Shown in pieces: positions 1 through 64,000 of a DNA stretch of 64,000 bases. This DNA is from an uncultured Clostridia bacterium (GTDB lineage Bacteria; Bacillota; Clostridia; Christensenellales; Borkfalkiaceae), in NCBI GenBank assembly GCA_947627575.1, contig CANQWN010000001.1, positions 62,001 to 126,000 on the forward strand. The letters are read 5' to 3'. Made by a program: the position numbers and the translations under genes. The notes below the pieces were generated by a model. That model was not told where the DNA came from and did no database searches. It saw only the letters and a list, made by a program, of their open reading frames with translations. Numbering within the stretch: position 1 is the first letter of the stretch; each line of letters starts with the position of its first letter.

Positions 1-2238
1 CCAAACGCTTTCAACGTAGTTTTCAAAGTTGGTTCTGTTTATAAGCCCCGCCGTTTCGTTGGTGTTCCAGTCGTCGTAGGGGAGAGAAATGCTGTCGCGC
101 TTAACTATGTTGGAGCTTGCGCCGTTCACCCCGTTGTAGTTTGCGGGATTTACTATTTTGTTCTCTATGTCGTCCGTCTGATTGTCAAACACGCTGTCGA
201 ATGCGTGTTCTTCCTTATCTTCGTCCTCCGTAAACGTAAGCGAAGAGGTATGGTCGCCGGAAGAGGTGTATCCGAACGCCGTTTCGTCCACGTCCAGAAC
301 TTGCATATTTGCCACTGCAACCCAACCGGAATAGTAGGAAGAGGGGGAAACCGTAGTATCCTTTATCGTAAGATTTCCCGCGTTGAATTCCACTTTATAA
401 CTCTGTTCGGTTTGCGTTTCGTTCTTGACGAAGAAGAAGCACTGCACCCAGCCGTCGTAGATATCCTTGTTATCCTCGTCGATATCCGTAGTTAAATCGG
501 TTGTGTCCAAGGTAATCGTCGCGGCATTGTCCTTATCGTTTGAGTCCGTAAGGGTCACCGTCGCGGCTTTCGCCCCGTCCATATCCGAAGTTTTAAGCCA
601 GAATGAAATTATCCTGTAACTTTCGGCGGGTATGGTAACGGGTTCGTTATAGCAAGCCGAGTATGCCGCGCCGTATCTCGAAAGCATAACCAGCATATTG
701 TTGCTGTCCGCGCTGTCGGTTTTGGGCAGAGCGGCGGCGCTTGCAAGTTTTTCGTTCAAAAGTTCGTAATCTTCCGTATCGGCGGCGGTGAACGCGTATC
801 CCGCTTTTACTACCGCCAGCAAGTCTTTTTCGGTATTAAGCGCGGGGAATTTATCGGGAAGTTTAACCCCGTCGTAATCGCTTTTAAGTGTCAAACCAAC
901 GCTTTTGCCCTTATATTCGGTGGCGGTAGCGTATTTGTCTGCGTCTACCGTAAGCCCCGCGGTAATGTTTTCAAAGCTGTTCAGCACGTATGCGCTTTCG
1001 GAAGCGAGGTCGATAAGATAGTGGAAGTTTTCCGCGTATCTCTTATCGGTTATGCCGCCGCTCGCCGCGCCGCCGTTTCTCTCGTAAACGTCCGCGGCGT
1101 AAGTCTTTTCGTTGCCGTCGGAAGAGAGGGTGCAGGTGGTGTGTTCCACAAGTTCCGGTTCATACGTGCATTTTTCGTCGTCCAAAGAAGTGTATTTGGT
1201 AACCGAAACGTCGTCGAAGAAGGCATAGCCCTCAACGTTCCCCTTTGCTTGTCCCAGCCCTAGTTCAAGCGAGATGGAACTTGAAGCAAAGTCGCATGCG
1301 TTTACATAAATTACGTATTCCACCCAGCCGTTGTTTTCCGCAAGCGCGCTGTTTGCGCCTATAAGTTTTTCGGTGTTTATGCAGGTGATGGAAAAATCTT
1401 CGAGGGTGGAGGAACCCACGGTCTGCGTAACGGTAATGTTCGCGCCCTTATCCTGTTTTACGTCCGCGCCCTTCGAATGTTTCAGCCCTACGGTCTTTAC
1501 CCAAACGGAAATTTCCGCCGCGGTATTTGCGGGCAAATCTACGCTTACCGAAGCGTAGTTCTGCGCTATGCCGTTATGGCTGTCGGCATAGTTGTGCAAC
1601 ATAAGCACGTGAGATATGGGCTGTTCAAATTTTTCGTCGAGGAAATAGTCGCCGTTTTCGTCAACATAAACGGTCTTTTTGTCCGCGCCGTCCATATAGT
1701 AGTACCCGTCGCCTTCCTTCGTCACGCCGTAGTGCGTCCCGGGATTGGCTATAAGTTCTTTTGCTACGTCGTCCGTAGAACCTTCGTCGTTCAGCGCGGC
1801 GTACGTGTCCTTATAAAGTATGTCGCTTGACTTCATACCGTTATAGTCCACGTATTTGTCGTTATAGTCCTTGTCGGTAGTTTTAAGGTCGTTGTTCGCG
1901 TCAAGTTGGCCCGCAAGAGAGGGGTCGGTAAGTTCTTCCCACGCCTTGTCGGAAGTGCCGATTATACCGGACATCGTATAACTTGAATCTCCGCCTCTCG
2001 TCCAGTTGACGGGGGTGGAAATCAACCATTGCGCGTCCTTCGGCTCGTTATAAAATTCAAAATTGCCGTTTTTAAGCAGCTGGTTGTCCTCTTTCGAGGT
2101 TATCGTTTCATCCTCGTTAGGTTGCTCGTTATCCTTGTGGCACGCCGAAGCTATACCCGAAAAGGTGAACGCCGCGGTTGCCGCAAGCGCCAACGCCGCA
2201 AATTTCAATTTGCTTTTTTTTGTGTAGTGTTTTGCCAT
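1..2238 (-). CDS. Secreted lipoprotein with repeated beta-sandwich-like modules (partial, C-terminus off window)
   Basis: This reading frame is absent from the ORF track because it has no stop inside the window; I translated it from the minus strand. It starts at ATG 2236-2238 after an AAGGTG Shine-Dalgarno site and stays open for 746 codons to base 1. The N-terminus (MAKHYTKKSKLKFAALALA...) is a lipoprotein signal with cleavage before Cys in IASACHKD. The mature part opens with NGNFEFYN, a typical opening of carbohydrate-binding-type jelly rolls. It then shows repeated patterns of 'W(V)x(Y/C)' and 'SVWVKT/SFWLKT' strands, consistent with several extracellular beta-sandwich modules. I see no catalytic domain in the part present. 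A surface glycan-binding or adhesion role is inference, in line with the secreted proteins at 34-57 kb. Confidence 0.75.
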   Translation of the reverse strand, partial: MAKHYTKKSKLKFAALALAATAAFTFSGIASACHKDNEQPNEDETITSKEDNQLLKNGNFEFYNEPKDAQWLISTPVNWTRGGDSSYTMSGIIGTSDKAWEELTDPSLAGQLDANNDLKTTDKDYNDKYVDYNGMKSSDILYKDTYAALNDEGSTDDVAKELIANPGTHYGVTKEGDGYYYMDGADKKTVYVDENGDYFLDEKFEQPISHVLMLHNYADSHNGIAQNYASVSVDLPANTAAEISVWVKTVGLKHSKGADVKQDKGANITVTQTVGSSTLEDFSITCINTEKLIGANSALAENNGWVEYVIYVNACDFASSSISLELGLGQAKGNVEGYAFFDDVSVTKYTSLDDEKCTYEPELVEHTTCTLSSDGNEKTYAADVYERNGGAASGGITDKRYAENFHYLIDLASESAYVLNSFENITAGLTVDADKYATATEYKGKSVGLTLKSDYDGVKLPDKFPALNTEKDLLAVVKAGYAFTAADTEDYELLNEKLASAAALPKTDSADSNNMLVMLSRYGAAYSACYNEPVTIPAESYRIISFWLKTSDMDGAKAATVTLTDSNDKDNAATITLDTTDLTTDIDEDNKDIYDGWVQCFFFVKNETQTEQSYKVEFNAGNLTIKDTTVSPSSYYSGWVAVANMQVLDVDETAFGYTSSGDHTSSLTFTEDEDKEEHAFDSVFDNQTDDIENKIVNPANYNGVNGASSNIVKRDSISLPYDDWNTNETAGLINRTNFENYVESVW

Positions 2239-2294
2239 ATAGCACCTTGATAAAATTAATATTTAACAGTTTTAAATTTTAATCGTACTATACT

Positions 2295-2323
2295 ATTTTA
2301 ATATAATAAGCCGCTTTAATCAA
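2295..2323 (-). promoter_or_regulatory. Promoter of the secreted lipoprotein gene
   Basis: Read on the minus strand, TTGATT and TAAAAT are separated by exactly 17 bases, about 55 bases upstream of the lipoprotein start. The region also contains an AATCAAGCGATT inverted repeat that overlaps the -35 box and could be an operator, though that is a guess. Confidence 0.55.
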
Positions 2324-2427
2324 GCGATTAAGCCGCAAACTGCAAAAAAATATTATTTTTTTTGTCCCGATTGCCGAAACTTATGCTATAAGGCGGACAG
2401 ATAATTCCGTCTTGCGGGGTAACAGAG

Positions 2428-2790
2428 ATGAAAGAAGGCAATCTTATTTACAAGCGCGTTCTGTCGGGCGCGCTGACGGGCGCGGTGAACGGGCTTTTCG
2501 GCGGCGGAGGCGGTATGGTGGCTGTTCCCGTTTTATGCGGCGTTTTGGGCTATGATAACCGTTCCGCCCACGCAACGGCAATTCTGCTTATCGCGCCCGT
2601 ATGCGCCGTAAGCGCCGCGGTATATATAATCAACGGCTATTTTTCCGCGGACATAATTATACCCGCGGCTTTGGGTATGGCAGCGGGCGGTATTCCGGGC
2701 GCTCTGTTTCTCAACAAATTGCCCGTAAAGCTGATAAACGCGGTTTTCGTCGCCGTGATGCTCGCCGCGGGCATAAGGATGCTGGTATGA
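2428..2790 (+). CDS. TauE/SafE-family permease, N-terminal half
   Basis: A 120-residue, very hydrophobic protein with about four predicted membrane segments. It carries the glycine-rich family signature GLFGGGGGMVAVPVL near residue 20, typical of the TauE/SafE (DUF81) anion exporter family. Family members usually have about 250 residues with two such repeats, so this is half length. The next gene supplies the second repeat and overlaps by 4 bases (ATGA), so the two halves are probably made together and pair in the membrane. The substrate is unknown; the family exports sulfite, sulfoacetate and related organic anions. An extended -10 (TGCTATAAG at 2384-2392) may drive the pair, and CGGGGT precedes the start. 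Confidence 0.8.
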   Translation: MKEGNLIYKRVLSGALTGAVNGLFGGGGGMVAVPVLCGVLGYDNRSAHATAILLIAPVCAVSAAVYIINGYFSADIIIPAALGMAAGGIPGALFLNKLPVKLINAVFVAVMLAAGIRMLV

Positions 2791-3167
2791 GTTTTTTGCT
2801 GTACCTCGCGGCGGGATTTTTATCGGGACTTCTCGGCGGTATGGGTATGGGAGGCGGCACGTTGCTGATACCCGTTCTCACCGTCTTTTTGGGCGTGGAA
2901 CAGCACGTCGCGCAGGCGGCAAATCTTATAGCCTTTCTGCCTATGGCGCTGTTTTCGCTTAAAATTCATTCGCGCAACGGCTTGATAAATGCGCAGGACG
3001 TGTGGTGGATGATAATTCCCGCCGCGCTGTGCGCGGCGGCTTTCGGCGTTGCCGCGGCTTTTCTGCCCGCCGATTTTTTAAAAAAAGCCTTCGGGGCGTT
3101 TCTTGTCTTTCTTGCCGTGCGCGCGGCTTTCCAATTTCTTTCAGGTACGGGAAATAAGTCTTTTTAA
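2787..3167 (+). CDS. TauE/SafE-family permease, C-terminal half
   Basis: The track lists a longer frame, but the ATG at 2787, overlapping the previous stop as ATGA, gives a clean 126-residue membrane protein (MSFLLYLAAGFLSGLLGG...). It repeats the family signature GGMGMGGGTLLIPVL and has about four hydrophobic segments. With the upstream gene it rebuilds a full two-repeat TauE/SafE transporter as two polypeptides. Its last 27 bases overlap the 3' end of the convergent flippase gene, so the two transcripts are antisense to each other at their ends. Confidence 0.8.
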   Translation: MSFLLYLAAGFLSGLLGGMGMGGGTLLIPVLTVFLGVEQHVAQAANLIAFLPMALFSLKIHSRNGLINAQDVWWMIIPAALCAAAFGVAAAFLPADFLKKAFGAFLVFLAVRAAFQFLSGTGNKSF

Positions 3168-4640
3168 AGGGCGCAGGGTAAACATTTTAAAGCAGTATAA
3201 AAATCCGGCGGAAAACAGTATGCAGGCGGGCGCGCATATGACAATTTGCCAGAATGAAGATACGTACAAACTGACTATTCCGTCAAGCAGACTGCCGAAA
3301 AGGCACGAAAGGCAGGTTACGCCCAGCCCGCACATAAGATATTTTATGTATTTCAGGCGCGTGCATTTTTTGCCCAAAAGCCGCAGGTTCAGCGCAGATG
3401 TTATTACATAGCTTGCGGCAAGCCCCACCATATAGGAATATACACCGAGGACGTGCGTAAGCGCTATTATGCAGATAAGCATCGCCGCCGCGCCGAGGAA
3501 GAAATACAGCAGGGTTTTCCGCTCGCAGTTCATCGAATTCAATATAGTTGTCGTAATCATTGCTATGCACATAGGCACAAGTATGAACGAGCAGTTTCTT
3601 ACTATCTCGCCGCTCATCTTGTTGGAATACAAAAAATCGCCTATTTCGTCGCCGAGGACGAACAGCAGGGGTATCAAAAGCGTAGCTATGAATATGGCGG
3701 CTTTTATGGATTTTTCCACGTCGAATTTAACTTTATCCGCCTTGCCCCTGTAAAAATTTTCCGAAAGTTCGGGCGCAACCACGACGGCGATGGAACCTAT
3801 TAGGGAAGAGGGGATAAACAGTATGGGCACGCTCATCCCTATGGCTACGCCGTACAAACTTAACGCCTGCGAATTTGTAAGCCCGCCCGCCTTCATAAGC
3901 AGCATAGGCAGAAGTATGGCAACGGCGGAATTAAGCAGGGAAGTGGAAGTGCGCATCGCCGTAATGGGCAGGGAAGAGGCGAACAGCGGTTTAAGCTGTT
4001 TGCCGGGGTTCACAAACCTTCCGCCGCGTATCAGGTACCACGCCACCGAAACGACGAAGGAAAAAACGTACGAAATAAGCACTGCGTATGTCGCCCGCGT
4101 GGCGCCGTCTATCGCGTCGGTTGCGCCGCGGATGAATACGCAACCCAAAATCACCATAACCGCGTCTTCCAAAAGCTCGATAATGCTGTACGGCAAAAAC
4201 TGTTTGTTTCCCCAGAAAGAGCCGCGCATAACCGCGTAAATCGAGGTAAGTATAAGCCCCGGCAGCAGAATGACGAAGATGTTTATGCACCGCTCGTCCG
4301 AAAACAGAAACCCCAACGCCTTGCGCCCCGCAAACAGCAAAAGCGCAACGGGTACGGTTACTATAAGGGTAGCCGCCACGCCCGCCGTAACTGCGGCATG
4401 TTTGCCGCTCGTATCGCCGTTTGCGGCGTTTTTCGCCATAAGGCGCGATACCGTTATCGGCACCCCGCTTGAAGCCGCGGTGAGGAACACCGCAAAAACC
4501 GAAAGGCATATCTGGTAAACGCCTATGCCCTCCGCGCCGATTGTGTGCGCAAGCACTATCCTGTAAAAAAAACTTAACGCCTTTTCCACCGTGGAAAATA
4601 CGGTTACTTGCGCCGCAGACTTGTAAATATTGCTTTTCAC
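3141..4640 (-). CDS. SpoVB/MurJ-like polysaccharide flippase (MATE/MOP superfamily)
   Basis: This 499-residue protein has about 14 hydrophobic segments and the N-terminal pattern AQVTVFSTVEKALSFFYRIVLAHTIGAEGIGVYQ of the SpoVB/YtgP branch of the MOP flippases. Family members move lipid-linked cell-wall or polysaccharide precursors across the membrane; SpoVB acts in spore cortex formation and YtgP/Amj-type proteins in lipid II handling. It starts with GTG at 4640 and I see no Shine-Dalgarno site. A TAAAAT box lies only 6 bases upstream of the GTG, so the mRNA may be leaderless. Which of the two cellular roles applies cannot be decided here. Confidence 0.85.
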   Translation of the reverse strand: MKSNIYKSAAQVTVFSTVEKALSFFYRIVLAHTIGAEGIGVYQICLSVFAVFLTAASSGVPITVSRLMAKNAANGDTSGKHAAVTAGVAATLIVTVPVALLLFAGRKALGFLFSDERCINIFVILLPGLILTSIYAVMRGSFWGNKQFLPYSIIELLEDAVMVILGCVFIRGATDAIDGATRATYAVLISYVFSFVVSVAWYLIRGGRFVNPGKQLKPLFASSLPITAMRTSTSLLNSAVAILLPMLLMKAGGLTNSQALSLYGVAIGMSVPILFIPSSLIGSIAVVVAPELSENFYRGKADKVKFDVEKSIKAAIFIATLLIPLLFVLGDEIGDFLYSNKMSGEIVRNCSFILVPMCIAMITTTILNSMNCERKTLLYFFLGAAAMLICIIALTHVLGVYSYMVGLAASYVITSALNLRLLGKKCTRLKYIKYLMCGLGVTCLSCLFGSLLDGIVSLYVSSFWQIVICAPACILFSAGFLYCFKMFTLRPLKRLISRT

Positions 4641-4646
4641 AACAAT

Positions 4647-4702
4647 ATTTTACAAATTTCACCAACGGAATATGAACGGTTTTGCCTTACTTTGAATATA
4701 AT
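4647..4702. promoter_or_regulatory. Divergent -10 boxes placed directly before two start codons
   Basis: Between the divergent flippase and LysM genes there are only 69 bases. TAAAAT (minus, 4652-4647) lies 6 bases before the flippase GTG. TATAAT (plus, 4697-4702) lies 7 bases before the LysM ATG. Transcription from either box would begin at or within a base or two of the start codon. The -35 boxes are weak on both sides. Confidence 0.4.
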
Positions 4703-4709
4703 GTAGCAG

Positions 4710-4991
4710 ATGATTACGCTTGTAAAGGATAAAAGCCGGTTTTACAGGGTAAAGAGAGGACAGGACTGCCGTGAAATTGAAGCCCGTCTTTCGGTTCCCG
4801 TGTCTGGCGCCGTATTTGCGGGCAGAATAATAGAAACGCCCTCAACGCCGTTCAAAGTGTATTCCGCCTGCGTCGGCGATACCTACCGCACCGTAGCGCT
4901 TAAATTCGGCGTAGAGGAACAGGCGCTTAAAGATATAAACGGCGGCAAGGTAGTTTATCCCACCTGCAAACTGTTTGTGCCGTGTAAATAA
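4710..4991 (+). CDS. Small LysM-domain protein
   Basis: A 93-residue protein whose second half (about residues 48-92) fits a LysM fold: VGDTYRTVALKFGV, then LKDINGGKVVYP and the closing LFVPC. Residues 11-31 (RFYRVKRGQDCREIEARL) look like the start of a second, shortened LysM. LysM domains bind the GlcNAc backbone of peptidoglycan and are common in cortex and spore-coat assembly proteins. There is no signal peptide, which fits a mother-cell or spore-surface protein better than a secreted one, but this is inference. No Shine-Dalgarno site precedes the ATG, and a TATAAT box 7 bases upstream suggests a leaderless message. Confidence 0.7.
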   Translation: MITLVKDKSRFYRVKRGQDCREIEARLSVPVSGAVFAGRIIETPSTPFKVYSACVGDTYRTVALKFGVEEQALKDINGGKVVYPTCKLFVPCK

Positions 4992-5038
4992 AATGCTTTG
5001 CAAGCATATAATGGAATATAAAACCAAGGAGGTAAACA

Positions 5039-5695
5039 ATGTCATTTTTTTCCAATTTTCAGTCGGATAAATGCCCCGGCGTAATAAACGGCAACCCTCT
5101 GAACGGAATGTGTGAAAAAGTGTGTATTCAGGCGCAGAAAATTTTCGACGCCTGCATAAAGCAGATTCAGCTTGAAAACTATACTTTGACGCTTACCGAC
5201 GCGTCTCCCGCCAATCCTACATACCCCCTGACTTTCGTCAGCGCAAGAAGCCTCACATCCACGGGGGACATAACCGCCCTCAATATCGAAAGGCTTACGG
5301 ATAAACCCAATTGCGCGCGCGTTCAGGCGACGATAAGCATACCCGTAGAAGTTATCTACGTGGACGCGGCGGGGGTGGAGGGATCCGCTACGTCTGCAAT
5401 AAGTGTATCCGAAGACGTGCTTTTGTACGTTCCCGCGCCTTCCATAATGCCTTACAGGGCTACGGCGGAGGTAAGCGCGGTATGCGCGGAGGGCACGTTC
5501 AATCCCGCGACGGGCACGTTCGCCGTCAACGCATGCATAACGGTGATACTTAAAATAGCCATCGACGTGGAATTGCTTGTTCCCAGCTACGGCTATTGCG
5601 CCATTCCTCCCGCGCAGGATTACTCGCAGGAAGTTTGCGCGGGCTTTTTCGAACTTCCTCTGTACCCGCAGGGTAAAAGCTGTTCGCGTCAATAA
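5039..5695 (+). CDS. Conserved-looking protein of unknown function with N-terminal Cys cluster
   Basis: 218 residues with a textbook AAGGAGG site 7 bases upstream. The N-terminal third has the motif MCEKVCIQAQKIFDACIKQ, three cysteines in an amphipathic stretch. I associate this type of motif with clostridial coat/exosporium-type proteins related to SPOCS/DUF3794 domains, but only by resemblance. The middle is beta-rich, with long alternating segments (RVQATISIPVEVIYVDAAG), and the C-terminus has more cysteines (YGCYAIPP-like, EVCAGFF, GKSCSRQ). No signal peptide is seen. It sits directly behind a LysM gene, which fits a spore-envelope context. A strong terminator follows. Confidence 0.6.
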   Translation: MSFFSNFQSDKCPGVINGNPLNGMCEKVCIQAQKIFDACIKQIQLENYTLTLTDASPANPTYPLTFVSARSLTSTGDITALNIERLTDKPNCARVQATISIPVEVIYVDAAGVEGSATSAISVSEDVLLYVPAPSIMPYRATAEVSAVCAEGTFNPATGTFAVNACITVILKIAIDVELLVPSYGYCAIPPAQDYSQEVCAGFFELPLYPQGKSCSRQ

Positions 5696-5716
5696 CCCAT
5701 ATTTTTCTCTCTTTTT

Positions 5717-5757
5717 TAAGGGCGCAGCGGAATTTTCGCCGCGCCCTTATTTTTTTG
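5717..5757 (+). terminator. Rho-independent terminator after the Cys-cluster protein
   Basis: AAGGGCGC and GCGCCCTT arms around a short loop with an inner CG pairing, followed by ATTTTTTTG. It ends the LysM/unknown pair. Confidence 0.8.
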
Positions 5758-5885
5758 TTTTTTATTAAAATATCCGCCTTAAATACGCGTTTTAAGGCGT
5801 AAATAAAGTACTATGCCACACATAATAGGCTGTTTAAACGACAAAATCGTTATTTTTGTTTAATATTTTTTACCCGTCTTTCTTC

Positions 5886-5914
5886 TTGAAATTTTTGCGC
5901 GTAAATGTTAAAAT
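5886..5914 (+). promoter_or_regulatory. Promoter immediately before the metallophosphoesterase start
   Basis: TTGAAA, a 17-base spacer ending in TGT (extended -10), then TAAAAT at 5909-5914. The ATG is at 5921, so the predicted transcription start coincides with the start codon. Upstream (5778-5803) is a 9-bp CGCCTTAAA hairpin without a T-run, of unknown role. Confidence 0.55.
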
Positions 5915-5920
5915 AAAGAT

Positions 5921-6616
5921 ATGAAAGTATTTTCGGTAAGCGATTTGCATCTTTCCGGTCTTTCGGTCAAGCCGATGGAAGTGTTCGGCTCCGCTTGGGA
6001 AAATCATTTTGAAAAAATCAAAAACGATTGGAACGGCAAGGTAAGCGACGGCGACGTGGTGCTTATATGCGGGGACATAAGTTGGGGCAAAGTTCTGGAA
6101 GAGGGGCTGTACGATCTGCGGGCATTGGCGCCGCTTAAAGGCGAAAAAGTTTTTATACGCGGCAACCACGATTTCTGGTGGAACGGCATAACCAAACTAC
6201 GCGAAGCCGCGCCAGACAAAACTTTTCATTTTTTGCAGAACGACTGTATAAAATTCGGTTCCGTGGTCGTTTGCGGTTCACGTGGATGGACGTGCCCCGG
6301 AAGTTTGGATTATACCCCGCACGACGAAAAAATTTACAGCCGCGAAGCGGAACGCTTCAAACTTTGTTTCAAGCGCGTGCGGGAAGTCAGGGAGGAAGGC
6401 GACGCGCTGATTGCGATGATTCATTACCCGCCTTTTTCCCTGAAATCGCCGTCCTCGCTGTTCACCGAACTGTTTGAAAGCGAAAAGGTGGATAAAGTAG
6501 TTTTCGGCCATCTGCACGGCGAAATATTTTTCCCGTTGCGCACCGTAAAAAACGGGATAGAGTACGTGCTTACTTCCTGCGACAAAGTGGGGTTCAGCCT
6601 ACAAAGAATTTTATAA
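5921..6616 (+). CDS. Calcineurin-like metallophosphoesterase
   Basis: 231 residues carrying all the metal-binding blocks of the calcineurin-like phosphoesterase fold in order: SDLHLSG near the N-terminus, CGDISW, RGNHDFWW, then HYPPF and FGHLHG in the C-terminal half. The length and the GNHDFWW form resemble the clostridial family of small cytosolic phosphoesterases often annotated only as serine/threonine phosphatase-like; the natural substrate is unknown. It stands alone between a terminator and the pyr promoter. No Shine-Dalgarno site is visible, and the promoter places the transcript start on the ATG, so it may be translated from a leaderless mRNA. Confidence 0.85.
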   Translation: MKVFSVSDLHLSGLSVKPMEVFGSAWENHFEKIKNDWNGKVSDGDVVLICGDISWGKVLEEGLYDLRALAPLKGEKVFIRGNHDFWWNGITKLREAAPDKTFHFLQNDCIKFGSVVVCGSRGWTCPGSLDYTPHDEKIYSREAERFKLCFKRVREVREEGDALIAMIHYPPFSLKSPSSLFTELFESEKVDKVVFGHLHGEIFFPLRTVKNGIEYVLTSCDKVGFSLQRIL

Positions 6617-6654
6617 AAACGTCGTCTGCGGCGTAACATAATATCGTTATTAAA

Positions 6655-6683
6655 TTGACAAAACGCTTTAAGTATGGTATAAT
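6655..6683 (+). promoter_or_regulatory. Consensus sigma-A promoter of the pyr operon
   Basis: TTGACA (6655-6660), exactly 17 bases, TATAAT (6678-6683), with TGG just before the -10 (extended -10). This matches the consensus at all twelve hexamer positions. Such a strong promoter fits an operon whose output is set mainly downstream, by the leader described next. Confidence 0.85.
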
Positions 6684-6744
6684 TTTCAAAATGCAAAAAA
6701 GGGCGTCTGTCGGCGTCCGAAGCGGTACTGTATGCGTCGGATAA

Positions 6745-6834
6745 AATTTTACGTCGAAAACGTAATTTTACAAAGCGGAAAGGTAATTGCGGACGGTTTT
6801 ACCGTTTGCGGTTAAAGCCTTTACCGCTTTTTTT
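6745..6834 (+). promoter_or_regulatory. pyr operon leader with mutually exclusive hairpins before a T-run (putative attenuator)
   Basis: The transcript leader is about 170 bases. A small hairpin (TTACGT/ACGTAA, 6749-6765) is followed by a choice of structures around one T-run (6828-6834). A local stem GCGGT...ACCGC (6808-6827) forms a simple terminator. An alternative 12-bp helix pairs AAAGCGG+AAAGG (6772-6783) with CCTTT+CCGCTTT (6818-6830), enclosing a third hairpin ACGGT/ACCGT. The layout is what attenuation control looks like. I do not see the usual PyrR-binding loop motif, and no pyrR gene is in the operon, so the sensor is unknown. Confidence 0.55.
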
Positions 6835-6858
6835 ACGGCGAAGTATCAAAGGAAGAAT

Positions 6859-7788
6859 ATGCTTAAAAGAAAAGATTTATTGGGGCTTTACGATTGTTCC
6901 GCCGAAGAAATCGACGAAATTTTAACCGAAGCCGACGCCATGTACGAAAGTTTGGATAAGGGCGGCAAGTGCGGAAACGTACTGCGCGGCAAAACGCTTA
7001 TAACTCTGTTTTACGAAAACAGCACCCGCACCCGCACGTCGTTTGAACTTGCCGGCAAATACCTCGGCGCGCACGAAGTTAATATATCTTCGGCGGCAAG
7101 CTCGGTGCAGAAGGGCGAAACGCTTATCGATACGGGGATGACGCTTAACGCGTTGAAATGCGATTTCATAGCCATCCGCCATCCGATGGCGGGCGCGCCC
7201 AAACTGCTTGCGGAACACGTAGGCGCAAGCGTTATAAACGGCGGCGACGGAATGAACGAACACCCCACGCAAGCGCTTTTGGATATGCTGGAAATGCGCC
7301 GCCGCTTCGGCAAAATAAAGGGACTTAAAGTTGCCATTCTCGGCGATATAAAGCACAGCAGGGTTGCAAAAAGCAATTTGTTCGGTCTAAAAAAGCTGGG
7401 CGCGGAAGTGTGGATGTATTCCCCGGCTACGCTTATGCCGCAGGGCATCGACAGGTTGGGCGCGAAGATAGCCAAATCCCGCGAAGAGGCTGTGGAAGGC
7501 GCCGACGTGGTGATGGGGCTGCGCATACAGCTTGAAAGACAGACGGGCGGGCTTTTCCCCTCGCTTTCCGAATATTCCAAATTTTACGGCGTAAACGACG
7601 CCGTTATGAAGTACGCGAAACCCGGCGCGGTAATTATGCACCCCGGTCCCGTGAACAGGGGCGTGGAACTTACGCCCGCGCTGATAGACGGAAAAAGCAG
7701 CGTAATAGTGGATCAGGTCACCTGCGGGCTTTCGGTAAGAATGGCGGTGTTGAAGTTGCTTTCCCGCTACAGGGAGGAAAGATTATGA
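6859..7788 (+). CDS. pyrB: Aspartate carbamoyltransferase, catalytic chain
   Basis: Condenses carbamoyl phosphate with aspartate, the first committed step of pyrimidine synthesis. The carbamoyl-phosphate loop STRTRTSFE and the substrate motif HPTQALLDML are intact, and the length (309 residues from the chosen start) is normal for PyrB. The track begins at 6787 with a non-standard codon; the ATG at 6859 follows AAAGGAAG and matches the family N-terminus (MLKRKDLLGL). No pyrI regulatory chain is present, as in most Firmicutes. It is the first gene of the pyr operon and overlaps pyrC by 4 bases. Confidence 0.96.
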   Translation: MLKRKDLLGLYDCSAEEIDEILTEADAMYESLDKGGKCGNVLRGKTLITLFYENSTRTRTSFELAGKYLGAHEVNISSAASSVQKGETLIDTGMTLNALKCDFIAIRHPMAGAPKLLAEHVGASVINGGDGMNEHPTQALLDMLEMRRRFGKIKGLKVAILGDIKHSRVAKSNLFGLKKLGAEVWMYSPATLMPQGIDRLGAKIAKSREEAVEGADVVMGLRIQLERQTGGLFPSLSEYSKFYGVNDAVMKYAKPGAVIMHPGPVNRGVELTPALIDGKSSVIVDQVTCGLSVRMAVLKLLSRYREERL

Positions 7789-9050
7789 AACTTATTATAA
7801 AGGGCGGCACGGTAGTTACCGCGGAAAAAAGTTTTAAAGCCGATGTGCTTATAGAGGACGGCAAGATTGCTTCTGTCGGGAAAATCGCGGACAGCGGTTG
7901 TCCCGTAATCGACGCAAAGGGATTGCACGTTCTGCCGGGGCTTATCGATATGCACGTGCACCTGCGCGAACCGGGCTTTGAGGGTAAAGAGGACATAGAA
8001 AGCGGTTCCCGCGCGGCGGTAGCCGGCGGCTTCACGCAGGTTTGCTGTATGCCCAACACCAATCCCGTATGCGACAACGCGGTGGTGGTTTCCTATATAA
8101 AAAACAGGGCAAAGCAGGTAAATCTCTGTAAAGTAAATCCCATAGGCGCAATCACAAAAGGCGAGGAAGGGCAAACCCTTGCAGACATAGGCAAGATGAA
8201 GCAGGCGGGCGCCGTAGCGTTAAGCGACGACGGCAAGTCGGTTATGAATTCGCAGATAATGCGCCTCGGAATGGAATACGCAAGCGGATTCGGGTTGAAA
8301 TGCCTCTGCCATTGCGAGGACGCCGCGCTTGTGGACGGCGGCGTGGTAAACGAGGGCTACAATTCCACGCTTACGGGGCTTAAAGGAAGTTTGCGCGCGG
8401 CGGAGGACATAATGGTTGCGCGCGACATAGCTTTGGCGGAAAGTTTAAATCTTCCCGTGCATATCTGCCATGTTTCAACCTATTCCGCCGTTGAAATAAT
8501 CCGCTCGGCAAAGGCGCGCGGGGTTCGCGTAACCGCTGAAACCTGCCCGCATTACTTTACTCTGACGGACGACGTTATCACTTCTTTCGATACTAACACC
8601 AAAGTCAATCCCCCGTTAAGGGAGGAAAAGGACAGAAAGGCGGTAACGGAGGGGCTGAAGGACGGCACGATAGACTGCATAGTTACAGACCACGCGCCCC
8701 ATTCGCAGAAGGACAAGCAGGTTGAATACAATTTGGCGGCTTTCGGCATAAGCGGGATAGAAATAAGTTTCGCCCTGTCCTATACGCAGTTGGTGGAAAG
8801 AGGCGAAATCAGCCTTAATGCGCTTGTAAAACTTATGAGCGCAAATCCCGCCTGTATCCTCGGGCTGGAAGGCGGAGCGATAGCGGAGGGCTTGCCCGCC
8901 GATATCACGATAGTGGATTTATCCGCAGAATATACCGTGGACGCGGACAAATGGTATTCCAAAGGCAAAAATACACCGTTCAACGGCAAGCGTGTAAAGG
9001 GCAAAGTAAAATATACGTTAGTCGGCGGCGAAATAAAATATCAGGGATAA
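7785..9050 (+). CDS. pyrC: Dihydroorotase
   Basis: 421 residues; converts carbamoyl-aspartate to dihydroorotate. The zinc-binding motif HVHLREPGFEGKEDIESG at about residue 60, the later histidines in LCHCED and HICHVST, and the DHAPHS motif near residue 305 identify a class I amidohydrolase-type dihydroorotase. It overlaps pyrB by ATGA and sits in the order B-C-F-K-D-E. Confidence 0.96.
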   Translation: MKLIIKGGTVVTAEKSFKADVLIEDGKIASVGKIADSGCPVIDAKGLHVLPGLIDMHVHLREPGFEGKEDIESGSRAAVAGGFTQVCCMPNTNPVCDNAVVVSYIKNRAKQVNLCKVNPIGAITKGEEGQTLADIGKMKQAGAVALSDDGKSVMNSQIMRLGMEYASGFGLKCLCHCEDAALVDGGVVNEGYNSTLTGLKGSLRAAEDIMVARDIALAESLNLPVHICHVSTYSAVEIIRSAKARGVRVTAETCPHYFTLTDDVITSFDTNTKVNPPLREEKDRKAVTEGLKDGTIDCIVTDHAPHSQKDKQVEYNLAAFGISGIEISFALSYTQLVERGEISLNALVKLMSANPACILGLEGGAIAEGLPADITIVDLSAEYTVDADKWYSKGKNTPFNGKRVKGKVKYTLVGGEIKYQG

Positions 9051-9066
9051 AGCGAGGGAAAAATAT

Positions 9067-9981
9067 ATGATTGACGCGCTGATAGATAAAATAATCGATA
9101 TGCAAAACCCCACGTGCGTGGGGCTTGATACAAGTTTTGAATATCTTCCCGACGAGATGCGTGAAGATATCGCAACTTTTGAAGGCGTTGCGGAAAGAAT
9201 TATAGAATTCAATATGAATATCATAGACAAAGTGTGCGACATCGTACCCGCGGTTAAAGTGCAGGTTGCATATTACGAGATGTACGGGTATGAGGGTTTG
9301 CGCGCTTTCGATTATACCGTAAATTACGCCGGAGGCAGGGGTATGACGGTAATAGCGGATTGCAAACGCAACGACATAGGTTCCACGGCGGGGTGCTATT
9401 CCAAAGCGTTTATCGGCGAAACGTCGGTGAACGGCAAAATAATGCGCCCTTTCCCCGCCGATATGCTTACGGTAAACGGATATCTCGGAACAGACGGCAT
9501 CAAACCCTTTACGGACGATATCAAAAAGCACGATAAGGGCATATTCGTTCTCGTAAAAACTTCCAACCCTTCCGGCAGCGAGTTGCAGAATCTCAAACTT
9601 GAAAACGGCAAGTACTTATACGAACAAATGGGCGATCTCGTCGCCGAATGGGGCAAAGACCTGATAGGCGGCTACGGCTATTCGGAAGTGGGCGCGGTTG
9701 TTGGCGCAACCCACCCCGTAGAGGCGGCAAATCTTCGCAAAAGGTTGCCTTCCGTCTTTTTCCTCATTCCCGGATACGGCGCGCAGGGCGGCAACGCGGA
9801 AATGCTTAAAGTATGTTTCGACGGACGCGGGCTGGGCGGAATAGTCAATTCCTCCCGCGGCATAATCTGCGCCTACCGCGACCCCAAATACAGCGGAATG
9901 AGTTACGCCGACGCGGCGCGCGCCGCCTGCGTGGATATGCAGCAGGATTTATCTAACGTTATAGGCAGAATGGGCAGATGA
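9067..9981 (+). CDS. pyrF: Orotidine 5'-phosphate decarboxylase (long form)
   Basis: Removes CO2 from OMP to give UMP. The catalytic signature DCKRNDIGSTA is at about residue 98. At 304 residues it belongs to the longer bacterial subfamily (the short form is about 230), and the N-terminal NPTCVGLDTSFEYLP is typical of that form. It is 16 bases downstream of pyrC and overlaps pyrK by 4. Confidence 0.95.
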   Translation: MIDALIDKIIDMQNPTCVGLDTSFEYLPDEMREDIATFEGVAERIIEFNMNIIDKVCDIVPAVKVQVAYYEMYGYEGLRAFDYTVNYAGGRGMTVIADCKRNDIGSTAGCYSKAFIGETSVNGKIMRPFPADMLTVNGYLGTDGIKPFTDDIKKHDKGIFVLVKTSNPSGSELQNLKLENGKYLYEQMGDLVAEWGKDLIGGYGYSEVGAVVGATHPVEAANLRKRLPSVFFLIPGYGAQGGNAEMLKVCFDGRGLGGIVNSSRGIICAYRDPKYSGMSYADAARAACVDMQQDLSNVIGRMGR

Positions 9982-10739
9982 AAGATTATACGGCAACGGT
10001 AAGGCAAAACGAAAAAATAGCCGAAAATATATTTATGATGAAATTGTCCCTGCACGGCGAACCGGAAAAAATTCACGGCGGGCAATTCGTTAATCTGTCC
10101 ACGGGCGACAATTCTCTGCTTTTGCGCCGTCCCTTCGGCGTCTGCAAAGCGGAGGGCAACGAAATAACCCTGTGCTATCAGATAAAGGGCGAGGGCACTT
10201 TAAAACTATCGGCTACGCCCGCGGGCGCGCAACTTAAAGTTCTTCTTCCGCTGGGCAATTGGTTCGACCTCGAAAGTTACAAAAACGTGGTTGTTGTGGG
10301 CGGCGGCGTGGGAATATTTCCCCTCATAGCCGCAATCCGCGAATATTGCGACCGCGTAAATTTTCATTCCTTCATAGGTTTCCGCAATAAAAACGCGGTG
10401 TGCCTTCTCGACGAACTTGAAAAAAGCAAGACGTTGACCGTGGTTACCGACGACGGCAGTTTCGGCGGAAAGGGCAACGCGGTGCAGGCGTATATACAGC
10501 GCGCGGGCGAAATTGAGGCGGACGCGGTGATAGCGTGCGGTCCACCCGTAATGCTTAAAGCGCTTAAATCGGAAATAGCTTCGCACGGCATAAAAACGCC
10601 CTGTTTTGTATCTTTGGAGGAGCGTATGGGTTGCGGTATGGGGGCCTGCCTCGTATGCGTGTGCAAAACGGCGGACGGCGGAAACGCGCGCGTCTGCCGC
10701 GACGGTCCCATATTCCCCATAGAGGAAGTACAGCTTTAA
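9978..10739 (+). CDS. pyrK: Dihydroorotate dehydrogenase B, electron-transfer (FAD/2Fe-2S) subunit
   Basis: 253 residues with a ferredoxin-reductase-like FAD and NAD domain (LLRRPFGVCKAEGN, VVVVGGGVGIFPL) and a C-terminal 2Fe-2S cysteine cluster ERMGCGMGACLVCVCK, followed by a last Cys in RVCRDGP. It passes electrons from PyrD to NAD+. It overlaps pyrF by ATGA and is followed by pyrD after 12 bases, the standard partner arrangement. Confidence 0.95.
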   Translation: MKDYTATVRQNEKIAENIFMMKLSLHGEPEKIHGGQFVNLSTGDNSLLLRRPFGVCKAEGNEITLCYQIKGEGTLKLSATPAGAQLKVLLPLGNWFDLESYKNVVVVGGGVGIFPLIAAIREYCDRVNFHSFIGFRNKNAVCLLDELEKSKTLTVVTDDGSFGGKGNAVQAYIQRAGEIEADAVIACGPPVMLKALKSEIASHGIKTPCFVSLEERMGCGMGACLVCVCKTADGGNARVCRDGPIFPIEEVQL

Positions 10740-10751
10740 AGGAAATAGCAT

Positions 10752-11663
10752 ATGGCGGATTTACAAGTTGAAATATGCGGGGTGAAGTTTAAAAACCCCG
10801 TCATTGCCGCAAGCGGCACGTTTGGCTTCGGCAGGGAATACAATTTGCTTTACGATATTTCGCAGTTGGGCGGGATTTCCACAAAGGGTATGACGTTGGA
10901 ACCCCGCAACGGCAACCCCACTCCGCGCATTGCGGAAGGCAAAAGCGTTATTTTAAACGCCGTAGGGTTGCAAAATCCCGGCGCGGACTATTTTATTCGC
11001 AACGATTTACCCTTTTTAAAAAGCAAAGGTTTGGTTGTAATAGCCAATGTCGCAGGCAAAACGCTTGAAGATTACGGCGAAATTTGCGCCAAACTTGACG
11101 GACTTGCGGATATGGTGGAACTTAACATTTCCTGCCCCAACGTAAAGGCGGGGGGTATGGCTTTCGGCATCAGACCGGAAAGCATATTAAAAGTTACGCA
11201 AATTTCCAAAAAATCGCTTAAACGCACCCCGCTGATAGTAAAACTTTCCCCCAATGTGGAAAGCATAGCGGTAAACGCGCAGGCGGCTGAAAGCGGCGGC
11301 GCAGATTGCGTTTCCCTTATAAACACCCTTACGGGTATGGTTATCGACATAGAAAAGAGAAAACCGTTGCTTGCCAACAATACGGGCGGCGTTTCGGGCG
11401 CGGGCATAAAGCCGATAGCCGTAAGGATGGTTTACGAGGCGGCGCACGCCGTAAAAATTCCCGTTATAGGCATGGGCGGGATAACCTGCGGCAAAGACGT
11501 AATAGAATTTATGATGGCGGGCGCTTCGGCAGTGCAGGTAGGCACGGCTAATTTTACCGACGCAAACGCAATGCCGAGGATAATAGCCGAAACAGGGCGC
11601 TGGCTTGACGAAAGAAAGATAGCAAGCGTAAAACAAATAATAAATACGGTAACTTTGAATTGA
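10752..11663 (+). CDS. pyrD: Dihydroorotate dehydrogenase B, catalytic subunit
   Basis: 303 residues of the FMN-binding TIM-barrel class 1B enzyme. Visible landmarks are NPVIAASGTFGFG at the N-terminus, NISCPNVKAGG with the catalytic-loop cysteine, and NTGGVSGAGIKP and GMGGITCGKD for phosphate binding. Works with PyrK and NAD+ as acceptor. Confidence 0.96.
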   Translation: MADLQVEICGVKFKNPVIAASGTFGFGREYNLLYDISQLGGISTKGMTLEPRNGNPTPRIAEGKSVILNAVGLQNPGADYFIRNDLPFLKSKGLVVIANVAGKTLEDYGEICAKLDGLADMVELNISCPNVKAGGMAFGIRPESILKVTQISKKSLKRTPLIVKLSPNVESIAVNAQAAESGGADCVSLINTLTGMVIDIEKRKPLLANNTGGVSGAGIKPIAVRMVYEAAHAVKIPVIGMGGITCGKDVIEFMMAGASAVQVGTANFTDANAMPRIIAETGRWLDERKIASVKQIINTVTLN

Positions 11664-11673
11664 GGTGAAAGAT

Positions 11674-12330
11674 ATGACTTACAAACAGCAATTTATTAAA
11701 TTCATGGTTGAAAACGGAGTGCTTAAATTCGGCGAATTTACATTGAAAAGCGGCAGGATAGCCCCTTATTTCATAAATACGGGCAACTATAAATCTGGCG
11801 CGCAACTTGCAAAATTGGGCGAATATTATGCAAAATGCATAGTGGATAATTGTTTGGAAGCCGATACGTTGGTAGGTCCCGCCTACAAGGGTATACCCCT
11901 TGCGGTTACAACGGCGGTTTCGCTTTACAATCATTTCGGCAAAGATTACAACTATTGTTTCGACAGAAAGGAAGTTAAAGACCACGGCGAGGGCGGACTT
12001 TTCGTTGGCAAACAGCTGACCGACGGAGAGAGAGTTATAATAATAGAGGACGTAATGACGTCGGGGAAAGCCCTTCGCGAAACATTGCCCAAACTTGCGC
12101 AGGCGGCGGACGTAAAAGTTGCGGGTATGGTTATTTCCGTGGACAGAATGGAAAGGGGTTTGGAAACAAATCTTTCCGCCGTGCAGGAAGTTTATAAAGA
12201 GTTCGGCATAAAAGTGTATTCCATAGTTACTATGGCGGATATTATCGCCGCAATAGAGGAAGGGATAATAGAAGGCAAACAGTATCTCGACAAGATGATA
12301 GCCTACCGCAAAACTTACGGCGTAGATTAA
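11674..12330 (+). CDS. pyrE: Orotate phosphoribosyltransferase
   Basis: 218 residues; joins orotate to PRPP. The PRPP loop VIIIEDVMTSGKALRE is clear at about residue 120. The track starts at GTG 11665, but that GTG is part of the GAGGTG Shine-Dalgarno site that sits 6 bases before the ATG at 11674 (MTYKQQFIKF), so the ATG is the better start. Last gene of the pyr operon; a very strong terminator follows. Confidence 0.94.
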   Translation: MTYKQQFIKFMVENGVLKFGEFTLKSGRIAPYFINTGNYKSGAQLAKLGEYYAKCIVDNCLEADTLVGPAYKGIPLAVTTAVSLYNHFGKDYNYCFDRKEVKDHGEGGLFVGKQLTDGERVIIIEDVMTSGKALRETLPKLAQAADVKVAGMVISVDRMERGLETNLSAVQEVYKEFGIKVYSIVTMADIIAAIEEGIIEGKQYLDKMIAYRKTYGVD

Positions 12331-12349
12331 ATAAATTTTCAAAAAGCAA

Positions 12350-12386
12350 GCCCCCTTCCGTCTGAACAGACGGGAGGGGGCAATTT
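12350..12386 (+). terminator. Terminator of the pyr operon
   Basis: GCCCCCT-CCGTCTG arms paired with CAGACGG-AGGGGGC around a two-base loop, one internal mismatch, then AATTTT. Confidence 0.88.
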
Positions 12387-12413
12387 TATGCGGAAAATTG
12401 TCAAAAAAAATTA

Positions 12414-12443
12414 TTGACTTTTAAAGGAATTATGTGATAGAAT
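12414..12443 (+). promoter_or_regulatory. Promoter of the XRE regulator gene
   Basis: TTGACT, 18 bases, TAGAAT, with TGA before the -10. The predicted leader is about 23 bases and includes GGAAG before the ATG. Confidence 0.65.
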
Positions 12444-12472
12444 ACCGTACATAAATAATATGGAAGTCAGTT

Positions 12473-12796
12473 ATGGAAAAAATAGTTAAAAAACTTATCA
12501 ATTGGGAAAAAACGGGAAGAAATTTAAAATTTTTAAGGCAGGGCAACATGGATCTTCGCAGATATGTTTGCCGGGTTTTGAAGTATGACGATAACGATTG
12601 CGACGGCGCTTGCGAATCCTGCAACTACAAGGTGGACGACAGTATAAGCCAGCGCGAGCTTGCGGAAGTTTTCAACGTCACGGATAACGTAATATGTAAT
12701 TGGGAAAGCGGTAAAACCGTCGTAGGATTGGAAGATTTGCTTTATTATTGCCGCATTGCAAAGGTAGACTTGTTCGATTTGCTTGTGCTGGAATAA
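12473..12796 (+). CDS. Small helix-turn-helix (XRE-type) protein
   Basis: 107 residues. The C-terminal half (about 54-105) is a Cro/C1-type HTH: SQRELAEVFNVTDNVICNWESGKTVVGLEDLLYYCRIAKVDLFDLL. The N-terminal half (WEKTGRNLKFLRQGNMDLRRYVCRVLKYDDNDCDGACESC) carries four cysteines (C33-x9-C43-x3-C47-x2-C50 by rough count) that could bind a metal or sense redox. It may control the next operon, which begins about 240 bases downstream, but that is inference from position only. Confidence 0.75.
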   Translation: MEKIVKKLINWEKTGRNLKFLRQGNMDLRRYVCRVLKYDDNDCDGACESCNYKVDDSISQRELAEVFNVTDNVICNWESGKTVVGLEDLLYYCRIAKVDLFDLLVLE

Positions 12797-12876
12797 TCAA
12801 TAAATTCTTAAATTCTGTAGATGGAGGTAGATTATCGTAATTCGCATATAAATTAAATCAGGTTAAATTGCTTTTT

Positions 12877-12906
12877 AAAAAAATCGTTATTAATTACGGT
12901 TTTTTT
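12877..12906 (+). terminator. Terminator after the XRE gene
   Basis: A seven-A/seven-T outer stem with TCGT/ACGG inner pairs (one wobble) and an 8-base loop. Confidence 0.55.
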
Positions 12907-12918
12907 GTAATTTTTAAG

Positions 12919-12968
12919 GAACTTCGGTTTAATGTGCAACAAACCCGCAATACCCGAAGTTCTTTTTT
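12919..12968 (+). terminator. Second terminator-like structure with a 26-base loop
   Basis: GAACTTCGG (12919-12927) pairs perfectly with CCGAAGTTC (12954-12962), followed by TTTTTTCT. The long loop is unusual for a simple terminator. It lies directly before the promoter of the coupled operon and could belong to a short RNA. Confidence 0.55.
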
Positions 12969-12969
12969 C

Positions 12970-12999
12970 TTGCTCGTTAAATACCCCAAATGGTATAAT
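12970..12999 (+). promoter_or_regulatory. Promoter of the peptide/241-aa/VirD4-like operon
   Basis: TTGCTC, 18 bases, TATAAT at 12994-12999, with TGG immediately upstream (extended -10). The leader to the peptide ATG is about 29 bases and contains AAGGAGGTG. Confidence 0.65.
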
Positions 13000-13034
13000 A
13001 TAAATGTAAAAAACAAGGAGGTGAAAAATAAAAA

Positions 13035-13151
13035 ATGGTAAATGCAGTAGTCGAGGCAAAAGGTATCAATGTAACACACATGTCTGCGGGGATCGCCCGT
13101 AAAAAGCCGCAAACGGAAAAGCGCGGCAGCGAAAGGACGGTTTTCCCGTGA
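13035..13151 (+). CDS. 38-residue peptide, translationally coupled to the next gene
   Basis: Too short for the ORF track. ATG at 13035 lies 11 bases after a perfect AAGGAGGTG site, and the frame runs 38 codons to TGA at 13149-13151. The next gene's GTG start (13148) overlaps that stop as GTGA, the usual sign of translational coupling. The peptide is basic and hydrophilic (about half way: AGIARKKPQTEKRGSERT), with no membrane segment or Cys. I recognise no family. The spacing from the Shine-Dalgarno core is somewhat long, so the exact start could differ, but the coupling argues that the frame is translated. Confidence 0.6.
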   Translation: MVNAVVEAKGINVTHMSAGIARKKPQTEKRGSERTVFP

Positions 13152-13873
13152 GTAAAATTCTGACGGAGGAAATTATTTTGAATAGCGTAAAAGAAACTAT
13201 CAGGGAATATGAATACCTGACAGCCGGACGTCATTACGAGCCGGCACAAAAAAAGGCGATATTCGCGCTTGTGGCAAGGGCGAATATGCTTGATAAGGAA
13301 AGGGAAAAAGCAATAGAACGTACGCTTTTTTCGGCTGAATTTGAAGAATACGAAAACGAAACTGACTGCGCCAACGGCTTGCTTATGGCGTCGCTGTACG
13401 TCAGGGGGGAATACAGCAAACAGATTCTTGAATACAGAAAACAATTTCTTACCGATTTATCGGATAAGTGCATTTTCAAAGACAAGACCAAATGGTTGCA
13501 ATACGTATTTTCCGGTATAGCGGATTTCAATCATATTCTTGAAAACGCCGTCTATATGTACGCGGTAAATCAGCCGGACAAGGCTTTGCGCCAATTTGAA
13601 AGATTGGCAGAGTACTGTCACGGATTGTCGGTCAAACTTGCAATTGCGCTGTGCAGGGAACTCGGCGAAACGGGCAAAGAATTGAGGTATTTGATAATTT
13701 TAAACAGAATTACCGAAAGCCTGTATTACGATAAACTGCCCGAAGCGTTTAAAGCGCGTATGGACGAAATCCGCGGCGCTCTTACGGAAAACGAAATCCG
13801 CGACGCGAACGAAAAGAAAATTTACTACTTTGACGAATCGGTAGAATTGGGGCGCATGGGTTTCAGAGCATAA
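13148..13873 (+). CDS. Protein of unknown function, alpha-helical, partner of VirD4-like ATPase
   Basis: 241 residues from a GTG start that overlaps the upstream peptide stop. It looks entirely helical, with charged heptad-like stretches (LNSVKETIREYEYL, ILEYRKQFLTDLSDK, RQFERLAEYCHGL) and no signal peptide or membrane segment. I do not recognise a family. Position is the main clue: it is locked between the coupled peptide and the VirD4-like ATPase (13-base gap, GGAGG site), so it may be a cofactor or substrate adaptor of that ATPase. Note that the VirD4-like gene does not bring relaxase, T4SS channel or other transfer genes with it. Confidence 0.6.
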   Translation: MSKILTEEIILNSVKETIREYEYLTAGRHYEPAQKKAIFALVARANMLDKEREKAIERTLFSAEFEEYENETDCANGLLMASLYVRGEYSKQILEYRKQFLTDLSDKCIFKDKTKWLQYVFSGIADFNHILENAVYMYAVNQPDKALRQFERLAEYCHGLSVKLAIALCRELGETGKELRYLIILNRITESLYYDKLPEAFKARMDEIRGALTENEIRDANEKKIYYFDESVELGRMGFRA

Positions 13874-13886
13874 GGAGGGACGCGCA

Positions 13887-15566
13887 ATGAATATCGATCA
13901 GATAAAATCAAATTGTTTGGAAGCAAACAGAGATTACTTTGAAAATTCCGTTTTGGTTGACGTGAACGGGATGGGTAAATATTTCAGCCCTTTCAGTCTT
14001 GCCGACGATAAATTCGAGGTTACGGGTCCCGTAATCGCAAATTACGTTGAAAACGGAGCGAGGAAAAATTACTGTCTGCCGCACCCGTGCCACACCATAA
14101 TAATAGGCGGCACGGGCTCCGGCAAGACGGAGTGCTATTTTTCGGCTCAGGCGGAAGCGTTCGCCAAATCGGTAAACAAGCCTTCGGTTTTCTTTATGGA
14201 CCTGAAAGGCGATTATTACAGAAATTTCTCGGGCTTGTATAAAGCTATGGGCTACAAAGTTTTTGTGCTCAATCTCAAACAGCCCTTTATGTCCTGCAGG
14301 TATAATCCGCTTACGCCCGTGTGGTTATGTTACCGCCGTTCGGTAAGCGCAAAGGCGCTTTTAAAAAATCCCACGGGGAACGAAAGGACGTTTTTGGATA
14401 AAACTTACGAAAGTTTTGCACAGTGGAAGGACGCCGTAAACTGTTATGCGATGGAAGAGATGGAGGAATGTCAAAATTATCTTCGGCGCATAACCAATAT
14501 GATAATTCCCCTCGAATCGGAAAAAGACCCCACGTGGGAAATGGGCGCCCGCGAAATGTTCTATAATCAGGCGATAGGGTTGCTTGAAGATTCCGCATAT
14601 CCCGAAAGGAGAATGAGCCGTGAAAAATTCACTATCGCAAATATCATAAGGATAGCCAATTGTACCGAAGATGATTGCGATTATATCTATGATTGGATAC
14701 GCGCACGCGACAAAAAGTCCGTTGTGCGCGGGCTTATGAACTACTACACGGAGCATGCAAAGGTAACCCGCGACGGCTACATAAGCACGTTTACTTCAAG
14801 GGTGGATAAGTGGAAAGGCTACGCGATAGAGTGGCTTACTTCCGATTCCGATATAGACGTGGAAAAGATAGTTGCAAGACTTAATTACGATAAGGTTGCC
14901 ATCTTCTGCATAACGGACGAAACCCGTCCCGAAACATACGACCTGTGTATGGCGCTGATGGACCACCTTATTTCCGCAATCAAGATCTACAACGACAAAG
15001 TAGAACCTATGCGCAGGGACTTCCACATACTCGCGGACGAATTTGCGAATATGCCGCCCCTTTCAAATATGCAAAACCGCATAACTACGCTTCGCAGTTA
15101 CAGGGTATGGTTGCATATGGGTATACAAAGTTATGATCAGCTTGACGATAAGTATAATGCAAACGTGCGCAATATAATTCTCGATAACTGCGACTGTCAG
15201 GTGTTTTTCGGAACCAATAATTCCAAAACGTCCTCCGAATTTGCAAGTTCGCTGGGCGAACGGATAGCCCCCGTATCGGGACACGTAATAGGGAACGACG
15301 GAAAACTTTCTATAAACATTTCGGCGGCAGACCGCCCTCTCATAAGGCGCAGCGACCTTGCCGCTTTGCAGTTGGGTGAAGCGTACGTCAAAGTTTTCAG
15401 AAATCCCACGGCGTTTACTTTATTGCAGCCCCACTTCAAATGCGCCGATCTTTATCACGGCGACGCCGAACCCGAAAGGGAAGAAGCCAATCTTGCCAAA
15501 CTCGAGGCTTCGGTATACGATATAAGATTGCTCGGTTTAAGAACCCGCACGCGTTTCGGCGACTGA
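13887..15566 (+). CDS. VirD4/TraG-like P-loop ATPase (type IV coupling protein family), orphan
   Basis: 559 residues. Walker A is GGTGSGKT at about residues 74-81, followed by VFFMDLKGDYYRNF, the conserved strand after it in VirD4/TraG proteins. A second acidic motif ILADEFANMPPLSNMQ lies near residue 382, and then the family's C-terminal pattern of NIILDNCDCQVFFGTNNSKTSSEF. Type IV coupling proteins bring DNA or effector proteins to a secretion channel. Here I see no N-terminal membrane helices; the first 70 residues are hydrophilic. No conjugation genes are nearby, so a soluble, repurposed or remnant role is possible. Ends in a bidirectional terminator. Confidence 0.8.
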   Translation: MNIDQIKSNCLEANRDYFENSVLVDVNGMGKYFSPFSLADDKFEVTGPVIANYVENGARKNYCLPHPCHTIIIGGTGSGKTECYFSAQAEAFAKSVNKPSVFFMDLKGDYYRNFSGLYKAMGYKVFVLNLKQPFMSCRYNPLTPVWLCYRRSVSAKALLKNPTGNERTFLDKTYESFAQWKDAVNCYAMEEMEECQNYLRRITNMIIPLESEKDPTWEMGAREMFYNQAIGLLEDSAYPERRMSREKFTIANIIRIANCTEDDCDYIYDWIRARDKKSVVRGLMNYYTEHAKVTRDGYISTFTSRVDKWKGYAIEWLTSDSDIDVEKIVARLNYDKVAIFCITDETRPETYDLCMALMDHLISAIKIYNDKVEPMRRDFHILADEFANMPPLSNMQNRITTLRSYRVWLHMGIQSYDQLDDKYNANVRNIILDNCDCQVFFGTNNSKTSSEFASSLGERIAPVSGHVIGNDGKLSINISAADRPLIRRSDLAALQLGEAYVKVFRNPTAFTLLQPHFKCADLYHGDAEPEREEANLAKLEASVYDIRLLGLRTRTRFGD

Positions 15567-15598
15567 AAAAATCGTCCTCCAAATGGAGGGCGATTTTT
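15566..15598. terminator. Bidirectional terminator between VirD4-like and deacetylase genes
   Basis: AAAAATCG-CCTCC and GGAGG-CGATTTTT arms around AAAT; A-tract on one side and T-tract on the other let it serve both convergent genes. The deacetylase stop codon lies in its right arm. Confidence 0.8.
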
Positions 15599-16280
15599 AA
15601 AATGTCTTGAATTTATACCCTTTATCTTTAAAATACCTTATAACGCTTTTAAGCGCCTGCGCCGTTGCGCTTTTCATTGTGGAATCGTGCGCAAGCATAA
15701 TTACTTTCCGCGCCCCCGCCGAAGTGCTTACGGCAGAATCGTAAAGCTGTTCGGGAGTGGCGTTTTTTATTTCGCTGTCGCAAAAGGAAGCGTTCCAATC
15801 CACGTATTCCAATCCGTGCGCTTTAACCGCGTCTAAAAACTTTTTATCCAGCCCGAAACTTCCGCCGGGGAATCTGTACAGACGGGAATATTCGCCCTTG
15901 ACGCTTTTTATAACTTCGTTGCACCTGTCTATATCCCGTATCAGCGCGTCCTCTGAAGAATAAATTTCGGAATAGCAGTGCGAGTAGGAATGGACGCCCA
16001 AAGCGTGCCCTTCGCCGCAAATTCTTTTAAGCAGATCTTTTCTGCTTTCGGCATGTTTTCCCACTATAAAAAACGTCGCTTTAACGTTTTCTTCTTTCAA
16101 AACGTCCAAAATCAAAGGCGTAACTTTGTCGCTGGGTCCGTCGTCAAACGTTAGGTAAACAGCCTTTTCGTCCGCTTCGGCAAATCCAACCGAATTTTTG
16201 ACGAAAAGTCCGCCGCAAAACGCCGCCACAATCGCAATCGCCAGCATAACCGCCGTAAAGGCGGGTATATTTCTGTTCAT
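15597..16280 (-). CDS. Polysaccharide deacetylase (NodB-type), membrane-anchored
   Basis: 227 residues with an N-terminal signal anchor (about residues 7-30), then a NodB domain: TFDDGPSDKVTPLILDVL carrying the catalytic Asp pair, ATFFIVGKHAE, the metal-binding HALGVHSYSHCY, and RFPGGSFGLDKKF. Closest in layout to the PdaA/PdaB-type deacetylases that act on peptidoglycan or similar N-acetylated glycans outside the cell. Polysaccharide deacetylases of this kind are common in sporulating Firmicutes. It is 31 bases downstream of the small anchored protein and probably shares its transcript. Confidence 0.88.
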   Translation of the reverse strand: MNRNIPAFTAVMLAIAIVAAFCGGLFVKNSVGFAEADEKAVYLTFDDGPSDKVTPLILDVLKEENVKATFFIVGKHAESRKDLLKRICGEGHALGVHSYSHCYSEIYSSEDALIRDIDRCNEVIKSVKGEYSRLYRFPGGSFGLDKKFLDAVKAHGLEYVDWNASFCDSEIKNATPEQLYDSAVSTSAGARKVIMLAHDSTMKSATAQALKSVIRYFKDKGYKFKTF

Positions 16281-16311
16281 ATACGCAGTTTGTGCAAACG
16301 TGCGATTTTTA

Positions 16312-16977
16312 TCATAAGTCTATATTTAAAATCGCGTCGGCTATGGCAACCTGTAAAAAGCGCAGCTCGCGGGAATAGATATAGCCTTTTTTTATTTCGT
16401 CGCATATCTCGCTTACCGTTTCCGCACATACGGAAAAGGGGTTGCCCGCTTCGGAATTTTTTATCGCTTCCGTTCCGCTTTTTATTGCGGAAATTATTTC
16501 TTTTGCTTTGCTCTGCCCGAATTCGCCCGTATCCAGCGAGTTCGCGCAGTTGTACGCCATATCCGCAAGCGAAACAAGCGTGTTCAGGTTCCCGGCATAC
16601 CTTTCTGCATTTTTACGGTCTTTCGTGGCGTACTTTGTCCGTTCGGCTTTTAAAATTTCACAGCTGAGATTGCGCCGCTTTAACGCCGCCTGCACGCTTT
16701 CGGCGGATTTTTCGTCGCTATAACAAGCCACCGTAACGTAAAAGCCGTCCGAGTATTCAAGCACGTATCCTGCGCCGCCGTAACTTTCCACCGTTTCCGA
16801 TAATGCGCTTACCGAAATTTCGTTTTCCGCGCCGGAATAATAGATTACATAAAAAACCGCTTTAAAATTTATTTTTTTTGCGGGGCAGGCAACCGCGCTT
16901 AAACATATCGCCGCCGTTAAAGCAACTATAACGATAATCGCTACCGCAAGCCCGAAATCAGTTTTTTTATGTTTCAT
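16312..16977 (-). CDS. Membrane-anchored protein, possible SPOR-like domain, unknown function
   Basis: 221 residues. Residues 9-32 form one membrane segment (LAVAIIVIVALTAAICLSAVAC). Residues 37-105 read like a SPOR-type beta-alpha repeat: FKAVFYVIYYSG ... GGAGYVLEYSDGFYVTVACYSDEKSAESVQAALKRR. SPOR domains bind denuded glycan strands, which would fit the deacetylase next door; the match is by eye and weak. The rest is helical. Probably co-transcribed with the deacetylase. Confidence 0.6.
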   Translation of the reverse strand: MKHKKTDFGLAVAIIVIVALTAAICLSAVACPAKKINFKAVFYVIYYSGAENEISVSALSETVESYGGAGYVLEYSDGFYVTVACYSDEKSAESVQAALKRRNLSCEILKAERTKYATKDRKNAERYAGNLNTLVSLADMAYNCANSLDTGEFGQSKAKEIISAIKSGTEAIKNSEAGNPFSVCAETVSEICDEIKKGYIYSRELRFLQVAIADAILNIDL

Positions 16978-17034
16978 ATATTATTTTATTTTTCCGCCCG
17001 CATCAAATATGCGCCCAAACGCGCAATAGGGTAC

Positions 17035-17507
17035 AGCCGCCAAACGTTATTTCGCTGACGGCTATCAGCTAAAAACAAAACCGCCTTGAAAAAAGCAAGG
17101 CGGTTTAAAATGGAGCTAATAGCAGGATTCGGTAGACGCAAAGCGTCGTATTTGGCGATAATGCGCCAAACGTTATTTCGTTGACGGCTATTAGCTGAAA
17201 ACAAAACCGCCTTGAAAAAAGCAAGGCGATTTGAAATGGAGCTAATAGCCGAATTCGGTAGACGCAAAGCGTCGTATTTGGCAATAATGCGCCAAACGTT
17301 ATTTCGCTGACGGCTATTAGCTAAAAACAAAACCGCCTTGAAAAAGCAAGGCGGTTTAAAATGGAGCTAATAGCCGGATTCGGTAGACGCAAAGCGTCGT
17401 ATTTGGCGATAATGCGCCAAACGTTATTTCGTTGACGGCTATTAGCTAAAAACAAAACCGCCTTGAAAAAGCAAGGCGGTTTAAAATGGAGCTAATAGCC
17501 GGATTCG
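17035..17507. repeat. ~126-bp tandem array built on the 3' end of tRNA-Thr
   Basis: Four near-identical units follow each other with periods of 126, 125 and 125 bases. Each contains the 21-base 3' end of the adjacent tRNA (TGGAGCTAATAGCCGGATTCG; copies at 17111, 17237, 17362 and the real tRNA at 17487). After it come a GACGC/GCGTC hairpin, a TTGGCG/CGCCAA hairpin, a segment ending in GGCTATTAGCT that is the inverse of the tRNA end, and an AAACCGCC terminator hairpin. The truncated copies leave the tRNA sequence at exactly the same base, in the T-loop. The 114-aa ORF over this region is a by-product of the 42-codon period. Confidence 0.9.
17447..17482 (-). terminator. Terminator of tRNA-Thr
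   Basis: AAACCGCCTTG / CAAGGCGGTTT stem with a T-rich tail on the minus strand. The same hairpin recurs in every unit of the tandem array. Confidence 0.8.
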
Positions 17508-17562
17508 AACCGGCGACCTGCTGATTACGAATCAGCTGCTCTACCAGCTGAGCCATATTAGC
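17487..17562 (-). tRNA. tRNA-Thr (anticodon CGT)
   Basis: Reading the minus strand gives a full cloverleaf: acceptor GCTAATA/TATTAGC, D-arm GCTC..GAGC, anticodon arm GCTGA-TTCGTAA-TCAGC with CGT at positions 34-36, T-arm GCCGG-TTCGAAT-CCGGC, discriminator T and an encoded CCA. Confidence 0.95.
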
Positions 17563-17579
17563 GTTCCGTTTACTATATC

Positions 17580-17607
17580 ATTATAGCAAATTAATTTAAA
17601 TTTGCAA
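17580..17607 (-). promoter_or_regulatory. Promoter of tRNA-Thr
   Basis: On the minus strand TTGCAA, 16 bases, TATAAT with TGC before the -10, about 17 bases before the tRNA 5' end. Confidence 0.7.
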
Positions 17608-17698
17608 GCAATTTTGCGGTGCATTTTAACTTAATTGGGATGCAAAGGTCCGATAAGAACGAATAAACACATTTTTGTATGCTATTTTCATTTTTCTG

Positions 17699-17727
17699 TT
17701 TACTTTTGAAAACAGTTATTGTATAAT
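17699..17727 (+). promoter_or_regulatory. Possible promoter of the hydrolase/aro operon
   Basis: TTTACT, 17 bases, TATAAT (17722-17727). A second TATAAT lies at 17735-17740 without a matching -35. About 45 bases before the first start codon. Confidence 0.45.
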
Positions 17728-17774
17728 TAATTTGTATAATTATAAATTCCTACTTATGACGGCAGGCTGAAGAA

Positions 17775-18767
17775 ATGGCAAAAGAGCGTAAAAAACTTTC
17801 TAAACGCGCCGTAAAAGCAATAGTTGCGGCGGCGCTTATAATTATTATAACCGTTTCATTGCTTATAACCGATATCTTTGTGCCTGTAAAATTTCTCGCT
17901 TCGTACTTTGTTTTAAGGAACAAGAGCGCCGAAAAAGGCGTTATGCGCGTCCGCTTTGTCGATGTCGGGTACGGCGATTGCACCGTTATCGAACTTCCCG
18001 ACGGTAAAAATATGCTTATAGACGGCGGCGACGGGTCGTACAAAAACCAATTGCGCCTGTTCAGATTTTTAAACAAGTGCGACATAGATAGCATCGACTA
18101 TCTGATTTGTTCTTCCGTCAACCCCGAACACTGCGGCGGGCTTGCCGACGTTGTAAAATACAAAAAAGTAAAAAATATCTATCTGCCTTATTGCGCCAAT
18201 ACTTATATCACCGAAGATTATCGCGATTTTTATGTTGAAGCGAGCAGGAGCGGAGCCGGTATAGTATACAGCGAATACGGCGTAAGCCAATCCGGGGATG
18301 ATTATTTCTTTGAATTTCTTTCGCCGTCGGTACACGAAAACGGCGAAGGGGAGTACGGCGACCTTGCCGATGATCCCACGGGTAACAACGTTAAAAACAA
18401 CGCTTCCGCGGTTGTATGGCTGGAATATTCCGGCACGGCGTTTTTGTTTGCCGGCGATATAACCGGGGAAGTGGAAAGCAAAATTTTGTTCAATTTTTCC
18501 GTGGGCGCATATCCGCGGTTGGAACCCGCGCATTGCAAAGTTTTAAAAGTCGCAAATCATGGGCATAAGGACAGTTCTTCCGCGGAATTCGTTGATTTCT
18601 TTTCGCCCGAAACCGCCGTAATAAGCGTGGGAGACGGCGCCTACGGCTGTCCGTCCGTAGAGGCGCTTTCAAATATAGTAAACAAAGTAGGGGAAGAAGT
18701 TTACATAACGGAAAACTACGGCACAGTCACGCTGGAAATTACACCGAAAGGATATAAAATCGTTTAG
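17775..18767 (+). CDS. ComEC/Rec2-like metallo-hydrolase with altered metal motif
   Basis: 330 residues: basic N-terminus, one membrane segment (about 14-40), then a beta-lactamase-fold domain like the C-terminal part of ComEC (VRFVDVGYGDCTVIELPDGKNMLIDGG, VANHGHKDSSSAEFV, AVISVGDGAYGCPS). The active-site loop, normally SHxDxDHxGG, reads SSVNPEHCGG, so the first His and both Asp ligands appear replaced (only the last His stays). The later conserved Asp in FLFAGDI and His in NHGHKDS are kept. Family members degrade one DNA strand or act as extracellular phosphodiesterases; with these changes activity is uncertain. It ends 8 bases before aroC. Confidence 0.75.
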   Translation: MAKERKKLSKRAVKAIVAAALIIIITVSLLITDIFVPVKFLASYFVLRNKSAEKGVMRVRFVDVGYGDCTVIELPDGKNMLIDGGDGSYKNQLRLFRFLNKCDIDSIDYLICSSVNPEHCGGLADVVKYKKVKNIYLPYCANTYITEDYRDFYVEASRSGAGIVYSEYGVSQSGDDYFFEFLSPSVHENGEGEYGDLADDPTGNNVKNNASAVVWLEYSGTAFLFAGDITGEVESKILFNFSVGAYPRLEPAHCKVLKVANHGHKDSSSAEFVDFFSPETAVISVGDGAYGCPSVEALSNIVNKVGEEVYITENYGTVTLEITPKGYKIV

Positions 18768-18775
18768 GAGAGAAA

Positions 18776-19903
18776 ATGAAACTTGTAACCGCAGGCGAAT
18801 CTCACGGCAAAGCCATTGTAGGCATAATAGAAGGTTTGCCCTCCAATCTCGAAATAGACATAGACGAAATAAACGCCGCCTTGGCGTTGCGGCAAAGCGG
18901 ATACGGCAGAGGCGCAAGGCAGAAGATAGAGCGCGACAAAGCGGAAATTTTAAGCGGCGTGCGCAACAGGCTTACTTTGGGCAGTCCGCTGGCATTCTGC
19001 GTTTACAATGCGGACTATGAAAACTGGAAAGATTGCATGGCGCCGGATGGATGCGACGTTACGCTTAAAACGCTTACGCGCGTGCGCCCCGGACACGCCG
19101 ACCTTACGGGGCTTAAAAAATTCGGACAGACCGACGCCCGCAATATTTTGGAACGTGCAAGCGCGCGCGAAACGGTTGCCCGCGTTGTGGCGGGAACGGT
19201 TGCAAAGCAATATCTGCGTTCATTCGGCGTGCAGGTAAGCGGATACGTAAAGGGCGTGTGCGGAATAAAAGACCCCCACATATATGCCTTTGAACGCCTT
19301 TCGGAGGCAAAAAACAATCCGCTGTTTATGTTGGATCCCGATATCGAAAAACAGGCGATGCTTAAAATAGACGGGCTTAAAGCGGAGGGCGATACCGCAG
19401 GCGGACTTATAGAAATACGCGTAAAAGGGCTTAAAAGCGGCTTCGGCAGTTGTATGACGTACGGCGAAAAACTCGACGCCCGCCTATGCGCCGCAATGAT
19501 GGGGGTGCAGGCGATAAAGGGCGTTGAAGTGGGTATGGGTTTTGCCGCGGCGGACAGCGCAGGCAGTAAAGTTCACGACGAAATTTATTACGACGGCGCG
19601 TTCCGCCATAGCAGCAACAATGCCGGCGGAATAGAGGGCGGAATGTCCAACGGGGAAGAAATTGTTTTGCGCGCCGCAATGAAGCCCATTCCCACGCTTA
19701 TGAAGGGGCTTCATACCGTGGATTACGTTACACATAAACCCGAAACGGCTGCGGCGGAAAGAAGCGACGTAGCCGCTGTGTGCGCGGCTGAAATAATATT
19801 GGAAAGCGCCGTTGCTTTTGCCCTTGCGGAAAGCGTTTCCGAAAGGCTTGGCGGCGACAATATGAAAGAAGCGATCGAAAGATACGGAGGGCTGCCCGAT
19901 TAA
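18776..19903 (+). CDS. aroC: Chorismate synthase
   Basis: 375 residues; eliminates phosphate from EPSP to form chorismate using reduced FMN. Landmarks: GESHGKAIVGIIEGLPS at the N-terminus, RPGHADLTG, RASARETVARV, and GGIEGGMSNGEEI in the C-terminal half. First shikimate gene of a tightly packed operon; AGGAGAG site. Confidence 0.96.
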   Translation: MKLVTAGESHGKAIVGIIEGLPSNLEIDIDEINAALALRQSGYGRGARQKIERDKAEILSGVRNRLTLGSPLAFCVYNADYENWKDCMAPDGCDVTLKTLTRVRPGHADLTGLKKFGQTDARNILERASARETVARVVAGTVAKQYLRSFGVQVSGYVKGVCGIKDPHIYAFERLSEAKNNPLFMLDPDIEKQAMLKIDGLKAEGDTAGGLIEIRVKGLKSGFGSCMTYGEKLDARLCAAMMGVQAIKGVEVGMGFAAADSAGSKVHDEIYYDGAFRHSSNNAGGIEGGMSNGEEIVLRAAMKPIPTLMKGLHTVDYVTHKPETAAAERSDVAAVCAAEIILESAVAFALAESVSERLGGDNMKEAIERYGGLPD

Positions 19904-19905
19904 CT

Positions 19906-20982
19906 ATGAATATGAAAAAAATAGAAATAAATACCAAATATTCAAGCAGTACTGTGTATTGCGGTACAGACGCCTTTGACGAGCGTGCTCCGCTTTTGAA
20001 AGACAGGCAGCTTTATATAATTACCGACGGCAACGTATTCGCCTTTTACAGGTATACGATGTGGGAAGTTTTCGGCGACTTTGTTCCCATTCACATACTT
20101 CCCGCAGGAGAAACCGCCAAAACTTTCCGATATGTAATCGAAATCATAAGGGATATGATAAAAAGCGGCATTGGGAGAGACGGTTGCGTACTTGCGATAG
20201 GCGGCGGCGTGGTAGGCGATATAGCGGGGCTTGTTGCGTCCATCTATATGCGCGGCATACACTTTGTCCAGATGCCCACGTCCTTGCTTGCAATGGTAGA
20301 TAGTTCGGTGGGCGGCAAAACCGCTATCGATCTGGACGGCGTAAAAAATGTAGTGGGCACGTTTTATCCCGCAGAAGAAGTGATAATCGATCCCGACTTT
20401 TTGCTTACTATCCCTTACCGCGAAATAAGGTGCGGTTTGGGTGAAATAGTAAAATACGGCGCTCTGGACGAAAATATTTATAACTTTTTATATGAAAATT
20501 TCGATAAAATAGCCAAACCCGACAAGGCGTTTATCGACAATATAATTCCTCTGTGCGTGGAACATAAGGCGAGCGTCGTCAGGGAAGACGAATTTGAAAG
20601 GACGGGCTTGCGCAAATCGCTTAATATGGGGCACACCACGGGGCACGCCTTCGAGCTTACGTACGCACGTAAAACCCACGGCGAATTTGTGCTTATAGGT
20701 ATGTATTACGAATTGTATATCGCCACCATAAAGGGTGTGTGCAAGGGGGAATACAGCAACAAGATTGCCGCGCTGATAAATCAGGTGGTAAAACATATCC
20801 CCGCATACGAAGACATAGAAAAAGCAGTGGAAAAGGCAAAGCACGATAAAAAGAATACGGAAGGTCTCGTTTCCATTATAGTGCCCACGGAAGTGGGGAA
20901 GTTTACGGAAATGAAGCTGGAATTCAATGAATATAAACGTCTGATCGTGCAGTGTAGGGATTGGATAAGGGGCGATAAATGA
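19906..20982 (+). CDS. aroB: 3-dehydroquinate synthase
   Basis: 358 residues; NAD-dependent cyclisation of DAHP. GGGVVGDIAGLVAS, QMPTSLLAMVDSSVGGKTAID and the metal ligands in NMGHTTGHAFE are all present. Two ATGs sit at 19906 and 19912; either could start. Overlaps aroE by ATGA. Confidence 0.96.
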   Translation: MNMKKIEINTKYSSSTVYCGTDAFDERAPLLKDRQLYIITDGNVFAFYRYTMWEVFGDFVPIHILPAGETAKTFRYVIEIIRDMIKSGIGRDGCVLAIGGGVVGDIAGLVASIYMRGIHFVQMPTSLLAMVDSSVGGKTAIDLDGVKNVVGTFYPAEEVIIDPDFLLTIPYREIRCGLGEIVKYGALDENIYNFLYENFDKIAKPDKAFIDNIIPLCVEHKASVVREDEFERTGLRKSLNMGHTTGHAFELTYARKTHGEFVLIGMYYELYIATIKGVCKGEYSNKIAALINQVVKHIPAYEDIEKAVEKAKHDKKNTEGLVSIIVPTEVGKFTEMKLEFNEYKRLIVQCRDWIRGDK

Positions 20983-21788
20983 AAAAATTAAAACTTGCGG
21001 TGATAGGTAAGGACGTTTCGCAATCTTTAAGCCCCGCAATGCAGACGTTTATTGCGGAAAATACGGGCAATTTCATCGATTATTCCGCCGTTTCTATTCC
21101 CGAAGAACAGTTTGAAGACAGGATAGATGAAATTCTCGAAACTTTCGACGGGATAAACGTTACTATACCTTACAAACTTAAAATAATTCCCCATCTTTCC
21201 CGCGTTTACGGCGACGCAAAAACTTTCGGCGCGGTGAACACGGTGCGTTGCGGCGACAAGTCCGGGTACAACACCGACGGTAAGGGCTTTGCGCTTATGC
21301 TTGAAAGCAACGGCGTAAAAACCTGCGGAGAAGCCGCGCTTGTGTTGGGCGCGGGCGGCGCCGGAAGAAGCGTTGCGCTCACTCTGTCCGCAATGGGTTG
21401 TTCAAGCGTCAGCTTTTACGACTGCAATTCCGCGGCGGCTGAAAGGGCGGCGGCAGAACTCGGGTTAGGCTGTGCGGAAAGTCCCGAACAGGGCGAATAC
21501 GGCATAATAATAAACGCTACGGGCGTGGGAATGCATAAAACAACGGGTGTTTCGCCCGTCGGTGAAAGCGTGCTGTCCAAATGTAAAGCCGCGGTGGATC
21601 TTATCTATCAACCCGCAAAAAGCAAATTTCTCGAAATAGCGGAAGGGTTGGGTAAAAAAATTGTAAACGGAAGCGCAATGCTTTTTTATCAGGCGTATTA
21701 CGCGCAGAGAATCTTTCTCGGCAAGTCTGCAAGCGCAAGCGTCGCAAAAAAACTTTTTGAAAAATATTCGGGTGGAAACGATTTATGA
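20979..21788 (+). CDS. aroE: Shikimate dehydrogenase
   Basis: 269 residues; NADPH-dependent reduction of 3-dehydroshikimate. Substrate motif SLSPAMQ near the N-terminus, catalytic Lys/Asp context NVTIPYKL and NTDGKGF, nucleotide loop VLGAGGAGRSVAL. Overlaps both neighbours by 4 bases. Confidence 0.95.
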   Translation: MKKLKLAVIGKDVSQSLSPAMQTFIAENTGNFIDYSAVSIPEEQFEDRIDEILETFDGINVTIPYKLKIIPHLSRVYGDAKTFGAVNTVRCGDKSGYNTDGKGFALMLESNGVKTCGEAALVLGAGGAGRSVALTLSAMGCSSVSFYDCNSAAAERAAAELGLGCAESPEQGEYGIIINATGVGMHKTTGVSPVGESVLSKCKAAVDLIYQPAKSKFLEIAEGLGKKIVNGSAMLFYQAYYAQRIFLGKSASASVAKKLFEKYSGGNDL

Positions 21789-22195
21789 AATTTTTATTTA
21801 TCAACGGCGTCAACCTCAATCTGACGGGAATACGCGAAAAAGGTGTATACGGGGAGCAAACTCTCGACGAAATCAACGCGCAAATAAAGGCGCATTTCAA
21901 GGACGACGAGTGCGGATTTTTCCAAAGCAATTGCGAGGGGGAAATTTGCACGGCTATACAGACGGCAAAGTGCGACGGGATAATTCTCAACGCGGGCGCA
22001 TATACGCATTACAGTTACGCCATTCGCGACGCAATCGCTTCCGTTGCCACGCCCGTTGTAGAAGTTCATATGTCAAACGTCCATTCGCGCGAACAATTCA
22101 GGCATACTTCGGTTATTTCGGAAGTGTGCAAAGGCGTGATATGCGGCTTCGGCAAAAACAGCTATATCCTTGCCGCGGAAAGTTTTAAATTATGA
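21785..22195 (+). CDS. aroQ: 3-dehydroquinate dehydratase, type II
   Basis: 136 residues, slightly short of the usual ~145. Type II markers: NGVNLNLTGIREKGVYGEQTL (family: NGPNLNLLGxRExxxYG), NAGAYTHYSYAIRDA and EVHMSNVHSREQFRHTS with the catalytic His. Unrelated in fold to AroD. Confidence 0.95.
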   Translation: MKFLFINGVNLNLTGIREKGVYGEQTLDEINAQIKAHFKDDECGFFQSNCEGEICTAIQTAKCDGIILNAGAYTHYSYAIRDAIASVATPVVEVHMSNVHSREQFRHTSVISEVCKGVICGFGKNSYILAAESFKL

Positions 22196-22686
22196 ATCTT
22201 GCGCTTATAGGTATGCCGGGCAGCGGCAAAACCACCGTTTCGCGCATTTTGGGCGAAAAGTACGGGTTTGAAGTTACCGATACGGACGCCATAGTCGAAA
22301 AAAAATACGGCAAAATAGCCGATATATTTGAAAAATACGGGGAAGAATACTTCCGCGGGCTTGAAACGCGCGCCGTAAAGGAGGCGTGCGGCGGAGACGG
22401 CAGGGTTATATCCACGGGCGGCGGCTGTATTTTGCGCGAACAAAACAGAATGATGCTTGCCAAAAACTGCAAAATAATTTATTTGCGCGCAACCGTAGAA
22501 ACGTTGCTTGAAAGACTGCGCGGCGACAATTCAAGGCCGCTTTTGAAAGGCGATGCGGAGGGACGGCTGAAAGAACTTTACGCCGAGCGCGCCGAAATTT
22601 ATTCGCGTTCCGCGCATTTGATTGTGGATACGGACGTAATCGCTCCCGAACGGACAGCCGAAGTTATAATGGAGAGGGTAAAATGA
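22192..22686 (+). CDS. aroK: Shikimate kinase
   Basis: 164 residues. P-loop GMPGSGKTTVSR at residues 5-16, shikimate-binding DTDAIVE, and FRGLETRAVKE and STGGGCILRE further on. Part of the ATGA-linked aro string. Confidence 0.95.
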   Translation: MNLALIGMPGSGKTTVSRILGEKYGFEVTDTDAIVEKKYGKIADIFEKYGEEYFRGLETRAVKEACGGDGRVISTGGGCILREQNRMMLAKNCKIIYLRATVETLLERLRGDNSRPLLKGDAEGRLKELYAERAEIYSRSAHLIVDTDVIAPERTAEVIMERVK

Positions 22687-23408
22687 AAACTGCGCTTATA
22701 ACGGGCGGAACAAAGGGCATAGGCAAGGCGATCGCCCTCGAATTTTTGCGCAACGGGTATGAAGTTGTGCTTAATTACCGCAACGACGAACGTACCGCCG
22801 TTGCCACGCAGGAAGAATTCAATATGTTGGGATATTGGCCCGTCTTAATGCGCGCCGACGTTTCCGACGAAATCAAAGTGCGCGAAATGTTCAAGGAATT
22901 TTTCACTATTTACGAAAATCTTGACGTGCTTGTAAACAACGCGGGCATTTCGCTTATAAAAGTTTTGCAGGAAACGTCCTCCGCGGATTGGAACAGAATT
23001 TTCGACGTCAACGTAAAGGGCGTGTACAACTGTTGCAGGGCGGTATGCGACAATATGATTTCCTGCGGAAAGGGTTGTATAATCAACGTATCTTCCATTT
23101 GGGGCGAAGTGGGCGCAAGTTGCGAAACCGCCTATTCCGCGTCGAAGGGGGCGGTGATTGCTTTTACAAAGGCGCTTGCAAAGGAATTGGCGCCTTCAAA
23201 CGTGCGCGTAAACTGCGTTTCGCCCGGCGTGATAGATACCGATATGAACGCGCACTTTACGGAAGCCGAAATGGTGGATATAGTGGAATCCATTCCCATA
23301 GGCAGGTTGGGTAAGCCGGAGGACGTGGGCAAGGCGTGTATGTATCTCGCGGAGGCGGAATACGTTACGGGCGAAATACTTTCCGTCGGCGGCGGTTTCG
23401 GCAAGTAA
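22683..23408 (+). CDS. fabG: FabG-like short-chain dehydrogenase/reductase
   Basis: 241 residues of the classical SDR family: TGGTKGIGKAIA cofactor motif at the N-terminus, NNAG, catalytic Ser in NVSSIWGE, and YSASK with the catalytic Tyr and Lys. Length and motif forms fit 3-oxoacyl-ACP reductase. Being the last gene of a shikimate operon, overlapping aroK by ATGA, it may instead act on another ketone substrate; no aroA or aroF is nearby in the window. Confidence 0.85.
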   Translation: MKTALITGGTKGIGKAIALEFLRNGYEVVLNYRNDERTAVATQEEFNMLGYWPVLMRADVSDEIKVREMFKEFFTIYENLDVLVNNAGISLIKVLQETSSADWNRIFDVNVKGVYNCCRAVCDNMISCGKGCIINVSSIWGEVGASCETAYSASKGAVIAFTKALAKELAPSNVRVNCVSPGVIDTDMNAHFTEAEMVDIVESIPIGRLGKPEDVGKACMYLAEAEYVTGEILSVGGGFGK

Positions 23409-23572
23409 CGGTAATTTTTTACAAAAAAAAGGATAAACGGAAAATTTTTCGTATTAATGTATGAGTTTCGGAAATTGATACGGAAAATTTTTTTATTTTA
23501 GCGCATAAAAAGTGAAATATCGCAACATATATCGATATTTTGGGTTACAGTCATAAGTCAAGGGGATAGCCG

Positions 23573-24601
23573 ATGGATAAAATTCCACCTTTGTATAAAC
23601 GCACGTTTGAAATGGAAAAGCAGTTCTTTTCGCCGTATGCCGCGTTTTCCGAAAATACCCGCGGGCGCGACCGTGAAGAACAGACCTGCGTTATGCGTAC
23701 GGAATATCAGCGCGACAGGGACAGGATAATCTATTGCAAGGCGTTCAGAAGACTTAAAAACAAAACGCAGGTATTTTTTTCGCCGGAGGGCGACCATTAT
23801 ATAACCCGCCTTACGCATACTCTGGACGTGGCGCAGATTGCAAGAAGCGTCGCCCGTGTTTTGGCGTTGAACGAGGATTTGACCGAAGCCATAGCTTTGG
23901 GGCACGATTTAGGGCATACCCCGTTCGGGCACAGCGGCGAAAGGATATTGAACAAACTTTCCCCTACGGGGTTCAGGCACAACGAACAATCCGTGCGGGT
24001 AGTGGAAGTGCTTGAAAAGGACGGCAAGGGGCTTAACCTTACTTACGAGGTTCGCGACGGTATATTAAACCATAAAAAGAGCGGCGTAGCTTGCACATTG
24101 GAAGGCAAATGCGTTTCGCTTGCCGACAGGATAGCGTACATAAATCATGACCTTGACGACGCCATACGCGCCGGAATTCTCACCCCGGGGGACGTCCCAA
24201 AAAGCATTTCGGACGTGCTGGGCAATACCTCGCGCGAAAGGATAAATACCGCTATTTCTTCGATATATTCGCGCAGTAACGGCAAAAACGTTGTGGAAAT
24301 GGACGAAGAAGTGGAAAAAGCAAGCGAAGACTTGCGCAACTTTATGTTTGACAGGGTATATTTCACCGATTCCGCCCGTGGCGAAGAGCAAAAGGCGGAG
24401 CGCATGATATCGGCGATGTTCGATTATTTTACCGAAAACACGGACAAGCTGCCCGCCACATACAGGGATCTGCTTGAAAAATATTCCGCGGAACAAGTTG
24501 TCTGCGATTATATTTCTTCCATGACGGACAGATACGCATTATATACTTTCAATTGCATTTTTGTTCCAAAAGGTTGGGCGTTTACGGACGAGATAAAGTG
24601 A
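23573..24601 (+). CDS. dgt: HD-domain deoxyguanosinetriphosphate triphosphohydrolase-like protein
   Basis: 342 residues. HD-superfamily metal motifs: FRRLKNKTQVF, TRLTHTLDVAQIARSV, and GHDLGHTPFGHSGE with the HD pair, then a late His/Asp in DRIAYINHDLDDA. Matches dGTPase-like proteins of Firmicutes (YpgA/Dgt type), which lie upstream of dnaG in many of them. GGGGATAG site; the 164-base gap before it holds an A/T-rich stretch with ACGGAAAATTTTTCGT-like dyads but no promoter I would defend. Confidence 0.9.
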   Translation: MDKIPPLYKRTFEMEKQFFSPYAAFSENTRGRDREEQTCVMRTEYQRDRDRIIYCKAFRRLKNKTQVFFSPEGDHYITRLTHTLDVAQIARSVARVLALNEDLTEAIALGHDLGHTPFGHSGERILNKLSPTGFRHNEQSVRVVEVLEKDGKGLNLTYEVRDGILNHKKSGVACTLEGKCVSLADRIAYINHDLDDAIRAGILTPGDVPKSISDVLGNTSRERINTAISSIYSRSNGKNVVEMDEEVEKASEDLRNFMFDRVYFTDSARGEEQKAERMISAMFDYFTENTDKLPATYRDLLEKYSAEQVVCDYISSMTDRYALYTFNCIFVPKGWAFTDEIK

Positions 24602-24602
24602 T

Positions 24603-26399
24603 ATGGCAACACCTCTTCAAGAATTTTTGGTGACGTTAAAGGAAAAACTTAATATCGTGGACGTCGCGGGCTGGTATATGACGCTTGAAAAGCGCGGTTC
24701 CGGCTATTGGGCTTGCTGTCCCTTTCACCATGAAAAAACCCCGTCCTTTTCAGTAAACGAACCCGACCAGTTTTATCACTGCTTCGGCTGCGGGGAATCG
24801 GGCGATGTAATCAAACTTGTGCGCGAACTTGAAAATATCGACTTTATGGACGCCGTAAAATTGCTTGCGGATAAAGCCGGGCTTGCAATGCCGCAGTCTG
24901 CGTACGATAGCAGGCAGACGGTGGAAACCAAACGCAAGCGCGACGTTTTGCTTAAAATAATGAACGATTGCGCGCATTTTTATCTGGATAATCTCAATTC
25001 CGGCAATGCGGACGAGCATATAGAATATATATTAAAAAGACGTATTCCTTCAAATATAGTGCGCACGTTCGGTTTGGGCGCAAGTTTAAATTATACCGAC
25101 TTGCCGCAATTTCTGCTTTCCAAGGGCTATTCCAAACAGGATATTGTGGACAGCGGAGCCGTAAACGAAGTGGACGGCAGACTTACCGACGCGCAGGGCG
25201 GCAGGCTGATTTATCCCGTGATAAACGCCATGGACGAGGTTGTGGCTTTCGGCGGCAGGGCGCTTAAAAAAACCGACTTCGCAAAATACAAAAATACCAA
25301 AGAGACGCTTATTTTCAACAAAAGCAAAACTCTGTACAATATAAATCTTCTTAAAAAACTGCGCAAAACGCAGACCATAAAAGAAGTTATAATGGTAGAG
25401 GGGTATATGGATGTGATATCCCTGTATTCCGCCGGGTTTAAAAACGTTGTGGCAAGTATGGGCACATCCCTCACGCAGGATCAGGTAAGGCTTATAAAAC
25501 GCTATACGGATACCGTGCTGATAAGTTATGACGGCGACGCCGCCGGGCAAAAGGCGAATATGCGCGGGTTGGAACTTCTCAAAGACGAGGGGATAAACGT
25601 CAAAGTAGTTCCCCTGCCGGAAGGGCTCGATCCCGACGACGTTATAAAACAACGCGGCGCGGAAGGGTATCAGGCGTGTCTCGACGCGGCTATGCCGCTT
25701 ATCGATTACAAGCTGTCTACCCTGCAAAAGGGCTTCGATTTGTCGAGGACGGAAGATAAGCGCAAATATGTTTCCGAGGCGATAAAGGTAATCAAAACGG
25801 CGGATTCCGCGGCTGAAAAGGAAGACCTGCTTAAACAACTGCGTGAAAAGACGGGCATCACCTACGAATCGCTTTCCCGCGACCTCGATTCTTCGCCGTC
25901 GCCGCAGAAAAAGGTATCGGAAAAACCACCCGCCCGCGCGGGGGACGGCGTATCGGCAATAGTAAAAGCGTCGCGCTTCGTGATAGCCGCCTATCTGTTC
26001 GATAGCAAAATTGCCGCGGGAGTATCCATTGACGAATTGAGTTTTGCGCACGACGTGCATACGATAATCGCAAAGTACGTCAAGTCGAAAAAACTGCTTT
26101 GCGAAAAAATTCAACCGTCTGAACTTTTCGATTTCTTTGAAGAGCGAACTCCCGAGTATGAGGAACTTACCCGCATACTCGATTACAGCGACGGCAACGC
26201 TTTGGACGGCGCGGTTGCGGAAAAATATTTCAACGACTGCGTGCTTGCGCTTAAAGTAAACGAAGTGGACGAAAAAATAAATTCCGTAAAAGCGCTTATA
26301 ACCGCGGAAAACGATTTAAACACGCGTAAAGCGCTTACGGTAAAATTACAACAACTTTTAAAACTTAAAGAAAAAATCAAAATCGGTGAAAAGCTATGA
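24603..26399 (+). CDS. dnaG: DNA primase
   Basis: 598 residues. The CHC2 zinc finger is at about residues 38-65 ([25 protein letters not shown]), then the RNA-polymerase core, then a TOPRIM domain with [22 protein letters not shown] and the [11 protein letters not shown] acidic motif at about residue 305. The C-terminal third is a helicase-interacting region. Between dgt and rpoD, as in the macromolecular synthesis operon. Overlaps rpoD by ATGA. Confidence 0.97.
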
Positions 26400-27454
26400 G
26401 TTTATCTGAACAAAAACTTAACGAAATTTTAAAACAGATTATAGACAGTTACGGCGCGAAAGGTTCCATAACCACCAACAGCCTCTGCGATATAATGGAA
26501 AAATACGAAACCACGCCCACCCAAATGGACTTCGTATACAAATCCATAGCGGAAGCGGGCATCCAGATTATCGACGAGGCGGAACGCGACAAGGAACTTT
26601 ACGAACAGGCGCTTTCCGATATAGGACTTGACGACCCCGTTAAGATGTATCTAAAGGACATAGGCAGGGTGCCGTTGCTTTCTCCGGACGACGAGATAGA
26701 ACTTGCCAGAAGGATGCAGGAGGGCGACGAGGCGGCGAAGAAAAAACTTTCGGAAGCCAACTTGCGCCTTGTCGTTTCGATAGCCAAAAGGTACGTGGGG
26801 CGCGGTATGCTTTTCCTCGATCTCATTCAGGAAGGCAATCTCGGGCTTATGAAAGCCGTCGAAAAATTCGATTATCAAAAGGGCTTTAAATTTTCCACGT
26901 ACGCAACGTGGTGGATAAGGCAGGCGATAACCCGCGCCATAGCGGATCAGGCGCGCACCATCCGTATCCCCGTGCATATGGTGGAAACCATAAACAAACT
27001 TACGCGCGTTTCGCGTATTCTTTTGCAGAAGTACGGCAGGGAACCCACGCCCGAAGAGATAGCCAAAGAGATGAACATCAGCGTAGAGCGCGTTCACGAA
27101 ATACAGAAAATAGCGCAGGATCCCGTCTCTCTCGAAACGCCTATAGGCGAGGAAGAGGACAGCCATCTCGGCGATTTCATAGAGGACGATAAAACCGAAA
27201 CCCCTTCGGAAAGCGTGTCTACCACGATGTTGAAGGAAACGCTTTTAAACGTTTTGAATAGCCTTACCCCCCGTGAAGAAAAAGTTTTGCGTTTGAGGTA
27301 CGGCGTGGACGACGGCAGACCCCGCACTCTGGAAGAAGTGGGCAAGGAATTCAACGTCACCCGCGAAAGAATAAGGCAAATAGAGGCAAAGGCTTTAAGG
27401 AAGTTGCGCCACCCGTCGCGTTCAAAGCATCTTAAAGATTTCCTCGATACCTGA
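26396..27454 (+). CDS. rpoD: Primary sigma factor (sigma-70/SigA)
   Basis: 352 residues. Region 1.2 begins [16 protein letters not shown], region 2 carries [32 protein letters not shown], region 3 [11 protein letters not shown], and region 4 [30 protein letters not shown] primary rather than alternative sigma by completeness; its promoters would be the TTGACA/TATAAT type seen throughout this window. Confidence 0.97.
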
Positions 27455-28104
27455 TGCGCCGCGTAGAATTGCTTTGCGGCTATTTGCCCCGTTGCCGTGT
27501 ATTTGCGGACGTGGGGTGCGACCACGGTTATTGCGCCCGCTACGCCGTAAAAAACGGGCTTTGCGAAAGCGCGATAATTTCCGACATAAGCGAAAAAAGC
27601 CTGCAAAAAGCGGAAAAACTGCTTAAAAATTACATAGAAGAGGGTAAAGTCCGTTCCGTCTGTTGCGACGGGCTTGAAAAAGTTTCCGCCGACGGCGTGC
27701 TTATAGCCGGTATGGGCGGAGAAGAGATAATACGCATACTGAAAAATGCTTATATCCCCCGCGCTTTCACCCTGCAACCCATGAAAAACGCGCGCAGGTT
27801 GCGCGGGTATCTGCTTGAAAACGGTTGTCTGCTTACGCAGGACGATTTGTTCTGCGACGGAAAAAATTATTATTTTGTAATCTGCGGGGAATACAACCCC
27901 GACGCCGTCGGTTGCGCCTATACGGAAGCGCAGCTTCGTTACGGCAAACACAGCCTTGAAAATCCGCTTTTGCGCGAATATCTTAAAATACAGCTCGCAA
28001 AAAAACGCGAATATCTCTCGCGCGGGCTATCCGCGGCTTCGCGCGCGGCGGTACAGGAAGAATACAACTTTATCGAGGGGGTACTGAAAGGTGAAATTAA
28101 ATGA
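27454..28104 (+). CDS. trmK: tRNA (adenine22-N1)-methyltransferase
   Basis: 216 residues of the TrmK/YqfN family: SAM-binding FADVGCDHGYCARYAVKNG, then SDISEKSLQKAEKLL, and GMGGEEIIRIL. Methylates A22 in tRNA. Starts within the rpoD stop (TGATG) and lies between rpoD and nif3, the conserved Firmicute order. Confidence 0.93.
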   Translation: MRRVELLCGYLPRCRVFADVGCDHGYCARYAVKNGLCESAIISDISEKSLQKAEKLLKNYIEEGKVRSVCCDGLEKVSADGVLIAGMGGEEIIRILKNAYIPRAFTLQPMKNARRLRGYLLENGCLLTQDDLFCDGKNYYFVICGEYNPDAVGCAYTEAQLRYGKHSLENPLLREYLKIQLAKKREYLSRGLSAASRAAVQEEYNFIEGVLKGEIK

Positions 28105-28870
28105 ATTGTTTGCCGAATTGGAACAGGTTGCGCCCCTTGCGCTATCCCGCGAGTACTGCGAAAAGTTCGGCGCATACGACAACAGCGGCGTACTTATCGA
28201 TTGCGGCGGCGAAATTACGGGCGCGCTTTTCACTTTGGATTTAAGCGCGGAAGCGGTGGAACGCGCAACCGAATTGGGTTACAACCTGATAGTTACGCAC
28301 CATCCCGCAATTTATACGGGTTTGAAGAATATAGATTTCCGCGCGCCTTTAAACAGAGCCATATGCGAATGTATAAAGCGCGGTATAAGCGTTGTGTCCA
28401 TGCATCTCAATTACGACGCGGCTCCGTTCGGCATAGATTACTACCTTATGCGCGGGTTAGGCGGGGAGGAGGGCAAAACAATGCACAACCTTTCCTGCGG
28501 CGCATACGGCAGGGTTTTCAATATTCACCCCACGGCGTTTTCGGATTACGTTGCGGCGGTAGGCAACACTTTTTCAACCCGCAGGATAATCTGTTACGGC
28601 GAGGACCGCACCGTCCGCCGCGTGGCTTCGTTCTGCGGCGCGGGTTGCGATGAACAATCGCTTGCATTTGCCGTTGAAAACGGCGCGGACGTATTTGTTT
28701 CGTCCGATTTGAAACATAACAGGATAGCCGAACTTGTCGCCCGTAAAATCTGCGTTTTGCAGCTTACGCATTATTCGGCGGAAAATTTCGGTTTTCAAAA
28801 AATATATTCAAAATTATCGGCAAGTCTGTCGGTGCCGTCGCATTATTATACCGACGAGTCGCTGATGTGA
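28091..28870 (+). CDS. Nif3-like dinuclear metal-centre protein
   Basis: 259 residues from GTG 28091, overlapping trmK by 14 bases. Metal-binding pattern of the NIF3/YqfO family: DNSGVLIDCGGEITGALFTLD, NLIVTHHPAIYTG, SMHLNYDAAPFG, and a C-terminal DLKHN and LTHYSAENFG. The insert domain of larger YqfO proteins is short here. Function in the family is not settled (GTP cyclohydrolase-like folds have been noted). Confidence 0.9.
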   Translation: MKLNELFAELEQVAPLALSREYCEKFGAYDNSGVLIDCGGEITGALFTLDLSAEAVERATELGYNLIVTHHPAIYTGLKNIDFRAPLNRAICECIKRGISVVSMHLNYDAAPFGIDYYLMRGLGGEEGKTMHNLSCGAYGRVFNIHPTAFSDYVAAVGNTFSTRRIICYGEDRTVRRVASFCGAGCDEQSLAFAVENGADVFVSSDLKHNRIAELVARKICVLQLTHYSAENFGFQKIYSKLSASLSVPSHYYTDESLM

Positions 28871-28884
28871 CAAAAGGAGAAAAT

Positions 28885-29592
28885 ATGTCGCAAAATCAAA
28901 TACAATTGCTTTTGAAGTATCAGGAAGAGGATGAAAAAATACTTCGCATCGAAAACGAAGTAAACAATTCGGAACAGCGCAAAAACTATATGAAAGCCCG
29001 CGCATTTTTAAAGGCTGCGCCCGAAAAATTGGACGCAATGGACGCGCGCGCCCTCGAACTTGCAAAACTGCTTGAAAAACTTGTGGCGGAACAGCAGGAT
29101 ATAGCCGAAACGCTTACCGATTTTGAAAATATCGACGAGTTGGTTGAGGACGGCGGCGATATCTCTTTCTATAAAAAGAATCTTTCCCAGCTTACCGAAA
29201 AACTGAAAAAGATAAAAAGCGAGCTTAACAACCTTACAAAATCCGCAAAGGACGCCGACGAGGAATTTCAGGCTTTCAAAAAGAAGACCATAAGCATCCA
29301 AAAACAGTACGAAGAATATAAAAACGCCTATCAGGAATACAGGGCAAAACGCCAGAAAGAGGCTGAAGCCGTCAGGGAAGAGTTGGAAAAACTTTCCGCG
29401 GACATAAGCGAAAAGGCGATGAACGGCTATCAGACGAAGAGAAGCGAACGCATTTTCCCCGTCATTTGCGCCGCCTTGCAGGACAGGTGTTCCAAATGCG
29501 GAATGAGCCTTTCCATCGCCGGTAAGGAAGCGCTTGCCCGCGGCGATATTATCGAGTGCGAAAACTGCCACAGATATCTATTTAAAGGCTGA
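28885..29592 (+). CDS. Coiled-coil protein with C-terminal C4 zinc ribbon
   Basis: 235 residues. The track starts at GTG 28867, but AAGGAG lies 6 bases before ATG 28885 (MSQNQIQLLLKYQEEDEKIL), so I use the latter. A long charged coiled coil (about 25-190) is followed by a zinc ribbon: RCSKCGMSLS ... IIECENCHRYLF, two CxxC pairs. This is the CT398/DUF164-like family often found behind nif3 in Firmicutes and close to DNA-replication genes; the exact role is unknown. Confidence 0.85.
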   Translation: MSQNQIQLLLKYQEEDEKILRIENEVNNSEQRKNYMKARAFLKAAPEKLDAMDARALELAKLLEKLVAEQQDIAETLTDFENIDELVEDGGDISFYKKNLSQLTEKLKKIKSELNNLTKSAKDADEEFQAFKKKTISIQKQYEEYKNAYQEYRAKRQKEAEAVREELEKLSADISEKAMNGYQTKRSERIFPVICAALQDRCSKCGMSLSIAGKEALARGDIIECENCHRYLFKG

Positions 29593-29639
29593 CCGCCTGT
29601 GCAGTTTGCACAAAAATTAAAAAAATTAGCAAAAAACTG

Positions 29640-29770
29640 TTGACAACTAACTTTTTTTGTGATAACTTATAGGAACTCAATCAAGAGGACTATTTGAACG
29701 GCAGAAAAGCTGTAACTTAATAGGAAGAGCGGTTCGGTTAAATTTATTTAGTCGGACCTTTCTTTTTGCA
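29640..29770 (+). ncRNA. Possible small RNA with its own promoter and terminator
   Basis: TTGACA at 29640 is followed by an imperfect -10 region (GATAACTT). Downstream, CTATT/AATAG encloses a short GCAG/CTGT hairpin, and a 13-bp stem (GGTTCGGTTAAAT with ATTTAGTCGGACC, with wobble pairs) is followed by TTTCTTTTT, a good terminator. No start codon with a ribosome site lies between. It may be a ~90-base sRNA, or a regulatory leader for the SGNH hydrolase gene. I recognise no known RNA family. Confidence 0.4.
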
Positions 29771-29876
29771 CGGCGCACCGCCGCACAGATTTATTGCGGT
29801 ACGTCGGCGGGGGCGCAAAATCGCGCAAATCCGCGCAAAAAAATGTTGAAAAAGCGGCGCGGGCATAGGGGTGCAT

Positions 29877-30563
29877 ATGAAAAATCTTAAAGGCAAAAAA
29901 GTTGCTGTTTTCGGCGACAGCATAATGTACGGTTCGGGCAACGGCGGGCGCGGCGTTGCGGAATATGTTGCCGAAGCGACGGGCGCGGAGTGCGTAAAGT
30001 ACTGCATAGGCGGCGCGCGCGTAGGCTACCGCGAGGGCAAAAGCTGGGTCGTGGAACAGGTGAAAAAGGCGATAAACGAAAATTGCACGGCACAGCTTAT
30101 AATTTTCGACGGGTTTACCAACGATTGCAATTTAAGCGGCGGCAGTTCTGTTCCCGACGTGCCTTTGGGCGAGATGACCGAAGGTTTCGACGGGTTCGAT
30201 ATTTTTGCCGTGAAGAAGGAAAATACGCAATTTTCCCGCTGTTTGGAGGAAGTTATCGCCGCTTTCCGCAAATATTTCGTCGGGGCGAAACTGCTTTTCG
30301 TCCGTCCGCACAAGATGGGCAGGCGTGACGCGCAGTTGCAGAAAATTTACGGCGAACGCGCCGTTGAAATCTGCAAAAAGTGGGGCGTTGCCGTCGCAGA
30401 TATATATACGGACAGCGATATGGATACTTTCGTACCCGAACAGCGCGATATGTACACGGGCGATACGTACGGATGGGGCAGGGGAGACGCCACACATCCC
30501 AACGCCGCCGGATATACGCAAAAATATATGCCCCTGATTTTAGAGGCAATAAATAAAATTTGA
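29877..30563 (+). CDS. SGNH/GDSL-family hydrolase, cytosolic
   Basis: 228 residues from ATG 29877. Block I GDSIMYGSG, later VYQRL-equivalent FDGFTNDCN (block III Asn), and block V DATHPNAAGY with the catalytic Asp-His. Esterase or acetyl-xylan-type activities are known in the family. No signal peptide is seen, so it is probably intracellular. It is followed 8 bases later by a flavodoxin-like reductase and ends with it at a strong terminator. Confidence 0.85.
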   Translation: MKNLKGKKVAVFGDSIMYGSGNGGRGVAEYVAEATGAECVKYCIGGARVGYREGKSWVVEQVKKAINENCTAQLIIFDGFTNDCNLSGGSSVPDVPLGEMTEGFDGFDIFAVKKENTQFSRCLEEVIAAFRKYFVGAKLLFVRPHKMGRRDAQLQKIYGERAVEICKKWGVAVADIYTDSDMDTFVPEQRDMYTGDTYGWGRGDATHPNAAGYTQKYMPLILEAINKI

Positions 30564-30571
30564 GGTGAAGT

Positions 30572-31195
30572 ATGAAAGTTTTGCTTTTAAACGGCAGCCC
30601 GCACGAAAAGGGTTGCACTTATACCGCGCTTGCGGAAATATCCAAATGGCTTAAAGCTCAGGGCGTGGACAGTGAAATAGTATGGCTCGGCAACGGCGCG
30701 GTGCGCGGTTGTATAGGTTGCGGCGGTTGCAATGTGCGCGGCAAGTGCGTTTTCGACGACGACCCGCTTAACGCCATAGCCGAAAAAGCCAAAACCGCGG
30801 ACGGCTACGTTTTCGGCGCGCCCGTTCATTACGCCTCGCCCAACGGCGCAACGATAGCGGTAATGGATAGGTTGTTTTACAGCGCGGGCGCGCATTTCAG
30901 ATATAAACCCGCGGCGTGCATAGTTTCCGCCCGCCGCGCCGGCACAACCGCTTCTTACGACGTGCTTAACAAGTACATAGGCATAAACAATATGATTCAG
31001 GTTCCCTCGTGCTATTGGAATATGGTTCACGGCAACACCCCCGAAGAGGTGTTGAAGGACGAAGAGGGGCTTAACATTATGCACGCGCTTGCCAACAATA
31101 TGGCGTGGCTGTTGAAATTGCTTGAAAGCGCAAAGGGCACCCCGCTTGAACGTCCCGAAGGCGTGCCCAAAATCCGCACCAATTTCATTCGCTGA
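30572..31195 (+). CDS. Flavodoxin-fold NAD(P)H-dependent oxidoreductase / iron-sulfur flavoprotein-like
   Basis: 207 residues. FMN phosphate loop LLLNGSPHEKGCTYTAL at the N-terminus, then a cluster CIGCGGCNVRGKC (four Cys, residues ~47-58) typical of the NADPH-dependent FMN reductase/iron-sulfur flavoprotein family, and FGAPVHYASPN and FRYKPAACIVSARR for the flavin-contact regions. Likely a redox enzyme for quinones or small aromatic acceptors. Confidence 0.88.
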   Translation: MKVLLLNGSPHEKGCTYTALAEISKWLKAQGVDSEIVWLGNGAVRGCIGCGGCNVRGKCVFDDDPLNAIAEKAKTADGYVFGAPVHYASPNGATIAVMDRLFYSAGAHFRYKPAACIVSARRAGTTASYDVLNKYIGINNMIQVPSCYWNMVHGNTPEEVLKDEEGLNIMHALANNMAWLLKLLESAKGTPLERPEGVPKIRTNFIR

Positions 31196-31218
31196 CGAAG
31201 TTGCCAAAGGGCAAAATA

Positions 31219-31256
31219 AACGCGGCTGAACGTTTGTAAACGTTCAGCCGCGTTTT
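31219..31256. terminator. Strong bidirectional terminator
   Basis: Perfect 15-bp arms AACGCGGCTGAACGTTT-type around TGT, with a T-run on the plus side, between the convergent reductase and AspRS genes. Confidence 0.85.
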
Positions 31257-31276
31257 CATACAATAAATTTTTGAGG

Positions 31277-32608
31277 TTAGGGCGTAACCCTGTTTATATC
31301 TCTCGGGAACATAGCCGCGTTTCGTATATTTTTAAAGCCCAGCAGGTGCATGGTAAGCCTTTCAAGCCCCAACCCCAAACCGCCGTGAGGCGGCGCGCCG
31401 TATTTGTGAAGCATAAGGTAGGTTTCAAATTCTTCCGGGTTCATTCCCAGCCTTTTCATCTTTTCAACCTGCATATTGTAATCGTGTATTCTCTGCCCGC
31501 CGGAAGTTATTTCTATCCCCCTGAACAGCAGGTCGAACGACAGCGTAACTTCGGGGTCCTCCGGGTCGTCCATAGTGTAAAAAGGTCTCTTTTTGGATAA
31601 GTAATGGGTTACGAACAGAAAATCGGAATTAAATTGCTGTTTTGCCCACTTGCCCAAAAACGCCTCTTCCTCGGGTTCAAAATCCTTCATATCCGTTATG
31701 TTTTTCAGTTTTTTAACGCACATTTCCTTTGCGTCTTTAAACCTTATGCAGGGTATAGAGGTAATTTCCGGTATATCCGCTTTAAGCATTTCAACTTCCG
31801 CCGCATATTCCGTTTTAAGCAGGTTCATTATATATTTCAACACGCCCGTTTCGGTGTTCATAATATCCGTAAAGCTATCGATGAACCCCATTTCAAAGTC
31901 CATTGAAATATATTCGTTCAGGTGCCTGCAAGTATCGTGGTGTTCCGCGCGGAAAACGGGCGCAATTTCAAACACTCTTTCGTATACGGGCACAAGCGCC
32001 TGCTTGTAAAGCTGCGGGCTTTGCGCAAGGAACACCGTTTTGCCGAAGTAATCCAGCTTAAACACGTTTGTTCCGCCTTCCGCCCCCGCAAAATTTATTT
32101 TAGGCGTGTGAATTTCGGTAAACCCTTCGCCCTGCAAATATTCCCTGAATCCGCGCTGAATCCCTTCCTGCAACTTAAAAACAGCCCTTTCTTTGGGGTT
32201 TCTCAACGTAACGGGTCTGTTGTCAAGGTTCACAGCCAAATCGCAGTTTACCTGTTTTTTGGAAATAACCACGGGCGGAATGGCGGCGGGGGAGGAGATT
32301 ATTTCGATATTGTGAATCTGCAACTCAAATCTTTCGCTTCCGTCGCGCGTTTCGCTTTTAACTATTTTCCCCGTAACTTTTGCGGCGGCTTGTTCAACCA
32401 CCTTATCGCTTAACCTGAAATCTGAAAATTCGGGCGAATATACGCACTGTATAAGTTCCCTTGCCGTTCTTAAAAGAATGAACGCAAAATCAGACATTTC
32501 CCTTATGTTATGGATAAACCCTTTAACCGTGGCAACTTCGCCTTCGTGCCGTTTAAATTCGCTATAAGGCAAAGAAGTGCAAACGATATTGCCGTCAATT
32601 TCCTGCAT
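31277..32608 (-). CDS. aspS: Aspartyl-tRNA synthetase, archaeal-type (probably non-discriminating)
   Basis: 443 residues. N-terminal OB anticodon domain (TVKGFIHNIREMSDFAFILLR), then a class IIb core: FTEIHTPKINFAGAEGGTNVF, LAQSPQLYKQALV, motif 2 FRAEHHDTCRHLNEY, and motif 3 GGLGLGLERLTMHLLG. About 440 residues without the bacterial GAD insert is the archaeal/eukaryal AspRS type, which in many Clostridia charges both tRNA-Asp and tRNA-Asn and depends on GatCAB. The non-discriminating behaviour is inferred from the type, not visible directly. Confidence 0.9.
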   Translation of the reverse strand: MQEIDGNIVCTSLPYSEFKRHEGEVATVKGFIHNIREMSDFAFILLRTARELIQCVYSPEFSDFRLSDKVVEQAAAKVTGKIVKSETRDGSERFELQIHNIEIISSPAAIPPVVISKKQVNCDLAVNLDNRPVTLRNPKERAVFKLQEGIQRGFREYLQGEGFTEIHTPKINFAGAEGGTNVFKLDYFGKTVFLAQSPQLYKQALVPVYERVFEIAPVFRAEHHDTCRHLNEYISMDFEMGFIDSFTDIMNTETGVLKYIMNLLKTEYAAEVEMLKADIPEITSIPCIRFKDAKEMCVKKLKNITDMKDFEPEEEAFLGKWAKQQFNSDFLFVTHYLSKKRPFYTMDDPEDPEVTLSFDLLFRGIEITSGGQRIHDYNMQVEKMKRLGMNPEEFETYLMLHKYGAPPHGGLGLGLERLTMHLLGFKNIRNAAMFPRDINRVTP

Positions 32609-32637
32609 AAATAAAAGCCTCGCAACGTTTTTTAATA

Positions 32638-32666
32638 ATTTTACGGCTTTTTACCTTAAAAATCAA
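32638..32666 (-). promoter_or_regulatory. Promoter of aspS
   Basis: Minus strand: TTGATT, 17 bases, TAAAAT, about 30 bases before the start; leader too short for a T-box. Confidence 0.6.
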
Positions 32667-32718
32667 GTAATAAACCCCCACAATAAAATAAAATTCCAAA
32701 CTAACCTTTAATTACCTC

Positions 32719-32747
32719 TTGCATTATCGCCCAAACGGTGCTATAAT
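32719..32747 (+). promoter_or_regulatory. Promoter of 6S RNA
   Basis: TTGCAT, 17 bases, TATAAT with TGC before the -10; transcription would start near 32754. Confidence 0.75.
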
Positions 32748-32756
32748 GTATATACA

Positions 32757-32930
32757 AAATTTCTGCGGTGTTCGTGGTATGGGAAATTCGTAATCCACAA
32801 AAATTTTCAGGGAACGTTTCGTTTGCGGAAATAGGCAAGGTCTGTTTGGTCGGAAAGTCTGATGTTTCGCTTCGGCGTACCCACCTGCGAGAAGCGGGTT
32901 AATACTTTTTCATACCACGGCACAGGCGGA
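32757..32930 (+). ncRNA. ssrS: 6S RNA
   Basis: No protein-coding frame fits. The transcript ends pair as in 6S RNA: CTGCGGTGTTCGTGGTATG at the 5' side with CATACCACGGCACAGG at the 3' side, including an 8-bp perfect GTGGTATG/CATACCAC. The TGTTCG and CGGCA elements that frame the 6S closing stem are visible. A long, irregular inner stem with an open middle (about 32800-32900) fits the promoter-mimic bubble that binds sigma-70 RNA polymerase. Strong own promoter upstream; a 16-bp hairpin follows. Exact ends are estimates. Confidence 0.8.
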
Positions 32931-32966
32931 TTTACGCGGTTGCATTACGGTGCAACCGCGTAAATC
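32929..32966 (+). terminator. Hairpin after 6S RNA
   Basis: GATTTACGCGGTTGCA and TGCAACCGCGTAAATC pair perfectly over 16 bp around TTACGG. Only a weak T-run follows (TTAAT), so some read-through into ppa is likely. Confidence 0.6.
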
Positions 32967-32988
32967 TTAATAAAGCAAAGGATAAAAA

Positions 32989-33519
32989 ATGAACGTTTGG
33001 CACGAAATACCTCCCGATCTTGTCACCCCGCGCCTTTTCGACGCGCTTATCGAAATACCCAAGGGCAGTAAAACCAAGTACGAGCTGGATAAGCGTACGG
33101 GTCTGCTCCGCCTCGACAGGATACTGTACACTTCTACGGTCTATCCCGCAAATTACGGCTTTATCCCCTTAACGTACGCCGCCGACGGCGACCCGCTGGA
33201 CGTGCTTGTCCTTTCCGCAGAACCCGTTCTGCCTATGACGCTTGTTTCCTGCTCGCCGATAGGCGTGATAAAAATGGACGACGGCGGCAAATCCGACGAA
33301 AAGATTATCGCCGTAGCCGTAGGCGACCCCACATACCGTTCCTGCAAAAGCCTTAAAGACTTGCCTTCCCACGTTTTCGAGGAAATGTCGCACTTTTTTG
33401 AAGTGTACAAAACCCTTGAAAATAAGCACACCGCGGTAAAGCGCATAGGCGGGGTAGAGGAGGCACGGCTTGTTATTGCCGATTGCATAAAAGCCTACGC
33501 CGAAAAATTTCCCCGCTGA
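32989..33519 (+). CDS. ppa: Inorganic pyrophosphatase, family I
   Basis: 176 residues. EIPKGSKTKYELDK, YPANYGFIPLTYAADGDPLDVLVL and the following GDPTYRS and KDLPSHVFEEM carry the metal-binding and catalytic residues of the soluble family I enzyme. Hydrolyses pyrophosphate in the cytosol. It starts 23 bases after the 6S hairpin with an AAAGGA site, so it may be expressed partly by read-through from the 6S promoter. Confidence 0.95.
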   Translation: MNVWHEIPPDLVTPRLFDALIEIPKGSKTKYELDKRTGLLRLDRILYTSTVYPANYGFIPLTYAADGDPLDVLVLSAEPVLPMTLVSCSPIGVIKMDDGGKSDEKIIAVAVGDPTYRSCKSLKDLPSHVFEEMSHFFEVYKTLENKHTAVKRIGGVEEARLVIADCIKAYAEKFPR

Positions 33520-33610
33520 AATTTCGCCCGCCGCGCCTTAATTTTTCTTTCGCGCGCCCGCGCTTATATATTGTTTAGTTTATACCATATAATATATATA
33601 ATGTCAGCCC

Positions 33611-33655
33611 GCCGCGACGGCAAGCCTTTGCAGGCTTCCCGTCGCGGCATTTTTT
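33611..33655 (+). terminator. Terminator of ppa
   Basis: GCCGCGACGG/CCGTCGCGGC with an inner AAGCC/GGCTT, then ATTTTTTG. Confidence 0.85.
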
Positions 33656-34225
33656 GCAATTTGCAATCCCCGCCAAACATTCTGCGCCCCTAAATATGGC
33701 GAAGAAGGACGAGCGCGGACTTCTCAAAACAGCACAGTGCGCTGTTTTGCCGCGCGAGATGAGTGAGCACCTAATTCCCGCGCGAACGGTGCCCGAACAC
33801 GGCGTTGCCCTTACGCCGCGTGAGAAAGTAGTCCTTAAATCACGAAAAATTTGCGCCTTATTATAAGATATTTTTATAATAAGGTGCGCAAACCGTCGCT
33901 ATGCTCGGGCGCAGGGCGCGCAACCGCCCGAGATTTTTGTGAACTTCCCAAATAATTCACGGCGCAAGCAAAACCACGCTTTTGCGCCGCGCAACCCAAT
34001 TTGCGAACCCTTTCGCCTGAGCGAGGTGAATGACTGCGATTATATATTCGTGCGCCCTTAAATATCGCAGTCAGAGGACGAGTAGTCCTTAACTCACGAA
34101 AAATGTAAACGTCCGCAAAGACGTTTACATTTTTGTGAACTCTCTATTTTTGCTCTCCCCAAACAAAAATTTTTATTATTTTTGAGATAGAAAAACAAAT
34201 TAGGTTATTTAATCTCAAAATAGTC

Positions 34226-34254
34226 TTGACAACGAATATTTAAAGTGATAAAAT
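34226..34254 (+). promoter_or_regulatory. Promoter of the Ig-like lipoprotein / pectate lyase pair
   Basis: TTGACA, 17 bases, TAAAAT with TGA before the -10. The ~125-base leader has an 11-bp hairpin (GGTGGCGGAAC/GTTCCGCCACC at 34302-34326) with no T-run, which may protect the mRNA or act as a control element. Confidence 0.7.
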
Positions 34255-34388
34255 CTATGTGTCGAATAACGGAATTTTATTTGCCGAAACTGCAAATAAA
34301 AGGTGGCGGAACTGCGTTCCGCCACCTATAAACACGTAATTGCAAATACTTTTCCGCAAATTAGACGAAAATAACCATGGAGGGTAAA

Positions 34389-36542
34389 ATGAAAAATTTC
34401 AAACGCGTACTGTTTTCCCTCCTTGCCGCCGTTATGGTATGTATAATACCTTTCGGCGTCGCCTGTAAAGGTTGCAAGGAAGAAGACAAAAAGCCCGCTA
34501 CTAATTCCGTCTATCTCGCCAATTTGAGAATAGATTCAAGCGCGGCAAAAACCTTATACGATTTGGGTGAAGAGTTCACCTCGGAAGGCTTGGTGGTAAC
34601 GGCGGTAATGTCTGACGAAACCGAAAAAGACGTTACGTCCTCCGCCACGATAGATTCTTCCGCCTATAACAAGGATGCAGTGGGTGAATACCAGATAGGG
34701 GTTACTTACGAGGAAAACAGCGTAATCAAAAACGGCACATACACAGTAACTGTCGAAGATAAAGTTTTATACGACGGTTTGGTTATCAGTTTTGCTGACG
34801 GTTATTCCGATACGGTAGTACTTGACGGCGAAACCACGGCTTCTGTCGATTTAACAAAGATAACTGTTAAGGAGATAAATGAGGACGGCACCGAGGGCGG
34901 CGTTGTAACACCCGATTCCATCAAGGTATATCAGGGCTTGACCGAAAAAACCGCAACCGAAAACGTTGTAAGCGGACTTGCCGAGGGCATCTATCAGATA
35001 GTTGTTGAAAAGCCTTCCGACAGAAACGATGGCTACATGCGTAAGGGTATGCGCAACTTCTATGTTGTGGATAATCTTGATTCCCTCACGCTTGCCGCGG
35101 AAGCTGTAAAAACTCAATCCGCAGGCGCTAACACAATGAAGGCTACGTGGATATTCACCGCAACCTTCACAAGCGGCAAAACGCAGGACGTAACCGAAAA
35201 CGTAACTTACGATCCCGATGTTGACACCAAGAATGTAGGTACAAGAACAACCGTAGCGTCCTATAAGTTTGTAAATGTTAAGGACGAAACAACAACCAAA
35301 ACGGTTTCAATAGAGTATACGATAGAAGAAAATGCGGGTGCAACCGCGATAAGTTGGCTTGTTAGCGATACGGCGCAAGATCCTGAACCTGAAATCAGTA
35401 GCGGAACGGCTATTGAAGATAATGTGCTGTTTAAAGTTACCGCAGAAACAAACGTTAAATACAGCATAGGCAAAAATGCTACTAAAGGTGTAGGTAATAC
35501 AAGTAAGGCTGTAACCGTAACTTTGCAGGACAATTCTTCGCATACTTTCAAACGCGGTATTCAAACAGCGTCCGATACTGCCGGTTCAAGCGACGGCGGT
35601 GTGACGGGCGTTAATTCGGATGCATATATCTTTACAGCCAAACAGGATATTACTTTGCGCCTTTATATGGTATTCTCAAATAGCAGTTTCAACAGCGACA
35701 GACAACACACTTTCACTTATCAAATCAACAGTAACGCTGCAACTACTACCACGAAGTACACAAAGAGACAAGACGCAAATAATTTGCCTGAAATTTCGCT
35801 TAAAGCAAACGATGTCCTTAAAATTTATGCAACCAATTATGCATTTAAACATAATGATGAAACCAGCAGTGATGATCCGCAGGCAGGTAGGCTTTGGCTG
35901 TTCGGTGCGGAAGCTACGGGCGTAGGCGGTACGGCACAAGCCGCATCCAACACGTTTGATTTGGCAGAACTTGAAGCTAATATTTTGGAACGCGTAAAGA
36001 AGTTGTCCACTAACGAAAACCCCAATAACAATAGCGCCCCTTATTACACCGGCGATACGTTGGGCGACAAAATACAGCTTGAAGCCAGCGACTTTGAAGG
36101 CGATAAAAACGGCTTTATAACTTTCTTGACGGCAGGCACAAGTAAGAGTTCTCAATACAGACACGATGCTCAATGCATAGAAATCAAGGGCGACAGGTTG
36201 CAGTTCACCCTTTCCAAACCCGGCACAATAACAATTGTTTGCTCGTCCACCGGCACTAAGGCTGGTAGTAATGAATCCGACATTGCGCTTAAAGACGCAA
36301 GCGGAAGTTATATGACAGCCACAGGCGGAACCGATGCAACTACAACAGGTTATTATACCGTAACCAATACGACAAAAGTTACAATAACGTTTGAAAATTT
36401 GCCGGCGGGGACTTATACGTTGACGGCAGGCACAACTACACACGATAGGGGTGCGCGTATACACGGAATTACTGTTGAAGAAACCGCACCCGCGGCGGCT
36501 TCCGTATCGGTGTTGTACCCTGTAATTATCAAAAAATATTAA
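34389..36542 (+). CDS. Surface lipoprotein with Ig-like domains and a shared C-terminal binding module
   Basis: 717 residues from ATG 34389, which follows GGAGGG; the track's 34377 start lies inside that site. Lipoprotein signal with cleavage at FGVACKGC. Several bacterial Ig-like repeats follow (about residues 40-320; e.g. LYDLGEEFTSEGLVVTAVMSD, GEYQIGVTYEE). Later come two related beta-sandwich modules. The last one (about 540-700), with CIEIKGDRLQFTLSKPGT and ARIHGITV, resembles a module in the 4998-aa protein at its residues ~1053-1218 (CFEIKGEALKFTFKG ... CRISSLSM). Probably binds polysaccharide at the cell surface and works with the pectate lyase 21 bases downstream. Confidence 0.75.
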   Translation: MKNFKRVLFSLLAAVMVCIIPFGVACKGCKEEDKKPATNSVYLANLRIDSSAAKTLYDLGEEFTSEGLVVTAVMSDETEKDVTSSATIDSSAYNKDAVGEYQIGVTYEENSVIKNGTYTVTVEDKVLYDGLVISFADGYSDTVVLDGETTASVDLTKITVKEINEDGTEGGVVTPDSIKVYQGLTEKTATENVVSGLAEGIYQIVVEKPSDRNDGYMRKGMRNFYVVDNLDSLTLAAEAVKTQSAGANTMKATWIFTATFTSGKTQDVTENVTYDPDVDTKNVGTRTTVASYKFVNVKDETTTKTVSIEYTIEENAGATAISWLVSDTAQDPEPEISSGTAIEDNVLFKVTAETNVKYSIGKNATKGVGNTSKAVTVTLQDNSSHTFKRGIQTASDTAGSSDGGVTGVNSDAYIFTAKQDITLRLYMVFSNSSFNSDRQHTFTYQINSNAATTTTKYTKRQDANNLPEISLKANDVLKIYATNYAFKHNDETSSDDPQAGRLWLFGAEATGVGGTAQAASNTFDLAELEANILERVKKLSTNENPNNNSAPYYTGDTLGDKIQLEASDFEGDKNGFITFLTAGTSKSSQYRHDAQCIEIKGDRLQFTLSKPGTITIVCSSTGTKAGSNESDIALKDASGSYMTATGGTDATTTGYYTVTNTTKVTITFENLPAGTYTLTAGTTTHDRGARIHGITVEETAPAAASVSVLYPVIIKKY

Positions 36543-36563
36543 GCGGGGAGGTAATAAAGAATT

Positions 36564-39500
36564 ATGGTTAAAAATAAAAGTAAAAAATTAATTTCGGCTA
36601 TTGCCGCGCTCGCATTATCCGCAACAACCGCGTTCGGCGTTGCGGCGGCGGTAAGAAACAACGGCGTAAATAAGGCAATACCCCAAATGCCCGCCGCGGC
36701 TTTCGCGCAGACGGTTACGGGCGACGTATACTATGTTTCCGCAGACGTTGACCCCGGTGTAGACGGCGAGGTAAACAATCCCGCAAAGCCCTTCCAGTTT
36801 ACAAATCTGGTAGGGCAGGGCAGTAAACTTAAACCCGGCGACGTAGTTGTCGTTCCCACGGGCGATTTCAATACCGACCAAAAGATCGATATCTTGTGTA
36901 ACGGCACATATAACGCTTATATCACTTTTGTAAACGCTTCCTGTTGGGACGCGGCTACCAAAACAATAAGCGAGGAGCCGCCCGAACAAAGCGCAACGTT
37001 AAAATTCTACGAACAGCAATTTGACAGCTCTAACCGCGGCGTAAGGATTATAGGCGACTATATCCGCTGGTACGGCATAGACATTGCAGGCGCGGGCGAT
37101 AACGGTATGCTTATAAACGGCAGTTACAACATAGTTGAATATTGCCAGTTCTATGATAACCGCGATACGGGCTTACAGCTTGCAAGGTTTGAAGAGGCGC
37201 AGACCAACGTAAAGGATTGGCCTCATTACAACCTTATCAAAAACTGCACCTCGTTCAACAACTATGATAACGAAACTTACGGTGAAAATGCCGACGGCTT
37301 TGCGGCAAAACTTACGGTTGGTTACGGCAACGTATTCGACGGCTGTATAGCATACCGCAACTCTGACGACGGTTGGGACTTGTTCGCCAAACCCGAATCG
37401 GGCAGCATAGGCGCGGTTATCCTCTATAACTGCGTGGCGTTTGAAAACGGCTTTATTGCCGAACCGCAAGCTACTTTCAACGCTAAATTCTCTAAATTCA
37501 ATTCCGAAAAAGCCGAACAGAAAACCGATAAAGACGCTTACGGCGACGAAAAGTATACCACCCGTGACGGCGACGGCAACGGCTTCAAGTTGGGCGGCTC
37601 TACAATGGTAGGCGACGTTGTTGTTGTAAACAGCCTTACGTTCCACAACAGAATGCACGGCGTAACCGACAACAGCAACCCCGGCGTTATCCATATCGAA
37701 GGTATAACCTCCTACGATAACGGGCGTGACGTACAGAACGATAAAAACGCCGCAAACTATGGGCAGATTCTTGCAACCGGTTCCGATACGGACAGCGGAC
37801 ACGGCAACGTAGACCTTGCCCGTCAGCTTTACAGCTATAACAACATTATCGATACCCTTTCTGTGAAGAGTTCAAGCGTTACGGGGCTTTCCGCAGACGC
37901 GTACCGCGCTTCCGTAAGGAACAGCTTGTTGGGCACGGGCACCAAGTCCAATGTAGACAAAGCTCACCTTATAGACGGCAAGTTAGACTGCAACACCAAG
38001 GGCGATGTAGACCGTGTTGATAACAGCGGCAACCCCGTATATATAAATATCACCACCGGCACTTCCGACGTAGACGCGCCCGCCCCCGAAGCCGTATTTG
38101 AACAGCTTCCCGTTACGTGGGCTTCAGAACCGGCATCCATAGGTTATGTTTTCTCCGGTAAGGCTAACACCACCGTGCATCAAACTTGCCGCAATGACGA
38201 CGGTTCGATAAATATGGGCAATATCCTTAAAATCAAATCTGATTTTACTTACAATCAGATAGGAGAGGAAAATATAGGCGCGCGCCTTTCCGAAACCAAC
38301 TATGAAGCATATCCTCACTTCAAGATGGATAACAAGTTCACGGGCGACATAGCCAACGCGGAAGCGGCAGTGCTTGACGTAGCTAAAAAGGTTGTTACCA
38401 TAGCTACCGACCTTGACGCAACTTATCAGAACTTCCCCGTGCCTTGCCTTATGGAAAACTGCACGATAGAGTGGGAATCCGCAGATCCCACCGTGCTTGA
38501 AGTAGGCACCGATCAGATTATTTCGTTCTCGCAGACGGTATACAAGACGATAATCGTTCACCGTCAGGCGGACGCGGATAAAACCGTAAAACTTACGGCG
38601 CACATCAGCGTAAACAATTCCACCGTAACGGGCGACGTTGATTTCAACGTAACCGTTATAAAGGCGGATCCCCGCGTAGGGCAGGTAACCGTAGTAACTT
38701 CCAAGGGACAGACCGTAAAGGACGGCGAAAGCATAATTATCGACCAGCACACCGTTATGACCGAACCCGAAGTTGTGGTATATGACGCTTCCAACTATAA
38801 CGGGCTTGTGCTTGATAAAGATTTGTACGATCTGGAAACGGAATATCAGTTTGCGCCTTCGGCTACAAGAACATTTTCCGTAGTTAAGGGCTTCACCCCT
38901 TCCGCGGCGGGCGTATTCAAAATCACCCACACGGCAACCCTTAAAGCCGACCCCACCAACGTGAGGACGATGTCTTACAGCATTTATCCCGCCAGCACCA
39001 CCGACGAAAACGATTTCGGCAACGACGTATCCGTTACCGTAAACCGCGGCGGATTTGCAATTACCGGTACCCCCGGCATAGCAAAGGGCGCTTTGTATGC
39101 GGTATCCGTTGCAGATAAAGATGCGGCAGACGCAATCAACGTAACCAACATTAAGGAAGCGGCAGGCGTTCAAAGATATGATTATGAAGCCAGCTACCTT
39201 GAAAATATTCCTTTCACGCAGGCTAACTCTTCCGCATACTATGTATGCTTTGCGTTGGCTAACACCCACGGCGATATAACTCACGTTCATCAGGCTCAGA
39301 TTTATGTTCAGAACATAACCACCGCCGAAGAATTTATGGACGTTGCAAAGGGTAGCGAAAGCGCGGACGACACTTCGGCTTCAACCATCTACCTGCTTAC
39401 CGGCGATATCGATTTCAGCGGCAAAACCGTAAACGCAAGCGGCTCGTTCAAAGCTCTGCTTAACGGCAACGGGCACACCATAAGCAATATCACCACCACA

Positions 39501-40379
39501 AGCAAGGGCGTGTTCAGCAAGGTTGAAGGCGGCACGATAATGAACCTTAAAGTGGATAAACTCAATATCAATTGCTCCGAACAGAAAGTAGGTTTCGTAT
39601 CCATATGTACGGGTACGGGCGGCACGTTCTACAATATCCAGATGACTAACGTAAATATCAGGGGCGGCCAGCGTACGGGCGGACTTATCGGCGCGATTGA
39701 AAACGGCATTGTCAATATCGAAAAGGTTTCGCTTACCAATCCTCTGGGGGCAACTTCTTTCGACGAAAATGGTTATTATATCGCTTCCGACACGGCGGCG
39801 CGCGTCGGCGGACTTGTAGGCTTCTCGCAGGCTAATTCCGGGTTGTCAAGCGGCGCTATCAAAATCTACTTCAAAGATTGCTACGTAGTATCCGACGTAA
39901 CCGCAAAGGGCGACGTAGGCGGTCTGTTCGCATTGTACGACGCGGGCAACAACGCCAACTGCGAATACCTCCTTCAAATGGATCATTGCTATTATCAGGG
40001 CGAAGTAAGAACGCTTGACAACAGCAACAACAAGTTGGGCGGTATGTTAGGCAACCAGAAGGGTAGTACGGAAACGGCGATTATCGATATCCGCAACTGC
40101 GTATCCCTTGCAGTTCTCAACTATCGCGGCGAAGTGCTTACAAGCTGCGTAAAGAACGGTTCCGGCATAGTCGGCGCGTATGTTGTCGGCAGTCAGGGCG
40201 TATACGATTGTATCGCGCTTATGGACGAACACAACAGCGACTTCGGCGTAACGGCATACATTATCGATAATGTAAAGGCTGAAACGTTCACCGGTCTCGG
40301 CTTCACGGGCGAAACGTGGAGCGCGGTTGAAAACGGCGCGTTGCGTTCACCGTTCATAAAACTTAATTTTGCGGGTTAA
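36564..40379 (+). CDS. Secreted pectate lyase-like protein (PL9-type right-handed beta-helix) with C-terminal modules
   Basis: 1271 residues, signal peptide at the N-terminus (cleavage probably after AAAFA near residue 49), GGGGAGG site. Residues ~55-440 form a parallel beta-helix with the PL9 signature: NADGFAAKL (Asp244), 24 residues later NSDDGWDLF (Asp268, 269, 272), and GNGFKLGG (Lys342). As I recall the PL9 structure (Pel9A), Asp209/233/234/237 bind calcium and Lys273 is the base. The Asp spacing (24, then DDxxD) is identical; the Lys lies further along because of an insert. After Ig-like segments (~640-960), residues ~985-1200 show GLUG-like repeats. Beta-elimination of polygalacturonate is the expected activity. 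Confidence 0.85.
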   Translation: MVKNKSKKLISAIAALALSATTAFGVAAAVRNNGVNKAIPQMPAAAFAQTVTGDVYYVSADVDPGVDGEVNNPAKPFQFTNLVGQGSKLKPGDVVVVPTGDFNTDQKIDILCNGTYNAYITFVNASCWDAATKTISEEPPEQSATLKFYEQQFDSSNRGVRIIGDYIRWYGIDIAGAGDNGMLINGSYNIVEYCQFYDNRDTGLQLARFEEAQTNVKDWPHYNLIKNCTSFNNYDNETYGENADGFAAKLTVGYGNVFDGCIAYRNSDDGWDLFAKPESGSIGAVILYNCVAFENGFIAEPQATFNAKFSKFNSEKAEQKTDKDAYGDEKYTTRDGDGNGFKLGGSTMVGDVVVVNSLTFHNRMHGVTDNSNPGVIHIEGITSYDNGRDVQNDKNAANYGQILATGSDTDSGHGNVDLARQLYSYNNIIDTLSVKSSSVTGLSADAYRASVRNSLLGTGTKSNVDKAHLIDGKLDCNTKGDVDRVDNSGNPVYINITTGTSDVDAPAPEAVFEQLPVTWASEPASIGYVFSGKANTTVHQTCRNDDGSINMGNILKIKSDFTYNQIGEENIGARLSETNYEAYPHFKMDNKFTGDIANAEAAVLDVAKKVVTIATDLDATYQNFPVPCLMENCTIEWESADPTVLEVGTDQIISFSQTVYKTIIVHRQADADKTVKLTAHISVNNSTVTGDVDFNVTVIKADPRVGQVTVVTSKGQTVKDGESIIIDQHTVMTEPEVVVYDASNYNGLVLDKDLYDLETEYQFAPSATRTFSVVKGFTPSAAGVFKITHTATLKADPTNVRTMSYSIYPASTTDENDFGNDVSVTVNRGGFAITGTPGIAKGALYAVSVADKDAADAINVTNIKEAAGVQRYDYEASYLENIPFTQANSSAYYVCFALANTHGDITHVHQAQIYVQNITTAEEFMDVAKGSESADDTSASTIYLLTGDIDFSGKTVNASGSFKALLNGNGHTISNITTTSKGVFSKVEGGTIMNLKVDKLNINCSEQKVGFVSICTGTGGTFYNIQMTNVNIRGGQRTGGLIGAIENGIVNIEKVSLTNPLGATSFDENGYYIASDTAARVGGLVGFSQANSGLSSGAIKIYFKDCYVVSDVTAKGDVGGLFALYDAGNNANCEYLLQMDHCYYQGEVRTLDNSNNKLGGMLGNQKGSTETAIIDIRNCVSLAVLNYRGEVLTSCVKNGSGIVGAYVVGSQGVYDCIALMDEHNSDFGVTAYIIDNVKAETFTGLGFTGETWSAVENGALRSPFIKLNFAG

Positions 40380-40398
40380 TTAAACCCACATAACTTTC

Positions 40399-40432
40399 AA
40401 TCCCCCTTGCCTCCGCAAGGGGGATTGTTTTT
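40399..40432 (+). terminator. Terminator after the pectate lyase gene
   Basis: AATCCCCCTTGC/GCAAGGGGGATT with a CTCC loop, then GTTTTT. Confidence 0.9.
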
Positions 40433-40474
40433 GCGGTTTGCGTGCAAAAGGTTTGCCCGCAAACCGCAAATTCC

Positions 40475-40503
40475 TTTACATTGCGCGCGTAAAATGCTAA
40501 AAT
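40475..40503 (+). promoter_or_regulatory. Promoter of the malic enzyme gene
   Basis: TTTACA, 17 bases, TAAAAT with TGC before the -10. Confidence 0.65.
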
Positions 40504-40533
40504 AAATTTATCAACCAAAGGAAGTAAGTTTTA

Positions 40534-41712
40534 ATGAATTACAGAGAACAATCGCTTATAAAACACGCCGAATGGCAGGGCAAGATAGAAACAAAGGTGC
40601 GCGTCCCCGTAGACACGCGCGAACAGCTTTCGCTTGCCTACACGCCCGGCGTTGCGGAACCTTGCCTCGCCATACACGCAGACCCCGAAAAAAGTTTTAC
40701 GCTTACCCGCCGTTGGAACACCGTTCCCGTAATAACCGACGGCACGGCTGTGTTGGGTTTGGGCGATATCGGACCCGAAGCGGGTATGCCCGTAATGGAG
40801 GGCAAGTGCGCGCTTTTCAAGGCTTACGGCGACGTAGACGCTTTTCCCCTCTGCATCCGTTCCAAAGACGTGGAGGAAATTATAAAAACCGTCAAATTGC
40901 TTGCAGGCAGTTTCGGCGGGATAAATCTTGAAGATATTTCCGCGCCCCGTTGCTTCGAGATAGAGCGCAGGCTTAAAGCCGAGCTGGATATCCCCGTATT
41001 TCACGACGACCAGCACGGCACTGCGATAGTTACCGCCGCGGCGCTTTTAAACGCGCTTAAAATAGTTAAAAAACCCTTAAAAACCCTTAAAATAGTTATA
41101 AACGGCGCGGGCGCGGCGGGCATAGCCATTGCCGAATTTTTGTTGGGAATGGGCGTTGAGGACGTAACTATGTGCGCCAGCCGCGGCATTATCTGCGAGG
41201 GCGACCTTACCGTAAACCCCGCCCAGCAAAAAATTGCAAAAGTTACAAACCGCGCGCATTTGAAGGGCAAACTTGCCGACGCAATGGTGGGCGCGGACGT
41301 ATTTATAGGCGTTTCCGTCGCAAACTGCGTCACCCGCGAAATGGTAGCTTCCATGGCGGAAAAAGCCATAGTTTTCACCTGCGCCAATCCCGTGCCGGAA
41401 ATTCCCCGCGCAGAGGCGCTTGCCGCAGGCGCGGCGGTGGTGGGAACGGGCAGTTCGGAATATCCCAATCAGATAAACAACGTGCTTGTGTTCCCCGGGC
41501 TGTTCCGCGGCGCGCTTGACGTGCGCGCCACCACTATAACCCCGCAAATGATGCGCGCGGCGGCGGAGGGCATTGCTTCCTGCGTGCCCGAAGATAAACT
41601 TTCGCCAGAATATATCTTGCCTTACGCCTACGATAAATCCGCGCACGTTGCGGTTGCAAAGGCTGTTTCCGCGGCGGCTATCGCCTGCGGCGTGGCTAAA
41701 ATTTCAAAATAG
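40534..41712 (+). CDS. Malic enzyme (NAD(P)-dependent, oxaloacetate-decarboxylating), short form
   Basis: 392 residues. Substrate and metal motifs: YTPGVAEPC, the catalytic Lys in VMEGKCALFKAYG, EDISAPRCFEIE, FHDDQHGTAIV, then the nucleotide loop INGAGAAGIAIAEFL and FTCANPVPEI. The short bacterial form without the phosphotransacetylase extension. Converts malate to pyruvate and CO2, yielding NAD(P)H. AAAGGAAG site; monocistronic between terminators. Confidence 0.93.
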   Translation: MNYREQSLIKHAEWQGKIETKVRVPVDTREQLSLAYTPGVAEPCLAIHADPEKSFTLTRRWNTVPVITDGTAVLGLGDIGPEAGMPVMEGKCALFKAYGDVDAFPLCIRSKDVEEIIKTVKLLAGSFGGINLEDISAPRCFEIERRLKAELDIPVFHDDQHGTAIVTAAALLNALKIVKKPLKTLKIVINGAGAAGIAIAEFLLGMGVEDVTMCASRGIICEGDLTVNPAQQKIAKVTNRAHLKGKLADAMVGADVFIGVSVANCVTREMVASMAEKAIVFTCANPVPEIPRAEALAAGAAVVGTGSSEYPNQINNVLVFPGLFRGALDVRATTITPQMMRAAAEGIASCVPEDKLSPEYILPYAYDKSAHVAVAKAVSAAAIACGVAKISK

Positions 41713-41733
41713 TTTAAATCGGTTAATATTCCG

Positions 41734-41792
41734 TCCGCCGCAAAAGCCGCGGCGGATATTTTTTTATGCCGCAGATTTTGCGGCATTTTTTT
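41734..41792 (+). terminator. Two terminators in series after malic enzyme
   Basis: TCCGCCGC/GCGGCGGA with a T-run, then ATGCCGCA/TGCGGCAT with a seven-T run. Double insulation before the giant gene. Confidence 0.85.
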
Positions 41793-41994
41793 GTTTTATC
41801 GCGCCGCTTTTTTGTCTGTTTTGCAATAATCGCGCACTAATAGTATAAAAATTGCGATAAATCATTTTTTTAGTTTTGTTTCACGCCGAAAACGACCGTC
41901 CGCGTAATTTTGCCCCGTACTATTGCAGTTCACAAATGTTAAGAAATGTTAACAAATTTGGCTGTCGATTTATGTATTTAATTTTCACATATAG

Positions 41995-42023
41995 TTGACA
42001 TCTGTCAAAATTGATAGTAAAAT
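41995..42023 (+). promoter_or_regulatory. Promoter of the giant surface-protein gene
   Basis: TTGACA, exactly 17 bases, TAAAAT; start of transcription near 42030. The rest of the 41793-41994 gap is A/T-rich with no recognisable gene. Confidence 0.7.
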
Positions 42024-42077
42024 TAAATTTGGATTATAACCGCAAATCCGCGTTGTTTCACACAATTTAAAAATCGC

Positions 42078-42087
42078 GGGGGGGGGG
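42078..42087 (+). promoter_or_regulatory. Poly-G(10) tract serving as ribosome binding site of the giant gene
   Basis: Ten consecutive G end 7 bases before the TTG start at 42095, where the Shine-Dalgarno sequence must be. A homopolymer of this length slips during replication; gain or loss of Gs would change the ribosome site and its spacing and so tune or switch translation. This is the longest G-run in the window. Confidence 0.8.
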
Positions 42088-42094
42088 TAACAAA

Positions 42095-45000
42095 TTGAAA
42101 TCTCATACAAGAAAACTTTTAATTGCTGTATTAAGCGTTATCTTGTCTGTGTGTTTGTGCAGTGTTATTGCCGTAACTCTTTCCGGGAAGTGGAAAAAGT
42201 CTACATTCAGTCTTGCCGATAGCGTAGAGGCAAGCTACACTTCGGAAAACTTTGTGATAACCGAAGCGGACGATTTTGCATACGAACAGATATCGGGCGA
42301 CGACGGAAAAACTTATACGTTCATAAGCGGCTTTTCCGAAGATTTTAAAAGGTTAAATTTCACCGGTAAAAATTTAAACCAAACAAATCTTAACGCCCAC
42401 AACGTCATTCGCATAAAAATTCCCGAATACGTCCCCGCAGGCATATCCGGCATAGCTGAAGGCTTGCACGTGGATTACGTGCAGGAAAATGCTTTCGGCG
42501 ATTATTTGGGCATAGGCGACGTCAACACCCCGGACGGCGTCTATTGGCAGGTTAAACAGCCGGACGGTTCAAACGATGGTATGTTTACCATAGACAACAC
42601 AAGTAAATATGCCAAAGCCGACGGCAGAACGGCTTCCATCACCGCATTTAACAATAAATGGTTCAATGATGCGAAGCCTTCCACGGTTATTTTGCCTTCG
42701 CCCCTCTGGTACGATGTGAACGACGACGGCGTGATGGATTCCTTCGAGGGGAAATATCCCTTCACCGAAATGATAGGCGATATCAATTTCGGCAGCAGCG
42801 ATTTCTCCGCTTCTTTCGGCAAAAGCGGCAGCGTTAAAAACCTTGTTATATCCTCCGGCGTAAACATTGTTGCGGCAGGCGTGGATAAAGAAGACGGAAC
42901 TACAAAGGTAGAGGACTGCTTACGTAAGTCCACATCGCTTGAAAGCGTTTATTTTGCCACGGGAAGAACGCAGGTTTTGTCCTTATATGCCTTAACTTTT
43001 GAAGATTCGTTCAATCTTAAAAAAGTTACTTTAAGCTCGGGCGTGTTGCTTGCGGACGGCGCGCGGGCTTTTCAGGGTTGCACCGCGCTTTCAAACGTAT
43101 ACATAACCCCCGAACAAAACCCCAACGTAACTTCTTTCTACGTAATAGGCGAGGGAGGCGCGCTGTATACCGACGCGTTCAACTATAAGTATTACGACCG
43201 CGACGGCTTCCGCGAATGGTGGAAGTGGTATGCGGATAATCATACCGCCGTTGAAGAACAAACTTCCGCACCCGTATCTTCAACTTCTTCCGCGGTTTCA
43301 ACCGAACCTCAACCCAACGCCTCGCTTGTTTCACAACAGGTTACTTTTGAAGATAAGGTTATGTCGCCTGCAAGTTACAATACCGACAACAAAGGTTTTG
43401 ATATCCCCGAGGGCAGTGTAGTTGTCGATTTCGGCAACGACGATATTAATACTTCCGACTATGTAGGCGTTACCTTTACCGATATTAACTTTACTGATTC
43501 AGGGGATAATACATTAACGGCTAATAAAGATAACACCATATCGGTGAATTTTGCGTCAAGCGGTGAAGTGGCGTACATAAATCCGAATGACATCAAGTTT
43601 AAAAAAGACAATAAGGCTTCCATCAACGGTAAAGAATATAGCGGCGCGTATCTTATAAGTAAAAACAGTTATTATATGAAGATACACGTTCCCGCAGAGT
43701 TTAACCTTGCCGTATATATTGCTTCAAACGGCCCCAATGAAAGAAATGTGTATTTGCTTGAAAGTGTACCTACTTCTTCACCTTCGTCTGATATTAGCAC
43801 TACGGCGCCTAAAAAGGACGATGCCGCTGCCGCAACAAACACCCTTTTCGGTTTTACCGATACCAAAGGGCTGTTAAAAGCCGATAAGCTGGCGGCAGGC
43901 GATTATTATTTAACGGCTGATGGTGAATCTGTTGTATTTGCCATTGTTATTACGCCGACAAATATTACTCCCAAACCCGCAATTTCAATGGCTTCGTCTG
44001 CAGAAAAAATAGCCCATTCTAAAAACGAGAATGCAACTTTAAACGTAACGGCAAAAAATTTCCCCGAAGGCGCTGACGCATTTGACGTTGCAAACCTTTC
44101 CTATGCGCTTTCCGGGGGCGCGGAAGATTATGTTGAACTTTCGCCCTCTTCGGGTAGTGCAGAAGTTACGCTTTCCTTTAAAGAAAGTTTGTCGGATGAG
44201 CAACTTGCCGCAATGGACGGCAAACAGATTACCGTAACGGCAACCTATTCCGACGCGGATGCGGCGGACGGCGCAATAGAATGTACCGCCACGGCAAAAA
44301 TAACGCTTTTGCGCTATGTTCCGACGGACAGCATTGCGCTTGGCAAACCCGAAACAGATACTTTCCTTTATGACAGCGGGGAGGAACCGCTTACGTTTGA
44401 ACCGTTGTCCGTCACGCTTACAGCCACGGTAACGCCCGTCGGGGGGGGGACTGCCCCCGTGGTATGGCAATCGTCCGATCCCGCCGTAACGGTAGCGGGC
44501 GGGGTTGTTACGCCTACGGGTAAACCTTCGTCCGGTAAAGTTACCATAACCGCCACAAGCGGCGCAAAATCAACTTCCCAAACGTTCACTTTTTCCGATA
44601 AAAACGTAGCGCAGGATATCGCAATCGAAAGCGACAGGATATACGCTATGTATCCCTCCGACAGTGCGCAAGTAACCGTTACGGCGCTTGTTACTATGCC
44701 GTTTGGTTCTTCGTCTCACACTGCCGTAACGTGGGCTTCTTCCAATCCCGACGTTATAGCAAACGATATAGTTGATAGTTATAAAACGGTGGACGGGGTA
44801 GACGTGCATACCGTCAGCCTCACCATATCAGGTTACGGCAGTACGGTAATTTCCGCTTCGGCGCCTTGTGCCGAGGGCGAAAAAACCGTCTACTGCATTG
44901 TCTATGTAGATTCGCCCGTCACAAAGGGCGAGGAACCCGCCGCAAACATTGCGGAACACTTTGTGCGCTATCAAAAACTTGTTTTGTATCCGCCCGCTTA

Positions 45001-48000
45001 CAATGCCGAAACGTTCGACTTCCGTTATCAGTCTACCACGATAATAGGTAACAGCGCGTTCTACGGCACCCAACTTACCGTAATAGACATTCCCGACAGA
45101 ATAAGCAAAATAGAAGATTACGCTTTCCGTTTCTCAAACAATCTGCAAACGGTTTATCTCCCGTCGTCCGCAACATACGGCTCGGCTATTTTCGGTCAGG
45201 AATCAGACGCGGAATATAATAGCACAAGCAGCTATAATTTGGATACAAGTAATACAAAAACATTCAGTTACAGCGAACTTGAAGGAGTGGCAGGCAGTTT
45301 AGGCGACAACGGTGTTTTAAGTCAAACTTATTTCAATACCCCTTCAAATAGCTTTATACAAGTTATCGAGGGTAGCTCTGTTACTTTCAGAACAAGTAAT
45401 TGTTTTGAAATAAAGGGTGAAGCGTTGAAATTCACTTTCAAAGGCACGGGCACGCTTTCTTTAAAGTTCAGCTCTACGGGCGATTCCAACACATCCAACA
45501 TAGGTTTGAAGGGACCCGACGGCAATTTTATAAAGGCTTCAACAACAGGTTCTTCCGTAACCTATCAGGAAACGAACGGTACCGAAGATCCCTTAACCAA
45601 CTATGCGGGTACTTATACCGTCACCGGTACCACCGCCGCGGATATGTCGTATGCAATCACAAAACCCGGCGATTATATCTTGTACAGTAATTATACTCAT
45701 TCAAGCGGTACCCGCGGTTGCCGTATCAGCAGTTTATCTATGACGGATAACGGCGCAACTGCGGAAAAGCAGGCGGTAAATAAAAACGACGTAAAAAATA
45801 CTTACACTGCCGGCAAGGATAACTTTGTTATAATCGCGCCCTCGCGCGAGGCGTTTAAGGATATACTTCTTAACGCCAAATTCGATATGGTTTCAAGCGA
45901 CCCTGGCGGCAATAGTGATAACGACGGTTACAGCTACAGCGGTCATTTGACGTACGAAATAGAGGTAACCTATCAGGTTTACAGCGGCGGCGCGCCCGTG
46001 GCGGGTAAATCCGTTACGCAAACAAAACTTTTCGGTAAACTGGCGAATTTCACAAAGAATACCCAAGACAGCACCATAGTATGGTCAAAGGATTATAACA
46101 ACAACGTAACCGATATGGAATGGGGGCATAAAGTAGATAAGCAGCATATCGTTACCCAAAACCTTTCTTATCCCTCAAGCGAAGAAGGGTGGGATATTGC
46201 CTCCGGCGGTTGGTATATTGATTTTACCGAAGGCGCCGACGAATTCCCCACAACTATAGCCGAAACTCCCGTTTCGCAGTATTTTTACGGGAAGGGCGAA
46301 CTTAAAGAATCCACGGAAGTGGGCGGCGTGCATTACAGCCCCTTAAGCCGTTTCCTTTGCGGCACTTATCCGTTGCCCGAGGGCAGTTACATAGATTCCA
46401 CTACGTACACAAAATACGAAGGCACCTCCTATAAGAAAGACTCGATAACTTTCTATATGTTGCCGTATTTCTTGACGATAACGGGTATTGAAGATACCGA
46501 AAATCCTATTTACAGCACCTATGTAAACGCGCCTTTGTTCCAAAATCTTTCCACGCCCATTATGGGCGGCACAATGCCCACAATGTATGTGGAATTCGAC
46601 TTCGCGGGTTATCCCATAAGCCGTTTCCTTTCCGGTTACGACGCGGCGAGAATGACTGCGCAAATAGAATCTTTCAAACCCTATTACGATAGTAAGGATA
46701 GGCAGCCTTATACCGATTTAAACGCCGTCAACGAAAATGAAAGACCCACTTTAAACGGCAACGCATACGACGTGGGCACCTACATAATAGCGGTAAACGT
46801 TAATGAAAAATACAGTTGGCAGGGCGTATACAACAATGCGCGTATAACCCACGATACCATGCTTGAAGGGGTAAAGGTATCCGGTAACGATAAGGACGTT
46901 TTGCGGTTCGAGCTGATAATAACCCCTCGCCGCGTATCCGTTCCGGGCGAAAGTTTTGTAACTTCCGCTTCCTATACGGGCGCCGACGTAAGCATTTTTG
47001 AAAATCAGGCGTTCTATTCCGTAGAGGAATATCTGCCTTTCGGCCGCTCTGCCGACGGAAACCTTGTAACGCCCGGCACTTCGCAATACGAAAGTTCCAC
47101 AAAGATAAAGTTAAGCGAAAATAACAGACCTTTCGATATAGGCAGTTATTACACCTATCTTAAACTTTTCGACGATAAGTATACGGGCGAAACGCAAACC
47201 CCCAACCTGTATTGGGATCCCGAACCTACCGAATACGATAGCGGGCACGAAGGTTCGGTAAGGGTACAGCTTAACATAAGCGATAACCCCAAACTTGCTC
47301 CGCCTACATTACAGCACCCCGACGCAACGATATCACTGCACGGCAGCAGGGCTGTTATTACGTATACGGGCAATGAATTTACGCCCGAACAGCTGTTTGG
47401 TTCGTCCTATACGGACTACAATATGCAGTTCAAAGTGCGCGATTACAAGAAGATGGACGCCAACACGTTCAGCAACGCTACCATAGTGCTTAACGCGGGC
47501 ACGTATCACGTTGATGTAACGCCCGCCGCCGGTTACGAATGGCGTTCGGGCAGTACCCACAACAGTGAAATTATTTCCGCAACTGCAACTTTAACTTTTG
47601 AAATTGTTGTGGAAAAGTTGCCCGTCAACTCCCCCGCAGACCAGTATATAATTATGGACGGAAACCCGCCTTATCCTTACGAGGTACATTCCGGCGAGGT
47701 TTACAGCCTGCTTACTTATCAAAAATTGCAGGTAGAAAAAGACGGCACACTCGTCCTTGACGGAGATGGCAATCCCGTTCCCGAAGTCGGCAAATCGCCT
47801 TCCGCAGAAGCTCCTACGGAAGCCGGCGCATATTGGGTTACGCTTGATTTAAAGGATAAGGACAATTACGAGTGGTTGGCAACCGGCAAAACGGATGGGA
47901 TACATTCCATTTTGTACGTCCTTGAAAACGGCGCTATCCCCGTGCCCGTATTCAAAAAATTGGGTACGATAAACGAAAATACAATCACCCTTTCGTACGA

Positions 48001-51000
48001 TCCCGCCATATCCAACTACGGGTTAAGCGACTTGTTCAACAACTATCTGCCCGGCTTGCAGACGGGGTTGGTGGCGGAAGGCAGAATAGAGGGCGGAATT
48101 AAAAAGGACGCTCCTTCGTCTGTCGCCAACTCGGTTGTAATTAAAAACGCGGGTACCTACACGGTAACTTTCTATACAAGCGAATATTTCACTCAAGATA
48201 GCGAACCTGCCGAAGATCACACCAACCGGACGTGGTGGGCGGACGATTCAACCCACAAAGATTATCAATCCGCAAAAACTTTCTATGTGGTTATCGAACC
48301 CATAAAAGTTGAAGCTACCGACGAAACCGCGCCTTTAAGCGAAGGTTCGGTTACATATGCCGTTTCCACGGGGTATAGGGTAGTAGGCTATCAGAAGTAC
48401 GATAAAGGTTCTTCGCAGTTCACCACCCCGATAACGGAAGTGGGTAAATATTGGGTTGAACTTAAACTTGTAAGCAGTAACTACGCGTGGGCTTCAAGCA
48501 CGGGCGTGAATGAAGCGGGCAATAAAGTTGTGCTGTTCACCGTCACGGGCGAAATAGTAAACGCGCCCACGTTCCGCAATACGGTTTCCGTGTTGGGAAG
48601 CGACAAAGATTCTTTCAGTCAGATTATTTTCGATGAAAGCGACCCGTACAACCTCGGGCTTATAATAAACGACGAACAGCAGTTCAAAAATGCAAAGTAT
48701 GACCTCAATCGTGTGCTGGATTACGGCTCTGTAATACCCAACAGCGTAATACAGTACAATGCAAAGGCTGCCGATAAGATAAAAATCACTTTGGGCACCG
48801 GCGAAGAATATAACGGCGAAGTGCTTGAGGAATTGCGGACGTACAAGGTTGTATTTACCCTGCCGCAAAGCGAGTGGGAAAGCGGTAATCTGCTTTGGTC
48901 CAATTCCCCCGAACAATCGCTTACGTACACGGTTGTCGTAACCTCTTCAATTGTAGCCGCACCCGACTTTATTGATAAAGTTTACACATCCGAAGAGATA
49001 AGCGCGGAAGAGTTCTTAAAAACCGATAAGGATGCCAACTTGTCCGTCAGCCTTGTGGAAGGTTCGTATATCCCTTACGAAGGCGGAATCACTTCCGAAA
49101 ATATCGTTAACGCCGGCACTTACAGCCTGCTTGTTACGGCTATAAACAATTCGGTACTTTCAGGCGCCAAAGACAAATTCGGCGCCACGCAGGTAACGCT
49201 TACTTCTTACGTGATACCCGTAAAGGTAAACGCCGCAACCATAAACGTTTCGCTTGAATTTGAGGGCGGCAATGTTTACAGCGGAGCCGAAAAGTCGGTA
49301 ACAGCGTCGTTTACGGGCGTTTTGGGCGGCGCTACGCTTGCCAAAGATTCCGATTATACCATAGATGCTGTCGCGGCGGCTTCAAAAGAGGGTAAAAACG
49401 CCTTTAAGGATGTAGAAGGCGGCGGCGTTAAGGCTACGCTTATATTAAAGGAAGGTTCTGCCGCGCGCAACAATTATAGATTCGGTACGCCTGCCGAAGG
49501 TTACGAACGTACGCAAAATACCACCGACGGGCACAAAGGCATAACGCGCAATTTACTTGCCATAACCCCTTATGCGCTTACAATAAGCGGCACGGCAACA
49601 GCTTCAAACGTAACTTACGACGGTTCAAATAAAGATTTCACCGTCACCGCAGATAAAAACGGCACAAGCGGGCTTACGCTTAACGCGTTGGGCTCCGACG
49701 AAGTTTCCGCAGAAATAAAATTCACCACAACAGCTTCCGACGTAGGCGAATATAAGTATTCCGAAGACAAACTTACCGCAAGCGTAACAAGCAGCGATAT
49801 AGGCGAAAACTATACCTTTGACGAAAGTTTGTCCGGTGCGGTATTAGAGGCTTCGATAACCATCGACCCCGCAAAGGCTTCCTCTATAGAATGGAAAGTG
49901 GATAATAACGACCTTACGGACGGAGATTCGCTTGCGGACGGGTATCAGTACGTCTACAACGGCAAAACGCGCAACGTCGCCGCAGAAGCGCGGTGGGCGG
50001 GAGGTACAGTGCCTCTTTCGCTTACGGGGGCTACCTCTTTCATCGATATAAAAACATCCGCGGAAAAAGACGGCAAATATACTTTCACCGTAGAAGAACT
50101 TACGGGCAACGTAGTGTTTGGCGAAGAAGTAAGCAATAAGTCGATAACCGTGCAGGTAACGCCTTATACGCTTAACGTTGAAACCAGATACAGCACAACG
50201 TGGTATTATAACGAAGCCAAAACTTCAATAACGGCAGAACGCGCTATCAACAGTACGTCTACGCCGAAGACGTTGAAAGCGGACGAAACGGCTGTGATAA
50301 CCTTTACGTTCACCACCCAAAGCGCAAATAAGGGCGTTTACGGTAAGGATAGCGGTCTTTCGGTATCTGCGGTAATAGACAATATCAACTACAAGATAGG
50401 CGAAATAACTTACAATGACGCTAACATACAAATAGAGGCGGCGCCGCTTACAGTTGGGCTTACAAGCGCAGAAGCGCCCTACATAGGCTATAAAGCCGCC
50501 ACCGAAAATTATTACGGCGGCGACGGCGAAGATAAGGGGATTGACGTATCGCTTACCGTTTCGGAAGAAAGCGCAACTTCAACCGTGCCTTCCTACACGT
50601 TGTCCTATGCCGCCGACGGCGCGGGCAACGAGTACACCCGCTCGATTGAGGGCGGCAAAATGATAAACGCAGGCGCTTACAAGGTTACCGTAACCATTTC
50701 GGACGATAACTACGAAATTACAAGCGCAAGCGGCGGCACTATTGCCCCGGACGGAATGTCCTCCGAATTTGGGTTCACCGTAAATAAAGTTAATATTTCC
50801 GCCAAACTTGTCAAAAACGACGGCGTAAGCGATGGAGAGGACGACGACAACGGTGTTATCACGTTCACCTACAACGGCAAGGACAGAAAGAATGACGTAA
50901 AGGCGCAGTTCACCCTTGCGGGGACGGACGTTACTACCGATGTGAACAATGAATTTATCATAGGTTACTTCGCCACCGCGTCGGGAAGCGGTTCCTCTGC

Positions 51001-54000
51001 CGATGTTATAAATTGCGGCGCATATTATGCGCGTGCAACCCTCAATGGCAGGGCGTTAAACAATTACACTATCGTACGCGCTTCGGGTAACCTCACCAGC
51101 CAAATCGTGATAGAGGAAGCGCGCATAACCATTTCGGGCGAATTGAACCTCACTTCGCTCGAAGCCGAAACACAGCAGGCGCTTGCGGAATATCTTACAT
51201 ATTCCAACAAGTTAAAGACCATCGCGCTTACCACATACGACCTTTCCACCATGGGCGTTGACGAAAAGGGCGGCGAGGGCGCAGGAAGCAGTACGCACAG
51301 GTACTTCTATCTTCCCCTTAAAGAGGGCGTAAACGGCGTAACCGCCGCCGACGGCGTTATAACGGCTTACGGGCTTACCATCAGTAATTATTACGGCGAG
51401 TTGGGCGTAACCACAAACGACGTGTTCTCCGTAATGTTTACGTCCAGCGCGGTTACTGCGGCAACGTATAACTTTACGCATACGGGAAATTATGCGGAGG
51501 GTCAAAGCTCGGCGTATGCCAACATTGCGGAAAACGCTTCCGATAACTTCAAAGCCAACTATAAGGATACCGACAAGGACGATTTCAGCGACGCCGACTT
51601 CCTTGAAGGGTTTAAGGCTTCCTTCCAGATTACAAAGCGCGAAGTGGAAGTTAAGTGGAGCTATACAGGCGAAGCCCACGGTACAACCGAGGGGTATAGC
51701 TGGACGTTCACGTTTAACGGCGCGGATTACAAGGACGAGGTAACCGCAAAGATAGAAAGCGAGTATCTCACTTCCGGCAGTTATACTTTCGCAAGCATAT
51801 CCGTAACAAAGGAAAGCGAAGCGGCGGATAGCGTTATTGAAAGCGGCACATATAAATTTACCGTTGCCGATACAACCAACTACAAAATGAAGGCAGGCAC
51901 CGCCGAACTTACCTTTGTAGTAGAAAAGTACACCGTACAGCAGACCGATCTCGACGCATTTGCGGAAGCGTGGGAAAACGAAACTTCCAACGTTGCCCTT
52001 GCGGACAGACAGCTTGACGGCGAGGGTGAATTGCTTAAAAACTCGTTTGCGAGAAAGCGCGAAGCCGCCGCCGAAATTAAATATCAGCAGTCCGTTGTCA
52101 ACGCCGCGAAGATAGGCGAATATCCTATGTTCACCATTTCGTACGAGGGCAACAACCAAAGCGAAGTGAACGGCAAGGAAAATCCTTACAGCGCAACCGC
52201 AACATTCACTTTAAATTCAAACTTCAAGTGGGCGGATAGCTATACCGTAATAGCCAACCATGAAAGCACTTCCATTGTGGAAGGCGTGCTTAAAGTGGTA
52301 AAGCAGTGGTATATAATAGAATTTACCAACGGCTATGTATGGAACGCCGCCACAACGTGGGTATACGGCAGTACCGTATCGTTTGATGAACCGCAAGCCG
52401 AAGTAAATCCTTCCGGTTCAGACAGGATTTCTTACCAACTTTCGTGGTCGTTTAACGGAAGCGGAACGCTTTCAGCGAATGCGGGCAGTCTTTCGGAATT
52501 GCTTAATTCTTCCACGCCCGCAGGTACTTACCGCCTTACAATAACCGTAAACGAAACCGATTACGAATTACAGCATTACGACAAATATTCCGATACCGTA
52601 ACAATTACCGTAAATGCGGCTTCCGTTACGTCCGTTTCGGTAAACTATAACGGCGAAAGCGAATTTACGTACGTCTACAACGGCAAGGTACAGCTTCCTT
52701 CCAAAGCGGCGTTCACTGTTACTTATCCAACCGTAACCCGCAGCGGCAAATGGGCGGATAGCGCGTATGATTCCTACTACGATCAGACGTATGAAGTAGG
52801 TTTCAGCAACGACGACGCAGGCACCGATTACGACTACACCGCAACTTGGGCGGCAGGTCCCAAAACGGTAAAAGCGGATGGCGCGTACACCCTTTACTAC
52901 AACATAAGGACGGCTAAAAACTTCGCGTCGTATTCCAATGCGGGCAACGCTGAACAACACCATGTCAGCGTTACCATAACCCCGCGTCCGCTTGTATTCC
53001 ACGCACAACCCGCCACGGAAAGCAGTAAAGTTTCGGGCAGCAATCTGGATATGAAGTGGACTTATTCCACAAGCAAACCCGGGCGTTCTGATTTTGACAT
53101 AGGTTTCCCGTCGGATGGGGTTATAGAAGGGGACGAAGTGTATTTCGCGTATAAGTTCCTTACGCGTAATGACCAATCGTCTACCTCTTACGGCGGCAAT
53201 ACGCAGGCTGATTTCGGACCGAATAACATTCCCAACGACGCGGGCGAATATATCTGTCGCTTCACGCTGTTCAACGACGGCGCTTACCTCAACTACAAGA
53301 TAAGCAACGGCGCGGGCGGAGACAGCCACGTAGACGCAAACGTCACAATAGAAAGGGCTGATTCGGCGGTAAATCCCACGGATAAACGCGTGGATTACAC
53401 CGGCTCTGCGGCAATATATCCCGAAGAGAGGTACACAGATATAGTTTACGCCGAGGATGCCGCGGCGCGCGTTAATGTAACAGATACGGGTTACGGCGTA
53501 TACTTAACCCTTTCCAATAAAAACTACAAGTGGAGGGACGATTTACAGACATATACCCATTCCGACAACGAAAAACTTACAGAAGGGTACGAATATGTGC
53601 TTGTAAAACTTTTCGTCGACCCGATCAGCCTTACGATTAAAGTAAGCGATTACAACAGCGTAGCTTACGATACAAGATCGCATACGGTAAACGTATCCGC
53701 CGATAACGACATAAGCGAAGAACTTACGTTGGGTGAAGATTTTACCGTAACTTACAAACTCGGCGACGACGCAACGTCCATGGTAGACGCAGGCACGTAT
53801 ACGGTGCTGATAACCTTGCTTAACAATAACTTCCGTATCAAAGCCGTGCAGGACGAGGATAGTTCCGCAGACCTCACGTCAAGCGGTTGGGTAATCGACG
53901 GAACCGAAAAGACGGTTACCGGAAGTTACAATATTGAAAAGGCTATCGTAAGCGTAAACAAGAGGGCGGGCAACGATCATGCCCATCCTTACATAGGCGA

Positions 54001-57000
54001 AGATTACGCTTCGTCTGAACATAATTTCTTCAGCACGCATTATACGGTAGACATTCGCAACAACGGCGCTTTGCAGGCAAGCAATTACAACGTAACGTAC
54101 GACGAAGCGGTAACTCACGAAACAAAACTTATAAACGTCGGCGTATATACGATAACCGTTACGCTTACGGATGGCGCTTTCAAAAATTACAGCTTTGCAG
54201 CAGGTGAAAGAAGCGACAGCGGCAACACCGTCGAAATTACCGCCGCTACGGTAGCCGACCTCGGAAGCCACGAACAGGGCATAACAGTAAACGATTCCGA
54301 TAGCTTCGTATACGACGGCACCGACCAAAGCGGAAAAGTTTCCGTAACGTTCAACAACGATTTGCTTAATTCCACCGTAAGGACGATGGCTACGGGCGGC
54401 AAAACGCCGTACACGCTTACGTTCGATTCGGGTTCGGCGTTCGAGGACGCAAAAACTTATACGCTTAAAGTTACGTTAAGCAGCGAACTTGCCCGCAACT
54501 TCTCGTTTGCAAGCGGTCCCGATAAGGAACAGAGCGCAACCACGCAGATAGAGATGAAACCCTACATAGTTACGTCGGCTGATTTGGAAATAAGTCCGTA
54601 CGTTTACACGGGCGAATCGCAAGGCGATGTTTCCGATATTTCGGTTACGTTTAATTACGGCTCGTCTTGCGGCATAGCTTCCGAAAAGCGCATAGACGAA
54701 GACGGATATACGCTTTCGTTTGTGCAAGCAAGCCGCATAAACGCGGGTACATACGGCGTAAAGGTTACGCTTACCAACCAGAACTATGCGTTCGGTACTT
54801 TAAGCGGCGGGGCATATAACCGCGAATATACCGATAATTCGGCAATGGTAATATCCAAAGCCACCGTAAGTTTCGGCGTAGAGGCAAGGTACTATAAAGC
54901 GGAAGCGCAATCTTACACCGCGGAAGATATAGTATTCGTTATTCCCGAATCCGTGTCGGGAAGCGCGCCCAAGCCCGAAATTTCAAGGGTAACGCATTAC
55001 GATAAGATTCAGATGGCTACCGAAAGCGGTGATTACGGTTCCACGTATTGGATTGAAGTTACATTGCGCGACGGCAACTATCAGTTTGAAGGCAATGTTC
55101 TTACAAGCAGAATTTCGGGCGGAGACAAGATTGTAATTCTTCCCGTAGAGGTGGAACTTGCGGTTCAAACTTCCTATAATTACAACGGAAGCGTTCAAAG
55201 CATCATAGGCACCGGTCCGGAATTCGAGGAAAGAAATTCGCCGTTCAAAAAGGTTACGCCGGGCGCGGCGGAGGAAACGGTTCCACGCTATCATCACGAA
55301 GCCGCGCATGAAAGCAATTATTCCGGTTATACCGTAACTTATCTCGGTTTAAGCGGCGCGGCGACGGGCAGAAGCGAAATGCGCGCAACCGGCAGATACA
55401 GCGTAACAATTACCCTCGGCGAATACACCGCAAACAACTTCGATATAAAACTTCCCGCAGGCGGCACCGCCGACGAGATAACGTTTGAAGTGGAAGTTAT
55501 CGGCGTAGACATAGTTTCGATACGTTGGGATCATTCTTCAAGCTATACCTACAGCGGCATAAGCCTTTTAACGGCAAATTCCAAGTTCGGTATAGATACA
55601 ACGTTAAAAGCGTACGGCAGGCTTGAAACGGGCTCTGAAATACCTCTCGAATTCACAAGCCTCGGCAAAACAAGCGGCGACACTACGTTCACGCAAGCCG
55701 ACGTACATACCTTTACCGCAAAAATCCCCGCAGGTTCGGGCGACGGATATTCTTTCGCGGCTGATTGCAGAGATTTGACGATAGATATCGAAGTAAAGCC
55801 CAATAGGGTTGTCGCGGAAATTACGGGCGCTACCGAAGTGGTTTACGACGGCGATTCGCACAGCCTTGACGTTAAGGTTTACTACATATATCCCGGCGAC
55901 GGGCAGAAGTATTATCTCAACGAGGGTATAGGGTTCGAGGTTGAAGGCAACGATATAAGCGACGTTGGCACGGCGCAGATAGTTGTAACCCTGCTTAATG
56001 ACCCCGTAGGAAATCATTACAACGCAAGGAACTTCCGTTTCGGCAATAACCAAATTTATATCGAGAGAACGTTGACCGTTACTCCCGCAGAGATAACTGC
56101 CGTCGATTGGTATGTTGACGGCGACGAGGCTTTGTCAAGCTACGTTTACGACGGCGAAACCCATTCGGTAACCGCCTACGGACATTGGGGCGAAGGTTCG
56201 TTGGATGAACTTACGCTCGATCTGGCGCAATTCCTCAACGTCCTTGCGGAAGGTTATACGTTTACCGCTCAAAGCGGCGGCAACTTCATATTTGCCGAAG
56301 GGGTAAGCAACACGTTTACATTGCAGGTAAGCAAGGCTACGCCCGTCATAGGCGGCGCGGCAGACTGGTTTGCGGAATACGACGGAACGGCAAAAACCGC
56401 TACGTATAACGTTCCCGATTATGTTGATAAGTCAACGGTTACCGTAACTTATCAGGGCGAAGCGCAGGCGGTAAACGCTGGCGAATACAGCGTGGTGATA
56501 ACCATACCGGAATCCGCCAACTATGTTTCCGCAAGCGTTACCGTAAAACTTACGATAAACAAAGTTACGCTTTCCGTGCAGTGGGATGAAAACACCGAAT
56601 TCGATCTTGACGGCACAAAATTAACGCCTTACCTCGGCGTGGATAAAACTCAATGGGCGGATAAGGTAAGCCTTGTCTACAAAACCGCGCAGGGCGAAAC
56701 CTTGGCTTCCGCGCCTACCGAAGAGGGTGAATACACCGTAACCGTCGTTTTGACGGACAGCGTAAACTTCGCGCTCGAAGGGGCGGAAAGTAAATCGTTC
56801 AGTTTGTTCCGCGTAACCCCGCCCGACTCTGGCGACAGCGGAGACAGCGGCGATGAGGGAGACGGCGGAGACAGCGGCGATATCGGCGATAATGGCGATA
56901 TCGGCGGAATAGGCGACATAGGTGGAGAAAGCGACGGCGGTTCAACGCATTTGTGGCTTATTATATCGCTTTCCGTTGTACTTGCCGCAGAGATTGCGGT

Positions 57001-57091
57001 TACGGGCGTTTTGATTGCAAAACAAAGCAAATTGAAAAAGCGCGCGGCAACGCAGGACGGAATGGACAGCGGCTTCTATGACGAAGCGTAA
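42095..57091 (+). CDS. Giant (4998-aa) multidomain surface protein with C-terminal membrane anchor
   Basis: A 15-kb gene starting with TTG. A signal/anchor helix lies at residues ~8-30. BspA-like leucine-rich repeats are at ~245-350 (NLVISSGVN, LYALTFEDSFNLKKVTLSS) and again at ~985-1035 (GNSAFYGTQLTVIDIP, YAFRFSNNLQTVYLP), with a Big2-like Ig domain between (~745-840) and a module shared with the lipoprotein at 34.4 kb (~1053-1218). From ~1500 to ~4900 there are dozens of MBG/YDG-type beta repeats (patterns such as YxGxxxSV, NAGTYxVTVT, SxxNYxF). The end has a Gly/Asp/Ser linker (SGDSGDEGDGGDSGDIGD), a membrane helix (LWLIISLSVVLAAEIAVTGVLIA) and a basic tail. No LPXTG. Codons 783-785 lie in a G(9) tract. 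Likely an adhesin or glycan-binding stalk. Confidence 0.9.
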   Translation: MKSHTRKLLIAVLSVILSVCLCSVIAVTLSGKWKKSTFSLADSVEASYTSENFVITEADDFAYEQISGDDGKTYTFISGFSEDFKRLNFTGKNLNQTNLNAHNVIRIKIPEYVPAGISGIAEGLHVDYVQENAFGDYLGIGDVNTPDGVYWQVKQPDGSNDGMFTIDNTSKYAKADGRTASITAFNNKWFNDAKPSTVILPSPLWYDVNDDGVMDSFEGKYPFTEMIGDINFGSSDFSASFGKSGSVKNLVISSGVNIVAAGVDKEDGTTKVEDCLRKSTSLESVYFATGRTQVLSLYALTFEDSFNLKKVTLSSGVLLADGARAFQGCTALSNVYITPEQNPNVTSFYVIGEGGALYTDAFNYKYYDRDGFREWWKWYADNHTAVEEQTSAPVSSTSSAVSTEPQPNASLVSQQVTFEDKVMSPASYNTDNKGFDIPEGSVVVDFGNDDINTSDYVGVTFTDINFTDSGDNTLTANKDNTISVNFASSGEVAYINPNDIKFKKDNKASINGKEYSGAYLISKNSYYMKIHVPAEFNLAVYIASNGPNERNVYLLESVPTSSPSSDISTTAPKKDDAAAATNTLFGFTDTKGLLKADKLAAGDYYLTADGESVVFAIVITPTNITPKPAISMASSAEKIAHSKNENATLNVTAKNFPEGADAFDVANLSYALSGGAEDYVELSPSSGSAEVTLSFKESLSDEQLAAMDGKQITVTATYSDADAADGAIECTATAKITLLRYVPTDSIALGKPETDTFLYDSGEEPLTFEPLSVTLTATVTPVGGGTAPVVWQSSDPAVTVAGGVVTPTGKPSSGKVTITATSGAKSTSQTFTFSDKNVAQDIAIESDRIYAMYPSDSAQVTVTALVTMPFGSSSHTAVTWASSNPDVIANDIVDSYKTVDGVDVHTVSLTISGYGSTVISASAPCAEGEKTVYCIVYVDSPVTKGEEPAANIAEHFVRYQKLVLYPPAYNAETFDFRYQSTTIIGNSAFYGTQLTVIDIPDRISKIEDYAFRFSNNLQTVYLPSSATYGSAIFGQESDAEYNSTSSYNLDTSNTKTFSYSELEGVAGSLGDNGVLSQTYFNTPSNSFIQVIEGSSVTFRTSNCFEIKGEALKFTFKGTGTLSLKFSSTGDSNTSNIGLKGPDGNFIKASTTGSSVTYQETNGTEDPLTNYAGTYTVTGTTAADMSYAITKPGDYILYSNYTHSSGTRGCRISSLSMTDNGATAEKQAVNKNDVKNTYTAGKDNFVIIAPSREAFKDILLNAKFDMVSSDPGGNSDNDGYSYSGHLTYEIEVTYQVYSGGAPVAGKSVTQTKLFGKLANFTKNTQDSTIVWSKDYNNNVTDMEWGHKVDKQHIVTQNLSYPSSEEGWDIASGGWYIDFTEGADEFPTTIAETPVSQYFYGKGELKESTEVGGVHYSPLSRFLCGTYPLPEGSYIDSTTYTKYEGTSYKKDSITFYMLPYFLTITGIEDTENPIYSTYVNAPLFQNLSTPIMGGTMPTMYVEFDFAGYPISRFLSGYDAARMTAQIESFKPYYDSKDRQPYTDLNAVNENERPTLNGNAYDVGTYIIAVNVNEKYSWQGVYNNARITHDTMLEGVKVSGNDKDVLRFELIITPRRVSVPGESFVTSASYTGADVSIFENQAFYSVEEYLPFGRSADGNLVTPGTSQYESSTKIKLSENNRPFDIGSYYTYLKLFDDKYTGETQTPNLYWDPEPTEYDSGHEGSVRVQLNISDNPKLAPPTLQHPDATISLHGSRAVITYTGNEFTPEQLFGSSYTDYNMQFKVRDYKKMDANTFSNATIVLNAGTYHVDVTPAAGYEWRSGSTHNSEIISATATLTFEIVVEKLPVNSPADQYIIMDGNPPYPYEVHSGEVYSLLTYQKLQVEKDGTLVLDGDGNPVPEVGKSPSAEAPTEAGAYWVTLDLKDKDNYEWLATGKTDGIHSILYVLENGAIPVPVFKKLGTINENTITLSYDPAISNYGLSDLFNNYLPGLQTGLVAEGRIEGGIKKDAPSSVANSVVIKNAGTYTVTFYTSEYFTQDSEPAEDHTNRTWWADDSTHKDYQSAKTFYVVIEPIKVEATDETAPLSEGSVTYAVSTGYRVVGYQKYDKGSSQFTTPITEVGKYWVELKLVSSNYAWASSTGVNEAGNKVVLFTVTGEIVNAPTFRNTVSVLGSDKDSFSQIIFDESDPYNLGLIINDEQQFKNAKYDLNRVLDYGSVIPNSVIQYNAKAADKIKITLGTGEEYNGEVLEELRTYKVVFTLPQSEWESGNLLWSNSPEQSLTYTVVVTSSIVAAPDFIDKVYTSEEISAEEFLKTDKDANLSVSLVEGSYIPYEGGITSENIVNAGTYSLLVTAINNSVLSGAKDKFGATQVTLTSYVIPVKVNAATINVSLEFEGGNVYSGAEKSVTASFTGVLGGATLAKDSDYTIDAVAAASKEGKNAFKDVEGGGVKATLILKEGSAARNNYRFGTPAEGYERTQNTTDGHKGITRNLLAITPYALTISGTATASNVTYDGSNKDFTVTADKNGTSGLTLNALGSDEVSAEIKFTTTASDVGEYKYSEDKLTASVTSSDIGENYTFDESLSGAVLEASITIDPAKASSIEWKVDNNDLTDGDSLADGYQYVYNGKTRNVAAEARWAGGTVPLSLTGATSFIDIKTSAEKDGKYTFTVEELTGNVVFGEEVSNKSITVQVTPYTLNVETRYSTTWYYNEAKTSITAERAINSTSTPKTLKADETAVITFTFTTQSANKGVYGKDSGLSVSAVIDNINYKIGEITYNDANIQIEAAPLTVGLTSAEAPYIGYKAATENYYGGDGEDKGIDVSLTVSEESATSTVPSYTLSYAADGAGNEYTRSIEGGKMINAGAYKVTVTISDDNYEITSASGGTIAPDGMSSEFGFTVNKVNISAKLVKNDGVSDGEDDDNGVITFTYNGKDRKNDVKAQFTLAGTDVTTDVNNEFIIGYFATASGSGSSADVINCGAYYARATLNGRALNNYTIVRASGNLTSQIVIEEARITISGELNLTSLEAETQQALAEYLTYSNKLKTIALTTYDLSTMGVDEKGGEGAGSSTHRYFYLPLKEGVNGVTAADGVITAYGLTISNYYGELGVTTNDVFSVMFTSSAVTAATYNFTHTGNYAEGQSSAYANIAENASDNFKANYKDTDKDDFSDADFLEGFKASFQITKREVEVKWSYTGEAHGTTEGYSWTFTFNGADYKDEVTAKIESEYLTSGSYTFASISVTKESEAADSVIESGTYKFTVADTTNYKMKAGTAELTFVVEKYTVQQTDLDAFAEAWENETSNVALADRQLDGEGELLKNSFARKREAAAEIKYQQSVVNAAKIGEYPMFTISYEGNNQSEVNGKENPYSATATFTLNSNFKWADSYTVIANHESTSIVEGVLKVVKQWYIIEFTNGYVWNAATTWVYGSTVSFDEPQAEVNPSGSDRISYQLSWSFNGSGTLSANAGSLSELLNSSTPAGTYRLTITVNETDYELQHYDKYSDTVTITVNAASVTSVSVNYNGESEFTYVYNGKVQLPSKAAFTVTYPTVTRSGKWADSAYDSYYDQTYEVGFSNDDAGTDYDYTATWAAGPKTVKADGAYTLYYNIRTAKNFASYSNAGNAEQHHVSVTITPRPLVFHAQPATESSKVSGSNLDMKWTYSTSKPGRSDFDIGFPSDGVIEGDEVYFAYKFLTRNDQSSTSYGGNTQADFGPNNIPNDAGEYICRFTLFNDGAYLNYKISNGAGGDSHVDANVTIERADSAVNPTDKRVDYTGSAAIYPEERYTDIVYAEDAAARVNVTDTGYGVYLTLSNKNYKWRDDLQTYTHSDNEKLTEGYEYVLVKLFVDPISLTIKVSDYNSVAYDTRSHTVNVSADNDISEELTLGEDFTVTYKLGDDATSMVDAGTYTVLITLLNNNFRIKAVQDEDSSADLTSSGWVIDGTEKTVTGSYNIEKAIVSVNKRAGNDHAHPYIGEDYASSEHNFFSTHYTVDIRNNGALQASNYNVTYDEAVTHETKLINVGVYTITVTLTDGAFKNYSFAAGERSDSGNTVEITAATVADLGSHEQGITVNDSDSFVYDGTDQSGKVSVTFNNDLLNSTVRTMATGGKTPYTLTFDSGSAFEDAKTYTLKVTLSSELARNFSFASGPDKEQSATTQIEMKPYIVTSADLEISPYVYTGESQGDVSDISVTFNYGSSCGIASEKRIDEDGYTLSFVQASRINAGTYGVKVTLTNQNYAFGTLSGGAYNREYTDNSAMVISKATVSFGVEARYYKAEAQSYTAEDIVFVIPESVSGSAPKPEISRVTHYDKIQMATESGDYGSTYWIEVTLRDGNYQFEGNVLTSRISGGDKIVILPVEVELAVQTSYNYNGSVQSIIGTGPEFEERNSPFKKVTPGAAEETVPRYHHEAAHESNYSGYTVTYLGLSGAATGRSEMRATGRYSVTITLGEYTANNFDIKLPAGGTADEITFEVEVIGVDIVSIRWDHSSSYTYSGISLLTANSKFGIDTTLKAYGRLETGSEIPLEFTSLGKTSGDTTFTQADVHTFTAKIPAGSGDGYSFAADCRDLTIDIEVKPNRVVAEITGATEVVYDGDSHSLDVKVYYIYPGDGQKYYLNEGIGFEVEGNDISDVGTAQIVVTLLNDPVGNHYNARNFRFGNNQIYIERTLTVTPAEITAVDWYVDGDEALSSYVYDGETHSVTAYGHWGEGSLDELTLDLAQFLNVLAEGYTFTAQSGGNFIFAEGVSNTFTLQVSKATPVIGGAADWFAEYDGTAKTATYNVPDYVDKSTVTVTYQGEAQAVNAGEYSVVITIPESANYVSASVTVKLTINKVTLSVQWDENTEFDLDGTKLTPYLGVDKTQWADKVSLVYKTAQGETLASAPTEEGEYTVTVVLTDSVNFALEGAESKSFSLFRVTPPDSGDSGDSGDEGDGGDSGDIGDNGDIGGIGDIGGESDGGSTHLWLIISLSVVLAAEIAVTGVLIAKQSKLKKRAATQDGMDSGFYDEA
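44441..44449 (+). repeat. Poly-G(9) tract inside the giant gene
   Basis: Nine G in frame encode Gly-Gly-Gly in TPVGGGTAP, at codons 783-785. One base gained or lost would shift the frame and truncate the protein at roughly residue 790, before most adhesive repeats and the anchor. Confidence 0.85.
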
Positions 57092-57103
57092 GTGTAAATA
57101 AAT

Positions 57104-57134
57104 AATCCCCCCGAAAATCGGGGGGATTTATTTT
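57104..57134. terminator. Bidirectional terminator after the giant gene
   Basis: AATCCCCCCGA/TCGGGGGGATT with an AAA loop and TTTATTTT; it also ends the convergent XRE gene. Confidence 0.88.
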
Positions 57135-57627
57135 ACGCTATTTGCAGGATGGTATAAATTATAAGGCTTAAAATTATGGCTAAAATAACCGCACGGGAAA
57201 TAACGTAAGGTACAATAAATTTCTTTGCCTGCATACGTTTGTATTTCGGTTTGCTTAATATTGCAAATACTATGTAACCCGCGGTTGCGGTTATGCTGCC
57301 GAATGAAAAACAGATATTTTGCAGAAAGTAGGTTAAAAGGCTGAATAGGGTGGCTGCCGCAAGGCAAATTAACGCGCAAATGTAAAATTTCTGCGCAACA
57401 GCTTTATCCAGCAGTCTTTTTGTGCGGATATCGTCGTCTGAAATCAAATCGTCTATACTTACGTCAAACAGCTTTGATATCGCCATAAGGCTGTCAATAG
57501 CGGGAAAGCCTTTGCCCGTTTCCCATTTGGAAATTGCCGTTCTCGTCACAAAAATTCTTTCGGCAAGGTCCTCTTGCGTCATATTGCAGTCCGTGCGCAG
57601 TTTTTTAAGTTTGTATCCGAAATCCAT
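57133..57627 (-). CDS. XRE-family regulator with C-terminal membrane domain
   Basis: 164 residues. HTH at ~5-60 (LKKLRTDCNMTQEDLAERIFVTRTAISKWETGKGFPAIDSLMAISKLFDVSIDDL), followed by three hydrophobic segments (about 82-105, 110-125, 138-160), so it is a membrane-tethered DNA-binding protein. This arrangement is common in Firmicutes; signals sensed are mostly unknown. The convergent position behind the giant gene makes the latter a possible target, which is speculation. Confidence 0.85.
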   Translation of the reverse strand: MDFGYKLKKLRTDCNMTQEDLAERIFVTRTAISKWETGKGFPAIDSLMAISKLFDVSIDDLISDDDIRTKRLLDKAVAQKFYICALICLAAATLFSLLTYFLQNICFSFGSITATAGYIVFAILSKPKYKRMQAKKFIVPYVISRAVILAIILSLIIYTILQIA

Positions 57628-57648
57628 AGTTTTTTCCTCCGTACTTAA

Positions 57649-57677
57649 ATTTTACCACGCCAATTAAAGTTTGTCAC
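57649..57677 (-). promoter_or_regulatory. Promoter of the XRE gene with an overlapping dyad
   Basis: Minus strand: GTGACA, 17 bases, TAAAAT with TGG before the -10. The small inverted repeat TGTC-AC-GACA (57672-57681) overlaps the -35 box, and GTGAC recurs 15 bases upstream; possible self-regulation. Confidence 0.5.
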
Positions 57678-57728
57678 GACACTTTCCGTCACATCGGTAT
57701 ATCGCCATATGTGAAGTAATGTCGCACG

Positions 57729-57825
57729 CGTCGCCTGCGGCTCCTCGCGTGAACCGCACGGGTTCAATCGTTACAGAATCACAAAACAGAAAACACGGCA
57801 AAAACCGTGTTTTTCGTTTTGGTGA
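57729..57825 (+). repeat. Left direct repeat of the R-M island (att-like)
   Basis: About 97 bases nearly identical to 61270-61367 (two mismatches near the start, one substitution and one inserted A in the A-run). It contains GAACC/GGTTC and ACACGG/CCGTGT hairpins and ends in TGGTGA, the last bases of the tRNA-Glu 3' end. Sequence similarity stops right after that. Confidence 0.9.
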
Positions 57826-57858
57826 GAGGACAGGTTAAAAAGTCTAATTATTTAAATG

Positions 57859-58434
57859 TTATCCAATTTGTCTCAATATATCCCTAACAATACTTGTAAT
57901 TCTTTCTATTTCGATTTGCGGCAAAACCCCTGTATGCATAACAATATTTCTTGCCATTTCCAAATCATCCATTCTTGACGTTAGCCAAGCTTGACTGGGG
58001 ATTATGTCACTGAAATCATTCCAATTATTTATTATTATTTGTCCCAAATTTCCCATCATTGTATAACCAATTTCTGAATCGGATCGGGAAGAAAAAAATT
58101 TATTTTTTTCTTCCCGCGTTTTAAGACGTTCGACATCGTCCTTTATCTTTTTGGGTACGGATTGCGCCCACCAATCTAATCCATGCCGCTCAGACATTCG
58201 TTCGACAATAAAATTTCTTAGAGTGTTTTCTATGCAAAAAATTGATTGATATACTGAAGACATATCAATAGCGTTATGCCAAATTTTAGGACTAAAGTCT
58301 GCTTCTATAATACGACTTACTGGCGAAAAATCTCCAGATGCTTTTATCGAAATGCCTTCTTTTTCCAACAAGTTGAATTCCTCTTGGAGCAATAAGCCAT
58401 TAAATACGAATTCTTTAAATTTGCTTTTACTCAT
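57859..58434 (-). CDS. Swt1-type HEPN domain protein
   Basis: 191 residues. The second half fits the Swt1/HEPN pattern: YQSIFCIENTLRNFIVERMSERHGLDWW, VPKKIKDDVERLKTREE, GYTMMGNLGQIIINNW, then the HEPN signature RNIVMH (Arg162-Asn163...His167, R-x4-H). HEPN proteins with this motif are often ribonucleases in defence or toxin systems. The first ~55 residues are unassigned. The gene overlaps the DUF5343 gene by 4 bases and is last in the operon. It may cut RNA when restriction fails, but that role is not shown here. Confidence 0.8.
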   Translation of the reverse strand: MSKSKFKEFVFNGLLLQEEFNLLEKEGISIKASGDFSPVSRIIEADFSPKIWHNAIDMSSVYQSIFCIENTLRNFIVERMSERHGLDWWAQSVPKKIKDDVERLKTREEKNKFFSSRSDSEIGYTMMGNLGQIIINNWNDFSDIIPSQAWLTSRMDDLEMARNIVMHTGVLPQIEIERITSIVRDILRQIG

Positions 58435-59024
58435 AACAGTAGATTCTCTTTTAAACTCTTAAAGATTGCATTGTATACTGATATATCGGTGGTGGCTGGA
58501 AGATGAATTTGAATATTGTAGTGGAACTCAGTCTTTCTGCTTTCCGATTGAATGGGAGAGGGAACAGAATCTTCTTCTACTTTTTCCGTGTGAACAACTT
58601 GTATACTTCCACTAAAGTCAGCTATAGCACAAAGGGCTTTGAAGGTATTGTATATCCGATTTACGCCATCTTCATCTTTGCCTGTAACTCTGCTTAATGC
58701 CCCTTTAATCTCTTGTTCTGAAGCTCGCTGAATCTCTGTATTGATTGCAAATAAATCTGCGTATAACGTCCGAATTTGCAAAGCCAATATTTTGGCAGAT
58801 GAGGTAACATCCTTTAATTGATCATAAAGCGTTGTCGGAGTCCCATCATCCATCAAAAATCCAAGCTTTTTAGCCAGTGGGATAAAGGCACGATCATTGG
58901 TACTTGTAAAACCTAAAGTGCGCAAAAATTCAAGTGTAAATTTCGCAGGGCGTGCTGCTTGTTGAATTTTGGAAATAATAGGCTGAATTTTATTATTCGA
59001 TAACATATAAGGATAATCCGTCAT
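58431..59024 (-). CDS. DUF5343-like protein
   Basis: 197 residues. The N-terminal ~130 residues match the DUF5343 pattern as I know it: YPYMLSNNKIQPIISKIQQAARPAKFTLEFLRTLGF, then SDRAFIPL-type TNDRAFIPLAKKLGFL, GTPTTLYDQLKD. This looks like a winged-helix-type, probably nucleic-acid- or protein-binding domain. The C-terminal part after ~150 (EFHYNIQIHLPATTDISVYNAIFKSLKEN) is a beta-alpha segment typical of the family end. GGAGGT site. Coupled to the HEPN gene by a 4-base overlap, suggesting a two-protein module. Confidence 0.75.
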   Translation of the reverse strand: MTDYPYMLSNNKIQPIISKIQQAARPAKFTLEFLRTLGFTSTNDRAFIPLAKKLGFLMDDGTPTTLYDQLKDVTSSAKILALQIRTLYADLFAINTEIQRASEQEIKGALSRVTGKDEDGVNRIYNTFKALCAIADFSGSIQVVHTEKVEEDSVPSPIQSESRKTEFHYNIQIHLPATTDISVYNAIFKSLKENLLL

Positions 59025-59041
59025 TTGAATACCTCCAATTT

Positions 59042-59671
59042 TTATTTCAATCTTTTGATTTCTTCTTTGATTTCATCAATCACTTCAGTGTTTACGATTA
59101 TTTTTTTGTCTCCCGATTTGCAGGAGAATAAGTAAAATACTTTTCCTCCATATTGCTTTGTAAACTTTATATGGGTAGAATGTTGTATCTCACGCTCTTT
59201 GTAAATTTCGGGGATACTCGATACTTGCGATACGGGTTTAATTTGCAAGCCAATGAATTTTCCGTTGATTTCGATATAAAAATCAACGTTGAACAATCGA
59301 TCCCATTCATCAGGCGCAGGTTTGATTGGAACTTGTAGGATTTCTTGTAATTGCTCATAAATCGTTTTGATTTCACGCACATAACCGTCATAAGTACGAT
59401 CAATCACTAATTGTTTAATGAAATTGATGCAATCTTCTTCCGTAACTTCTTCTATTTCTGCAACAAGGACTTCCGTAATTTTAATATAAAGCTTCTTACC
59501 TAATTCAACAATATGTTCTTCAGACCAAACATTCTCAAAGTAATACGCTTGCCATTCCTCAAGCGATTTCGGCGCACATTTTCTAATCGCTTCGGACGTT
59601 GCCCCCACATTTCGCTTAAAGTTCAGTTGAAACCTGTTCGTTGCGCTGTTCAAAATCCATTCTTTAGCCAT
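59042..59671 (-). CDS. MjaI-family type II restriction endonuclease
   Basis: 209 residues. The N-terminus KEWILNSATNRFQLNFKRNVGATSEAIRKC is characteristic of the MjaI restriction family (MjaI cuts CTAG). A PD-(D/E)xK-like core reads VDFYIEINGKFIGLQIKPVS, with Gln in place of the acidic residue before the Lys (QxK variant). It overlaps the methyltransferase end by 8 bases, with GAGGT as its own ribosome site. The target site is assumed to be that of the partner methylase and is not visible. Confidence 0.85.
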   Translation of the reverse strand: MAKEWILNSATNRFQLNFKRNVGATSEAIRKCAPKSLEEWQAYYFENVWSEEHIVELGKKLYIKITEVLVAEIEEVTEEDCINFIKQLVIDRTYDGYVREIKTIYEQLQEILQVPIKPAPDEWDRLFNVDFYIEINGKFIGLQIKPVSQVSSIPEIYKEREIQHSTHIKFTKQYGGKVFYLFSCKSGDKKIIVNTEVIDEIKEEIKRLK

Positions 59672-60935
59672 TTGTATATACCTCTATAAATTTTTTCTTA
59701 TATTTGTATTCGATTGATGTATCAACTTCCACATACCTTGTGCGTATCAGATGGGCGTTCACAAAAGTGCGGTTGTCAAGATATAGATAGCAAAGCAAGT
59801 TTCCATCCTCATCGTACTTGGTAGAATCAAATTTAAGATATACTTTTCTCTTTTTGAATTTGTCTTGCAAAAATTCTATCGCTTTTTCGGACCCCAAAGG
59901 ATTAGTCTTTACGCCGAGCAATTTGACTTTAAGTCCTGATGAAAGCAAAATATCTTCAGGGGATAAGACCTCTTTCACTCCAAACAATTCTTCTTTTTGC
60001 GTGCGCTCTGCACCTATCCTTGAACCGAATTGAAGCGACTTAACGTCAATCTTTTTGTCCATATTATGCGGGTCGTGAAAGATGTAGGGCAACTTTTCGA
60101 ATGAAAAAGTCGAAGTTGTTTCATCTTTGATTAACGAAACCTCATTTTGCCGTGTAAACAAATCGCCGCTTAGTTTATCTTGAATGACGGGGATGAACGC
60201 TTCGTTGATTTCATAAGCGATAGAATTTCTGCCTAAATGCATTGCGGCTAAAGATGTCGTTCCGCTCCCTGCAAATGGGTCGAGGACTGTTTCGCCGTAA
60301 AACGAAAACATCTTAATGAGTCGCTTGGGTAGTTCTTCGGGAAACATTGCGATATGCTCCAACTGCTTTACACCGTTGAAATTCCAATGTGAAGAGAAGT
60401 ATTGTGCCCATTCTTCATTTGTCAAAATAGATTTTTGTTTTTGCTCAGCTGTAACTTTCGGTGGCGTTCCGAGTTTCTTAAAAATTAGAATAAACTCGTA
60501 GTCCATTTTCAAAATGCCATTCCTAGGATAGGGAAAACTTCCCATGACGGCTCCGCCGCCGGTTGTGTTCATGGTGGTGGTTTTTTGCCAGATAATTGCG
60601 CCCATGTAGTCCATTCCTAAAGCTTCGCAACATCTGATAATCTCGGTTCTTATGGGAATCACTTTATATCTTCCATAATAAACCGAACGTGCAAACTGAT
60701 CACCAATATTGATACATAGACGGCAACCATCGGAAAGTACGCGGTAACATTCTTTCCACACTAAATTGAGGTTGTTTATATACTCTTCATAGCTGTCGTT
60801 AAAACCAATTTGATTTACCGCACCATAATCTTTTAACTGCCAGTAAGGCGGTGACGTAATGATTAGCTGTACAGATTTATCTTTAACTTGTTTTAGAGAG
60901 CGGCTATCGCCCAAAACGATTTTATGATGCGTCAT
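59664..60935 (-). CDS. DNA methyltransferase (beta-class, TSPPYW) fused to a staphylococcal-nuclease-like domain
   Basis: 423 residues. Catalytic motif TSPPYW at 27-32 comes before the SAM motif DPFAGSGT at 219-226 (beta-class order); SPPYW favours N4-cytosine methylation. After ~300, residues 328-420 look like an SNase OB fold: GLKVKLLGVKTNPLGSEKAIEFL, KVYLKFDSTKYDEDGNLLCYLYLDNRTFVNAHLI. The two catalytic Arg positions of true SNases appear changed (Lys at VKLLG; Asn-Leu at DGNLL), so the domain may only bind nucleic acid. First gene of the island operon. Confidence 0.9.
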   Translation of the reverse strand: MTHHKIVLGDSRSLKQVKDKSVQLIITSPPYWQLKDYGAVNQIGFNDSYEEYINNLNLVWKECYRVLSDGCRLCINIGDQFARSVYYGRYKVIPIRTEIIRCCEALGMDYMGAIIWQKTTTMNTTGGGAVMGSFPYPRNGILKMDYEFILIFKKLGTPPKVTAEQKQKSILTNEEWAQYFSSHWNFNGVKQLEHIAMFPEELPKRLIKMFSFYGETVLDPFAGSGTTSLAAMHLGRNSIAYEINEAFIPVIQDKLSGDLFTRQNEVSLIKDETTSTFSFEKLPYIFHDPHNMDKKIDVKSLQFGSRIGAERTQKEELFGVKEVLSPEDILLSSGLKVKLLGVKTNPLGSEKAIEFLQDKFKKRKVYLKFDSTKYDEDGNLLCYLYLDNRTFVNAHLIRTRYVEVDTSIEYKYKKKFIEVYTNG

Positions 60936-60961
60936 ACTTGTTTCCCAAATTCTATGACTTA

Positions 60962-60990
60962 ATTATAACATATATTATCGCTTTTTTCAA
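60962..60990 (-). promoter_or_regulatory. Promoter of the R-M island operon
   Basis: Minus strand: TTGAAA, 17 bases, TATAAT with TGT before the -10; about 20-base leader before the methyltransferase ATG. Confidence 0.75.
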
Positions 60991-61024
60991 GCTGAATCAA
61001 GCAAAAACTTAAAAACGGCATTTA

Positions 61025-61072
61025 GGCGTGAGCTTGTCCGCGCGGCTAACGCCGCGCGGACAAGCTCACGCC
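61025..61072. repeat. Perfect 22-bp inverted repeat
   Basis: GGCGTGAGCTTGTCCGCGCGGC and its exact complement, four-base loop TAAC. GC-rich in an otherwise A/T-rich flank. No T-run follows on either strand, so it is not a normal terminator. Confidence 0.9.
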
Positions 61073-61180
61073 CAAAAGAAAAATAAATCGGTCAAAAAAA
61101 TAATTTGAACGCCGTGCGGGAAGGGCGTTCGCCGCTAACCCGCTATGCGAATAGCTGAGTTATCTTGTTACAAATTTTAC

Positions 61181-61214
61181 CCCAAAAAGCGTAGCTTAAG
61201 CTATGCTTTTTGGG
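61181..61214. repeat. 34-bp near-perfect palindrome
   Basis: CCCAAAAAGCGTAGCTTAAGCTATGCTTTTTGGG: 17-base arms with a single mismatch. Together with the 22-bp inverted repeat it fills the right edge of the island; the rest of 60991-61269 has no gene I can support. Confidence 0.85.
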
Positions 61215-61269
61215 ACAGTTAATGCGGGGATTTATCAAAGCCTTTAAAAAGCGCAAAGGCGCAAAGCGT

Positions 61270-61367
61270 CGTCGCCTATGGCTCCTCGCGTGAACCGCAC
61301 GGGTTCAATCGTTACAGAATCACAAAACAAAAAAACACGGCAAAAACCGTGTTTTTCGTTTTGGTGA
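61270..61367 (+). repeat. Right direct repeat of the R-M island, overlapping the tRNA-Glu 3' end
   Basis: Copy of 57729-57825. Its last bases, TGGTGA, are the CCA end, discriminator and first acceptor bases of tRNA-Glu, and its ACACGG/CCGTGT hairpin is the tRNA's terminator. Confidence 0.9.
61331..61356 (-). terminator. Terminator of tRNA-Glu
   Basis: AAAAACACGG/CCGTGTTTTT with a CAAAAA loop. The hairpin is duplicated in the left repeat of the island. Confidence 0.8.
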
Positions 61368-61436
61368 CCCTGCCGGGAATTGAACCCGGGATTGAGCCTT
61401 GAGAGGGCTCCGTCTTAACCTCTTGACCACAGGGCC
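61362..61436 (-). tRNA. tRNA-Glu (anticodon CTC)
   Basis: Minus strand cloverleaf: acceptor GGCCCTG/CAGGGTC (one G-T pair), anticodon arm GAGCC-CTCTCAA-GGCTC with CTC at 34-36, T-arm CCGGG-TTCAATT-CCCGG, discriminator A and encoded CCA. Confidence 0.94.
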
Positions 61437-61457
61437 GATATTTACATTGCGGAAGTG

Positions 61458-61486
61458 ATTATATCATATTAACCTTTTGTTTGCAA
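61458..61486 (-). promoter_or_regulatory. Promoter of tRNA-Glu
   Basis: Minus strand: TTGCAA, 17 bases, TATAAT with TGA before the -10. Confidence 0.75.
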
Positions 61487-61600
61487 GCAAAAACGTCTTA
61501 TAATCTTCCTTTTTATTTGATTAATGTAAATACGCGGCTGTTACGGAGTAAGTATTTTAAAATTTAACTAAAATTTCACTTTAAGAAAAGGGTTATAAAG

Positions 61601-61629
61601 TTGACAGAAATTTATTATAATAATAAAAT
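61601..61629 (+). promoter_or_regulatory. Promoter of the ABC exporter operon
   Basis: TTGACA, exactly 17 bases, TAAAAT; GAGG site before the first gene. Confidence 0.7.
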
Positions 61630-61663
61630 TTAATAGTATAATAAATTGAAGCAAGAGGTATAG

Positions 61664-63418
61664 ATGGTTAAAACATTACTTAAAAGCGTAAGGGAATATA
61701 AAAAACCTTCCATACTGTGCCCCATCGTTATGATAGGCGAGGCGGCAATGGAAATAGTTATCCCTTTCCTGACAAAATTTATAATACAGGAACTTGAAAA
61801 CCTCAATAAAGGGATGGAGTATAACCTTAACACAATAATTATTTGTTCGGTGCTTATGGTTGTATGTTCGTTGTTTGCCTTGCTCTGCGGCGTATGGGGC
61901 GGGCAGCTTTCCGCGCGCGCTTCCTGCGGTTTTGCGCACAACCTGCGCGAGGATATGTACAACAATATCCAAACTTATTCATTTGCCAATATAGATAATT
62001 TTTCAACCTCAAGCCTGATAACAAGGGTTACAACCGACGTCACAAACGTTCAAAACGCATACCAGATGAGTATACGTATGTTGGTGCGCGCCCCCGTTTT
62101 GTTTGTTTCGGCAACTATTATGACTTGCCTTATAGAGCCGAAAATGGCGCTTATCTTTATTGCCGCGGCGGCTTTTTTAGGCGTAATTGTTTTCATATGT
62201 ATGTTTAAAGTGGTTCCCCACTTTAAAATGATGTTTAAAAAATACGATAACCTTAATTCCGTCGTGCAGGAAGACCTTACGGCTATACGCGTAGTTAAAT
62301 CTTACGTGCGCGAAGACCACGAAATAGAGAAGATGCGCAAAGCCACGGGCGACGTATACGAATATTCCGTAAAAGCCGAAAAAATTCTTACGTTTATGAT
62401 GCCTTGCGTGACGTTGACAATGTTCGCAACAATAATAGTGCTTCTGCTTGTCGGCTCGCATATGTCCGTCGGCAACATTGCTGGCAACGTAGGCGCCGCC
62501 GATTTGCAGACCCTTATAAGCTATTCCACGCAGATACTTTCCGGCGTAATGATGGTGGCAATGTGCCTGAACTTCATTTCGCTTTCAAGGGGCAGCATGG
62601 AGAGAATTTGCGAGGTTCTTAATGAAAAAACAACTTTGCCCAAGCCCGTACAGCCCGTATATGAAGTTGAAAACGGATCGATAGAGTTTGAAGACGTTGA
62701 TTTTGCCTATTCGCAGAAAGCCGACGTCACTGTTTTGAAAAATATCAATTTTTCTATCAAACAGGGCGAAATGGTGGGCATTATAGGCGCCACCGGTTCG
62801 GGAAAAACTTCGCTTGTTTCGCTTATTCCAAGGCTTTACGATACCACCAAAGGTACGGTAAAGGTAGGCGGGGTGGACGTAAAAAATTATAACCTCGATT
62901 CCCTGCGCAATAAAGTTGCTATGGTTTTGCAAAAGAATGTACTGTTTTCCGGCACAATCGCCGAAAATCTGCGTTGGGGCGACGAAAACGCCACGGACGA
63001 AGATTTGCGCTTTGCCGCAAGACAGGCTTGCGCGGAAGAATTTATCGACGCGCTTCCCGGCGGCTTCGACTATGATTTGGGGCAGGGCGGCGTAAACGTT
63101 TCCGGCGGACAGAAGCAGAGGCTTTGCATAGCCCGCGCTATGTTGAAAAAACCGCTTGTAATTATCTTTGACGATTCAACGTCCGCAGTAGATACAAAAA
63201 CGGACGCGCAGATTCGTTCCTCTTTAAGGCAGTACGCGCCCGACACGACGAAGATAATCATTGCCCAGCGTATAGCTTCCGTGCAGGACGCAGACAAGAT
63301 AATAGTTTTGGACGAGGGCGAGATAGTGGGCATAGGCACGCACGAACAACTTCTCGAAACAAACGAGATTTACAGGGAAGTGTACAGTTCACAGGTAAAG
63401 GGGGCGGACAATGAATAA
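61664..63418 (+). CDS. ABC exporter half-transporter (membrane domain + ATPase), first subunit
   Basis: 584 residues: six-helix membrane domain (~15-310) with the EEDLTAIRVVKSYVRE-type coupling helix (QEDLTAIRVVKSY), then an ATPase with Walker A GATGSGKTSL, Q-loop VLQKNVLFSGT, signature NVSGGQKQRL and Walker B VIIFDDSTSAVD. The residue after Walker B is Asp (DDS) instead of the catalytic Glu, as in the degenerate site of heterodimeric exporters such as BmrC/TM287. Overlaps its partner by 8 bases. Substrate unknown (multidrug or lipid type). Confidence 0.92.
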   Translation: MVKTLLKSVREYKKPSILCPIVMIGEAAMEIVIPFLTKFIIQELENLNKGMEYNLNTIIICSVLMVVCSLFALLCGVWGGQLSARASCGFAHNLREDMYNNIQTYSFANIDNFSTSSLITRVTTDVTNVQNAYQMSIRMLVRAPVLFVSATIMTCLIEPKMALIFIAAAAFLGVIVFICMFKVVPHFKMMFKKYDNLNSVVQEDLTAIRVVKSYVREDHEIEKMRKATGDVYEYSVKAEKILTFMMPCVTLTMFATIIVLLLVGSHMSVGNIAGNVGAADLQTLISYSTQILSGVMMVAMCLNFISLSRGSMERICEVLNEKTTLPKPVQPVYEVENGSIEFEDVDFAYSQKADVTVLKNINFSIKQGEMVGIIGATGSGKTSLVSLIPRLYDTTKGTVKVGGVDVKNYNLDSLRNKVAMVLQKNVLFSGTIAENLRWGDENATDEDLRFAARQACAEEFIDALPGGFDYDLGQGGVNVSGGQKQRLCIARAMLKKPLVIIFDDSTSAVDTKTDAQIRSSLRQYAPDTTKIIIAQRIASVQDADKIIVLDEGEIVGIGTHEQLLETNEIYREVYSSQVKGADNE

Positions 63419-64000
63419 GACTGTTGCAGGTAAAAGGCGCGGCGCCAAAAACCCCATGCAGACCCTAAAAAGGTTGCTTAAATATACATTTAAAAATTAT
63501 AAGGCGGCAACGGCGTTCGTTATAATTTTCGTACTTCTTTCTTCGGCGGCAAACGTTTTGGGCGCGTCTTTCGTTGCGCCTATAATCACCGCGCTGTTCA
63601 ATTTTTCCAAAGGCGCACCCGTAGATATGTGGATAATTTATAAAAACGTAATTATCATTGCATGTATCTACACGGCGGGCGCGCTTGCGGCGTTTGCGTA
63701 TAACAGGATAATGATGTACATTGCGCAGGGCACTTTAAAGCGTTTGCGCGACGAGATGTTCGCCAAGATGCAAAAGTTGCCGCTTAAATATTTCGACGCC
63801 CACACTCACGGCGATTTGATGAGTTTGTATACAAATGACGTGGATACAATGCGCCAGTTGCTTTCGCAAACAATTCCGCAGCTTGTTTCTTCTGCGCTTA
63901 CGGTTATATTTGTATTTACGATGATGGTTTTGTATAGCGTTACCCTTACTTTGGTAATTGTAATTATGCTTGTGGTTATGATATTCTCAATCAAAGCCAT
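63411..64000 (+). CDS. ABC exporter half-transporter, second subunit (partial)
   Basis: Absent from the ORF track because it runs off the window. ATG 63411 overlaps the first subunit's stop. The 196 codons present encode an ABC membrane domain: RRLLKYTFKNYKAATAFVII-type first helix, QGTLKRLRDEMFAKMQKLPLKYFDAHTHGDLMSLYTNDVDTMRQLLSQ, and further hydrophobic helices. It should carry the catalytically complete ATPase of the heterodimer beyond the edge. Confidence 0.92.
   Translation, partial: MNKTVAGKRRGAKNPMQTLKRLLKYTFKNYKAATAFVIIFVLLSSAANVLGASFVAPIITALFNFSKGAPVDMWIIYKNVIIIACIYTAGALAAFAYNRIMMYIAQGTLKRLRDEMFAKMQKLPLKYFDAHTHGDLMSLYTNDVDTMRQLLSQTIPQLVSSALTVIFVFTMMVLYSVTLTLVIVIMLVVMIFSIKA

Follow-up and report, generated by a model that had tools for sequence, protein, structure and literature searches.

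A probable phase-variable set of poly-G tracts in cell-envelope genes of an uncultured Clostridia bacterium and its order

To our knowledge, most known cases of homopolymer-based phase variation come from Gram-negative pathogens, as well as from mycoplasmas, and the switches reported for gut Clostridia are DNA inversions. The poly-G tract of Moraxella catarrhalis uspA1 lies upstream of the gene. Tracts of 8-10 G at this site are accompanied by low mRNA and those of 11-12 G by high mRNA (PMC7302503). In Neisseria meningitidis, phase variation through poly-G or poly-C runs in the promoter spacer is established for porA, fetA and opc (PMC2791445). Frame switches by intragenic G or C homopolymers are described for Campylobacter, Helicobacter and Neisseria in three further papers (PMC8355987, PMC2823697, PMC3786947). 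Gut bacteria, including Clostridioides difficile, vary phase by means of invertible promoters; the 2025 review that covers phase variation mentions the Clostridioides inversions and does not contain the word "homopolymeric" (PMC11868660). Our search of non-subscription papers returned no report on phase variation for Christensenellales or for pectinases.

The window, that is the whole stretch of 64,000 nucleotides analysed here (G000:C1:62001-126000), belongs to a draft genome of 1.59 Mb in 11 contigs, 97% complete, of an uncultured Clostridia bacterium. It contains a giant surface-protein gene with two long poly-G tracts, which are likely to be contingency (phase-variable) sites within a genome-wide slippery poly-G set that controls cell-envelope genes. 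We infer the slippage, its reversibility and its effects on expression from direct observations, namely tract positions, their excess, the gene classes involved, frame-broken genes and the statistics of promoter spacers.

Two tracts in a giant surface-protein gene

The gene comprises the following features, given in window positions.

41995 to 42023, plus strand: promoter of the giant gene, TTGACA, 17 bp, TAAAAT, read directly
42078 to 42087, plus strand: G10 tract, filling the Shine-Dalgarno position, 7 nt 5' of the TTG start
42095 to 57091, plus strand: open reading frame of the giant surface protein, TTG start, 4,998 aa
44441 to 44449, plus strand: G9 coding tract, GGG GGG GGG, Gly783-785

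The original prediction had located a G10 at the expected Shine-Dalgarno site of this gene and a G9 in codons 783-785, with no other such G-run in the window. This is exactly what the window holds, the two tracts being its sole runs of G or C of at least 7 in 64 kb. The protein has an N-terminal signal peptide, LRR_5, Ig-like/MBG-type repeats and a C-terminal transmembrane anchor; Pfam finds LRR_5 at residues 980-1064 (1.2e-11), with aBig_2 and MBG_3 slightly below the cut-off. N-terminal homologues were present in 3 of 40 sampled same-genus genomes (34-40% identity). TTGACA...TATAAT-like sequences in the homologues from three sister species line up with the -35/-10 of the gene. Its promoter spacer is a normal 17 bp with no tract, which sets it apart from promoters of the porA/opc type. 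Directly upstream, at 34377-41712, three genes run in the same direction (a 721-aa lipoprotein, a 1,271-aa secreted protein and one further gene), and none of the three contains a long G tract.

Because the promoter lies at 41995-42023, the G10 falls within the 5' UTR, between the transcription start inferred from this promoter and the start codon. A placement of the G10 inside the coding region via an upstream start codon was rejected: none is open, and an in-frame stop stands at 42068. The homologues of the three sister species carry AGGGGG, CAGGGGG and GGAGGGG at the same place, followed by an ATG start, and both window tracts are absent from them; as their Shine-Dalgarno sequences hold just G4-G5, the G10 is lineage-specific. 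We read it as an expanded (over-extended) Shine-Dalgarno sequence.

That the length of this tract tunes translation, as had been proposed, appears doubtful. The 3' end of the G10 is fixed 7 nt from the start, so that changes in length leave the spacing unaltered. The predicted duplex with a generic anti-Shine-Dalgarno sequence is -11.5 kcal/mol at G10 and stays between -11.4 and -11.5 kcal/mol when the tract has 8-14 G; the accessibility predicted for the start codon varies with tract length with no clear trend near 10 G. The flat predicted duplex energy from 8 G upwards and the trendless accessibility speak against graded translation via Shine-Dalgarno length; a graded effect via mRNA structure or non-productive registers is possible but not supported. 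Whatever its exact length around 10, the tract should sustain translation and would have no more than a modulating effect, through mRNA structure or unproductive pairing registers.

Among the same-genus genomes, G8+ runs stand 4-11 nt before ATGAA at 21 sites versus 4 in a backwards control, and about half of these sites stand before what look like real genes, response regulators and lipoproteins among them. G8-9 runs occupy the Shine-Dalgarno position of two response regulators and a DtxR-like regulator in sister species (L089, L092, L100; identities from sequence alone), by which whole regulons could become phase variable.

The giant protein contains just two Gly-Gly-Gly tripeptides, and GGG makes up 14% of Gly codons. 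The coding G9 encodes one of the two tripeptides and is in frame. Neighbouring lengths at 44441 run into an early stop, and the predicted products measure 797-809 aa, with the signal peptide retained but no anchor. Slipped-strand mispairing in replication would add or remove one G, shift the frame and cause a stop near residue 800, at the cost of the ~4,200 remaining residues and the membrane anchor. Since one base more or less would cut the protein to ~800 aa and remove its anchor, a switch at the G9 between on and off, or between anchored and released, is credible. The truncation foreseen in the original prediction is supported at the level of the reading frame, where any change not divisible by 3 is predicted to stop the protein at ~800 aa; of its model of graded plus on/off control, the on/off half is supported and the graded tuning by the G10 is doubtful.

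Long G runs across the genome

Exact G runs of 7, 8, 9, 10 and 11 or more nucleotides occur 13, 2, 8, 3 and 0 times in the genome; a chance tail would not fall at 8 and rise again at 9. Extrapolation of the decay of run lengths 3-6 gives ~0.94 expected runs of at least 9, compared with 11 seen (~12-fold; Poisson p ~5e-9). As in contingency loci, a homopolymer longer than chance stands where a change of one base is predicted to alter the product, as at the G9 of the giant gene. The presence of two tracts within one 15-kb gene is in itself unsurprising, with ~0.5 such pairs expected among 11 tracts. The contexts of the other tracts were assigned by eye, a codon-score classifier being too strict close to gene starts.

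C1:1408: coding tract in membrane protein L041
C1:353480: C9 coding tract (C-strand) in lipoprotein L042 (gene L042:9609-13880), with List_Bact (Listeria-Bacteroides) repeats, pectate lyase and CBM77
C1:366241: coding tract in large repeat protein L043
C2:66804: G9 coding tract in ATP-grasp enzyme L044
L044:833-16891, minus strand: capsule-type polysaccharide cluster that contains this ATP-grasp gene
C3:141846: coding tract in lipoprotein L045, frame-broken
C4:12152: coding tract in lipoprotein L046 (LRR_5 x12), frame-broken
C5:83230: coding tract in lipoprotein L050 (2,240 aa), immediately after the lipobox cysteine
C4:46647: poly-G in the promoter spacer (13 bp) of GT4 glycosyltransferase L047
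C5:48665: G10 in the promoter spacer (18 bp) of pectinesterase lipoprotein L049 (gene L049:8625-12329)
C5:30136: long G run in a terminator-like stem
C1:7530: long G run in a non-coding repeat

Eight tracts of the genome are coding, nearly all of them in cell-envelope genes, and six of the eight are in frame, as in ordinary coding sequence. The neighbours of the ATP-grasp gene, named by N-terminal sequence only, include a flippase as well as dTDP-sugar, UDP-glucose dehydrogenase-like and glycosyltransferase genes. In L045 and L046 the frame is lost exactly at the G9/G10 tract in the assembly; both genes have a clear start, Shine-Dalgarno sequence and signal peptide, and 787 and 1,527 codons, respectively, are open in another frame behind the tract. 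They look like off-phase copies, although either one by itself could result from an assembly error or from a mutation that became fixed recently. The two promoters of L047 and L049 carry their tract between -35 and -10, the arrangement of porA and opc. L042 and L049 are both pectin-degrading lipoproteins, for which random switching of nutrient harvest is possible.

Poly-G promoters across the order

Promoters of this kind were searched for with the pattern TTGAC-...G7+...-TATAAT in 93 same-genus genomes and with G8+ in 396 genomes of the order, each time with a backwards control. The genus yielded 19 matches versus 0 in the control. In the order, ~184 poly-G promoters (a total summed by hand from the per-genome table) were found in 67 genomes and 25 genera, again versus 0; they belong mainly to families f1, f19, f32, f28 and f3, with hardly any in f4, f6, f11, f24 and f31. 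Among the matches listed, G9 is the commonest tract (87 of 137 distinct sites), and C-runs were seen in only one promoter among the loci examined. At two orthologous promoters the tract differs in length at the same site: G9 in L069 and G10 in L076 for an ABC ATPase, G9 in L077 and G10 in L079 for a membrane protein.

The spacers of these promoters avoid 17 bp. The 137 distinct sites among the matches listed include 16 spacers of 15 bp, 37 of 16 bp, 7 of 17 bp, 24 of 18 bp and 21 of 19 bp, whereas T8 spacers found by the same search in the same genomes measure 17 bp in 108 of 150 cases (72%; p 1e-34, sites of shared ancestry all counted), as do 59 of 79 ordinary TTGACA...TATAAT promoters of this genome (p 1e-27 versus poly-G). 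The dip recurs within families, with 10, 0 and 9 spacers of 16, 17 and 18 bp in f1, 9, 2 and 9 in f19, and 17, 4 and 6 in f32.

Behind 40 sampled order-wide promoters lie 20 lipoproteins and 7 other proteins with a signal peptide or transmembrane segment, versus 2 and 4 among the 39 genes of the window (Fisher 8e-6 and 3e-6), under a simple hydropathy and lipobox rule and with one window of one species as background. Surface targets, as expected of contingency loci, prevail order-wide (27/40 versus 6/39), and nearly all target genes of this genome are of this kind. Lipoproteins with collagen-like GxQGxQ/GKDG repeats follow poly-G promoters in L218, L229 and L234, and another such lipoprotein (L047:64-2787) lies near one.

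The idea that every long G run in the genus is a switch was rejected. In G006, G014 and G016 many such runs belong to intergenic repeats or hairpins, and most of their G9+ runs lie in intergenic repeats, so that length alone does not mark a G run as a switch. In G006 and G014 these dispersed repeats take the forms CTTCTTCCCCCAAT-G9-AAGCTCCCGCGTAGCGGG... and CAATATT-G9-TGGGACAAAAT (for example in L193-L196, L136, L142 and L144); they are possibly mobile or REP-like elements.

The window tracts might be ordinary sequence, the G10 merely a strong Shine-Dalgarno sequence and the G9 a chance Gly-Gly-Gly, neither of them variable. Both do work as they stand, with the Shine-Dalgarno at the right distance and the frame open, the homologues have G4-G5 at the same site, and two tracts in a 15-kb gene are not improbable given 11 in the genome. 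The jump of run lengths to 9-10 past the deficit at 8, the excess at 9 and above, the location of tracts in envelope genes and promoter spacers, and the two genes broken exactly there make this explanation improbable. Homopolymers of at least 9 bases can make RNA polymerase slip, and the G9, which has such a length and is in frame in the DNA, could in this way yield full-length and truncated protein in a fixed ratio from the same DNA, with no heritable switching. Transcriptional slippage leaves unexplained the promoter-spacer tracts, the length differences between orthologous promoters and the DNA-level frame breaks of L045 and L046, and we consider it quite improbable. Very unlikely, finally, is that assembly or sequencing artefacts made or lengthened the runs and caused both frame breaks: homopolymer errors are possible in MAG assemblies such as these, and poly-G artefacts occur at contig ends in some relatives (G020), but the window tracts lie in the middle of a 418-kb contig, tract positions coincide with functional sites, and the backwards control is empty. 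Moreover, if the spacers were truly 17 bp and the errors random, 17 should be the commonest length, yet it is the minimum between 16 and 18.

A different explanation concerns the spacers alone. G-tract DNA is A-like, and if its twist and rise displace the optimum of poly-G promoters from 17 bp, the missing 17-bp class would reflect geometry and imply no off default. The classes indeed differ, as spacers whose tract abuts the -10 peak at 18 bp and the others at 16 and 19 bp. A shifted optimum would, however, give one displaced peak, not the peaks on both sides of 17 found in f1, f19 and f32; we regard geometry as a less likely but real possibility. The simplest reading of the two peaks, which neither noise about 17 bp nor a changed optimum would give, is that the assemblies capture, for the most part, a majority state that lies 1-2 bases off the optimum, weak or off by default. 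In this genome outside the giant gene, and in the order, the main design would hence be a poly-G run between -35 and -10 in which a change of one base moves the promoter on or off the 17-bp optimum. The original prediction of phase variation by slippage is well supported by the genome-wide and order-wide pattern and is likely correct. For the order as a whole we lean, with some reserve, towards the view that poly-G tracts in sigma-A spacers, Shine-Dalgarno sites and coding regions are the main random-switch system for lipoproteins, capsule genes and pectin-degrading enzymes, and that the promoters evolved such that with the commonest tract, G9, the spacer misses the optimum of 17 bp by a single base, which leaves them weak by default but able to reach full strength in one slip.

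Comparison with described switching systems

The main value of these observations lies in the order-wide poly-G repertoire that includes the giant gene. If the reading is true, isogenic populations would be mixtures with respect to surface proteins, capsule and pectin use, and assembled genomes would misreport which genes are on. Through the avoidance of 17 bp, default-off switching would be recognisable quantitatively at the level of assemblies, independently of the giant gene. The kind of system is known, and its lineage, extent and off-17 spacing appear to be new.

The promoters of L047 and L049 and the ~184 of the order resemble meningococcal porA, fetA and opc in having a homopolymer between -35 and -10 in front of surface proteins (PMC2791445). 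They differ in belonging to uncultured gut Clostridia, in the many loci per order, in serving mostly lipoproteins and in spacers that avoid 17 bp; the giant gene itself has a normal 17-bp promoter. It shares with Moraxella uspA1, which encodes an adhesin, a poly-G run of similar length and a large surface protein (PMC7302503), but uspA1 is affected at the mRNA level, whereas in the giant gene the run itself constitutes the Shine-Dalgarno sequence and the coding region contains another tract. The coding tracts resemble the frame switches of Campylobacter, Helicobacter and Neisseria in being G/C homopolymers of surface genes, several per genome, in which a one-base change stops the protein; the phylum is another, the gene measures 15 kb, and the predicted truncated product is a released N-terminal part of ~800 aa. 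Like the invertible promoters of gut bacteria (PMC11868660), the poly-G tracts would switch surface and nutrient genes at random. Those promoters depend on DNA inversion and recombinases, whereas the tracts would switch through a change in length for which a recombinase is unnecessary.
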